Source: Lentisphaerota bacterium
GTDB taxonomy: Bacteria > Verrucomicrobiota > Kiritimatiellia > RFP12 > UBA1067
NCBI GenBank assembly: GCA_015061665.1
Contig: SUWC01000026.1
Location: 1-37,583, forward strand
Length of the DNA stretch: 37,583 nt
Direction of reading: 5' to 3'
A program made the position numbers and the translations under genes. Below the pieces are notes generated by a model. That model searched no databases. It saw only the letters and a program-made list of their open reading frames with translations, and had not been told where the DNA came from. Shown here one piece after another: positions 1-37,583 of this stretch (position 1 is the first letter of the stretch; each line of letters opens with the position of its first letter).

Positions 1-179
1 CCGAATCGCTCGGCGTCGAGCCGAAGATGGAGATGCTCCCCATGCAGGCCGGCGACGTCTATGCGACGTACGCGAGCATCGAGAAGCTCAACAAGGCCGT
101 CGGATACGAGCCGAAGACGACAATCCGAGAAGGCATCCCCGTCTTCGCGAAATGGTACAGGGAGTATCACGGACTATGA
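1..179 (+). CDS. NAD-dependent sugar epimerase, C-terminal fragment (UDP-glucuronate 4-epimerase-like)
   Basis: This is the last 58 codons of a gene that enters from the left edge, read from base 3 and ending in TGA at 177-179. The visible tail contains GDVYATYASIEKLNKAVGY, then EPKTTIREGI and FAKWYREYHGL. This matches the C-terminal end of extended short-chain dehydrogenase/reductase epimerases of the UDP-glucuronate 4-epimerase type, where GD(V/P)..TYAD.SK is followed by an acidic region and FV.WYR.YY. Such enzymes interconvert UDP-glucuronate and UDP-galacturonate in the cytoplasm and would supply an acidic sugar to the neighbouring exopolysaccharide locus. The catalytic YxxxK and the NAD-binding glycine motif lie outside the window, so a GalE- or RmlB-like relative cannot be excluded. 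It converges on the GH9 gene with a gap of 25 bases. Confidence 0.75.
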   Translation, partial: ESLGVEPKMEMLPMQAGDVYATYASIEKLNKAVGYEPKTTIREGIPVFAKWYREYHGL

Positions 180-204
180 AGAGCCTGGAAATGCGACAAA
201 CCTT

Positions 205-2334
205 TTACGGCAACATCCAATATCCCGGCAATTCGTCAAGTGACTTCGCCGGTTTTCTTTGCGGCGAAAGCGGACTGCGGTTCGAAGAATCGATAAGATA
301 GCCAGTGACGCTGGCTGCGGGCGCAATGGTCTCCCAGACCGTATACTCGCTCGCGCCAACCGTCAGCCCTTCAAGATTGCCCCACCGACGCCAGATCGGC
401 CATTTGGACGCCTTCCCCTTGTCGCCGCCCCAGACCATCTCAACCGCCTTCTGCGGCATGGCGTAAGTCCAGCGGTACGGCGTTATGCCAGGGACGTACT
501 CAGCTATCCCGTCAACATACGACGGCAAGTCCAGAAATACGACTGGATAGGCCTCCCCGAGTCCGCTCGTCAGCGTCGCTCCCTGGGGATTGCAGCCGTT
601 GTGGAAGTCGTTGGCGATGCTTATGGCGTCCAGATACTTCCGCTCGCCTGTGACCTGGTGAGCGAAGACAAAATACTGCGCACGGACAAGAGGATGCGCG
701 TGCCCAAATCCCATTGTATGCACCCATCCCTTCCGCGGAGCCCACCACGGCGCACGGTAGGCGTACGACGTCTCCAACTGCGTGTAGATATCCCTAGCCG
801 CACGCATTTTGCTCGCCTCCCAGTCCTTGAAGAACTGCCTAAGTTGCTCGGGATAGCCAAGAGCCCGTTCGCCTGCGTAGAGAAGCGGCATCCACGCATA
901 GACGAGACGACGCCATGCGCCACGGTCCTTCTCAAGGACTTTTGCAACCGTCTCCATATACCGCGCGTCCTCCGTTAGCGCATAGAGGTTTACGGCGGCC
1001 TTGACCAGATAGAATATCGGCGGTTCGGTGTCTTCAACCCATGTGACAAGCTCGGTTTCGGTCTTCTTGAAAATCTTCCCCGTGGTGCGCTTCACCTCGA
1101 ACACACTTTTCTGCGGACTCGTGTTCATGGCGAAATCCCATGCGCGCTTTGCGGAATCCAGATATTTCCTGCGAAACACCGAATTGCACCGCGCGAGGAG
1201 AGCGGCATGGGCTGCGTACATCAGAGAGCTTTTGCGCGTCGCGCGCGACAACGCATAGCGCATCTGGTCCTTCTCCGCAACATCGACCGGGCCGGGGTGC
1301 CTCGTCGATTCGATCCAAGTGCCTACTCCGCCGTCCTTCTGCTGTCCGTCAATCAGATGCCTGAGGCCCCACTCCGCCTCGTCGAGAATGTCCGGTATCC
1401 CATTGCCGCTCTCGGGGATGGCGAGCTGTCCATCGTAGAAATTCTGCGGGCGCATTAGATAAACGGCGCAAAGGTCGTTCACGATCTGGAGGTGCTGCGG
1501 ACGTCGATCGTAGTCCGCCGCGTCATGCCATCCGCCGACGAGACGGAGCTTTTCGCCGTGCTCCCAGTCGGTGTTGTGACGGATGATGTCAAACCACTTC
1601 GCCTTCGGATTTAGCTTTCCCTCTTCTGGCGGGAACGTGCCGCGCACGACGTCCGCATGGCACGCGCCTGCGGTCCAGTGCGTATACGGCTCGGCTTTGG
1701 CTATTCCGCAGCGCTTCTGGTAGAGTCCGCCCATGTGGACGCGAAACGCGTCTTCCGCCGAGCTGGACGCGATGCGGAAGCTTGCGCTGCGCCCGACGCC
1801 ATCAACACGAACGTAGTAGACGCCCTCATTCGTGACGGACGAGAAATCCATTTCGTAAGTGTACTCGCCGGTAAAGGGGACCCCTTCCTTTGTCGTGTCG
1901 TCGTCAATGCGATGGACAGGAGGGACAGGCGAGGCAAGCGCGACTTCACCCGTCTTCGCATTGACAAGCTCCCATCCTCTTACCTCTTCCCTCATTTTCC
2001 ATGAGCCAAAGACGGGGCCCAGCCATGCGCCTACGTATGCGAACTTTGGCGCATCTGGGAGATATCCAACCTGGTTTACCTTGAAAAGCGGACTCGGCTT
2101 TTCGGGATCGTAGTCCGCGAACGGCTGGTCCTGACGTCGAAAGACGGCATGCACGACGCGCGGCTTCCACTTTCCCCAATCCGCGAATGGATCGACGAGC
2201 CCCTGCGGAACCGGCCAGTAGCCGGGTTCCGTCGCGAGCTTCGCTCCTTCCGCTGCATCGTCCGTCTGGTAGACGCAGGTAAAAGGATCAAGAAAACGCA
2301 GCATAGAAGCCGCAATAAGGATGTATGTTGTCAT
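205..2334 (-). CDS. Glycoside hydrolase family 9 protein with N-terminal Ig-like domain (endoglucanase-type)
   Basis: The 709-residue protein has the GH9 layout. An N-terminal Ig-like (CelD_N type) module covers about residues 84-190 and opens with VNQVGYLPDAPKFAYVG. An (alpha/alpha)6 catalytic domain follows to about residue 680. The catalytic-base motif is GGWHDAADYD (residues 267-276, Asp271/Asp274), and NGIPDILDEAEWGL (311-324) is typical of the family. Near the end, GFGHAHPLVRAQYF and VWETIAPAAS (Glu669 as likely acid) match the GH9 active-site region. The family hydrolyses beta-1,4-glucans or related polymers. The first 20 residues are hydrophobic but lack a clear positively charged start, so export is uncertain. 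GGAGG lies 12 bases before the ATG, which is long. Beside an exopolysaccharide locus it could trim that polymer or degrade dietary glucan. Confidence 0.85.
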   Translation of the reverse strand: MTTYILIAASMLRFLDPFTCVYQTDDAAEGAKLATEPGYWPVPQGLVDPFADWGKWKPRVVHAVFRRQDQPFADYDPEKPSPLFKVNQVGYLPDAPKFAYVGAWLGPVFGSWKMREEVRGWELVNAKTGEVALASPVPPVHRIDDDTTKEGVPFTGEYTYEMDFSSVTNEGVYYVRVDGVGRSASFRIASSSAEDAFRVHMGGLYQKRCGIAKAEPYTHWTAGACHADVVRGTFPPEEGKLNPKAKWFDIIRHNTDWEHGEKLRLVGGWHDAADYDRRPQHLQIVNDLCAVYLMRPQNFYDGQLAIPESGNGIPDILDEAEWGLRHLIDGQQKDGGVGTWIESTRHPGPVDVAEKDQMRYALSRATRKSSLMYAAHAALLARCNSVFRRKYLDSAKRAWDFAMNTSPQKSVFEVKRTTGKIFKKTETELVTWVEDTEPPIFYLVKAAVNLYALTEDARYMETVAKVLEKDRGAWRRLVYAWMPLLYAGERALGYPEQLRQFFKDWEASKMRAARDIYTQLETSYAYRAPWWAPRKGWVHTMGFGHAHPLVRAQYFVFAHQVTGERKYLDAISIANDFHNGCNPQGATLTSGLGEAYPVVFLDLPSYVDGIAEYVPGITPYRWTYAMPQKAVEMVWGGDKGKASKWPIWRRWGNLEGLTVGASEYTVWETIAPAASVTGYLIDSSNRSPLSPQRKPAKSLDELPGYWMLP

Positions 2335-2580
2335 CGGACTGTCTGCCCTCCATCAGAAGTGATCTTTGCAATATTAGCCTTAATATCTAGTGATTATAGC
2401 AAATTCTGCGTCGAAATGGCATAATCAAGGAAACCTTGATGGCTAAATATGATATAATAACATCATGTCGAACATTGCAATATCCACAGAACTGAGTACA
2501 AAACTCACCGTCGTGTCGTTCATCAGCGCGTGCTTAGCCGCCATAAACGCTCTGCTTGCCGGGGGGAGATAACCTAAACG
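2335..2580. promoter_or_regulatory. Divergent promoter region between GH9 and the plus-strand glycosyltransferases
   Basis: This 246-base gene-free stretch is more AT-rich than its surroundings. A minus-strand TATAAT (2393-2398) would serve the GH9 gene, and a plus-strand TATAAT (2453-2458) would serve the glycosyltransferase pair. Neither has a good -35 hexamer at 16-18 bases, which would suit activator- or alternative-sigma-dependent promoters. A perfect inverted repeat lies between them (separate entry). GGGGAG at 2563-2568 is a Shine-Dalgarno candidate for the ATG at 2581, with a long spacing of 12. Confidence 0.5.
2424..2440. promoter_or_regulatory. Operator-like inverted repeat ATCAAGG-AAA-CCTTGAT
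   Basis: Perfect 7-base arms with a 3-base spacer are centred between the two divergent -10 boxes: 26 bases from the minus-strand one and 13 bases from the plus-strand one. Its position over the expected -35 region of the plus promoter is that of a regulator binding site. No regulator for it is identifiable in the window. Confidence 0.4.
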
Positions 2581-3657
2581 ATGAAACCGTTCTTCTCCAT
2601 AATCGTCCCCTGCTGCGACGTCGCGCAATATCTGCGCGAATGCCTCGACTCGGTCGCAAACCAGCCGTTCAAGGACTGGGAATGCCTTCTCGGCGTGGAG
2701 GAATCGAAGGACAACACCGAGGAAATCGCCCGCGAATACGAGGCAAAGGATTCGCGCTTCAAGGTCTTCACTGGACCTCGCACCGGTTCCTGCTCGGCCT
2801 CGCGCAACACCGGCATCGACATGGCGACAGGGGAGTACATCATCTTCCTCGACGGAGACGACACTATTGTTGAAGGATCCCTCCAGCGACTCCACGACAA
2901 GATAGCAGCCCGCCCCGGCGCCGACCTCTACCCCTGTGCAATCCAGGTACACAATGACATATCGGGAAAGGACGAAGAGCTGCGCGACAACTACCCGGCT
3001 GATTTCAACGGAGAACTTTCAGGAATAGAAGCGACTTTGAAAACCGAAGGCTACTGCGAGGGGCACCCCTGTCCAATGCTCCAGCTGTCGGTGGCCAGAC
3101 GAGAATTCCTGGTCGAGAACAATCTCAAATGCATTGTCGGCCTTCGGCGGCAGGACAGCGAGTTCACTCCTCGCGCCCTTTACCTGGCAAGGCGCGTGAT
3201 ACCCATCCACGAACCATTCTACATCTATCGTCTCCAGGCGACGTCGGTGTCTTTGTCGGCACGCGGTGCGGACTACTTCCACGGCGACTGGGCGATAATA
3301 ATCCGCTCGCTGCTTGCATTCCACGCAAAGGTGTCGGCAAAGCCCGATTTCGATCGTCGTCTCTCCCGCGTCTGGGGCGTGAAATGGACAAATTTGATTT
3401 TCTATTTCTGGTTCAGTCCCGAAAACGTCCTGAACATTACCCGCGCTCGGCGTATCGAAACCCTCGGCGCGCTTTTCAACGGCGGATTCAGCGACTTCAG
3501 GCTTCTCCTCAAGTCCCAATCCGTGTTCAAGAAGTTGGCAGGATGGTGGATACGCGAATTCGTAAGGCATCCGCTGTCGCGTGGTCTGGTGGAGGTTTTC
3601 TTCCACGCATACTTCCTCCTTTCCGGCACCCGCCACGTCAAAGGAGTTGCAAGGTGA
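2581..3657 (+). CDS. Glycosyltransferase family 2 (GT-A)
   Basis: The 358-residue protein begins with FFSIIVPCCDVAQYLRECLD, the standard GT2 opening strand and helix. It carries GTGSCSASRNTGIDMATGEY-like nucleotide-binding sequence at residues 62-84 (key part SASRNTGID), then FLDGDDTI with the DxD-type metal site at about residues 89-92. The C-terminal half has no clear membrane span and ends in a basic, aromatic-rich tail that may sit on the inner face of the membrane. GT2 enzymes of this kind add a sugar from a nucleotide donor to a lipid-linked oligosaccharide. It is translationally coupled to the next gene by a 4-base GTGA overlap. Donor and acceptor cannot be read from the sequence. Confidence 0.9.
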   Translation: MKPFFSIIVPCCDVAQYLRECLDSVANQPFKDWECLLGVEESKDNTEEIAREYEAKDSRFKVFTGPRTGSCSASRNTGIDMATGEYIIFLDGDDTIVEGSLQRLHDKIAARPGADLYPCAIQVHNDISGKDEELRDNYPADFNGELSGIEATLKTEGYCEGHPCPMLQLSVARREFLVENNLKCIVGLRRQDSEFTPRALYLARRVIPIHEPFYIYRLQATSVSLSARGADYFHGDWAIIIRSLLAFHAKVSAKPDFDRRLSRVWGVKWTNLIFYFWFSPENVLNITRARRIETLGALFNGGFSDFRLLLKSQSVFKKLAGWWIREFVRHPLSRGLVEVFFHAYFLLSGTRHVKGVAR

Positions 3658-4832
3658 AGAGCGTCCTTCTATACTACAGCTTCGGGTTTGCGCTTGGCGG
3701 CGGAGAATACCTGCCGCTGTCGTTCATCGCGGAGCTCCAGAACATGTGCGACCTGACCGTGGCCGTAGATCTAGCGCGCAACTTCGAACGCTCCTACGAA
3801 TCCTTCGGCAAAGGCCTCGACATCGACCGCTCAAAGATCAAGATCGTGCAGGTGACGCCTCCAGACTACGACCCGAAGCGGCACAGCGCCAAGACGTCGC
3901 TTTACAGGTTCAGGCAACTGAAGCGGCTCGCAAGGAATGCGGATGTCTGCATATCCACATCGAGCATTATGGATTTCGGCAAGCCGGCGCACCACTTCAT
4001 CAACATGCTTGCATTCGGCGACGACGCGTTCACCGAGTATATCCGCAGCAACTACCACCGCGCCAAGGCAGGCGCGTGGACAACCATGAAGCGATTCGTG
4101 TCCGACTCGGTCTTAAGGCCGATCCTCGGGCTGCGCTCCAAACAGAGCATAATTCACGACAGCCGACAGCACATTTATCCGAACTCGCGCTATGTCGAAA
4201 AGGTGATGACGCAATACTACGGACCGTTTAACAGCACCGTGTTCTATCCCCCGACTCTGTTCGAGGCAAACTATGCGGAATCCGTCGAGCGAGACACGCT
4301 GAGGGTCGTGTACATAGGGCGCATCATCCCAGAAAAGCGCATCACAAATCTTATCGGCATCGTGGAGAAGGCCAGGTCCGCGACAAGCCTGCCGATCACA
4401 TTCCATCTTGCCGGACGGCTTGACCAGACGCCTAAATACGGCGAAATGCTTGCTGCGATGGCGCAAGAGAGAGACTGGCTGAAGTTCGTCGGCGTTCAAT
4501 ACGGGGACGAAAAGTCGCGATTCCTGATGTCTGGATCATTCGCCATTCACGCCGAACGCGACGAGGCCTTTGGAATAGCGGTGGCGGAATACCTAGTCGC
4601 CGGCCTGATTCCGATCGTCCCCGACGAGGGCGGAACTCCAGAGGTAGTCAACTCGCCCGCCTTGGCATACAGCACGGACGACGACGCGGCATGCATACTG
4701 GCGAGGCTTGCAACCGACGATTCTTTCCGCGAGGAACAGCGGCGCTTATGCGCCGAACGCGCGCAGTTCTTCTCCAAGGATGCCTATCTCGCGCGCCAGG
4801 GCGAAATGTTGCGCAAGATAATGGCAGGCTGA
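3654..4832 (+). CDS. Glycosyltransferase family 4 (GT-B)
   Basis: The chosen start is GTG at 3654, overlapping the previous stop (GTGA) and preceded by AAGGAG at 3641-3646, an ideal 7-base spacing; upstream in-frame sequence is only a shadow of the GT2 gene. The 392-residue product begins KSVLLYYSFGFALGGGEYL, the glycine-rich N-terminal loop of GT4 enzymes. It contains RVVYIGRIIPEKRI (217-230) opening the C-terminal Rossmann domain, and an EX7E motif at Glu304 and Glu312 (DEAFGIAVAEYL), which binds the donor phosphate and sugar. It is a cytoplasmic retaining transferase, probably of the same polysaccharide pathway. Its stop is 4 bases from the stop of the convergent minus-strand operon. Confidence 0.9.
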   Translation: MKSVLLYYSFGFALGGGEYLPLSFIAELQNMCDLTVAVDLARNFERSYESFGKGLDIDRSKIKIVQVTPPDYDPKRHSAKTSLYRFRQLKRLARNADVCISTSSIMDFGKPAHHFINMLAFGDDAFTEYIRSNYHRAKAGAWTTMKRFVSDSVLRPILGLRSKQSIIHDSRQHIYPNSRYVEKVMTQYYGPFNSTVFYPPTLFEANYAESVERDTLRVVYIGRIIPEKRITNLIGIVEKARSATSLPITFHLAGRLDQTPKYGEMLAAMAQERDWLKFVGVQYGDEKSRFLMSGSFAIHAERDEAFGIAVAEYLVAGLIPIVPDEGGTPEVVNSPALAYSTDDDAACILARLATDDSFREEQRRLCAERAQFFSKDAYLARQGEMLRKIMAG

Positions 4833-4836
4833 TCCT

Positions 4837-5766
4837 TCATCCGAAATATTTCCGCTTCAGCTTCATGGCACGCCAAATCTGCGGCGCAGCCGGCGTGAGG
4901 CAGCGGTAGAGAGGCCACCAGCTGCGGCGAAGCGAATGCGGTATGTCCGACTTCTTTGCAAAACCTCCAGCCACCAGCCAGTCGGCCGCCGAATAGGCCA
5001 GGTCACGCCACCGCGTTGCATACTTGTTCCACATCTGCCACGGCTTGGGATTGTAGGCGAAATGAGCAAAGTACCTCGACGGATCGGCACTGCCGTTGGC
5101 CTTGTAGTTCTCGGTTACCATCGGTGCATCGGGGTCGAAGCAAAGCAGGCTCGCCAAGACGCTCTCGTCCGTCTGGAAATAGGCGGTTCCGTGTTCCATG
5201 ATGATGCCAACATCGGACGGGAGGACGCTGTCGAGCTGCCGCTTCCAGTGCGCAAGGAACGGACGCCATTTCCTGTTGACAACGATGAACGCAGTATTCA
5301 CGCGCGTATCGTATCTGCTTTTTGGAAGGGCCCTTCCGCAGACTCGCTCCACATCGCGGCGCCATATCTCAAGGTTTTCCGGGTTGAAGTCCGGCGGCAC
5401 AGGCGAATACTTGCGGATCACTATCTCGTCCGCATTTTCGCCGGACAGCCATTCGCTGCAATCGCCTACGAACATGCCGTCAGCATCAGCCCAGCAGACC
5501 CAATCGGTCTTTACGGCGTCGTTTGCCATCATTATCGGCTTCTGGCAGGCAACGCACTGTCGTGTAGCGGGAAGATCCACGACGGTGACATCTCCAAGGG
5601 AAACGATTCGCCGCTTCATCTCTTCCGGCCACTCCATCGTGCCGACAACGACTGGGTGCCTCATGCCGTTCATCCGCATACTTGCGACGAGCAGAATCGC
5701 GCCCCACGCGTACGCGCTGTCGCCCGCAGTCACAACTGTCGTGTTGATTTCTGGTGAGCTATTCAT
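4837..5766 (-). CDS. Putative glycosyltransferase with DxD motif (GT-A-like, family unassigned)
   Basis: The 309-residue protein starts INTTVVTAGDSAYAWGAILL, resembling the start of GT8/glycogenin-like and related GT-A enzymes that scan a series of short strands and helices. CWADADGMFVG (residues 91-101) gives a DAD metal-binding motif (Asp94, Asp96). QTDESVLASLL (about 205-215) resembles the helix that carries the catalytic region in such enzymes. There is no signal peptide or clear membrane span; the C-terminus is basic (MKLKRKYFG). It is the last gene of the long minus-strand array and overlaps the preceding gene by 4 bases. I do not recognise the family with certainty, so function rests on the DxD and on context. 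Confidence 0.6.
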   Translation of the reverse strand: MNSSPEINTTVVTAGDSAYAWGAILLVASMRMNGMRHPVVVGTMEWPEEMKRRIVSLGDVTVVDLPATRQCVACQKPIMMANDAVKTDWVCWADADGMFVGDCSEWLSGENADEIVIRKYSPVPPDFNPENLEIWRRDVERVCGRALPKSRYDTRVNTAFIVVNRKWRPFLAHWKRQLDSVLPSDVGIIMEHGTAYFQTDESVLASLLCFDPDAPMVTENYKANGSADPSRYFAHFAYNPKPWQMWNKYATRWRDLAYSAADWLVAGGFAKKSDIPHSLRRSWWPLYRCLTPAAPQIWRAMKLKRKYFG

Positions 5767-6704
5767 ATTCGTCCCTTGTTGTTCTGCCGTATTCCATGCA
5801 GGAGTTTCTGGTGGAAAAGAAGCCTGCAGCGGATTCCGAGCTTGTGCGGAATCTTCACGCGTCTGCCGGCGATCGACGCAAGGAGGTCATCCAATACTGC
5901 TCGATGTTCTGAGGCTATGCGCAGAAACGCCTCGCGTATCTCCTGGGGCGGAACCGGATTAGACTTCCAGTGTTCGACGCCTTCGGCAACGGATTCAGGC
6001 GTGTCTTCCGCCTTGAACTCCGAGAACTCAGGCAGCATGAGGTCGCGTCCGCCGATGTTCTTCGTGTTGACCACAGGAAGTCCGCAAAGCGAATATTCCC
6101 CGCAGACGAACATCGCGCCCTCGATGGACGACAGGGCTAGTCCGCACGAAGCCTTTGCCATGTGACGTCCAACCAGCCATGAATTCACCTTTTCGTCCCA
6201 CCGAGCATGTGGAACCGTATGCATGATCTCGTTGAAGTAGTCGGTTTCAGGTATGGAATGCGCGCCAACAAGATGGAGATTCGGGACCTTCGCCGCCAGC
6301 GCGTGCCGTTTGAACGGCGTAATGCGCGCGACGTATATGGCGTCAAACTGGCGCGCTCCCTTTGCAAGCGGATAGCGTCCAGGATCAAGAAAGGCGTTCT
6401 GATGGCACCAGACACATTCCGCCGAGTCCTTGAGAATCGGGATCGCCTCCTTCTCGTTGACGAGGAAAACTATGCGCGCCTCAGGGAACAATCGATGAGC
6501 CTGCGCCATTCCTGACTTCAGTTCCTCTGCAAACCTCGGGACGAGGACCGACCAGCCGGTCTGCAGCAACATCGTAAATGGCTTGCCTTGCGGCAGAGAC
6601 CTTCTGAAGGCATCGAGGTTGCGAAGGAAGTCCGTGTCGAACGCCGCAATGATGCGCGGCGACCGGTTGAGTTCGTACGCTGGCAAGTAGTTGAAAAACG
6701 GCAT
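5763..6704 (-). CDS. GT4-like (GT-B) glycosyltransferase
   Basis: The 313-residue product is short for GT4. The N-terminal domain is poorly conserved. The C-terminal half holds YVARITPFKRHALAAKVPN (124-142), which matches the family's 'G-R-x-x-x-x-K' entry to the donor domain. It then has IEGAMFVCGEYSLCGLPVV, with an EX7E pair at Glu195 and Glu203 (EGAMFVCGE). It therefore probably binds a nucleotide sugar and acts in the cytoplasm on the growing repeat unit. AAGGAG sits 10 bases before the ATG. It lies 1 base after the PTPS-related gene and overlaps the next gene by 4 bases, so it is part of the same transcript. Donor and linkage are unknown. Confidence 0.75.
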   Translation of the reverse strand: MPFFNYLPAYELNRSPRIIAAFDTDFLRNLDAFRRSLPQGKPFTMLLQTGWSVLVPRFAEELKSGMAQAHRLFPEARIVFLVNEKEAIPILKDSAECVWCHQNAFLDPGRYPLAKGARQFDAIYVARITPFKRHALAAKVPNLHLVGAHSIPETDYFNEIMHTVPHARWDEKVNSWLVGRHMAKASCGLALSSIEGAMFVCGEYSLCGLPVVNTKNIGGRDLMLPEFSEFKAEDTPESVAEGVEHWKSNPVPPQEIREAFLRIASEHRAVLDDLLASIAGRRVKIPHKLGIRCRLLFHQKLLHGIRQNNKGRI

Positions 6705-6705
6705 T

Positions 6706-8433
6706 TTACGACACTCCTTCGGTTTTGCGGTTTCGGCGTTTCAGGATGACGAAGAGCAAGAGGAATGCGATGCCTGACGCAAGCGAGACAGCCTGCGAAA
6801 GGCGCTGAACAGGAGTAGCCTCGTAGCGTACGCGAACGAGTCCTTTCGCGTATTTGCTCGGGATGTGGACGGAGAGCAGTTTGTTCGGACCTAGGCCCAC
6901 ATTCAAACGTTCACATACGCCATCGGCTTGCTGCAGATGCGCAGCGTAGCCGTAGTATGGAATGAGCGGCAGCTCTACGTCATTGTCGCTCGTGTTCCCG
7001 GAGAAGTCCACCTGAAGAACATCCTTCTGCGGACGGGACAGCGTCACTTCGACAGGGTGCGAAGATGTCGCAAGGTCGCCGCGGCTACGGATCTCTGTAT
7101 CTAAAAGCCCGTCGCGGATGAGGTAGTGTATCCCGCTTGCCTCCTGCGGGCGTCCACTGCGGAAGTCGCGGATGAAGTCATGCTCCGAGATTCGCGCCGC
7201 GTAGAAGTAGCCGACATTGACGAACCACGCAAAAGCCGCACCGCACAAGACTATCCACACCCACGACCGCTCGCGCGAGCGGTCTTCCCCAACGAGCGCG
7301 GAAAGGGTTAGCCCTCCGCCAAATGCGAGAAACGCCGTAGCTGGGCCGAAGAACCGCCATGGGAACTGAACGACCGCAAGCGGCTTAAACGCACCCTTCC
7401 ACGACGGCATGTCCGTGCACATGAGAAGGCAGGCGAGCCCTGCGATCAGAAGCATGTCGCGAAAGACTTCGGGTGCCGTCCGACGAGACGTCAGGCGGAA
7501 GCGCTGAAGAGCGGCAATTGCGATCATAGTGCCGATTCCGGAGGGGATCCACACATCGGCCTTGCTGGTGGGGATCTCCAGCACAAGCTTCAGGAACGGC
7601 ATGCAGCGGGTGAGGATATCCGCGTTCTTCTCGATCTCTATGTGGAAGTGAAGATGCGCGAACTGCTCGCACATCGGCAAGAGGTACGCCACGCCCACGA
7701 GAAAAGTTGGAACCGGCGACAGCAGAAGAAAGAGAATCCGCCGGGGCTCGCGCAGAAGGCGGACGGCATTGAACGCGACGAACACGGCACACACGACGGC
7801 CATCATCAAAAGCGAAAGACTGTGCGCGAGAACAAGTCCGGCGAATCCGAATGAAAGATACGGGAAACGGCGAGGATCGCCCATCAGAATCTCGTAGAGG
7901 CCGAGGATTATCCACGGCGCGAACACAAACGTGCTCCACTCCCCGAACGCCTGGCGCACGAACAGGTCTGTCGCGAAATAGCTGCTCCAGGTGTAGAGAA
8001 GCGAAGTCGCGAAGGCACCGAAGCACGATGCCGAAAGCTTGCGTGCGCAGAAGTAGGCGCTAGCCGCAACGGCTGCCGCGCAAAGAACGATCAGCACTTT
8101 GTACGCCGCGACGATTCCCAGTCCGCACCTCATCAGCAGTGCTGAAGGATACAGAAAGAAGTCTGGATAGAACAGTCCCGACGCATACCCGTAGCCTGCA
8201 AGCGCCTCGTGGTTGATCATAGACGGAAACTCACCAAGGCTGAAGTTCACGTCCATCGCGTGGAGGCGCGAGAGGTGGTAGTAGAGGTCGTGCCCGCTGG
8301 GAAGTCCCGGCATCACGAGCGGCAGAAGTCCAGCAACGACCAGTACGAACAGAAGGAACGGATAGAAACGCTCCTCTCCAAACCTTGCGCGCAGGGCATC
8401 AAAACGCGTGGATGTCCAATCGACGATGTTCAT
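6706..8433 (-). CDS. Polytopic membrane protein, 6-pyruvoyl-tetrahydropterin synthase-related / GT-C-like
   Basis: The 575-residue protein has a short cytoplasmic N-terminus, about ten membrane segments from residue 24 to about 410, an extracytoplasmic beta-rich domain, and a last membrane span (ASGIAFLLLFVIL) before a basic tail. The first loop, GLPSGHDLYYHLSRLHAM, and the nearby GYGYASGLFYPDFFLYPSAL match the PTPS-related membrane family. That family's name is misleading: its topology and D-x-x-x-H first loop are those of GT-C glycosyltransferases using polyprenyl-phosphate sugars. It overlaps the upstream gene, a GtrB/DPM1-like enzyme that makes polyprenyl-phosphate sugars, by 4 bases. The inferred role is periplasmic addition of that sugar to the polysaccharide. 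Confidence 0.75.
   Translation of the reverse strand: MNIVDWTSTRFDALRARFGEERFYPFLLFVLVVAGLLPLVMPGLPSGHDLYYHLSRLHAMDVNFSLGEFPSMINHEALAGYGYASGLFYPDFFLYPSALLMRCGLGIVAAYKVLIVLCAAAVAASAYFCARKLSASCFGAFATSLLYTWSSYFATDLFVRQAFGEWSTFVFAPWIILGLYEILMGDPRRFPYLSFGFAGLVLAHSLSLLMMAVVCAVFVAFNAVRLLREPRRILFLLLSPVPTFLVGVAYLLPMCEQFAHLHFHIEIEKNADILTRCMPFLKLVLEIPTSKADVWIPSGIGTMIAIAALQRFRLTSRRTAPEVFRDMLLIAGLACLLMCTDMPSWKGAFKPLAVVQFPWRFFGPATAFLAFGGGLTLSALVGEDRSRERSWVWIVLCGAAFAWFVNVGYFYAARISEHDFIRDFRSGRPQEASGIHYLIRDGLLDTEIRSRGDLATSSHPVEVTLSRPQKDVLQVDFSGNTSDNDVELPLIPYYGYAAHLQQADGVCERLNVGLGPNKLLSVHIPSKYAKGLVRVRYEATPVQRLSQAVSLASGIAFLLLFVILKRRNRKTEGVS
7265..7284. repeat. 20-bp perfect palindrome inside the membrane-protein gene
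   Basis: GACCGCTCGC is followed at once by its reverse complement GCGAGCGGTC. In the gene it encodes DRSRERS, a charged stretch between membrane segments. It may be a protein-binding site or chance in an Arg/Ser-rich stretch. Confidence 0.35.
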
Positions 8434-9410
8434 TGTCTGTCCTCATCCTTCTGTTGCCATGTACGGTCGCTGATTATGGCGCGCGGTCGCCGCTTGACCT
8501 CTAGGTATATCTTACCGATGTACTCGCCTATGACACCGAGCGAAAGAAGCTGGATGCCGCCAAGGAAGCAAACGCAAAGAACCTCGCTAGTCCAGCCTCG
8601 GACTACTGTGCCACGAATCCATGAAACCAGGCTCCAGACGCCCATGAAGAACGACAGCAGCGACACGAGCGCGCCGAAGAGCGTGATAAGCCGGATAGGC
8701 TTTATCGAAAGCGAAGTTATTCCATCGGCAGCGAACCCCAGCATCTTCAAGAACGGATAATGGCTTTGTCCGGCTAGGCGCTCTTTTCTGGAGTAGAACA
8801 CCTTGGCCGACTTGAATCCGACGAGCGGAATCATCCCGCGCAGGTAGAGGTTCGTCTCATGATATTCGGAGAGCGCGTCCAGCACCCGCGCCGAGAGAAG
8901 CCTGTAGTCGGCGTGGTTGAACACGGCTTCTACCCCCATCGCCGCCTGGAGACGGTAGAAGGTTTCCGCCGTGAACCGCTTGAAGAACGTGTCGGACTTG
9001 CGGTCGCCGCGCACTCCATAGACGATTTCCGCGCCTTTTGCGTACTCGCGAACCATCTCCATCATGGCATGCACGTCATCCTGTCCGTCGCAGTCGATCG
9101 TTATCGTCGCGTCGCAACCAAGTGCGCGGGCTTCCATAAGGCCCGCCCACAGTGCGCACTGGTGCCCGCGGTTCCTGCTCTGGCGTATACCCGAAAAGCG
9201 CTTGTCACGTGCCGCTATGTCGCATATCGTCCGCCACGTGGCGTCAGAGCTGCCGTCGTCTACGAATAGAACGCCGCTTTCTGGGGCAACAAGCCCAGAG
9301 TCCGTCAGCTGGTTCAGCTCCTCGGCGAACAACGGAAAGGACACAGGCAGTGTCGACTCCTCGTTGTAGCACGGCACGACAACTGTCAATTTTGGCAATC
9401 TCGATTTCAT
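8430..9410 (-). CDS. GtrB/DPM1-like polyprenyl-phosphate glycosyltransferase (GT2 with two C-terminal membrane spans)
   Basis: The 326-residue enzyme opens with LPKLTVVVPCYNEESTL and FVDDGSSDATW (49-59), classic for DPM1/GtrB-type GT2. The metal site is TIDCDGQDD (104-112). Two hydrophobic segments follow at about 240-262 and 276-300, separated by a short loop, and the tail is basic (LEVKRRPRAIISDRTW). Family members transfer glucose or another hexose from a nucleotide donor to undecaprenyl phosphate on the cytoplasmic face. GGAG lies about 5 bases before the ATG. The partner acceptor transferase is probably the overlapping PTPS-related gene. Confidence 0.9.
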   Translation of the reverse strand: MKSRLPKLTVVVPCYNEESTLPVSFPLFAEELNQLTDSGLVAPESGVLFVDDGSSDATWRTICDIAARDKRFSGIRQSRNRGHQCALWAGLMEARALGCDATITIDCDGQDDVHAMMEMVREYAKGAEIVYGVRGDRKSDTFFKRFTAETFYRLQAAMGVEAVFNHADYRLLSARVLDALSEYHETNLYLRGMIPLVGFKSAKVFYSRKERLAGQSHYPFLKMLGFAADGITSLSIKPIRLITLFGALVSLLSFFMGVWSLVSWIRGTVVRGWTSEVLCVCFLGGIQLLSLGVIGEYIGKIYLEVKRRPRAIISDRTWQQKDEDRQ

Positions 9411-9419
9411 ATTCTCCGT

Positions 9420-10961
9420 TCACCTACCTTTCTTTATCCCGCCGCGCAGGATGCCTATCGCATCTGCGACATCGCCACGGAAAAAAGCTGCCATGCAAAG
9501 CAAGGTCGCAACGGCCGCCGCCACGCCCTTTGCGGCGACACCAGGGATCCCGGCGGACGGAACGGCGCGCGCGGCAAGCCACGCGACAGCGCAAACAACG
9601 AAAGTGCACAAAGTAAAACCAGTGTAAGACCGCCAATATGCGCGCGCTTCCGTCTTCCCGAAAAAAGACGTGAACATGACATGCGACTCCCAGGGAACCT
9701 GTATCAGCACCAGTCCGATTATCGTCGAGAAGATGACGCCGTCGAGCTTGTAGGCGTCCGGCAGGAACAGAACGAAAAGAATGTTTGTCACCAGGTTTAC
9801 AGCGCCGGCCACAATCGGCTTCCACCTGTCCTGACGCCAGAGGGTGGCTGCCGACTTGAACGCGAGCAGCACCTGACGCGACTGCACGACGTAGAAGAAC
9901 ACCACCATAAGGACAGGCGTAAGCGCATGACGCATCAGCGTAGGATCGCCCTTCACCCATTCCACCATGAAAGGCTGGTACATCGCCGTCATCATAGCGG
10001 AACAAAACACCACCACCACCATCGACAGCCGGTTCATCCGCATGAAGAGGCGGAAGTTCTCCTCCTTCGACTCGGTGTGTATCTTGTTTCCGAATCCGCC
10101 GGTCAGTGACGCATACACGACCTCGACAATTCCGGCAACAGAAGCCATGACGTAGTAGTAGTTTCCGTACGAAGCGACGGCGACAAGCCCTAGAAACGCC
10201 GAGATGACGAGATTATCCGTGGAGTACGTGATGACGCCTCCAACCTTGTGCATGAAAACGGACTTCACGTCCGAGATGACTTTGCGCCGAAGTTCGGGGG
10301 GAAGTTCGCCGCGAGGCTCCATGCCTGGGAATAGGCGGCGCGACGCCACGACAAGAAGGACGTTCTGGAGAAGCGTGAAGAAGACGGTCGCGAACAGGTA
10401 GTTATAGTAGTTGCGCGTGACGAGAAGGATTAGGAACACCACTACATACTGGACAACCGATACGGCGGAGCTAATGTTCTTGACGACGTCATTGCGGTGG
10501 TGAGCGCCGAGGATGGATCCACGGTACGCAAACAGACCGTAGCTTGAGGCCGTGTTGACGAGATGTATGAAATACAGGACATGCAGATTTACGTCGGGCG
10601 GAACCGAGCCGTGCACCAGCTTGTCCAGAAACGGCATCAGCATCATGCCGCCGATGAAGATGACCGATCCAACCCAGCGGTAGACGCTGCGGAAGAACTT
10701 CATATATGCGCACAGCAGCTCTCGGTCGTCGTTCGCAACGGGCTTGTACATCGAACATATGACGGCCATTCCAAAGCCGAGCTCCGCAAGCATGAGAACG
10801 CCGAGAAGCGAGCCGAAGAGTCCGTTTAGCCCGAGGTACGCAGGACCGAGCAGCCAGAGGAACAGGGTACGGTTCAGAAATGGAAACAACAGACGAATCC
10901 CGCTTGATACGGCATTCGCGATCATGTTGCGTTTCACGTTCTTGTTGAAGTCAAGTTTCAT
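9420..10961 (-). CDS. Polysaccharide flippase (Wzx-like, MOP superfamily)
   Basis: The 513-residue protein has about 12-14 membrane segments and no soluble domain. It starts KLDFNKNVKRNMIANAVSSG and continues with LFPFLNRTLFLWLLGPAYLG, the usual N-terminal pattern of oligosaccharide flippases. Similar proteins move undecaprenyl-diphosphate-linked repeat units across the inner membrane for polymerisation. It is preceded by its own promoter candidate (11054-11082) and an approximately 86-base leader, so it may head a sub-operon with the four downstream genes. The ribosome-binding site (GGTAG) is weak. Wzx identity is well supported by family pattern and by adjacency to the polymerase-like gene. 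Confidence 0.88.
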   Translation of the reverse strand: MKLDFNKNVKRNMIANAVSSGIRLLFPFLNRTLFLWLLGPAYLGLNGLFGSLLGVLMLAELGFGMAVICSMYKPVANDDRELLCAYMKFFRSVYRWVGSVIFIGGMMLMPFLDKLVHGSVPPDVNLHVLYFIHLVNTASSYGLFAYRGSILGAHHRNDVVKNISSAVSVVQYVVVFLILLVTRNYYNYLFATVFFTLLQNVLLVVASRRLFPGMEPRGELPPELRRKVISDVKSVFMHKVGGVITYSTDNLVISAFLGLVAVASYGNYYYVMASVAGIVEVVYASLTGGFGNKIHTESKEENFRLFMRMNRLSMVVVVFCSAMMTAMYQPFMVEWVKGDPTLMRHALTPVLMVVFFYVVQSRQVLLAFKSAATLWRQDRWKPIVAGAVNLVTNILFVLFLPDAYKLDGVIFSTIIGLVLIQVPWESHVMFTSFFGKTEARAYWRSYTGFTLCTFVVCAVAWLAARAVPSAGIPGVAAKGVAAAVATLLCMAAFFRGDVADAIGILRGGIKKGR

Positions 10962-11053
10962 CTACCAGCCTACGGCCTTTCCCTCTCGCCCAGACTTCCT
11001 TTCACGAACGCAAAAACACGGTATATGATGTTTTGCTCCGTCAACATGACTAT

Positions 11054-11082
11054 ATTATAGCACAAAATCGCGTTGCGCGTAA
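11054..11082 (-). promoter_or_regulatory. Candidate internal promoter upstream of the flippase gene
   Basis: On the minus strand a perfect TATAAT box (11054-11059) lies in the 127-base gap between the polymerase/ligase and flippase genes, the largest gap inside the polysaccharide array. The -35 (TTACGC at 11077-11082, spacer 17) is poor. It could allow separate transcription of the last five genes. Confidence 0.45.
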
Positions 11083-11088
11083 GGTTCT

Positions 11089-12411
11089 TCACCCCATCTG
11101 CTTTAGCTTCTCCCAGCTCTTGTTGAGGTAGCCTAGGATTGCAAACAGGAACACAAGCAAGAAGAGGTTGATCTGCTGGCGCAGCACCCATTCGAGGCAG
11201 CTCTGGAGATATGCCGCCGTAAGTCCGCCGAGCAGGCCAGCGGGGACAAAAGACCACGGCGTGCCCTTCAGCTTCCAGACAAGGCGGAGGCTCGAGAACC
11301 AGTACCACAGGAACCACGCTATCATTGCGCAGAACGCCGGGATGCCGCATTCAGCCATGACGAGAAGATACACCGTCTCAACGATTCCAGTATAGTTCAA
11401 ATCATAGCCAAGCTTTTCAGATGCGCGATCCTGGTAGAGGTACGGCGGTTGCATCTTGATGCTCCAGTTGTTGATGCCCACGCCCGTAATCGGCTCGGCG
11501 GCGATCATCTCCCTCGCGCAGCACGCGAGCTCGATGCGCGTGTTGCCGGAAGCTTCGGGGGCCTCCTTAAAGCGTTCTATGATTTTGGGAAGCAGCAGCG
11601 CCACGCCTATTGCGCCCATCACCGCAAAGGGGAGGATTCGCTTGAAGACACGCCTTTTCCGCGTCGATAGGAAGCTGCACAAGGTCGCAATGCCGTATGC
11701 CACGGGAATCATCGCTATCGCGCCGCGCGAGTACGACCTGAACGTCGCTATCGCCGCGCAGACGGCACCGATGGCGCACCACCTGCCGAGGCGCGGCTTT
11801 ATGCCAAGCGTCAGATAGCCTGCGAAAAACATAGAGCCGAAAAGCAGCATCGCCATGGCCATGCTGTTCTGGTGGGGGAAGGCTCCATGGGCCTGATAGA
11901 CGCCGGAGAACCGGTCCTTCATCACCATCAGCAGGTTCACAATGGCATAAAGCGAGAAACCGCGAAGGACGGAATCGAGGTCGTCCGTCGCCTTGAGGTA
12001 CGAGTATACCGTCAAGTAGAAGAAGTAAAGAAGTATCATCTTCCATATCTCAAACCAGGCAGTCAGGTAGTTCTCGGCTTTGGAAAGGCTGAGGAGGCAA
12101 AGCAGGAAATAAAGGATGTACAAAAGGAACCCAAACTCCGGAATCAGCCGTTTCAGTTTCCCCTGCAGCTTAAGCGACAGGAGAAGCGCAAACGCGAAGA
12201 GATGCACGACACTGACCTCCATGCCGCGAGCGGAGCCCGTGTAGGATTCCATGGAGAAGAAGTTGATCGACGTCCCGTTGTAGAAAATCAGTCCGGCAAG
12301 CATCGCCCAAAACGCATACTTCTGCCAGCGCCTGTTCATATAAAGGAGAAACGCCAGTGGCGGAACTCCAAGCGCTGCGAAGATGAAAACGATGTATTTC
12401 ACCGCTTGCAA
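11089..12411 (-). CDS. O-antigen ligase / polysaccharide polymerase family protein (Wzy_C-like)
   Basis: The 440-residue membrane protein has about ten to twelve spans and one large extracytoplasmic loop. The family signature includes FRSYSRGAIAM (an Arg-Ser-Arg-Gly motif at the start of a helix) and, in the big loop, EPITGVGINNWSIKM, matching the G.G..N.(f/w) pattern of Wzy_C proteins. These enzymes polymerise undecaprenyl-linked repeats (Wzy) or ligate polymer to an acceptor (WaaL); sequence alone rarely separates the two. With a Wzx, Wzz and Wza in the same array and no core-lipid genes, a polymerase role is more likely. It lies 7 bases after the exporter gene. Confidence 0.82.
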   Translation of the reverse strand: MQAVKYIVFIFAALGVPPLAFLLYMNRRWQKYAFWAMLAGLIFYNGTSINFFSMESYTGSARGMEVSVVHLFAFALLLSLKLQGKLKRLIPEFGFLLYILYFLLCLLSLSKAENYLTAWFEIWKMILLYFFYLTVYSYLKATDDLDSVLRGFSLYAIVNLLMVMKDRFSGVYQAHGAFPHQNSMAMAMLLFGSMFFAGYLTLGIKPRLGRWCAIGAVCAAIATFRSYSRGAIAMIPVAYGIATLCSFLSTRKRRVFKRILPFAVMGAIGVALLLPKIIERFKEAPEASGNTRIELACCAREMIAAEPITGVGINNWSIKMQPPYLYQDRASEKLGYDLNYTGIVETVYLLVMAECGIPAFCAMIAWFLWYWFSSLRLVWKLKGTPWSFVPAGLLGGLTAAYLQSCLEWVLRQQINLFLLVFLFAILGYLNKSWEKLKQMG

Positions 12412-12418
12412 AACATCA

Positions 12419-13474
12419 TTAATGGGAGAATGCCGTCACTCTTGACGTCAGCATGTTAATGAGTTGGGCCGTAGGCAACAGTTTCTTGACGAACACGTTG
12501 TATTCGGATATGTCGTCCTTCGGGACGTACACAATGTCGCCGGACTTGAGCAGCACGTTCTTGCATTTGCCCGCGAGGATGCCGTCGATGTCGACCTTGT
12601 AGAGCCTTGGATGCGAAAGTCCGTCGCGGATTATTATGACATGCTTCCAGTGGGTGTCAAGCATCCATCCCGCTTCCGTGAGCGTTTCGACAAGCCCCAT
12701 GCCAGGCTCGTAGAGACGCTTGTGCGGGTGCGGGACCTCTCCGCATATAGTGACCGAAGACTCCATGCGCTGCGCGATGAAGACATAGTCACCTCGCCTC
12801 ACCTTTATGTTGTGAAGAGCGTCCCCGTTGTTTATGGCCTTGATGAAATCAACCGGCAGCACCTCGCCCTTGCGCACGATGATGGAATGCTCAAGGTCCG
12901 CCACATCGACATCGACACCGTCGAAAAGGCGCTCTGCGCTCGCGCCGGCAATTGCATACAGGTCGGCCAGCCGAGTAGAGTTGGAAATCCCATAGACGCC
13001 GGGCTTCGCGCACGCGCCCGTAATCGTCGCCGTCTCGCTCTGAACGGACCGAACCGTGATGCTGACAACAGGATTCTTGATGTAAGGCGCAAGGCCGTCG
13101 CGAATGGTATCCGCGCCTTCGGCTATCGTCATGCCGCTGAGCTTGACCTGACCCATGAACGCGATGCCGACGTTTCCGTCTGGTCCGATCCTCGTCACCA
13201 TGCCCAGGTCCTGATGATCGTAGACACGAATCTCGATCTCGTCCCCGGCATTCATCCTGTAGACGGGCTCCTCCTCGAAGGCAAGCTCCTCAAGGCGCTT
13301 CCGGTTGCGCGCCATCGTTTCCACGTCGTGCCCTGTTTCCTCAAGGATAGCCGACTCTTCTGATTCGTTTTTAAGCTCAAAGACGTCGCTGTAGCTCTTC
13401 GTCAACCTGTCAAGGTAGCATCCTGCGAGCAGGAACGGCAAAAGCGCAAGCGCGAAGTTCTGCGTCTTCGTCAT
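12419..13474 (-). CDS. Polysaccharide export lipoprotein (Wza-like, Poly_export and SLBB domains)
   Basis: The 351-residue protein has a lipoprotein signal ending in LLPFLLAGC, with Cys19 as the lipidation site. YRMNAGDEIEIRVYDHQDLG begins the Poly_export (PES) domain. TRIGPDGNVGIAFMGQVKLS follows, as expected for the family, and two SLBB-type repeats occupy about residues 150-330 (ITGACAKPGVYGIS and ITICGEVPHPHKRLYEPGMG-like). Wza proteins form the outer-membrane channel for exopolysaccharide. The C-terminus ends SRVTAFSH without an obvious amphipathic outer-membrane helix of the E. coli type. Its start overlaps the Wzz gene by 4 bases, coupling exporter and co-polymerase. Confidence 0.92.
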   Translation of the reverse strand: MTKTQNFALALLPFLLAGCYLDRLTKSYSDVFELKNESEESAILEETGHDVETMARNRKRLEELAFEEEPVYRMNAGDEIEIRVYDHQDLGMVTRIGPDGNVGIAFMGQVKLSGMTIAEGADTIRDGLAPYIKNPVVSITVRSVQSETATITGACAKPGVYGISNSTRLADLYAIAGASAERLFDGVDVDVADLEHSIIVRKGEVLPVDFIKAINNGDALHNIKVRRGDYVFIAQRMESSVTICGEVPHPHKRLYEPGMGLVETLTEAGWMLDTHWKHVIIIRDGLSHPRLYKVDIDGILAGKCKNVLLKSGDIVYVPKDDISEYNVFVKKLLPTAQLINMLTSRVTAFSH

Positions 13475-15441
13475 TTCTTCGCCTCCATTTCACTGCGGAC
13501 GACTCGCGCCGTGGCATCCGTGACGACTGCCATCATCGGCTTGCCGGACACCTTGACATGGCGACGGACATACTCAAGCTCCGACCTGGGCGTAAGGTCC
13601 GCGCCGACCTCAAGCAGCACGCTCTCGGAAACGCCAAGCAATTGGCTGAAGAAGCTTCCGCCACGGCGAAGTCCGCCCGGCATAAAGAGAAACACGACGT
13701 CGAAATCGTTGCGAAGCGTCATTATGTCGGCCTGGAGCATCTGAAGCTCCGTAGGCGCGAGGGAATAGCGGTTTGCGACAGGGAACCATCCGGTATCCGC
13801 CTTGCGGAAAGTGTTGATCAACGACTCCGCACCCTCAGGCGGCTCAAATCCCACACTCGGGACAATGTTTATGTGGAAGCAGTTCTGCCCAGACATCGTA
13901 AGCGACCAGTCCAGCGACTCCTTGAACTTCGGCTGTGGCTGCACGCCAGGCAAGCGGCAAACGACCACGACGCCCTTGGGAAGCTCGGCGTTGCAGTAGT
14001 TGAGGGCAACGACGCCGTAGATGTCCTTCTCCTCGTCCTCCGGCACGCTGCCAGGCTTCGGAAGCGACCCCAGCACCTCGACGTCGCCATACGCGCCGAC
14101 CTCCTTGGCGCCACGAACCTTTCCGAAGATGAACTCAACCGCGAGAATCCAGAACGAGACGACAAGCGTGCAGGCGAAAGCAGCAATGACGCCAAGGGCG
14201 AAGTTCTTCGGACTAAGCGGATCCTTGTCGCCCGCTCCGCCAGCGCGCTCGATCTGCTGCAAGTCGCTCTCGACGGACATCTGAAGGAAGTCGATGTGGT
14301 CAATCTGGTCCTCGATGTCGCGCAGCGTCTTACCAAGGTCATCGCGCTTGATCCGCAGGCGCTCGAGGTTAGGGATGATGGCGATGAGCTCGGACGCCTT
14401 GCGCTCGTTGTCCTCGATCTCCTGCCTGAGCGACCTCTGGCTCTCGGACAAGACCTCGAGCTTCGCGGACGTCACCGCCAGCTCTCCGGCGACCTTCTCC
14501 ATCTTGTCGATATCCTCGAGCGGAACGCCCTCTATTCCCTTCTCCTTCAGGAATGTGCTGTAGCCCTCAAGCAGGCGCTTGCGGTCCTCAAGCTTGCCAA
14601 GGACCTTCGGGTTGATGTCGGTGTATATCTCGCGGAGCTTCGCAAGTTCGTTGTCGATTGCCTCCAGCGCCTCGCACTGCTTCCGAATCGCGGCCGCGTT
14701 AGCCACGACAATCGGGCCCGCCTTGCCGATCTGCGACTCGTACCGAGACTTCTTCACCTCTTCGTTTGCGATGTCCACGCTCATCATCGAGAGGTTGCGC
14801 CTCTGGTCGGAAAGAAGCGCGTTGATCATCGTCAGCGTTTCGACAGGGGAGGCTACGCCTGAACTCGCCTTGGCAATGCTATCCTCGGACTCGTTCTCCG
14901 CAATATGGTCCTGAACGCTCTTCTTGCGCACGAGAAGCGACTCGCGCAGGTTCTCCAGCTCCTGCCTGCGGTAGTTGATGTACTCCTCGACAAGGATCTC
15001 GGCGTACTTGTTGACCTTCCTCACCGCGCCGACCCACGTCGGGGCGTTGGCCTTGAGCGTGAAGATGTTGGACGGCTTGCGCTCCTGGACTATCTCCATA
15101 TCCATCTTCAGGCACTCCGCCTCGCCAGGCGCCAGAGTCATGCGCTCCGCGATTCGGCGCTTGAGAGACGGACGCTCAAGAATGGACATCAGCTGCCTGT
15201 CGCTTATCGGCTCCACATTCGCAGAATTGCGAGGCGTATACATCAGGCGCGTCACCGCGTCGAAACGATGCCCGCTGTACGCGTAGTGCCACACAAGGAA
15301 AACAGAAAAGACAACTGACAGGCCAATGAAAAAAGCAATAAGAATCGGCATCCATTTGAGCAAAATGCCCGAAGCCACCTTTTGCAAGGCGGCGAAAAGA
15401 CGCATTTGCTCGCGCTCGGACGCTGTAAGTTCTTCTTCCAT
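13471..15441 (-). CDS. Wzz-type polysaccharide co-polymerase with degenerate BY-kinase-like C-terminus
   Basis: I chose the ATG at 15441; the codon just before it is TTG, and no clear Shine-Dalgarno is present. Transmembrane segment 1 is at about 31-53 and segment 2 at about 414-440. Between them lies a long coiled-coil periplasmic region rich in Glu, Arg and Leu (about 160-400). Residues 440-656 resemble the cytoplasmic kinase domain of BY-kinase/Wzc proteins: LGSLPKPGS linker, a beta-strand VVVVCRLPG where Walker A should be, FDVVFLFMPGG in place of Walker B, and a GKPMMAVVTD strand. The P-loop GxxxxGK[ST] and a Tyr-rich tail are missing, so it should not hydrolyse ATP or phosphorylate itself. 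The likely role is chain-length control and coupling to the exporter. Confidence 0.85.
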   Translation of the reverse strand: MEEELTASEREQMRLFAALQKVASGILLKWMPILIAFFIGLSVVFSVFLVWHYAYSGHRFDAVTRLMYTPRNSANVEPISDRQLMSILERPSLKRRIAERMTLAPGEAECLKMDMEIVQERKPSNIFTLKANAPTWVGAVRKVNKYAEILVEEYINYRRQELENLRESLLVRKKSVQDHIAENESEDSIAKASSGVASPVETLTMINALLSDQRRNLSMMSVDIANEEVKKSRYESQIGKAGPIVVANAAAIRKQCEALEAIDNELAKLREIYTDINPKVLGKLEDRKRLLEGYSTFLKEKGIEGVPLEDIDKMEKVAGELAVTSAKLEVLSESQRSLRQEIEDNERKASELIAIIPNLERLRIKRDDLGKTLRDIEDQIDHIDFLQMSVESDLQQIERAGGAGDKDPLSPKNFALGVIAAFACTLVVSFWILAVEFIFGKVRGAKEVGAYGDVEVLGSLPKPGSVPEDEEKDIYGVVALNYCNAELPKGVVVVCRLPGVQPQPKFKESLDWSLTMSGQNCFHINIVPSVGFEPPEGAESLINTFRKADTGWFPVANRYSLAPTELQMLQADIMTLRNDFDVVFLFMPGGLRRGGSFFSQLLGVSESVLLEVGADLTPRSELEYVRRHVKVSGKPMMAVVTDATARVVRSEMEAKK

Positions 15442-15461
15442 CAAGATGGGCTAATATTTAA

Positions 15462-16706
15462 TCATATTTTGTCATAAAAATCAACCGCCCTTCTCCCAAG
15501 CTCGTTCCAGTCGTAGTTTCGGGCCGCTGCAAGGCCAGCCTGTGACATTTCACGCCCCTTTTTCGACGCCTTGCCCACGCCAAGCTCGGACAGTGCGTCG
15601 TCAAGCGCCTTCGCATTGCCAGGCGGAAACACGATGGCCGCGTCTGGATGCGTCGCGCAAAGCCTGCTCAGTCCGCCGACGTCGCTGGCGATGACGGGAA
15701 GTCCCGAAGCCCACGCCTCTAGGACAGCTATGCCAAACGGCTCATGCCTGCTCGGCAGGACGAACACGTCGGCATTGGCGTATTCGGATACGAGTGCTTC
15801 GCTCCCCGGCGGAAGCGCGCCTACAAACGACACGCGGTCCGCAACGCCAAGCTCAAGGGCGCGCCGCTCCAGCTCGTCCTTGTATTCCGGCTGCGTCACG
15901 GGCCCGACGAGCCGAGCCTTCATGCCAGGGTGCCGAGCAAGCGCCTCGACTATCATCATCTGGTTCTTCTGCCTGTCTATCCTCGCGACGCAGAGGATGG
16001 TGAAGGAGGGATGGGGAACGGGGAATGGGGAATGGGGAACGGGGGCGAAAAGCGAGGTATCGACGCCGTTTGGAAGATATATTACGTTGGGGTGAATCCT
16101 GCTGTACTTGAAGTATTCATCTTCGCCGACGCAAACTATTCCTTCAAACTCCTCCGGAACGCGCCGAGTCCAGCGCATCAGGTGGTCCACGATCTTGCCC
16201 CAGGGGAAGAGTCCGCGCGTCGGAGCCTTCAGGCTCGCAGCTTCGGCTTCCGGAATGTTCGCGCTGCCGCCATGCAGCGAAATGACCGTTTTAGCTGGAA
16301 GCTGCGAATTGGAAGTCGGGATTTGCTGGGCTGTGCGAAGGCAGAGCTCCGCAATTCGCGCCATGGCATGGCAGTGGATGACGCCGGGCCTCCATTCGCG
16401 CAGAGCCTTTCCAAGCCCCGGCACGAAGGGATTGCCGCCCTTCCTGTCGAGTTCGTCGACAAGACTATTCGACATCGGCCACCATGGATATATGGGCTTG
16501 TACCTGGCGATTTCGATGCCGTCGACGACTTCCAGTTCCCCATTACCCGCTCCCCGTTCCCCTTTTCCCCGCCACAGCGCCGTAGTGGCGAAGAGGCGCA
16601 CTTCGTGCCCTGCGGCCTTCTGCGCCTTCGCGAGGTTCCACACGACCTGCTCCGTACCGCCCCAGTCGTCGAACGACAGCCTTCTCAGAACATGTGCAAT
16701 TCTCAT
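15462..16706 (-). CDS. Glycosyltransferase family 4 with three heptamer-repeat insertions
   Basis: The start at 16706 is supported by AAGGAGG just upstream and by the 4-base ATGA overlap with the permease-kinase gene; the longer frame upstream is only a shadow. The 414-residue enzyme begins MRIAHVLRRLSFDDWGGTEQ (GT4 glycine loop), has FTILCVARIDRQKNQM (235-250) and VSFVGALPPGSEALVSEYA, and carries the EX7E pair at Glu322/Glu330 (EPFGIAVLE). It is a cytoplasmic retaining transferase. Three tandem 7-base repeat tracts are translated: residues about 46-59 (GKGERGAGNGELE), 127-140 (QIPTSNSQLPAKT) and 221-236 (PVPHSPFPVPHPS). All three fall in loops between core strands; the last is the linker between the two Rossmann domains. 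Confidence 0.9.
   Translation of the reverse strand: MRIAHVLRRLSFDDWGGTEQVVWNLAKAQKAAGHEVRLFATTALWRGKGERGAGNGELEVVDGIEIARYKPIYPWWPMSNSLVDELDRKGGNPFVPGLGKALREWRPGVIHCHAMARIAELCLRTAQQIPTSNSQLPAKTVISLHGGSANIPEAEAASLKAPTRGLFPWGKIVDHLMRWTRRVPEEFEGIVCVGEDEYFKYSRIHPNVIYLPNGVDTSLFAPVPHSPFPVPHPSFTILCVARIDRQKNQMMIVEALARHPGMKARLVGPVTQPEYKDELERRALELGVADRVSFVGALPPGSEALVSEYANADVFVLPSRHEPFGIAVLEAWASGLPVIASDVGGLSRLCATHPDAAIVFPPGNAKALDDALSELGVGKASKKGREMSQAGLAAARNYDWNELGRRAVDFYDKI
16011..16045. repeat. Heptamer array A: five copies of AYGGGG(A/G)
   Basis: The units are ATGGGGA, ACGGGGA, ATGGGGA, ATGGGGA, ACGGGGG with no interruption. On the coding (minus) strand they read as Pro/His/Phe/Val-rich sequence in the interdomain linker of the GT4 protein. 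The reading frame is preserved on both sides. Confidence 0.9.
16293..16320. repeat. Heptamer array C: four degenerate units of AGCTGGA type
   Basis: The units are AGCTGGA, AGCTGCG, AATTGGA, AGTCGGG. They encode IPTSNSQLPA on the minus strand, in a loop before a predicted beta-strand (VISLHG) of the GT4 N-terminal domain. Confidence 0.65.
16535..16570. repeat. Heptamer array B: GTTCCCC-type units, inverse of array A
   Basis: The units are GTTCCCC, ATTACCC, GCTCCCC, GTTCCCC, followed by TTTTCCCC. They are the reverse complement of the GGGGAAY family seen at 16011-16045, so the two arrays face each other 490 bases apart in the same gene. They encode GKGERGAGNGEL. Confidence 0.85.
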
Positions 16707-19579
16707 CGCGCCTCCTTTGCTAGCATTTCGACGAGCTTGTCCCGCGTCACCGGCTTGAGGAGGATGTCGTCGAACCCGACCTCCTCGTACTTTCCGCGGA
16801 ACTCGACGTCCGCCGTTACGACGACGACGCGCAGTCCCGAAAGCGCGGGATCGGCGCGGATCGCCCTTACAAGAGTCTCTCCGTCCATGTGCGGCATCCA
16901 CATGTCCGTCAGCACCAAGTCGAAGTTTTCCGCGCCCTTGGACCTCAGCAGGTCAAGAGCCTCCTGTCCGTCCGCGGCAGAAGAGACTTCGTGCAGTCCG
17001 AGGTTCTTCAGCTGCGCCTTCATGACCATGACGTTCATCTTGGAGTCGTCCACGACGAGGATGCGGAGATGCGAGTTGGAGTTGGAGTTTTGAGTTGGAG
17101 TATAGATTCCTGCATCCTTTCTCGAACTCGAACTATTCTCTCCAACTTCACTTTCCACGACTTTCACCCCCGGTATCGTCACCGTAAACGTCGACCCCTT
17201 TCCAAGCGTCGAGACGACGTCCATCCTGCCGCCCATCGCCGAGACAAGCTGCTTGCAGATAGCAAGCCCGAGCCCCGTGCCGCCGTTGCGCGACTTCGTG
17301 GACCCGACCTGAACGTATGCCGAGCCGATGAGTCCAAGGTCCTCCTCGCTTATGCCGCACCCCGTATCCTCGACCGCGACTCGCAGCGTGCCGGAGTGCC
17401 CTCTGGACGTTACCTCGAACGACGCTCGCACCTCGACATATCCTTCATGTGTGAACTTGACTGCGTTTCCGACGAGATTGAATGCGATCTGCCTTACGCG
17501 CTGCGGGTCGATCACCAGCCTTGGCATGACGTCCGCACGGCAGCGCACCTCAACGCCCGCATCCCTGCCCGCAAGCCTGAAGGCTTCCGTGACTTCGCGC
17601 AGAAGCCTCGTGCAGTCCGTTGGCTCGGGAACTATCGACATCTTCCCCGACTCCAGCTTCGAAAGGTCCAGCACGTCGTTGACAAGCCCAAGGAGGGTCC
17701 TGCCGCTCGAGACTATGGAATCGACGGCCTGGTCCCGTTCGGCGGCGGTCTTGAAGCCGGTCTTCAGCATCTCGGAAAAGCCGATGATCGCGTTCAGGGG
17801 CGTGCGTATGTCGTGGCTGACCGTCGAGAAGAAGTAGCTCTTTGCCTGAGCCTTCTCCTGCTCCATTCTCAGCTCGCGACGCCTCATGGCGATGTAGACG
17901 GCGATCATCAGCGCAAGCGCCAGGACGGTAAGGACAATCTGCGCCATGCTGCTGCGGATTATGGAATTGCGGACTACCCGCAGGTCGCGCCGGAGGGATG
18001 CATCCCACGCCTTTTCGCGGACGGTCTCGTCGCCGCCCTTTGCGCCTTCCCCGCCGAACAGCTCGACGTGGCTCTCCACTATCTCGCTGTAGGCTTTGCG
18101 CACAGCCTCGGAAGCAGTCTGCCGCGCCCAGATGTACGAAAGCGAAACGATCACCATGAAAAGGGACACCCACACGACGGAGGAGCGTCCGAACCTGTGC
18201 GAGCCGTCTCGGTGAAAGGCGAACAGGAAGAAGGCAAGCCCCGCAATGCACAGGAGGACCATCGCGAGATACGAAACATTCCCCATTGTGGAGGAAACCG
18301 CAGGCAGGAGGAAAACGACGGCTATCGCCACGGCGAAAACAAAACCGACAAGCCCTGTCGCCGTAGAGACGCGGTCGCCGTCCCTCTTCGCCAGCTTGAA
18401 GGCGGCGGCGGACGTGTATGCATACGCCACCGCGGCTCCTACGAGCGCGATGTCGACGATGACTGAGATAGCGGGTTGGCCGATCGCGGACGTTGCGACC
18501 GCGGCAGCTGCGATTACGAACGCGGAATTCCTCGAGGACAGCACCCCGTTCTTTCTGCCAAGCCACAGCGGCATCGCGCCGTCGTCTGCCATGGCCGCGA
18601 GAAGCTTGCTGGCGACGACCGTGTTCCCCACGAGGTTTGTGAACAGCGCGGAGATGAGCGTTACGCAGAGCACCGCAGGCCCGGCCGCGCCAAGGCCCCC
18701 TTTTACCATGTCGAAGGCAAGAATGTTCGCGTCGCCTGGCTGCGAGACCGCCGCAACCCACCCGGCGCCGTCACCGCCCGACGCGAGCACCGGAATCAAC
18801 ACCCCCATGGCATACGCAACAACGGAAGCCGCAATCGCAGCTGCCATTACCCAGAAGGACTTGCGGACAGGGAATCGGAACTCGGCGGAAATGCAGGATA
18901 TGGATTCAATCCCCACGAAAAGCCACGGCGAAATCAGGAGAACGCCGAACAGCTGCGACATTGCCCCGCCTCCGTGCGGCGAGAAGAACGGACGCAATGT
19001 GGCGACGCCTCCCATGTGACCAGTCGCAGCGGCGCAGAAGCAGACGACGATTCCTGCTGCCATCACGACGGCAAGCGCCGTCTGCACCGCAGCCGCGATC
19101 CTTCGCCTGCAGGTCAGCGCGAGAACGACGCTCATGGCCACCGCCACTATCAATATGTCGCCCAGGCACACCCTGAACCCCGCGACACAGTACTTGAACC
19201 CGAAATGGAGCGGATTCCCACCTATCAGATAGCGGACAATCACGGTCAGCATCTCTGCATCGGCCCAGACTATCGCCGCGTATCCGAGGGACAGGAACCA
19301 GGCGCATATATATCCGTGGTCGTGTCCGAACGCCTTCTTGGCATAGGTGTAAACTCCGCCTATGCCTGGATACTTCCCCATCATATAGTGGAAATTCCAC
19401 GCTATGACGACCATCACAAGCGCGGTCACTGCAAGGCCAAGCAACGTGCCGACCGGTCCTGCCTTGGGAAGGAACTCCGTCCACGGCAGGACAAGAACGT
19501 CCCATCCCACGGCACATCCGAATGCCACCGCCCACGCCCCGAAGGCGGAAAGATGCATTAGGTGTCCTCTGTCTTTCAT
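16703..19579 (-). CDS. APC-family permease fused to hybrid sensor histidine kinase (permease-HisKA-HATPase-REC)
   Basis: This is a single 958-residue frame. Residues 1-455 are a 12-span amino-acid/polyamine/organocation permease (KYPGIGGVYTYAKKAFG at 69-85 and an RKNG-containing loop at 342-345). Its first helix reads GCAVGWDVLVLPW rather than the usual GSGIF-type motif. A further span (about 467-485), an approximately 60-residue extracytoplasmic loop and a last span (546-565) lead to the kinase: SHDIRTPLNA (His589), NLVGNAVKFT (Asn705), EDTGCG (737-742) and GGTGLGLA (766-773). A heptamer-derived linker (808-838) precedes a receiver with LTDMWMPHMDG (Asp892) and LKPVT (Lys942). It probably senses a transported solute and passes phosphate to the Hpt protein. 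GGAGG lies 6 bases before the ATG, and the start overlaps the previous stop. Confidence 0.92.
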   Translation of the reverse strand: MKDRGHLMHLSAFGAWAVAFGCAVGWDVLVLPWTEFLPKAGPVGTLLGLAVTALVMVVIAWNFHYMMGKYPGIGGVYTYAKKAFGHDHGYICAWFLSLGYAAIVWADAEMLTVIVRYLIGGNPLHFGFKYCVAGFRVCLGDILIVAVAMSVVLALTCRRRIAAAVQTALAVVMAAGIVVCFCAAATGHMGGVATLRPFFSPHGGGAMSQLFGVLLISPWLFVGIESISCISAEFRFPVRKSFWVMAAAIAASVVAYAMGVLIPVLASGGDGAGWVAAVSQPGDANILAFDMVKGGLGAAGPAVLCVTLISALFTNLVGNTVVASKLLAAMADDGAMPLWLGRKNGVLSSRNSAFVIAAAAVATSAIGQPAISVIVDIALVGAAVAYAYTSAAAFKLAKRDGDRVSTATGLVGFVFAVAIAVVFLLPAVSSTMGNVSYLAMVLLCIAGLAFFLFAFHRDGSHRFGRSSVVWVSLFMVIVSLSYIWARQTASEAVRKAYSEIVESHVELFGGEGAKGGDETVREKAWDASLRRDLRVVRNSIIRSSMAQIVLTVLALALMIAVYIAMRRRELRMEQEKAQAKSYFFSTVSHDIRTPLNAIIGFSEMLKTGFKTAAERDQAVDSIVSSGRTLLGLVNDVLDLSKLESGKMSIVPEPTDCTRLLREVTEAFRLAGRDAGVEVRCRADVMPRLVIDPQRVRQIAFNLVGNAVKFTHEGYVEVRASFEVTSRGHSGTLRVAVEDTGCGISEEDLGLIGSAYVQVGSTKSRNGGTGLGLAICKQLVSAMGGRMDVVSTLGKGSTFTVTIPGVKVVESEVGENSSSSRKDAGIYTPTQNSNSNSHLRILVVDDSKMNVMVMKAQLKNLGLHEVSSAADGQEALDLLRSKGAENFDLVLTDMWMPHMDGETLVRAIRADPALSGLRVVVVTADVEFRGKYEEVGFDDILLKPVTRDKLVEMLAKEAR
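17072..17104. repeat. Array D: GAGTTG/GAGTTTT tandem units in the kinase-receiver linker
   Basis: The units alternate 6 and 7 bases: GAGTTG, GAGTTG, GAGTTTT, GAGTTG, GAGT. On the minus strand they encode TPTQNSNSNS. A second weaker tract (about 17123-17157, TCGAACT/CGAACTA/TTCTCTC/CAACTTC/ACTTTCC) adjoins it and encodes ESEVGENSSSS. Together they form most of the linker between the ATPase and receiver domains. Confidence 0.65.
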
Positions 19580-21483
19580 CTATATCCTCCAATCAAAGAC
19601 CGCAGCGACAGCCAGCCGAACTTGACAAGCCCATAAGCATAGCGCCGCCAGAGCCGCTTTGGCTCCTGTATTATGCGGTAGATCCACTCAAGCCCTGACT
19701 TCTGCATCCACCTCGGCGCGCGCTTCACGCGTCCGGCGATGAAGTTGAACGTTCCGCCGATTCCGATCATCACGCCAGCATCCAGCTTCGGCGCGTTCCT
19801 GCCCATCCAAAGCTCCTGCTTCGGATTCCCCAGCGCGACGAAGAGAATGTCGGGCCTCGCCGCGTTTATGCGTTCAACTATTTCAGGCTGCTCCTCGTCG
19901 AGCTTGACATAGGCGGGATCGATTCCGGCAACTCTCAACTCCCGACTCCCAACTCTCAACTTCCTAAACGCCTCCTCTATCGCTCCCCTGTCACCGCCGA
20001 GTACGTATACAGACAAGCCTTCCTCGGCACAGCGGCGGCAGATTGCCGGAACCATGTCGGCTCCCGTGGCGCGTCCTGGGATCGGACACCCCAGCATCTT
20101 CGACAGAAGGACGATCGGCATGCCGTCCGCGGTAACGAAGTCCGCGTTCCTGAGATAGCCCCACAGTTCGTCGTTTCCGCCAAACGGCCAGCCGCTCACT
20201 GCGTTCGTCACGAAGTCGACGTTCAGCGTTGCGACGAAGGCCGGTTTCCGAGCTGGAGTTACCATGTGCTCCAACTTTCCCCTCTTTGCAAAAGAGATTA
20301 TGCGCTCGACGGCTTCAGTCTCGGTGACGCGAGCAACGGGTATGCCGAAGAGACGCGAGACACCTTTTTGCCCAAGCAGCTTCGCAATTCCCTTCGCATG
20401 GTCCTCCCACGAGAAGCGCTTGATCCATTCGCGCCCGCGTGCAATCCGCGCGGCGCGGTCTTCCATGGACTCGGAGAAAAGCCGCATAAGCGTGTTGGCG
20501 ATTGCATCGACGTCGTAAGGATCGAACGTCATCGCGACATCGCCGGCGATCTCGCCAAGGGAGCCGTTGTTAGAGCATGCGCACGGAATGCCGCGGTCCA
20601 TCGCCTCGATCAGCGAAAGGCCGAATCCCTCGAACAGGCTAGGGAAGACATAGAACCCCGCTTCGCCCCAGAGGCGCGGCATTTCCGCCGCGTCGACGAA
20701 CCCGGTGAAGCGCACAAGGTCGGCGTATGGAGAATTCCGAGCCGCCTCATGGACGACTTCCGCATCCTTCCAGTCAGCGCCGGCGATCACCAGCGGATGC
20801 GCCTCGGCGACTTCGCGCGGCAGCTTGCCATACGCCTCTATTAGCCTCACGTGGTTCTTCCCCGGATGCTCGATGCGGGAAATGTAGAGGAGACTTCGCA
20901 CTTCGGACTTCGGGCTTCCGGTCTCGCTCCGAAGTCCTTCGCTATTCCGAAGTCCGAAGTCCGAAGCCCGAAGTCCGTTGTAAAGCACCGTGACGTCCTC
21001 CGCGCGGCAGTGCCAGTACTTCACCATGTCGGTCTTCGTGGCCTCGCTGACTGCGACGAGGTGCTGCGCGCGCTTGGCGAAGAACGGCAGCACATGGGCG
21101 AGGTAGAACATGCGCAAGCGCGAGTACTTGCCGGGAATGTGGAAGTTTGCAAGATCATGGATTGTCGCCGTTGTAGGAATGGGATACCGCAGACAGACGC
21201 GCCTATTCGCTGCGCAAATGACAAAGCCGTCGAACTCCTTCCTGTGCCGCTTGATCCACCGCGGCAGAAAAAGCAAATGCCAAAGCATGCTGAACACAGC
21301 CCTACGCGTCCAACCAGGAGCAAAAATATAATGTAACTCCGACTCTTCTTTGCGAGCCGAAGGTTCGCAAAGAAGAGTCAGCTCATGTCCCTGGCGCGCA
21401 AGCTCGCGCACGACTTCGCGGACGTATTCGGAGATTCCGCTCCGCCCGCCGTCGTACGGGATGCATGACACCAGTATCCTCAT
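19576..21483 (-). CDS. Bifunctional glycosyltransferase: GT4 domain fused to WecG/TagA/CpsF (GT26) domain
   Basis: The start at 21483 follows GGGAGG by 8 bases and lies 2 bases after the kinase stop. The 635-residue product joins two enzymes. Residues 1-375 are GT4: MRILVSCIPYDGGRSGISEY, LLYISRIEHPGKNHVRLIEA, and the EX7E region FEGFGLSLIEAM (284-295). Residues 376-635 are GT26: FVATLNVDFVTNA, NADFVTADGMPIV (446-458), ALGNPKQELWM (550-560), GIGGTFNFIAGRVKRAPRW (574-592), and EPKRLWRRYAYG. GT26 enzymes add ManNAc, ManNAcA or glucose to a polyprenyl-PP-linked sugar. The fusion would add two sugars in sequence. Two heptamer tracts (residues about 170-200 and 508-520) and a hairpin (about 37-49) are translated within it. 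Confidence 0.92.
   Translation of the reverse strand: MRILVSCIPYDGGRSGISEYVREVVRELARQGHELTLLCEPSARKEESELHYIFAPGWTRRAVFSMLWHLLFLPRWIKRHRKEFDGFVICAANRRVCLRYPIPTTATIHDLANFHIPGKYSRLRMFYLAHVLPFFAKRAQHLVAVSEATKTDMVKYWHCRAEDVTVLYNGLRASDFGLRNSEGLRSETGSPKSEVRSLLYISRIEHPGKNHVRLIEAYGKLPREVAEAHPLVIAGADWKDAEVVHEAARNSPYADLVRFTGFVDAAEMPRLWGEAGFYVFPSLFEGFGLSLIEAMDRGIPCACSNNGSLGEIAGDVAMTFDPYDVDAIANTLMRLFSESMEDRAARIARGREWIKRFSWEDHAKGIAKLLGQKGVSRLFGIPVARVTETEAVERIISFAKRGKLEHMVTPARKPAFVATLNVDFVTNAVSGWPFGGNDELWGYLRNADFVTADGMPIVLLSKMLGCPIPGRATGADMVPAICRRCAEEGLSVYVLGGDRGAIEEAFRKLRVGSRELRVAGIDPAYVKLDEEQPEIVERINAARPDILFVALGNPKQELWMGRNAPKLDAGVMIGIGGTFNFIAGRVKRAPRWMQKSGLEWIYRIIQEPKRLWRRYAYGLVKFGWLSLRSLIGGYR
19929..19963. 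repeat. Heptamer array E: five copies of CRACTYC/T
   Basis: The units are CAACTCT, CAACTCC, CGACTCC, CAACTCT, CAACTTC, contiguous. They encode KLRVGSRELRVAG in the GT26 domain, at the loop between the nucleotide-fold helix (EEAFRKL) and the next strand, where relatives usually have a short YPGL-type turn. Confidence 0.9.
20892..20977. repeat. Heptamer array F: inverted GACTTCG and CCGAAGT arrays
   Basis: Five units (GACTTCG, CACTTCG, GACTTCG, GGCTTCC, GGTCTCG; 20892-20926) face four units (CCGAAGT, CCGAAGT, CCGAAGC, CCGAAGT; 20947-20974). A perfect 15-base inverted repeat (20904-20918 with 20963-20977) joins the two halves, so the transcript can fold into a long stem. The tract encodes residues about 171-197 of the GT4 domain, in the linker before LLYISRI. 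Confidence 0.9.
21341..21379. repeat. Perfect hairpin element read through in the GT4-GT26 gene
   Basis: The arms are GACTCTTCTTTGCGA (21341-21355) and TCGCAAAGAAGAGTC (21365-21379). The inner G-T and two C-G pairs extend the stem to 18 pairs with a GAA triloop. The element encodes LCEPSARKEES on the minus strand, a surface loop near the start of the protein. There is no T-run and it lies inside the frame, so it is not a terminator; it resembles a small palindromic element inserted in frame. Confidence 0.8.
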
Positions 21484-21485
21484 CG

Positions 21486-24400
21486 CTACGCCCTCCCGAA
21501 GAGGTGCGAGAGCTTCTCGCCGGTGACGGGCTTGGACATGACGTCGGCGAACAGCGACATGTCGTACGACGAGCCGACATCGACGTCTGCGGTGACCGCG
21601 ACTATCGGTATCTCCGCCAGCTCGCGGTCCTTCCGCATCGCCTCGGCCAGCTGGGTGCCGTCCATCTTCGGCATCCACATGTCGGTCAGGACAAGGTCAG
21701 GCTTCCACTCGCGCATGACCTCCAGCGCGTTGCATCCGTTATCCGCATAGCGGATCTCCTTGATCCCGAAGTTGCCGAGGTGTATGCCGAGGATCTTGCG
21801 GTTCATCTGCATGTCGTCAACCACGAGGACCCTCTGCGGCAGCACAGTTGTGATCGCGGCCGCGGCGGACTTGACTGACGGCAGCTGCTCCTTCGCGAGC
21901 ATGAGGCCTGGGATGTCGATCAGGAAAGTGGTGCCCTTTCCGAGCGTGCTGTGGACCGTTATCGTGCCCTTCGCGCTCTCGACCATGCGCTTCACGATGG
22001 GGAGCCCGAGCCCGGTGCCCTTCTTGTCCCCCTCGTTCGCGTTTATGCGGCTGGCGATGTCCTGCACGAACGGATCGAAGAGCCTGGCCATCTTCTCGTC
22101 GGAGATGCCGCATCCCGTGTCGCGTATCTCGACGTGGAGCGTGCTCGTTTCCTCGAGCCACGTGGCCATGACGACGATCTCGCCCTTCTCGGTGAACTTC
22201 GCCGCGTTGCCGACGAGGTTGATCAGTATCTGGCGCATTCCCTGCTGGTAGAACTCCAGGACCGGTATGGGCCTGTCGCTGTCAGTAAGCACGCGCAGCT
22301 TCACTCCGTGCCGGCGGACGCGGTAGCCGAATATCGCTGGCAGCTCCTTGAGAAGCTTGTTCATGTCGCAGGCGCCCGAGCGCATGTCCATCGCCCCTGC
22401 GTCGAGCTTCGACAGGTCGAGTATGTCGTTGATCAGCTCCAGCAGCGCGTTGGAGCTGAGAAGGATACCCTCGGTATACTCCCTGCGGCGCTCCTCCCCG
22501 ATGTTAGGTCGCGACAGAAACTCCGCGAACCCGACGACGGCGTTGAGCGGCGTTCGCAGCTCGTGGGACATCATTGCGAGGAACCTTGTCTTCGCCTGCG
22601 CCATCTCCTCGGCCGCCGCCGCGGCCCTGTTGGCGCGCTTGACCTGCCTGCGAAGGAGCGCGCCCATGACGATTCCGTATATCGCGATGATGCCGACGAT
22701 GCAAATGCCTGTCCGCGTGAGCACGCCAACCAGCTCGTCGCGCGTCATGCCGAATATCCGGTGCTCGACATGGGTCTCGGCGAGCGCCGCGAAGAACATC
22801 TCCTGGAGGTGCGACGGGTCGATGTCGGAAAGCACCTTTCTGATTATGGACACGAGCTCCACGGGAACGTCGCGCCTCGCGAACATCTCGAACTCCTGCT
22901 GGTGGTCAGCGCAGCCGAGCTCCTTCGCGACCGTCTGCGGAACGGGCAGTGAGTAGACTGGCGTCGCGGCGTACACGGCAGGCCCGCTTTTGGCTGGGTA
23001 CGGGACCCAGAAGTCCGTCTCGCCGCGCATGAACTTAGCCTCAGCCGTCTGTATGCCCGTCTGGGCCTGCGGGAGGAAGATCAGCCCCGTGCGGCGCGAC
23101 ATCTCGGCGAGCAGCGCGCCGATAAAGCCGTCCGGCCTTCCCTTCGAATCGATCAACGGGTACGGCCAGGGGGAGAAGTCGATGTAGACGGGCTTGGAGG
23201 ACTGCACCCTGTCCTTCAGCCACTGCGTCTCCTGAAGCGAAAGCGCGGCCATGTTGCTGCGGTCGCCGTAGTGGTGCTCGCTGATCATCCTCTGGTACTT
23301 CGGGAAGTCGTCGCAGACCTCGTCCAGCGCCTGCTCCAGCTCCGAGAACAGATCGGGGCGCTTCGTCGACGTGCAGATGTACATCGGGTGGGCCGTGTAG
23401 ATGTGCAGCGCCTCCTCGTTGGCGAGACCGGGCATCTCGACGTCCACGCAGGCATCGACTTCTCCCGCGAAATAGGCGTTGAGCATGTCGAGGTCAGACG
23501 AGAACTCCTTGTACGAAATCCCCGAATCGGCGTCGAACTGGCGCTTTGCGCGCTCGGCGCTGACGGTGCCGGAGAGAAGTCCGACCTTCATTCCGCGCCA
23601 CGTCGCCGGATCGCCGGGCTTGTACGGGCTGCCCGGGTGGGCCCACAAGTAGACGCGCAGCATGCCGATTGGCGTGTGGGGGAAAAGGAAGTTGTTGCGG
23701 CGCGAAGGCGAAAACCCGATGCCGCCGACTAGGTCCAGTCTGCCGTTCTTGACGTCCTCCAGGCTCTCGTCGTACCCGCCGTAGACGAAGTCGACGGTCC
23801 ACCGCGTATACGTGCAGATCGTCTTCAGCCAGTTATCGAGCGCGCCCTCGCGCGTTCCGTCTTCGGCGACGTTGAAGAGTCCGCCGCGGCAGTAGGCCGC
23901 CGCCCTGACCCTGTGCTGCGGCTTGCGCAGCCCCAGTATCGTCTCCTTCCACTCGTCTATCCTGTCGATGTCGTCGATATACACCTCGCGGTACGCCTTC
24001 ACGAGCTTCCTGTACAGCTCGTTCTTGTCCTTGCGCACGGCGAAGTAGACGTTGCGGTCGCCTATCGGCACGACCTCGACGAGGCCCTCGGGACGCTTTC
24101 CGAACGGCGTGTAGAGAAACAGGACGTCGATTTCGCCCTTCTGCAGGGCATCGACGGCGCCTGCGCTCGTAGGGTACTCCACGTACTTCGGCGTCAGGCG
24201 GGCCTGCTCGAAGTAGTGCTCGCGGTCGGTGTTCTGGCCCTGGGACACCGGCGAATAGCCGACGCGCAGGCGCGGCCACTCCGTGATCTTCTGGGACATC
24301 ATGGCCATCGACCGCTGCGGGGTCGCGTAGAGCGCGCAGTGCATGCACCCGATCGGCTGGAGCGGGTATACGTAGTTCTCCGAAAGCTCAGGCGTCCTGA

Positions 24401-24668
24401 ACGCCGAGCAGATCACGTCGGCCTTCGACTTCTCGATGAGGCCGTCTGCGCCGAACTCTACCCTCTCGGTCTCCAGTCCTGCGCGGACGAACACCTCGTG
24501 CATGACGGTCGTGCAGTACCGCACGTCAGCGGAAGCCCAGTAGTCCAGCTTAGAATCGCGTACGCAGTCGGCTACCGTTGCACTTTCCGCCTGGGCGGAA
24601 AGTGAATGTAAAATGGAAAATGAAAAATGTAAAATTAAAAATGGAATAAGTTTTTTCATAGTTTTCAA
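21486..24668 (-). CDS. Hybrid sensor histidine kinase with periplasmic binding-protein-like domains (BvgS/EvgS type)
   Basis: The 1060-residue protein has a signal peptide (about 4-27, core LIPFLILHFSFSILHSL). Two complete SBP_bac_3/Venus-flytrap-like domains follow (about 30-255 and 256-480), and a shorter third-like region (490-640). A membrane span (651-673) leads to HisKA with SHELRTPLNA (His702), NLVGNAAKFT (Asn821), DTGCG (850-854), GTGLGLP (884-890), and a receiver with LTDMWMPKMDG (Asp996) and SKPVT (Lys1046). A periplasmic CMHC (108-111) is unusual. Such kinases bind small solutes and signal by phosphorelay; the receiver needs an Hpt partner, and one lies in the same array. The start may be ATG 24668 or 24659. 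No Shine-Dalgarno is visible, and heptamer arrays occupy both the leader and the signal-peptide codons. Confidence 0.9.
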   Translation of the reverse strand: MKTMKKLIPFLILHFSFSILHSLSAQAESATVADCVRDSKLDYWASADVRYCTTVMHEVFVRAGLETERVEFGADGLIEKSKADVICSAFRTPELSENYVYPLQPIGCMHCALYATPQRSMAMMSQKITEWPRLRVGYSPVSQGQNTDREHYFEQARLTPKYVEYPTSAGAVDALQKGEIDVLFLYTPFGKRPEGLVEVVPIGDRNVYFAVRKDKNELYRKLVKAYREVYIDDIDRIDEWKETILGLRKPQHRVRAAAYCRGGLFNVAEDGTREGALDNWLKTICTYTRWTVDFVYGGYDESLEDVKNGRLDLVGGIGFSPSRRNNFLFPHTPIGMLRVYLWAHPGSPYKPGDPATWRGMKVGLLSGTVSAERAKRQFDADSGISYKEFSSDLDMLNAYFAGEVDACVDVEMPGLANEEALHIYTAHPMYICTSTKRPDLFSELEQALDEVCDDFPKYQRMISEHHYGDRSNMAALSLQETQWLKDRVQSSKPVYIDFSPWPYPLIDSKGRPDGFIGALLAEMSRRTGLIFLPQAQTGIQTAEAKFMRGETDFWVPYPAKSGPAVYAATPVYSLPVPQTVAKELGCADHQQEFEMFARRDVPVELVSIIRKVLSDIDPSHLQEMFFAALAETHVEHRIFGMTRDELVGVLTRTGICIVGIIAIYGIVMGALLRRQVKRANRAAAAAEEMAQAKTRFLAMMSHELRTPLNAVVGFAEFLSRPNIGEERRREYTEGILLSSNALLELINDILDLSKLDAGAMDMRSGACDMNKLLKELPAIFGYRVRRHGVKLRVLTDSDRPIPVLEFYQQGMRQILINLVGNAAKFTEKGEIVVMATWLEETSTLHVEIRDTGCGISDEKMARLFDPFVQDIASRINANEGDKKGTGLGLPIVKRMVESAKGTITVHSTLGKGTTFLIDIPGLMLAKEQLPSVKSAAAAITTVLPQRVLVVDDMQMNRKILGIHLGNFGIKEIRYADNGCNALEVMREWKPDLVLTDMWMPKMDGTQLAEAMRKDRELAEIPIVAVTADVDVGSSYDMSLFADVMSKPVTGEKLSHLFGRA
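24605..24646. repeat. Heptamer array G1: six copies of AATGNAA in signal-peptide codons
   Basis: The units are AATGTAA, AATGGAA, AATGAAA, AATGTAA, AATTAAA, AATGGAA. On the minus strand they read as FLILHFSFSILHS, the hydrophobic core of the kinase signal peptide. Confidence 0.9.
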
Positions 24669-24670
24669 AC

Positions 24671-24703
24671 ATTACACTTTACATTTTACATTTTCCACTC
24701 ACT
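24671..24703. repeat. Heptamer array G2: ATTTTAC-type units in the 34-base intergenic leader
   Basis: The units ACTTTAC, ATTTTAC, ATTTTCC, ACTCACT fill the gap between the STAS stop and the kinase start. They are the inverse of array G1: CATTTTACATT at 24682-24692 is the exact reverse complement of 24605-24615. The kinase start codon therefore lies in the loop of a possible mRNA stem. Confidence 0.85.
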
Positions 24704-25026
24704 CAGAATTTCGCGTCCTCTACCTTCGGCACGATTTCAAACACGCGGCTGACCTTGGTTATGTCGAAGACTATCTTGGGCGCCGGCTGCAGCGCGGCGA
24801 GTATGACCTTCCCTCCTCCCGCCTTCGCCTTCTGCAGGATCTGCACCAGCACGCCGAGTCCGCTCGAGTCGATGTGTACCATCTGGCTCAGGTCGAAGAG
24901 AACGTTCATTCCGTCTTTCATCCTGGCAAACACGTCCTCGCGCAGAGACGGCGCCACGGCCGCCACAAGACGCCCATGCACCGCTACGTTAAGCCTGTTG
25001 CCGTCATCGTTGATTTCCCATGCCAT
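24703..25026 (-). CDS. STAS-domain protein (anti-sigma-factor-antagonist type)
   Basis: The 107-residue protein is a single STAS domain, the usual size for SpoIIAA/RsbV/HsbA proteins. The phosphorylation-site region is VLFDLSQMVHIDSSGLGVLV, in which the second Ser of DSSG is the residue phosphorylated in SpoIIAA-type proteins. KAGGGKVILAALQPAPKIVF is the typical next strand and helix. AAGGAG lies about 8 bases before the ATG. Such proteins are phosphorylated by a HATPase-type kinase and dephosphorylated by a PP2C phosphatase, and their state sets whether they bind a partner. Both enzyme activities occur on one protein encoded at 28056-29726 in the same array, which makes that protein the obvious partner. 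The downstream target is not identifiable. Confidence 0.9.
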   Translation of the reverse strand: MAWEINDDGNRLNVAVHGRLVAAVAPSLREDVFARMKDGMNVLFDLSQMVHIDSSGLGVLVQILQKAKAGGGKVILAALQPAPKIVFDITKVSRVFEIVPKVEDAKF

Positions 25027-25060
25027 TTTCTTTTCTCCTTGATGTTCGTTGTTAAAACCC

Positions 25061-26077
25061 TCAGTTGAAGACCTCCCAGTCCCGCATAAGCGAGTCCGAG
25101 GCCGTCTTTCCCTCGCGCACCGCGCGCGAAATCCTCTTCAGGACGCGCACGACGCAGTCCTGTCCAAGCGTCGCCACGTCGCCCAGCGTCTTCCTTCGCG
25201 CGACCCAGCGCGCAGCCTGGTATACGCTCCGCCCGAGCGCGCGCTGCGCGTCGCCGCTGCGCATCACCTCGTCCTCCGCCGCAAGCCACGCCTCGCGCGC
25301 GGCCTTCCAGTCGCAGACGGCGCTGCCCGACGGACGGAACTTCCACTCGACCGCGCGCATGTAGAGCGAGTCGCCGAGGTTCCTCGCGCGGTCCGTCGCT
25401 CTCCATGCGTAGGCATGGCGCGCAATGAGCCTCGCGTCGCCCGCGCCGAGTATGCACTTGTTGATGTTGCGGTTTACGAAATCCTTTGCTTTTTCGTCCA
25501 ACGACGTCCTCTTGGCATTATCCGGCCCGCCGCCGATTCTGCATTTCGCTTTTTCCATTTTGCATTTTGCCAGAAGCAGCCCCATACCGCGGTTCATCAG
25601 CAGCCGCGCGGACTCCATCCACGGAAACATCTCCGGCCCGCGCCGCTCTATGCCGGCGAAAAGCGTCTCGCCCTTCTCGCCGGCGACGTCGAAGTACCCG
25701 TGCAGAAGCTCCTGTATCATCACGCGCTCGCGGTCGTGCTTCATGCGCCAGTGGGTCTTTGCAGGACAGAAGTCCACGTCGACTCCAACCTTCCTGGTCC
25801 AGCTTTCGGAAACCGGCGCGAGCATGTCGCCTATCGCCGCAAGCTCGGCGTCGCTGGATCCGTCCTCAGCTACGACGTAGAAGTCAAGGTCGTTCGACAG
25901 GGTCTGGTGTCCATCAACCTCGCGCACACCTCCTTCGCCGCGCGCATAGCCACCGCCCAGCACGACCCCGCGCAGGCGCGGAATGCGCATGGCCTCGATC
26001 TGGCGTCCGACTCCCCAGGCGACCGCGTCGACAAGCTCGTCCATTTCGGGAGCGCATCCTGCCACGTAGCGTCCCAT
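25061..26077 (-). CDS. Nucleotidyltransferase-fold protein of unknown role
   Basis: I place the start at ATG 26077, where TGATG overlaps the previous stop and GGAGG lies about 8 bases upstream; this gives 338 residues. VVLGGGYARGEGG (38-50) and LSNDLDFYVV (60-69) fit the GG..RGE....SDhDh signature of Pol-beta-like nucleotidyltransferases. VGVDVDFCP (about 97-105) could give the third acidic residue. The C-terminal half is helical and Arg/Ala-rich with no family I recognise. A heptamer array is translated at about 169-181 (LAKCKMEKAKCRI). It sits between the LbH gene and STAS. It could nucleotidylate a sugar, a protein or a small molecule; nothing in the sequence decides. Confidence 0.65.
   Translation of the reverse strand: MGRYVAGCAPEMDELVDAVAWGVGRQIEAMRIPRLRGVVLGGGYARGEGGVREVDGHQTLSNDLDFYVVAEDGSSDAELAAIGDMLAPVSESWTRKVGVDVDFCPAKTHWRMKHDRERVMIQELLHGYFDVAGEKGETLFAGIERRGPEMFPWMESARLLMNRGMGLLLAKCKMEKAKCRIGGGPDNAKRTSLDEKAKDFVNRNINKCILGAGDARLIARHAYAWRATDRARNLGDSLYMRAVEWKFRPSGSAVCDWKAAREAWLAAEDEVMRSGDAQRALGRSVYQAARWVARRKTLGDVATLGQDCVVRVLKRISRAVREGKTASDSLMRDWEVFN
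25536..25570. repeat. Heptamer array H: five copies of ATTTTGC type
   Basis: The units are ATTCTGC, ATTTCGC, TTTTTCC, ATTTTGC, ATTTTGC. They encode AKCKMEKAKCRI on the minus strand within the nucleotidyltransferase-fold gene, giving a Cys/Lys-rich segment unlike the rest of the protein. The frame is intact. Confidence 0.88.
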
Positions 26078-27015
26078 CAGGAGCTCCTCCCGTGCGAGCG
26101 TCCGCGGAGGAAGTGCCAGATCGGCGCCAGCCAGCCGAGGCCCCATTCCATGTAGCGCGCGAGCCCCGGCTCCTCCAGATCCGTCCAGGCCCCGGTCTCG
26201 GCGTCGATTATCCTGCTTCCAGCGACAATTTTGTTCTCGAGGTCTAGCGCGTGCCCGATGTACGTGTTCGCCCCGACGACCGTCTTCTTAAGGCGCGTTC
26301 CCTCGCCTACCACGGCACCGTGAGAGACGATCACGTCGCCCTCAATCTGGACGTTGCGCCCGATCCACGTGTTGTCGGCGAGAAGGACTGGTCCCGCTAT
26401 CTCAGCGCCATGCTCGATGACGACATTGCGCCCGAGGTAAACGCCCTCTTCGGCGGAATAGCAGGGAAACGAGAACTTGCCTGGCGTGTGCAGCACCGCC
26501 ATGTTGACCTTGTGCCACGTCTTGACGTCGTGCAGCGCGACGCCTACGGGGCGTATCTGCATCCACTTTCCGTCGAGCCATAGGTAGAAGCCCATGGGCG
26601 TGCTGCGGCAGTCCTCGGGCGAGACGGGGGAAAGCGTGACCTCCTCGGGCATGTGTCCGGAAAGGCACAGCCCCCACGCGACGGCGAGCCCGTTCGGCAT
26701 CTTCGAGGCGAGGATGCCCTGTCCGCACGCGACAAGGTCGTCGAGCCCGCGCGGCATCGGGCCAGTCGCCCTTGTGTAGGTAAATGCATACGGACGTATC
26801 TTCGAGGCGGAATACTCGTTGGCAAGCCTCTCTGAATACTTCCAGTCGAGTATCTCTATGTTGCAGACCCGGAAGTCCTCCGCGCGTTCAAGGCAGAAGT
26901 CGAGCAGACGCCGTCCGCATATCATCAGCTGCGCCGGAGACCACCAGGGGAGAAGCTCGGTCACCCACTGTGTCTGCTGCACGGACGGAACGTATAGAAC
27001 GCTGTCGAACGTCAT
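26077..27015 (-). CDS. Left-handed beta-helix (hexapeptide) protein, sugar nucleotidyltransferase-like
   Basis: ATG at 27015 shares one base with the stop of the sugar-transferase gene (TGATG). Of 312 residues, about 190-270 form hexapeptide repeats: GVYLGRNVVIEHGAEIAGPV, ADNTWIGRNVQIEGDVIV, and VVGEGTRLKKTVVGANTYIG. This is the LbH fold of acyltransferases and of the C-terminal part of GlmU-like sugar-1-phosphate nucleotidyltransferases. The N-terminal 180 residues lack the GxGxRxxP signature of active nucleotidyltransferases. The protein is therefore more likely a degenerate relative, an acyltransferase, or a scaffold. The C-terminus (WGLGWLAPIWHFLRGRS) is aromatic and basic and may touch the membrane. 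The context points to sugar modification for the polysaccharide. Confidence 0.65.
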   Translation of the reverse strand: MTFDSVLYVPSVQQTQWVTELLPWWSPAQLMICGRRLLDFCLERAEDFRVCNIEILDWKYSERLANEYSASKIRPYAFTYTRATGPMPRGLDDLVACGQGILASKMPNGLAVAWGLCLSGHMPEEVTLSPVSPEDCRSTPMGFYLWLDGKWMQIRPVGVALHDVKTWHKVNMAVLHTPGKFSFPCYSAEEGVYLGRNVVIEHGAEIAGPVLLADNTWIGRNVQIEGDVIVSHGAVVGEGTRLKKTVVGANTYIGHALDLENKIVAGSRIIDAETGAWTDLEEPGLARYMEWGLGWLAPIWHFLRGRSHGRSS

Positions 27016-27743
27016 CAGTACGCCCCCTTTCCGCCTAGAATCGCCGGTATCGTCTTGAGGAGGATCACGACGTCCTTCCATACGCTGGGCGCCATGATAT
27101 ACTCCTTGTCGAGGCGAACCTGCTCGTGGAACGGGATCTCGCTGCGGCCCTTGATCTGCCATAGGCACGTTATGCCGGGGATGACGTCCAGCCGCTTGCG
27201 GTCCTCGAGCGTGTACTCGCGCACCTCCGAGGGCACGGGCGGACGCGGCCCGACAAGGCTCATGTCGCCGATGAAGACGTTCCAGAGCTGCGGCAGCTCG
27301 TCGAGGCTCGTGCGGCGCAGGAACTTTCCGACCTTCGTTATTCGAGGATCGTCCTTCATCTTGAATATCACGCCGTCGGACGACTCGTTCTGCGCCATCA
27401 GCTCCTCCTTGCGGGCCTCTGCGTCTGCGTACATGCTGCGGAACTTGTAGAACTTGAAGTGGCGCCCGTAGCGCCCGACGCGCGTCTGGCAGAAGAAAAC
27501 CGGCCCCTTGCTCGTCAGCTTGACGGCAAGCGCGATGAGCAGGAAGAGCGGAGAGAGGAAAAGCATCCCCAGGAAGCTGCACACGATGTCCGTCGCACGC
27601 TTGACTGCGTACGAACCGATGACCGTCAGCTTCCATGCCGTGAGGCGCAGGCTCTTGCGCTTGTTGCCGCGGCGGCGCGAGGCAAGTTCGCGGACAAGCT
27701 GGTCGAGGTCGGCGTCCTTCGTTCTCTCTAGGAAACTTTCCAT
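27015..27743 (-). CDS. Priming sugar-phosphate transferase (bacterial sugar transferase, PGT family)
   Basis: The start is ATG 27743, 10 bases after the Hpt stop; upstream in-frame sequence is only the Hpt shadow, and the ribosome-binding site is weak. The 242-residue protein is the short monotopic type: a basic N-terminal segment, one re-entrant hydrophobic helix (KRATDIVCSFLGMLFLSPLF), then FCQTRVGRYGRHFKFYKFRS, DDPRITKVGKFLRRTSLDEL, FIGDMSLVGPRPPVPSEV and GITCLWQIKGRSEI, all hallmarks of the family. It transfers a sugar phosphate from a UDP-sugar to undecaprenyl phosphate, the first step of repeat-unit assembly at the inner membrane. The actual sugar (galactose, glucose or HexNAc) cannot be read. 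Its place directly after the signalling genes puts the committed step next to its probable regulator. Confidence 0.93.
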   Translation of the reverse strand: MESFLERTKDADLDQLVRELASRRRGNKRKSLRLTAWKLTVIGSYAVKRATDIVCSFLGMLFLSPLFLLIALAVKLTSKGPVFFCQTRVGRYGRHFKFYKFRSMYADAEARKEELMAQNESSDGVIFKMKDDPRITKVGKFLRRTSLDELPQLWNVFIGDMSLVGPRPPVPSEVREYTLEDRKRLDVIPGITCLWQIKGRSEIPFHEQVRLDKEYIMAPSVWKDVVILLKTIPAILGGKGAY

Positions 27744-27753
27744 GAAGCAGGCT

Positions 27754-28059
27754 CTAAAGAAGTTTCGACAGCTCCTCGATCTTGGCGATGAGCGCCGTGC
27801 TCCCGTCGGTGTCGTTGAGCGCGGCCGCCCTGCGCAGGGCGATCGCGGGCTCGGACATCTCGACGTCGCCCGCGGCAAGGGCGTTGCCCTTGATTGTGTG
27901 CGCAACGCGGTCGAGAAGCTGCCACTGCCCGGACGAAAGAGCAGCCTTTGCCTCGCCGATCTTCTCCGTTACGGAGTTTGCGTACTCGTTGTATATCTCG
28001 TTGGAAACGTCTTCGTCTCCGAACTGATTCAACAGGTACTCCCTGCAGCATTCCTTCAT
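27754..28059 (-). CDS. Stand-alone Hpt phosphotransfer protein
   Basis: The 101-residue protein is a single four-helix Hpt domain. RVAHTIKGNALAAGD contains the phospho-acceptor His54 in the HTIKG core, and the flanking helices are Ala/Glu-rich as expected. Hpt proteins carry phosphate from the receiver of a hybrid kinase to the receiver of a response regulator. Both hybrid kinases in this window end in a receiver and lack an Hpt of their own, and the response-regulator gene overlaps this one by 4 bases. This is therefore very probably the relay between them, comparable to HptB. It acts in the cytoplasm. Confidence 0.92.
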   Translation of the reverse strand: MKECCREYLLNQFGDEDVSNEIYNEYANSVTEKIGEAKAALSSGQWQLLDRVAHTIKGNALAAGDVEMSEPAIALRRAAALNDTDGSTALIAKIEELSKLL

Positions 28060-29726
28060 TGCGCGTCACCTTTCTCGTCGGCGCCCGCCGACATGTTCTG
28101 TTTTACATGGTAGATCGTCTCGTTGAACGTTCCGTAGAGGTTGCGCTCTATCCCGTCGCAGAGCTCGCGTACCATCAGCCTGCCGCGGCCGTGGTTGCTC
28201 ATGTTCTTGTTCTGCATGTCGAACACGATGGACGAGTCGCCCGTCACGACCTGTATGCTCGGCTCGGGCGTACCGGAGTCCCAAACGGTCAGCTCCGCAT
28301 AGTCGCCGCGTCGCCTCAGCCTCAGGTTCACGACGGCATGGAGCCTCTCGCGGTCGTCGTACCCGTGGTCGTAAACGTTCATGAGCTTCTCCTCGAGGAC
28401 GACCTGAACCATGCCGATGCCCTCCTCCGGCCAGCCGTGCTCGCGGCACCACGCGCCCATGTTCTGCGAGCCTGCGTCAATGTCGGCGGGCCTGAGCGGT
28501 ATGGACGCCTCGTACACCCCGTCGATGAATATGCGCGCGCCGAAGCACAGGAGCGTCATGTCGTCCTGGCTCTTCGTGTAGCCGTACTCCTCGCAGGCCC
28601 TGATGAACTTCGGGAGGAAGGCGGACATGGAGCCCTTCACGCGATCCTCCGCCTCTAGTTCCGCCATAAAGCGCGTCGCAACGTCCATCGGCAGCCTCTC
28701 CGCGCCGTCATCGTCGCGCGAAAGGTCCATCAGCCCGTCCGTATAGGCTATGCAGACAGAGGTCTTCGACAGCGGCGTGCGCACTACGTCGTTCTCGGAG
28801 TAGACGGTGTCCGTCAGAAGCCCGATCGGAAGACTTCCCCTGCGCTCGGGGTTCGCGTCCTGAACGACGCCTTCGTCAATTACGACAAGATCCGGCGCAC
28901 CGCAGGATATCCACATCACGTCGCCGACGAGCGGACGGTGAATGGCGATGATCGCCGTCATGTACGAGACCTCGGCAAGGTTCGCGCGGTAGAAGCCCTG
29001 GAGGAGGTTCGCGATCTCGGCTGGGCTCATGTAAGGCGCGCCCTCGCTCCGCGTGAGGTTCTTGATGAAGGACTGCACCGCAGTCATCGCGAGCGCTGCG
29101 CTCGTGCCGTGCCCCTGGACGTCGCCTAGCACGTATAGATAGCAGCCCGCGCCGAACTGGACGGCCTCGTATAGGTCTCCGCTGACTATGTCCTTCGGAC
29201 GCCACCAGGTCATGTAGAAGCCGCGCGGCGTTATGATGGAGCGGACGGGCAGCATGCTGTGCTGGATGTGCGCGGCGAGCTCTAAGGACTTCCTGTCGTC
29301 ATTCATCTTGCGCTCGATGAAGTTCTCGACTCGGCGGGATGCGACGACCTGGCGGATTCGGCGGATCAGGACCTCCGTCGGAAGCGACTTCGGCATGTAG
29401 TAGCTGACGGGATCCGCCAGTATCCGCTTCAGAAAGCCGCCGCCCTCCTCGGGATCGAGGGCCGTGAGAAAGAATATCGGGATGGACTGGTCGATGCCGC
29501 GGACAATGTCGCGGAACACAAAGCCATCCATGTCGCCCATCATGATGTCGGATATGATCGCGCTGAAGGCGCCCCGCTTTTCCTTGAGCAGGGTGACAGC
29601 CGAGTCAACGTCGCCGACGGCAACCGGCGTGTAGCCGACCCGCTTGAGCGTTGCACTCATAGTAAGACGGATTAGCTTCTCGTCGTCGACGACGAGAATC
29701 CATGTCCCTTTTCGCATATCTATCAT
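28056..29726 (-). CDS. Response regulator with PP2C (SpoIIE-type) phosphatase and HATPase anti-sigma-kinase domains (HsbR-like)
   Basis: The 556-residue protein has three domains. The receiver (1-130) has WILVVDDE, IISDIMMGDMDG (Asp60) and MPKS (Lys113). The PP2C/SpoIIE phosphatase (about 145-400) has VSGDLYEA (Asp184), GDVQGHGTSAALAM (Asp202), AYTDGLMDL (Asp330) and SQDDMTLL (Asp388/389), the metal-binding set. The HATPase_c_2/RsbW-like domain (about 410-545) has VLEEKLMNVYDHGY (Asn450), VWDSG (Asp483) and GRGRLMV. This order matches HsbR of Pseudomonas; SypE of Vibrio has the same parts in another order. It should set the phosphorylation state of the STAS protein at 24703-25026. Gene start: ATG 29726, with AGAGGA 12 bases upstream; a second ATG is three codons in. 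Confidence 0.93.
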   Translation of the reverse strand: MIDMRKGTWILVVDDEKLIRLTMSATLKRVGYTPVAVGDVDSAVTLLKEKRGAFSAIISDIMMGDMDGFVFRDIVRGIDQSIPIFFLTALDPEEGGGFLKRILADPVSYYMPKSLPTEVLIRRIRQVVASRRVENFIERKMNDDRKSLELAAHIQHSMLPVRSIITPRGFYMTWWRPKDIVSGDLYEAVQFGAGCYLYVLGDVQGHGTSAALAMTAVQSFIKNLTRSEGAPYMSPAEIANLLQGFYRANLAEVSYMTAIIAIHRPLVGDVMWISCGAPDLVVIDEGVVQDANPERRGSLPIGLLTDTVYSENDVVRTPLSKTSVCIAYTDGLMDLSRDDDGAERLPMDVATRFMAELEAEDRVKGSMSAFLPKFIRACEEYGYTKSQDDMTLLCFGARIFIDGVYEASIPLRPADIDAGSQNMGAWCREHGWPEEGIGMVQVVLEEKLMNVYDHGYDDRERLHAVVNLRLRRRGDYAELTVWDSGTPEPSIQVVTGDSSIVFDMQNKNMSNHGRGRLMVRELCDGIERNLYGTFNETIYHVKQNMSAGADEKGDAQ

Positions 29727-29815
29727 GAGCGACCCGATTCCTCTCTGTCACGGCGGCGCAGCGCTGCATCTGCCATAGACGCCTCGCTGCGCGCAACCAC
29801 GTTCCCTTCATTTGT

Positions 29816-29845
29816 ATTGTAGCAAATCAACAGGATAGCAGTCAA
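29816..29845 (-). promoter_or_regulatory. Sigma-70-type promoter for the signalling-polysaccharide array
   Basis: On the minus strand TTGACT (29840-29845), an 18-base spacer and TACAAT (29816-29821) lie about 90 bases before the response-regulator start. It is the best -35/-10 pair in the window, and no further gene lies between it and the terminator of pnp. It probably drives the whole 18-gene array. Confidence 0.7.
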
Positions 29846-29910
29846 GTTCGCCAAGTTTCCCCAATAAGGAACGTCGGTGGCGCGGCACGCCGCTCGAACG
29901 CGTCCGTTGC

Positions 29911-29949
29911 AAAAAAGGGCCGCGACAAATCGCCGCAGCCCCTTTTTTT
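29911..29949 (-). terminator. Intrinsic terminator downstream of pnp
   Basis: On the minus strand an A-run, GGGGCTGCGGC, loop GATTT, GTCGCGGCCC and TTTTTT form a stem of about 15 pairs with one bulge, starting 19 bases after the pnp stop. The A-run before and T-run after make it potentially bidirectional. It separates the housekeeping operon from the polysaccharide array. Confidence 0.8.
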
Positions 29950-29967
29950 CGCATTTTCGACGCAGGA

Positions 29968-32073
29968 TCAGGCCTGCTCGTCGAGTTCCTTCATCGCGGC
30001 CTTGCGCGAAAGCTTGATGCGGCCACGCTCGTCGACGTCAAGGCACTTGACCTTGATCTTGTCGCCGACCTTGCAGACGCCGTCCATCGACTTGAGGAAC
30101 TTGTCGGAGAACTCCGAGATGTGGCAGAGCCCGTCCAGCCCAGGCAGAATCTCGACGAATGCGCCGAAGTCCTTGATGCCGGTGACCGTGCCCTCGTAGA
30201 TCTTGCCGGGTTCGGCTTCCGCCGCGACGGATCCGACGGCCTTCTTCGCAGCCTCCATCGACTCGAGCGAAGTCGCGAAGATCGAGACCTTGCCGTCGTC
30301 GTCGATGTCGATCTGCGCGCCCGTCGATTCGACGATGCCGCGGATGTTCGAGCCGCCGGGGCCGATGAGGGCGCCGATCTTGTCGACGGGGATCTGCATC
30401 TCCTCGATCCGCGGCGCGTACTTGTTGAGCTCGGCGCGCGGAGCGGGGATGACCGTCTCCATGAAGTCGATGATCTTCAGGCGTGCGTCGTGAGCGGCCT
30501 TGACGGCGCCCTCGACGAGGTCCCACGTAAGGCCGCGGAGCTTGAGGTCGACCTGGAAGCCGGTGATGCCCTTGCGGGTTCCGCCGACCTTGAAGTCCAT
30601 GTCGCCGCAGTGGTCTTCAGCGCCGAGGATGTCGGTGACGAGCACCTTCTGGCTCTGGTCGGCGTTCGTGAAGAGGCCGATCGAGATGCCCGCGACGGTG
30701 CGCTTCAGCGGAACGCCCGCGTCCATAAGCGCAAGGCAGCCGTTGCAGATGGACGCCATCGACGAGGAGCCGTTGGAGCCCATGATCTCGCTGACGACGC
30801 GGATCGAGTACGGGAAGTCATCGGGGAGAACCTCCGCTATCGAACGCTCGGCAAGCGCGCCGTGCCCGATCTCGCGGCGTCCGGTCGAGCCGAGGCGTCC
30901 GACTTCGCCCGTGCAGTAGGGCGGGAAGTTGTAGTGGAGCATGAAGCGCTTGGACGGATCCCCGCCCGTCACGGAGTCGAGCTCCTGGGCGTCCTTCTTC
31001 GTGCCGAGCGTGACCGTCGCGAACGACTGCGTCTCGCCGCGCGAGAAGATAGCCGAGCCGTGGAGGCGCGGGAACACGCCGACCTGTGCGGAGAGCGGAC
31101 GTATCTCGTGCTGGGCGCGTCCGTCGATGCGGAGCCCCTTCTCGAGGACGTTCTTGCGGACCGTCTCGATCTCGAGGGCATCGAAGAGATGGACGAAGCC
31201 GACTGCGTCGACCTCGGGCCACTTCTCGCTGACCTTCTTGAGGAGGTCTTCCTTGATTGCGGAGACCTTGCCCTGGCGCTCCAGCTTGCCCTTGATCAGG
31301 AGTGCTGCCGCGAGAGCCTCGCCGCCTTCCTGGCGCATGAAGTCCATCTTGTCCGCAGGCTGCGGGATGTCCTTGATGTCCTTGTCGGGCTTGCCGAGCG
31401 CACGGCGCATCTCGATCTGGAGGTCGATGATCTTCTCGACTTCCTCATGGGCGCGCTTGAGCGCGGCGATGAAGTCCTCGTCGCTGATTTCGGACGCGGA
31501 GCCCTCCATCATGAGGAACTTGCCGCGGAGACCGGCGTAGAGGAGGTCAATGTCGCTCTTGGCCTTCTGCTCGTGCGTGGGGTTGATGACCCACTCGCCG
31601 TTGACACGGCCGATGCGGACGCATCCGATCGGGCCCATGAACGGGATCTCGCTGATGTGGAGAGCGGCCGATGCGGCGTTCACTGCGAGGAAGTCGGCCT
31701 CGCGGGTGCCGTCGGACTGTATGAGCGTTCCGTTGACCTGGACGTCGTTGTAGTAGCCGTCGGGGAAGAGCGGACGGATCGGACGGTCGCACATGCGCGC
31801 CGTGAGTATCTCCTTGCTCGTCGGACGGGCCTCGCGCTTGAAGAACCCGCCGGGGAACTTGCCCGCTGCGTAGAACTTCTCGCGGTACTCGCACTGCAGC
31901 GGGAAGAAGTCGATTCCCTCCCGGGGAGTGTCGGTATTCGTGACCGCCGTGAAGACGGTCGTGTCGCCGTACGAGACGGTGACTGCCCCTGCGGCCTGCT
32001 GGGCCAGGAGCCCGGTCTCGATCACGAGGTCCGTCCCCGCGATGTTGACCTTGAACTGCTTTGCACCTTCCAT
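29968..32073 (-). CDS. pnp: Polynucleotide phosphorylase
   Basis: At 701 residues it is the usual length. It has two RNase PH domains (first opening at VNIAGTDLVIETG; second with ILGAEDHCGDMDFKVGG, the catalytic Asp region, and SNGSSSMASICNGCLALMD). A KH domain follows with IGALIGPGGSNIRGI (GxxG loop), and an S1 domain with GKIYEGTVTGIKDFGAFVEI. It degrades RNA 3'-5' using phosphate and can act with a degradosome in the cytoplasm. It follows rpsO by 60 bases, the classic rpsO-pnp order. The leader is A/G-rich with no strong Shine-Dalgarno before the ATG. Nothing is missing or odd. Confidence 0.98.
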   Translation of the reverse strand: MEGAKQFKVNIAGTDLVIETGLLAQQAAGAVTVSYGDTTVFTAVTNTDTPREGIDFFPLQCEYREKFYAAGKFPGGFFKREARPTSKEILTARMCDRPIRPLFPDGYYNDVQVNGTLIQSDGTREADFLAVNAASAALHISEIPFMGPIGCVRIGRVNGEWVINPTHEQKAKSDIDLLYAGLRGKFLMMEGSASEISDEDFIAALKRAHEEVEKIIDLQIEMRRALGKPDKDIKDIPQPADKMDFMRQEGGEALAAALLIKGKLERQGKVSAIKEDLLKKVSEKWPEVDAVGFVHLFDALEIETVRKNVLEKGLRIDGRAQHEIRPLSAQVGVFPRLHGSAIFSRGETQSFATVTLGTKKDAQELDSVTGGDPSKRFMLHYNFPPYCTGEVGRLGSTGRREIGHGALAERSIAEVLPDDFPYSIRVVSEIMGSNGSSSMASICNGCLALMDAGVPLKRTVAGISIGLFTNADQSQKVLVTDILGAEDHCGDMDFKVGGTRKGITGFQVDLKLRGLTWDLVEGAVKAAHDARLKIIDFMETVIPAPRAELNKYAPRIEEMQIPVDKIGALIGPGGSNIRGIVESTGAQIDIDDDGKVSIFATSLESMEAAKKAVGSVAAEAEPGKIYEGTVTGIKDFGAFVEILPGLDGLCHISEFSDKFLKSMDGVCKVGDKIKVKCLDVDERGRIKLSRKAAMKELDEQA

Positions 32074-32133
32074 TGGTGGTTTTTCTTTCTTTTTCTCTGT
32101 TTACTGTTTGTAAATCAGACCACCCGGCACCGC

Positions 32134-32394
32134 TTAGCGGCGGAGGCCGAGCTTCTTGATGAGGGCCTTGTAGCCTTCCTCGTCCTCGCGCTTGAGGTAG
32201 TCGAGGAGTTTGCGGCGGTTCTGGACCTTGCGGAGAAGGCCGTAGCGAGAGCTGTGGTCCTGCTTGTTGGCCTTGAGGTGGGCGGTGAGAGCCTCGATTT
32301 CCTTGGTGAGGATTGCGATCTGGACCTCGGACGAACCGGTATCACGGTCATGACGCTGGAATTCCGCACGAACTGCTGCCTTGTCGATCTTCAT
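32134..32394 (-). CDS. rpsO: Ribosomal protein S15
   Basis: ATG at 32394 gives 86 residues, close to the standard 88-89. The upstream in-frame extension is not conserved in S15. Recognisable stretches are [38 protein letters not shown] and [16 protein letters not shown]15 binds 16S rRNA (h20-h22 junction) early in 30S assembly. The ribosome-binding site is only a weak purine tract (GCAAGAAGCAAG). An approximately 130-base leader with its own promoter precedes it, consistent with S15 binding its own mRNA in other bacteria. Confidence 0.97.
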
Positions 32395-32564
32395 CTTGCT
32401 TCTTGCTTTCTTTTGTTCCCTGCAAACCGGGAAGCAATCCAAACCCCGTCCCATGACAAGGACACAACACACCCCTCACCCGAAGGGCAGCCGCGGCAGG
32501 GATAACCTCCTTAGACAGTCGCAGATTAGTGGATATTATATCAAAAAAGCGGACGGTATTGCAA
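32395..32564 (-). promoter_or_regulatory. rpsO promoter and long 5' leader with extended Shine-Dalgarno-like sequence
   Basis: On the minus strand TTGCAA (32559-32564), an 18-base spacer and a perfect TATAAT (32535-32540) start right at the cca stop. The transcript would begin near 32528, leaving a leader of about 130 bases. Within it, 32500-32512 reads AAGGAGGTTATCC, 12 of 13 bases of the complement to the 16S rRNA 3' end, yet no ATG, GTG or TTG follows at 5-9 bases. GC-rich hairpin potential follows (GCCGCGGC, CCCTTCGGG). Confidence 0.6.
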
Positions 32565-33956
32565 ATCGGCTCCACTCGCCAATCCGCGGAAAAATGCAAT
32601 GGCGCCTTCTCGGTCGCCGAACTTGCCGTCGAGCTGCGCCTCGTAGCATTCAGAAAGCCACTTGCCGAAAAGAGGCGACGGCTTGAACCCCATCGCAATC
32701 AGGTCGCGCCCCATGAGCAACGGCTTGGGCGCGGAGTCCGCAACGCGCAGCCTCTCGGCGGCCTCGGCAAGCCACTGTAGATGCTCTGGCTGCGGCGGAA
32801 ATGGAGGCCGACCCTCGTCGTCCGCCGTCGCGACGCGGATGAGACGGTCTATGCGCACCACCTGGGCCGCAAGACGCCTTACTGCGGAATCCCCGCTCTT
32901 GCCGCGCCACATCGAGAACGGACGCATGTGCAGGCGCACAAGCGGCGGCACCTCCCTCAGCAGACGCTCCTCGTTCGTGAGCCTGCGCAGAAAGGAAAGC
33001 GTCGGCTCCACGCCGGCCTCGTCGTGCCCCTTCGCCGTTATCCGCTTCTTGACACGGTCATAGACCGACACCGCCGGCTTCCCGAAGTCGTGGCACAGTA
33101 CAGCCAGTCCGACGACGATGTTCTCTCCGTCGTCATCGACAAGCCCCCGCTTTGCGGCAAATGCGTCCAGACAGCAGCAAGTGTGGTTCCACACGTCGCC
33201 TTCTGGATGCCACTCCGGCGCCTGCTCGCATCCAATCAGGCGCTCAAGCTCCGGATAGTACCGCACCCATCCCGTATCGCGCAGAAAGCGCATCCCACGC
33301 GTCATGTCGCGTCCCTTGAGCAGGAACTTCGACCACTCCTCGAAAAGGCGCTCGCACGCAAGGCCCTCCGGCGTCATCCCACGGCATACGGCGACGGTCT
33401 CCGGCGCGGCGTCTAGCCCGAAGCGCGCCGCGAACTGCATTCCGCGCAGGACACGCAGCGGATCCTCGCCGAACTTCCCCGAAACATGGCGAAGGACCCG
33501 CCTCTCAAGATCCGCCGCGCCGTTCCACGGATCCTCGAATGCGTCCGCAAGCGGATCGTAGTACATCGCGTTGACGGTGAAGTCGCGACGACTGGACGCT
33601 TCGCGCACGGAGAGGAACGGGTCCGCGCTGACGCTGAAGGCACGGTGTCCGCTTCCGCTCTTGGACTCCCTCCGCGGAAGCGAGACGTCTATGTCCACGT
33701 GCTTGAGCTTAAGGACGCCGAAAGAGGCGCCGCACTCGTCGTATGGAAAACGCCCCCCGACAATTGCCCTGAGCCTGTCTGGCTCAACTCCGAAAACCTC
33801 GATGTCGACGTCCTTCACGGGCGAACCGAGCAGCAGGTCGCGCACGGAACCTCCTACCATAAGGGCGCGTCCGCCCGCAGTTCGGACCGCCTCAGCGATC
33901 GCGACAAGCGCCTCGCGCTCCCTGGGCGAGATAGAATCGATGTCTATGCGCCGCAT
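32541..33956 (-). CDS. cca: CCA-adding tRNA nucleotidyltransferase / poly(A) polymerase family with HD domain
   Basis: The 471-residue protein has the class II nucleotidyltransferase head: ALMVGGSVRDLLLG (31-44), DVDIEVFG (Asp49/Asp51), SSRRDFTVNAMYYDP, and DPLRVLRGMQFAARFGL (RNA-binding motif). An HD-type domain follows with HTCCCLDAF and VLCHDFGKPAVS. Together these are typical of multifunctional CCA enzymes that repair tRNA 3' ends and hydrolyse 2',3'-cyclic phosphates. A pure poly(A) polymerase cannot be fully excluded. It lies 2 bases after the HAD gene, in the same operon as alaS. Confidence 0.85.
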   Translation of the reverse strand: MRRIDIDSISPREREALVAIAEAVRTAGGRALMVGGSVRDLLLGSPVKDVDIEVFGVEPDRLRAIVGGRFPYDECGASFGVLKLKHVDIDVSLPRRESKSGSGHRAFSVSADPFLSVREASSRRDFTVNAMYYDPLADAFEDPWNGAADLERRVLRHVSGKFGEDPLRVLRGMQFAARFGLDAAPETVAVCRGMTPEGLACERLFEEWSKFLLKGRDMTRGMRFLRDTGWVRYYPELERLIGCEQAPEWHPEGDVWNHTCCCLDAFAAKRGLVDDDGENIVVGLAVLCHDFGKPAVSVYDRVKKRITAKGHDEAGVEPTLSFLRRLTNEERLLREVPPLVRLHMRPFSMWRGKSGDSAVRRLAAQVVRIDRLIRVATADDEGRPPFPPQPEHLQWLAEAAERLRVADSAPKPLLMGRDLIAMGFKPSPLFGKWLSECYEAQLDGKFGDREGAIAFFRGLASGADLQYRPLF

Positions 33957-33958
33957 GT

Positions 33959-34618
33959 CTATCGCCCAAGCAGGAGGTCAGAAAGCCCCTCGGCGTCGGA
34001 TACGGAAAATGTCGCCTGGTCGCACTCGGACGGCGTTCCGTAGCCCCATCTGACGGCGACGGACTCAATGCCGTTCGCCTTCGCCGCCTCGAAGTCGTTC
34101 ACCGTGTCGCCGATCATGACGCACTCCTCCGGAGCGGCGCCAAGTTCGCGCATTACGAGCGCGAGAAGCTGCGGCTTGCGGAGCTTGCCGATGGACGGAT
34201 CGTCCTTGTGCATGTCGGAGGTGTATATCTTCTCGAAGACATCGTTCCATCCAAAGTGGCGCGCCATCGCGCACGCTCCCGCATAGCGCTTGTTCGTGAC
34301 TATGAAGAGCCTGCGCCCCGCGTCCCTTAGGCGTCTTGCAGCGTCCATCACACCTGCGTACTCGACCGTCGTCGGAAAGCCGTCGTTGTCGTAGTGGAAG
34401 CCGAACCTCTCGCGCAGGCGAGCGCCAAGTTCTTCGGTGTACGCGTCTGGGAAAAAGCGCTTCGCCATCTCCTCAAGCGTGGGACCGGCTATGAAGTCCC
34501 TGTCGAAATCGGGATAGACCAGTCCAAGGTCCTTCATCGCCGCCTTCCAAGAGACGCGGATGTCTGGATCCGTGTCGGCGAGCGTACCGTCCAGGTCGAA
34601 GAAGCAAAATCGTTTCAC
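33959..34618 (-). CDS. HAD-family hydrolase, phosphoglycolate phosphatase-like
   Basis: The 219-residue protein starts at GTG 34618, overlapping the previous stop (GTGA). It carries the HAD motifs in order: FFDLDGTLADTD (Asp8 nucleophile, Asp10), LFIVTNKRYAG (motif II Thr), a Lys in KLRKPQLLALVM (motif III), and VMIGDTVNDFEAA (motif IV). A helical cap after motif I and the overall size match phosphoglycolate phosphatase/PpaX-type enzymes. Substrates of this group range from phosphoglycolate to pyrophosphate, so the exact one is uncertain. It is cytoplasmic and lies in an operon with cca and the pseudopilin gene. Confidence 0.88.
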   Translation of the reverse strand: MKRFCFFDLDGTLADTDPDIRVSWKAAMKDLGLVYPDFDRDFIAGPTLEEMAKRFFPDAYTEELGARLRERFGFHYDNDGFPTTVEYAGVMDAARRLRDAGRRLFIVTNKRYAGACAMARHFGWNDVFEKIYTSDMHKDDPSIGKLRKPQLLALVMRELGAAPEECVMIGDTVNDFEAAKANGIESVAVRWGYGTPSECDQATFSVSDAEGLSDLLLGR

Positions 34619-35517
34619 AGTGAATTGTCCTCGCCTTCGTCAACATCGCTGCGTCCGATGAAAAGCACCAGGTCGTCGCCTCGCGCCGAACGGTCGTTCG
34701 CGTCGACAAGTCCGGCCTGGCGAGACATCCTGCGCTTGCGAGGCGTCCAACTCGTCGCGTACACGTTCGTCGCGTTGACTTCGAAGCAGGGCGTCGAAAG
34801 CACGCCGTCGGGACCGGCGGATACGACCCGCGCATAGCGCCAGCGTATTTCGTCCGTCACGTTCGTCATCGCCCCGCCGAAGGCCTGAGGCGGCGGAATC
34901 TGAAGGACGTATGGGTTGCCCCACGGATCGAGCGCGCAAGGCTCGCCGGGGAAGCCGTATACGGAGCAGCCCATGTAGCCGTTCTTGAAGTCGGGCGGCA
35001 CGAGAAGTCCCGCAAGGTCGGGATAGAACCCCCGGCCTTCGCCGGACGAATCGCCTGCGAAGCGCACCGCCTCCCGCGACGGGAAGCCTCCGAGCGAAGC
35101 TGACCGCAGGTAGGGCCCGCGCCATCCGCGCCTTCTTTCCTCGCTCCACCGCGTCAATTCCGCCGCGGAGGCGCAGCCGCGCGGGGTCGTGCCGCCCTCG
35201 CGGTCCAGCCGCTCGCCCGTGTCGGACCCTTCGGCGCGGCCGTAGACGTTCGTCGCGATCAACAGGTTCGCAATGCGCAGATAGCCGACGGAAAAGCCCG
35301 GTATGCCGCGCATGTCCGCAAGATAGCCGTCAGGCTCGCCGACGAACGCATCCCGTATCGCGGCAAGGTCGCTTTCCGCCGCCGTCGTTCTCGCCTTGTC
35401 GGCAAGGAACCCGACGGACCGCACGGCCACGCAGGCGAGAATCGCAATTATCGCGACAACCGCGACGATCTCGACGAGCGTGAAGGCCGGGCGGAATCTG
35501 GCGGAGATCGGAGCCAT
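34615..35517 (-). CDS. GspG-like type II secretion pseudopilin (prepilin-type N-terminus)
   Basis: ATG at 35517 lies 2 bases after the alaS stop; the long frame upstream is an alaS shadow. The 300-residue protein begins MAPISARFRPAFTLVEIVAV, with the prepilin motif: Phe+1, Glu+5 and a hydrophobic helix (VVAIIAILACVAVRSVGFLA). The residue before the cleavage site is Ala, not the usual Gly. ALDPWGNPYVL and VVSAGPDGVLS match the GspG family's DPWGNPY and GxDG regions. At about 300 residues it is roughly twice normal GspG length because of a long insertion after the first helix. Proteins of this kind assemble in the periplasm on a type II secretion or type IV pilus machine; no other secretion gene is in the window. 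Confidence 0.85.
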   Translation of the reverse strand: MAPISARFRPAFTLVEIVAVVAIIAILACVAVRSVGFLADKARTTAAESDLAAIRDAFVGEPDGYLADMRGIPGFSVGYLRIANLLIATNVYGRAEGSDTGERLDREGGTTPRGCASAAELTRWSEERRRGWRGPYLRSASLGGFPSREAVRFAGDSSGEGRGFYPDLAGLLVPPDFKNGYMGCSVYGFPGEPCALDPWGNPYVLQIPPPQAFGGAMTNVTDEIRWRYARVVSAGPDGVLSTPCFEVNATNVYATSWTPRKRRMSRQAGLVDANDRSARGDDLVLFIGRSDVDEGEDNSL

Positions 35518-35519
35518 CG

Positions 35520-37367
35520 CTACATGTTGCCAATCACGGCCTTGATGCGCCTGACGCCGGCGGAGGAAGCCTCCTCCTTCTTGATCTTGAAGCTGCCGAG
35601 TTCCTTCGTGTTCTGGACGTGGGGTCCGCAGCAGATCTCCTTCGAGACGTCGCCGATCGTGTAGAGCGAAACCTGGTCGCCGTACTTCGCGCCGAAGAGG
35701 GCCATCGCGCCTTCGGCCTTCGCCTCCTCGACGGTGGTCATCTTCTTCGTGACGTCGATGCCCTGGGCGATCCACTCGTTGACGAGCTTCTCGACCTCGG
35801 CCTTCTGCTCGTCGGTCATCTTCTGCGGCCACGCGAAGTCGAAGCGCAGGCGCTCCGGCGTGATGTTGGAGCCCTTCTGGTTCGCCGTCGGCCCGAGCAC
35901 CTTGTGGAGTGCGGCGTGGAGGAGGTGCGTCGCCGTGTGGAGGCGCGTGACGACCTCGGAGTTGTCCTGGAGGCCAGCCTTGAACGAGCCTGCGGAGGTC
36001 GTGCGCGAAAGCTCCTGGTGCTTGCGGTTCGCCTCGTCGAAGCCCTCCTTGTCGACCGTGAGGCCGTCCTTCGCCGCCATCTCGAGCGTAAGCTCGATGG
36101 GGAAGCCGAACGTGTCGTAGAGCTTGAAGGCCGTCTTGCCGGATATCTGGCTCTGTCCGTGCGCCTTGAGCTGCTCGGCGACCTTGTTGTACATCGCCTC
36201 GCCCTTGTCCAAGGTCGCGTTGAAGCGCTTCTCCTCCTGCGCAAGGTCGTTGCGGCATGTCTCGAGGTTCGCGGCGAGCTCGGGGTAGACGTGCTTGTAC
36301 TTCTCGCAGATGACCTCGGCCATCTTCACAGTGAAGCCCTCCGCGATTCCCAGCATGCGGCTGTAGCGGATCGCGCGGCGGATGAGACGGCGGAGGACGT
36401 AGTTCGCGCCGACGTTGCCAGGCTTTACGCCGCCCTTCGGATCGCAGAGGATGAACGTCGCCGTACGCATGTGGTCGGCGATGATGCGGCGGGCGCGAAG
36501 ACGCTCTTCCGGCGAAATGGACGGGAGCTCCGGCGCTCCCGCACCCTTGCCCATGGAACTGAGTTCGTCAATTTTCGCCATGATCGGCGCGAAGATCTCG
36601 GTGTCGTAGACGGTCGGAGCTCCGCTCATCATGCAGATCGTGCGCTCGACGCCCATTCCGGTGTCGACGTTGTGGCGCCCGAGGGGCTCGAACTTGCCCT
36701 CGGCGTTCTTGTTGTACTGCATGAAGACGTCGTTCCAGATCTCGATGAACTTTCCGCAGTGGCAGCCGGGGCGGCAGTCGCTTCCGCACTTCGGCTTGCC
36801 CGTGTCGATGAACATCTCGGTGTCAGGACCGCACGGACCCGTCGTTCCCGCGGGGCCCCACCAGTTGTCCTCGCGCGGAAGGCGGTAGATGCGCTCGTCG
36901 GGGATGCCGAGCGACTTCCAGATCGCGACAGCCTCCTCGTCGGCTGGAATGTAGCCCTCGTCGCCCTCCTTGCCCTCGCCGCGGAATACGGTGACGCTGA
37001 GCTGGTCGGGGGAGAAGCCGAGCTTCGTGGTGAGGAACTCGAAGCTCCAGGAGATCGCCTCCTTCTTGAAGTAGTCGTTGAGGGACCAGTTTCCGAGCAT
37101 CTCGAAGAAGGTGAGATGCGCAGCGTCGCCGACTTCGTCGATGTCGCCGGTGCGCACGCACTTCTGGACGTCCGTCAGACGCGTGCCGGCGGGGTGCTCC
37201 ATCGCGCCCATCAAGTACGGCACGAGCGGGTGCATTCCAGCCGTCGTGAAGAGAACGGTCGGGTCGTTCTCGGGTATGACGGAGGCGCCGGGGATGATTG
37301 CATGCCCCTTAGACTCGAAAAACTTCAGATACATGTCGCGGAGTTCGTCCGCCGTAAGGTTCTTCAT
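35520..37367 (-). CDS. alaS: Alanyl-tRNA synthetase, short form without C-terminal C-Ala domain
   Basis: ATG at 37367 follows AAAGGA and starts MKNLTADELRDMYLKFFESK, the true family N-terminus. The 615 residues include the class II catalytic core (TTAGMHPLVPYL, LTFFEMLGNWS), the tRNA-recognition helices, and the editing domain with HTATHLLHAALH (HxxxH). The usual CGGTH motif is replaced by CCGPH (EICCGPHVQNT). The protein ends KEEASSAGVRRIKAVIGNM, right after the editing domain. It therefore lacks the coiled coil and DHHA1/C-Ala region of the 870-residue enzymes. The stop is clean and the next gene starts 2 bases later, so this is a natural short form. Confidence 0.96.
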   Translation of the reverse strand: MKNLTADELRDMYLKFFESKGHAIIPGASVIPENDPTVLFTTAGMHPLVPYLMGAMEHPAGTRLTDVQKCVRTGDIDEVGDAAHLTFFEMLGNWSLNDYFKKEAISWSFEFLTTKLGFSPDQLSVTVFRGEGKEGDEGYIPADEEAVAIWKSLGIPDERIYRLPREDNWWGPAGTTGPCGPDTEMFIDTGKPKCGSDCRPGCHCGKFIEIWNDVFMQYNKNAEGKFEPLGRHNVDTGMGVERTICMMSGAPTVYDTEIFAPIMAKIDELSSMGKGAGAPELPSISPEERLRARRIIADHMRTATFILCDPKGGVKPGNVGANYVLRRLIRRAIRYSRMLGIAEGFTVKMAEVICEKYKHVYPELAANLETCRNDLAQEEKRFNATLDKGEAMYNKVAEQLKAHGQSQISGKTAFKLYDTFGFPIELTLEMAAKDGLTVDKEGFDEANRKHQELSRTTSAGSFKAGLQDNSEVVTRLHTATHLLHAALHKVLGPTANQKGSNITPERLRFDFAWPQKMTDEQKAEVEKLVNEWIAQGIDVTKKMTTVEEAKAEGAMALFGAKYGDQVSLYTIGDVSKEICCGPHVQNTKELGSFKIKKEEASSAGVRRIKAVIGNM

Positions 37368-37412
37368 GGCTTTCCTTTTATTGCGTCCTTCAACTTCAAA
37401 GTTATTCATAAT

Positions 37413-37418
37413 ATTATA
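37413..37418 (-). promoter_or_regulatory. Likely -10 box of the alaS operon promoter
   Basis: On the minus strand a perfect TATAAT, within TATGGTATAATATTATG, lies 46 bases before the alaS ATG. The -35 at 17 bases (TGCAGC) is weak. AAGGA provides the ribosome-binding site further down. Confidence 0.55.
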
Positions 37419-37440
37419 CCATAAGTTGCAGGAAAGCTGC

Positions 37441-37583
37441 ACCCCCCCTACTCCTGCACGCTTATCCCGACTTTTTCGGGGCAACTTATCCCGAAATCGC
37501 GCCAGGGCCCCGTAAACATTGGCTCAAAAATATTTTTGGGGCGGTCGGAAACGGGCGGAGACTTTTTTCTGTCGCCGGTTTCC
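37441..37583. other. Intergenic region with direct repeat, hairpin and 14-bp palindrome
   Basis: No gene is visible. CTTATCCCGA occurs twice (37461-37470 and 37485-37494, 24-base period). CCCGA-CTTTT-TCGGG forms a small hairpin starting in the first copy. CAAAAATATTTTTG (37525-37538) is a perfect palindrome. These could be regulator sites for alaS or for a gene to the right. Confidence 0.4.

What the first reader, a model, noticed from the sequence alone, without database searches (positions are those of the whole stretch)
16011..25570. Degenerate 7-base tandem repeats of several unrelated families, all translated in frame
Seven or eight tracts (16011, 16293, 16535, 17072, 19929, 20892, 24605/24671, 25536) share a period of 7 (6-7 at 17072) but not a sequence: AYGGGGA, AGCTGGA, GAGTTG, CAACTCY, CCGAAGT, AATGNAA/ATTTTAC, ATTTTGC. 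All lie within 10 kb of one operon, every gene frame stays open, and the encoded peptides look foreign to their proteins. I saw none in the housekeeping block or before 15 kb. Heptamer repeats (STRR) are known in filamentous cyanobacteria, but dispersal of many families into coding loops is unusual. A shared period with varied sequence suggests a generating mechanism (slippage or templated synthesis) rather than copying of one element.
Basis: partly seen in the sequence, partly recalled or inferred. Interest (0 to 1): 0.85.

Follow-up and report, generated by a model that had tools for sequence, protein, structure and literature searches.

The report
Seven-base repeats invading protein loops
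This bacterium's genes carry short stretches of a repeated seven-letter DNA word, slipped into flexible protein loops without breaking the genes; related species fill the same loops with different repeated words, so the words appear to spread inside each genome and to be replaced over time.

Summary
The period-7 tracts are real, and the genome prefers seven: 15 tracts in 516 kb, against 0, 1 and 2 of periods 5, 6 and 8. The window's seven "unrelated" families reduce to about four once reverse complements are joined; 16293 is at most a remnant. Coding tracts lie in length-variable loops and domain linkers. In one glycosyltransferase linker, 8 of 15 orthologues carry period-7 or -8 tracts of six different units; seven carry none. 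Units burst by lineage: GGGGAAY has 163 places here and 0 backwards; CCACGAA dominates a congener, an octamer others. The window's two inverted pairs form strong hairpins. In three bursts, neighbouring units are no more alike than shuffled ones, which argues against single-unit slippage in place. Best reading: non-autonomous short-unit arrays spread within each genome and survive in intergenic seams and tolerant loops. The copying step is unknown: Ku was not found, a reverse transcriptase is not needed, and viral contigs show no excess. Heptamer bursts are known, as are in-frame palindromic insertions in Rickettsia; their combination, with turnover of units at fixed loops, is the new part.

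The parts
16013..16044 (+). GGGGAAY heptamer array; on the gene's - strand it encodes VPHSPFPVPHPS between the two glycosyltransferase domains of the GT4 protein at 15462-16700
   Evidence: passes no tandem-repeat threshold; loop comparison
16535..16571 (-). GGGGAAY array, opposite orientation to 16013, encoding KGERGAGNGE in a variable loop of the same GT4 protein
17072..17103 (-). GGAGTTG / CAACTCC array (period 6-7) in the linker between the HATPase and response-regulator domains of the permease-histidine kinase at 16703-19579
19929..19961 (-). CAACTCY array encoding LRVGSRELRV, in a variable loop of the WecG-like domain (protein 19576-21486)
20893..20918 (-). GACTTCG/CCGAAGT array, one arm of an inverted pair (encodes SPKSEVRS)
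20946..20977 (-). GACTTCG array, other arm of the inverted pair (encodes ASDFGLRNSE), in the interdomain linker of the GT4-WecG protein
   Evidence: (20885-20985 RNA fold z -4.95)
24605..24646 (-). AATGNAA array, one arm of an inverted pair; forms the hydrophobic core of the likely signal peptide (LILHFSFSILHSL) of the SBP-histidine kinase-REC protein at 21486-24668
   Evidence: 24598-24700 fold z -4.73
24672..24694 (-). TTACATT array, other arm, upstream of the same gene; the gene's likely start lies between the arms
25536..25570 (-). ATTTTGC array encoding KCKMEKAKC in a length-variable loop of the protein at 25061-26146 (no Pfam family found)

Best explanation
The tracts belong to lineage-specific families of short-unit tandem arrays (unit mostly 7 bp, in relatives also 8 and 9) that multiply to many sites within one genome as non-autonomous sequences. 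They persist where they do little harm: between genes, at seams between repeated intergenic modules, and in loops, linkers and one signal peptide of proteins. Shown: the excess of period 7; bursts of one unit per genome; the same loop filled by different units in different species; in-frame tolerance; hairpins at the window's two inverted pairs; and a strongly two-state unit position with no likeness between neighbours in three bursts. Inferred: that new arrays arise by copying from arrays already in the genome during repair-type DNA synthesis, where the short phase lets the growing strand re-anneal out of register and snap back (giving inverted arms), and that single-unit gain and loss by slippage acts later and is minor.
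For: Period: 15 tracts against 0/1/2 for periods 5/6/8 in 516 kb. Burst: GGGGAAY x3 (one mismatch) has 163 places in this genome; 20 of 40 genomes, own included, have any; backwards control in 2 of 40. CCACGAA x3 has 128 places in G012, 1 each in G009 and G036, 0 in the other 37. The octamer occurs in 7 of 40, its backwards control in none. Loop turnover: 8 of 15 orthologues have a period-7/8 tract in the GT4-WecG linker, six units (GACTTCG, TGTCGCC, AACCACCY, CCACGAA, GGGGAAC, GTTCGAAA), and 7 have none. In G012, G002 and G037 the unit in the loop is one amplified in that genome; whether it is in G008, G009, G023 and G026 was not tested. Other coding tract sites of the window are length-variable in orthologues too, and three tract sites lie in linkers between Pfam domains. 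Two-state position: pos 7 C124:T124 in 54 arrays here, C139:T29 in 36 arrays of G037, A125:G38 in 29 arrays of G012; adjacent like pairs 85, 94, 94 against shuffle means 92.7, 92.0, 92.3. One intergenic module is preceded by heptamers, by an octamer or by no tract in different copies.
Against: No enzyme or donor array was identified. Long shared C/T patterns (5 or more units) are not above shuffles, 3- and 4-unit ones are, so recent block copying is not clearly visible. Most GGGGAAY arrays share no flanking sequence, so no element with ends is seen. In this genome the window's linker holds GACTTCG, which is not its dominant unit, and in contigs picked by number only GGGGAAY is 1 of 7 period-7 tracts. 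The backwards control of CCACGAA is not silent: 17 places in G002, 5 in G029, 1 in G007. Two copies with about 95% identical flanks differ by exactly one unit (28 against 35 nt), so unit gain or loss in place does happen. No empty and filled alleles of one species could be compared.
Confidence: 0.5

Rival explanations
1. Replication slippage in place: each array grew from a local chance duplication; 7 bp is favoured because it matches the DNA length held by the polymerase (the published proposal).
For: Heptanucleotide repeats were reported as the commonest long simple repeats in most genomes surveyed, and 7 nt was proposed as the polymerase contact length (survey of 2007 as cited in PMC4679880 and PMC4692102). 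Different units with one period. One-unit difference between two sister copies.
Against: One unit at dozens of sites in one genome with 0 for its backwards control; no excess of like neighbours in 3 of 3 families (G012 shows a nominal lag-2 excess, P 0.04); orthologues without a tract show none of score 10 or more at the linker.
Confidence: 0.25
2. Templated synthesis: a polymerase with its own short template adds the same unit repeatedly, telomerase-like, with one template position read two ways.
For: Fixed unit with a two-state position, 1:1 in this genome (C124:T124), and no neighbour correlation; lineage-specific unit switching. Four of the 6 genomes with 15 or more GGGGAAY places have an RVT_1 match, against 12 of the other 34 (P 0.2).
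Against: No template or enzyme found. The only RVT_1 match in this genome belongs to a diversity-generating retroelement; G006, G014 and G012 have arrays and no RVT_1 match, though drafts are incomplete. In G037 the second state may be CpG decay (pos 7 T29, pos 1 A24).
Confidence: 0.12
3. The tracts are kept by selection as flexible, hydrophilic linkers or as phase-variation switches of a surface-polysaccharide locus; the repeats are the means, not invaders.
For: Coding GGGGAAY is read with the G-rich strand as sense (GNGERGT-like) in 24 of 27 cases; tracts fall in linkers; 7-bp changes would shift the frame; several window proteins are glycosyltransferases.
Against: 39 of 82 tracts of period 7-9 are intergenic by my gene caller; arrays are imperfect, which should damp switching; 7 of 15 orthologues do without a tract in the linker. 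The coding bias can be survivorship.
Confidence: 0.1
4. Filler DNA made by Ku-dependent end joining at breaks.
For: Tracts sit at seams between modules with varying partners; inverted arms look like snap-back synthesis.
Against: Ku (PF02735) was found in 0 of 40 genomes, this one included; other end-joining routes were not tested.
Confidence: 0.03

Closest known systems
Heptanucleotide simple sequence repeats: GGGAATC in Xanthomonas, GGGGA(C/T)T in Nostoc (PMC4692102), TAACTGA in Beggiatoaceae (PMC4679880), heptamers of Calothrix (cited in PMC4692102)
   Same: Seven-base unit, one unit amplified to many sites of a genome, patchy across lineages, a two-state position in the Nostoc unit.
   Different: Those are described as mainly intergenic; here about half of the tracts examined are coding and in frame, units turn over at the same orthologous loops, and inverted pairs occur (inverted repeats are also mentioned in the discussion of PMC4692102).
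Rickettsia palindromic elements (passages of PMC3767692)
   Same: Inserted in open reading frames without breaking them, in solvent-exposed regions, palindromic; orthologues can carry different groups near one site (possible hotspots).
   Different: RPEs are described as 100-150 bp repeats in sequence groups, not tandem arrays of 7-9 bp units with a genome-specific unit.
Borg tandem repeats that create disordered protein regions (abstract and passages of PMC9879509)
   Same: Tandem DNA repeats partly in genes and partly between them, making flexible protein segments, rapidly evolving.
   Different: In Borgs the unit length inside genes is stated to be divisible by three; here it is 7 or 8.

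Membership tests
Heptanucleotide simple sequence repeats | Tandem 7-bp unit over-represented against other periods | tested here: met
   (15 against 0, 1, 2 for periods 5, 6, 8 in 516 kb); in 80 loci fetched from other genomes by a heptamer pattern: 144 period-7 rows, 77 of them the query unit; the other 67, some of which contain query units, compare with 3 and 8 for periods 6 and 8
Heptanucleotide simple sequence repeats | One unit amplified genome-wide, backwards or neighbouring units rare | tested here: met
   (backwards 0 in this genome); position counts
Heptanucleotide simple sequence repeats | Mainly intergenic | tested here: inconclusive
   14 coding, 18 intergenic of 32, at about 87% coding; (larger, partly chosen for tracts): 43 coding, 39 intergenic of 82. 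Intergenic is over-represented per base, yet about half are coding
Heptanucleotide simple sequence repeats | Copy number changes between strains | not testable with these tools
   one genome per species; only within-genome copies compared
Rickettsia palindromic elements | In-frame insertion into protein loops | tested here: met
   (loops inferred from alignments, not from structures)
Rickettsia palindromic elements | Palindromic, about 100-150 bp, member of a conserved sequence family | tested here: not met
   close inverted partner in 8 of 40 period-7 tracts; the tracts are short tandem arrays; no comparison with RPE sequences was made
Borg amino-acid tandem repeats | Unit length inside genes divisible by three | tested here: not met
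   units of 7 and 8 bp in genes
Reverse-transcriptase product | A reverse transcriptase present wherever arrays are abundant | tested here: not met
   RVT_1 in 16 of 40 genomes; G006, G014 and G012 have arrays and no match; some genomes are incomplete, and heavy-load genomes have it somewhat more often (4 of 6 against 12 of 34, P 0.2)
Phase-variation contingency locus | Reversible copy-number switching with an expression effect | not testable with these tools
   needs isolates or long reads

The most novel reading that the evidence does not exclude
A bacterial system writes short tandem units into the chromosome from a short template, one template position being read two ways. The unit is switched between lineages, so that each species carries its own 'word' of 7, 8 or 9 letters, deposited at breaks or seams and tolerated in protein loops.
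Probability: 0.1. Interest if true: 0.93.

Novelty: new variant of a known kind. Interest (0 to 1): 0.6.

Why it matters
The proposal that bacterial heptamer repeats come from polymerase slippage is cited back to 2007 in the papers read; I saw no direct test of it there. Here three bursts in three genomes give a measurable constraint (a two-state position, no likeness between neighbouring units) that simple unit slippage does not predict, and orthologous loops give a natural record of arrivals and replacements. It also shows a route by which DNA of no protein origin becomes flexible protein segments in several enzymes at once, with a unit length that is not a multiple of three.

Tried and rejected
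Controls did not support that: at 21 bases it occurs in 1 of 288 genomes of the phylum (this one) and its backwards control in 1 of 288. In viral contigs it has 6 stretches against 5 backwards, and GGGGAAY x3 has 17 against 23 backwards. So one search is what a trawl of a very large collection gives, not evidence of transfer; and neither unit is enriched in viruses. GGGGAAY x3 exact in 116 genomes of the class: only this genome; backwards control in 1.

Reverse transcriptase as the maker: not required, though weakly commoner in heavy-load genomes; the one here is a DGR enzyme. Ku end joining: not found. CpG decay as the source of the C/T state: not in this genome (TpG 94, CpA 1); possible in G037. 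Enrichment of the polysaccharide cluster in relatives: weak (25 tracts of period 7-9 in 139 kb of cluster loci of five genomes against 38 in 340 kb elsewhere, summed). Inverted partners: the excess (8 of 40 against 2 direct, 1 reversed, 2 complement at one mismatch) falls on four places, two of them the window's own; outside the window it is 4 of 34, and at three mismatches it shrinks to 11 against 9, 5 and 5. Stop-free units: half of random heptamers are stop-free on both strands, so this says little. Lag-3 excess of C/T states in this genome (P 0.007) was not repeated in the other two families; G012 has a nominal lag-2 excess (P 0.04) and lag-3 deficit (P 0.02).

The reverse-transcriptase statement was softened.
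Full report
OBSERVATION. Tandem Repeats Finder lists period-7 arrays in the window at 16013-16044, 16535-16571, 19929-19961, 20892-20918, 20946-20977, 24605-24640 (period 14 to 24646), 24672-24694 and 25536-25570, and a period-6 array at 17073-17101. An independent scan (match +1, mismatch -2, score 12 or more) finds 6 tracts of period 7, none of periods 4-6 or 8-13, and 3 each of the multiples 14 and 21. The tract at 16293 passes neither. Several units are reverse complements of one another, so the window has about four units, not seven.

IS IT MORE THAN CHANCE. In 515,966 bases of the same genome (35 stretches), period 7 gives 15 tracts at score 14, against 0, 1, 2 and 3 for periods 5, 6, 8 and 9; 10 rows of period 14 are mostly the same arrays. 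Split by how the stretches were picked, period 7 gives 4, 6 and 5 tracts in contigs taken by number only (225 kb), in the rest of four of those contigs (155 kb) and in one long contig (136 kb); periods 5, 6 and 8 together give 0, 1 and 2. GGGGAATGGGGAAT with one mismatch has 172 places in the 3.44 Mb genome and its backwards control none. The window's 6 tracts in 8.7 kb compare with 0.3 expected (interval chosen after the fact).

WHERE THEY SIT IN PROTEINS. The GT4-WecG protein (19576-21486) was aligned with 14 relatives. Its linker lies between the two glycosyltransferase domains (Pfam ends at 172 and resumes at 195; the tracts cover about residues 170-198). In that linker 8 of 15 orthologues, this one included, carry a period-7 or -8 tract and 7 carry none at score 10. 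The units are GACTTCG (three genomes), TGTCGCC, AACCACCY (8 bp), CCACGAA, GGGGAAC and GTTCGAAA (8 bp); no tract of period 4-6 or 9-12 was reported there. The other coding tracts of the window also fall in segments whose length varies between orthologues: three sites of the GT4 protein (11 sequences), one of the 25061-26146 protein (8), the HATPase-receiver linker of the permease-kinase (6), and the signal peptide of the SBP-kinase (9). Compact orthologues lack the insert: where this protein has QIPTSNSQLPAKT, a relative has a short KTGAK turn. One relative (G008) shares NSQL at that site.

BURSTS. Genomes differ in their amplified unit. GGGGAAY x3 (one mismatch; overlapping places, several per array): 163 here, 329 in G037 of another family, 48, 37, 32 and 15 in G002, G010, G014 and G006, fewer than 10 in every other genome with any; 20 of 40 genomes in all, own included; backwards control in 2 of 40. 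CCACGAA x3: 128 in G012, 1 each in G009 and G036, 0 elsewhere; its backwards unit has 17 places in G002, 5 in G029 and 1 in G007, so there it is itself a repeat. The octamer GGTGGTTR: 31, 31, 25, 22, 7, 2 and 1 in seven genomes, backwards 0. In G012, G002 and G037 the unit in the orthologous linker is one amplified in that genome; G008, G009, G023 and G026 were not tested for theirs, and in this genome the linker holds GACTTCG, which is not its commonest unit. GGGGAAY x3 without mismatch occurs in 1 of 116 genomes of the class. The units look lineage-specific and the period is what is shared. Relatives also carry periods 8 and 9.

SHARE OF THE DOMINANT UNIT. GGGGAAY makes up 9 of 18 period-7 tracts (score 12) in the 516 kb sample: 1 of 7 in contigs taken by number, 4 of 6 and 4 of 5 in the longer ones. 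In 927 kb that include stretches fetched because they hold GGGGAAY it is 41 of 59, a biased figure.

STRUCTURE OF ARRAYS. Three families were examined unit by unit; units were accepted with the chosen two letters free at position 7 and at most one other deviation. This genome (54 arrays, 261 units): position 7 is C 124, T 124, while other positions deviate in 2 to 14 units each; 48 of 54 arrays hold both states. G037 (36 arrays, 174 units): C 139, T 29 at position 7, and A 24 at position 1. G012 (29 arrays, 166 units): A 125, G 38 at position 7, with up to 13 deviations at others. Adjacent units agree 85, 94 and 94 times, against shuffle means of 92.7, 92.0 and 92.3. Growth by single-unit duplication should give an excess of like neighbours. 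The result does not exclude slippage followed by long mixing, and a few arrays are paralogous copies that were not removed. C-to-T decay at CpG does not explain this genome (TpG 94, CpA 1).

INVERTED PAIRS. Of 40 period-7 tracts scored 13 or more, 8 have a reverse-complement partner (at most one mismatch in 14) within 200 nt, against 2 direct, 1 reversed and 2 complement. These 8 lie at four places, two in the window; outside it the count is 4 of 34. At three mismatches the counts are 11 against 9, 5 and 5. The pairs at 20885-20985 and 24598-24700 fold far better than shuffles (z -4.95 and -4.73, 0 of 200 shuffles as good), while two single tracts do not (z -0.11 and +1.32). The second pair brackets the likely start of the kinase gene. 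Period-8 and -9 inverted pairs were seen in relatives.

SEAMS. An intergenic module beginning CATGCTGCTTGC is preceded in different copies by GGGGAAT arrays (seven places), by an octamer array (two) or by no array (one), and by different upstream modules. Two copies with about 95% identical flanks have arrays of 28 and 35 nt. Over 82 tracts of period 7-9 in 927 kb, 20 of 164 flanks fall in clusters of three or more similar flanks, against 0 of 164 random ones, so most arrays are naked.

CODING BIAS. By my own simple gene caller, 14 of 32 tracts are coding at 87% coding density, and 43 of 82 in the larger, partly chosen sample. There GGGGAAY is coding in 27 and intergenic in 14 cases; in coding cases the G-rich strand is the coding strand in 24 of 27 (binomial P 5e-5).

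WHAT DOES NOT SEEM TO MAKE THEM. Ku: 0 of 40 genomes. RVT_1: 16 of 40; G006, G014 and G012 have arrays without it; 4 of 6 genomes with 15 or more GGGGAAY places have it against 12 of 34 others, P 0.2. The match in this genome is part of a diversity-generating retroelement. Viral contigs: 6 stretches for one unit and 5 for its backwards control; 17 for GGGGAAY and 23 for its backwards control.

LITERATURE. Read: abstract, introduction and discussion of PMC4692102; passages of PMC4679880 and PMC3767692; abstract, outline and passages of PMC9879509. The 2007 survey of simple repeats and the original RPE papers were seen only as cited there. In seven searches of the held library I saw among the rows listed (10 to 30 each) no paper on unit turnover at orthologous protein loops; subscription papers are mostly not held.

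LIMITS. One genome per species, draft assemblies, no isolates, no structure prediction. The loops are inferred from alignment, not from a model. The copying mechanism is inference.

Noticed in passing
L048 (G000:C6:20001-40000) 501-3936: A likely diversity-generating retroelement: RVT_1 protein, an FGE-sulfatase-fold target with a variable region at 2714-2859 and a template repeat at 713-858. Over 146 bases set side by side without gaps, 15 of 24 differences are at template adenines.
   Followed up: partly
L016 2035-2108, L274 (several), L069 5727-5800, L220 2809-2872: Nonamer hairpins (ACAGGATTA and CACAAAGAA units, inverted arms); several ACAGGATTA ones are preceded by T runs, as in terminator-like elements. 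CACAAAGAA-type tracts occur in at least two genomes of the order.
   Followed up: partly
L057 (G000:C52) 9480-11613: Two copies of an interspersed intergenic module, about 95% alike, flank two small open frames (at most 114 and 85 aa), cassette-like; whether this is an integron-type array was not tested.
   Followed up: no
L218 (G002:C5) 11296-11495: A 200-bp octamer array that flips strand at a spacerless palindrome (GGTGGTTAACTACC).
   Followed up: no
window 24598-24700: The hairpin encloses the likely start of the SBP-histidine kinase gene, and one arm supplies the hydrophobic core of its signal peptide: possible translational control.
   Followed up: partly
L108 1-76, L114 3178-3282, L111 from 1552: Very long heptamer arrays in contigs titled Saprospiraceae and two Mucilaginibacter species (L111 has 23 pattern matches): material for strain-level tests.
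   Followed up: no
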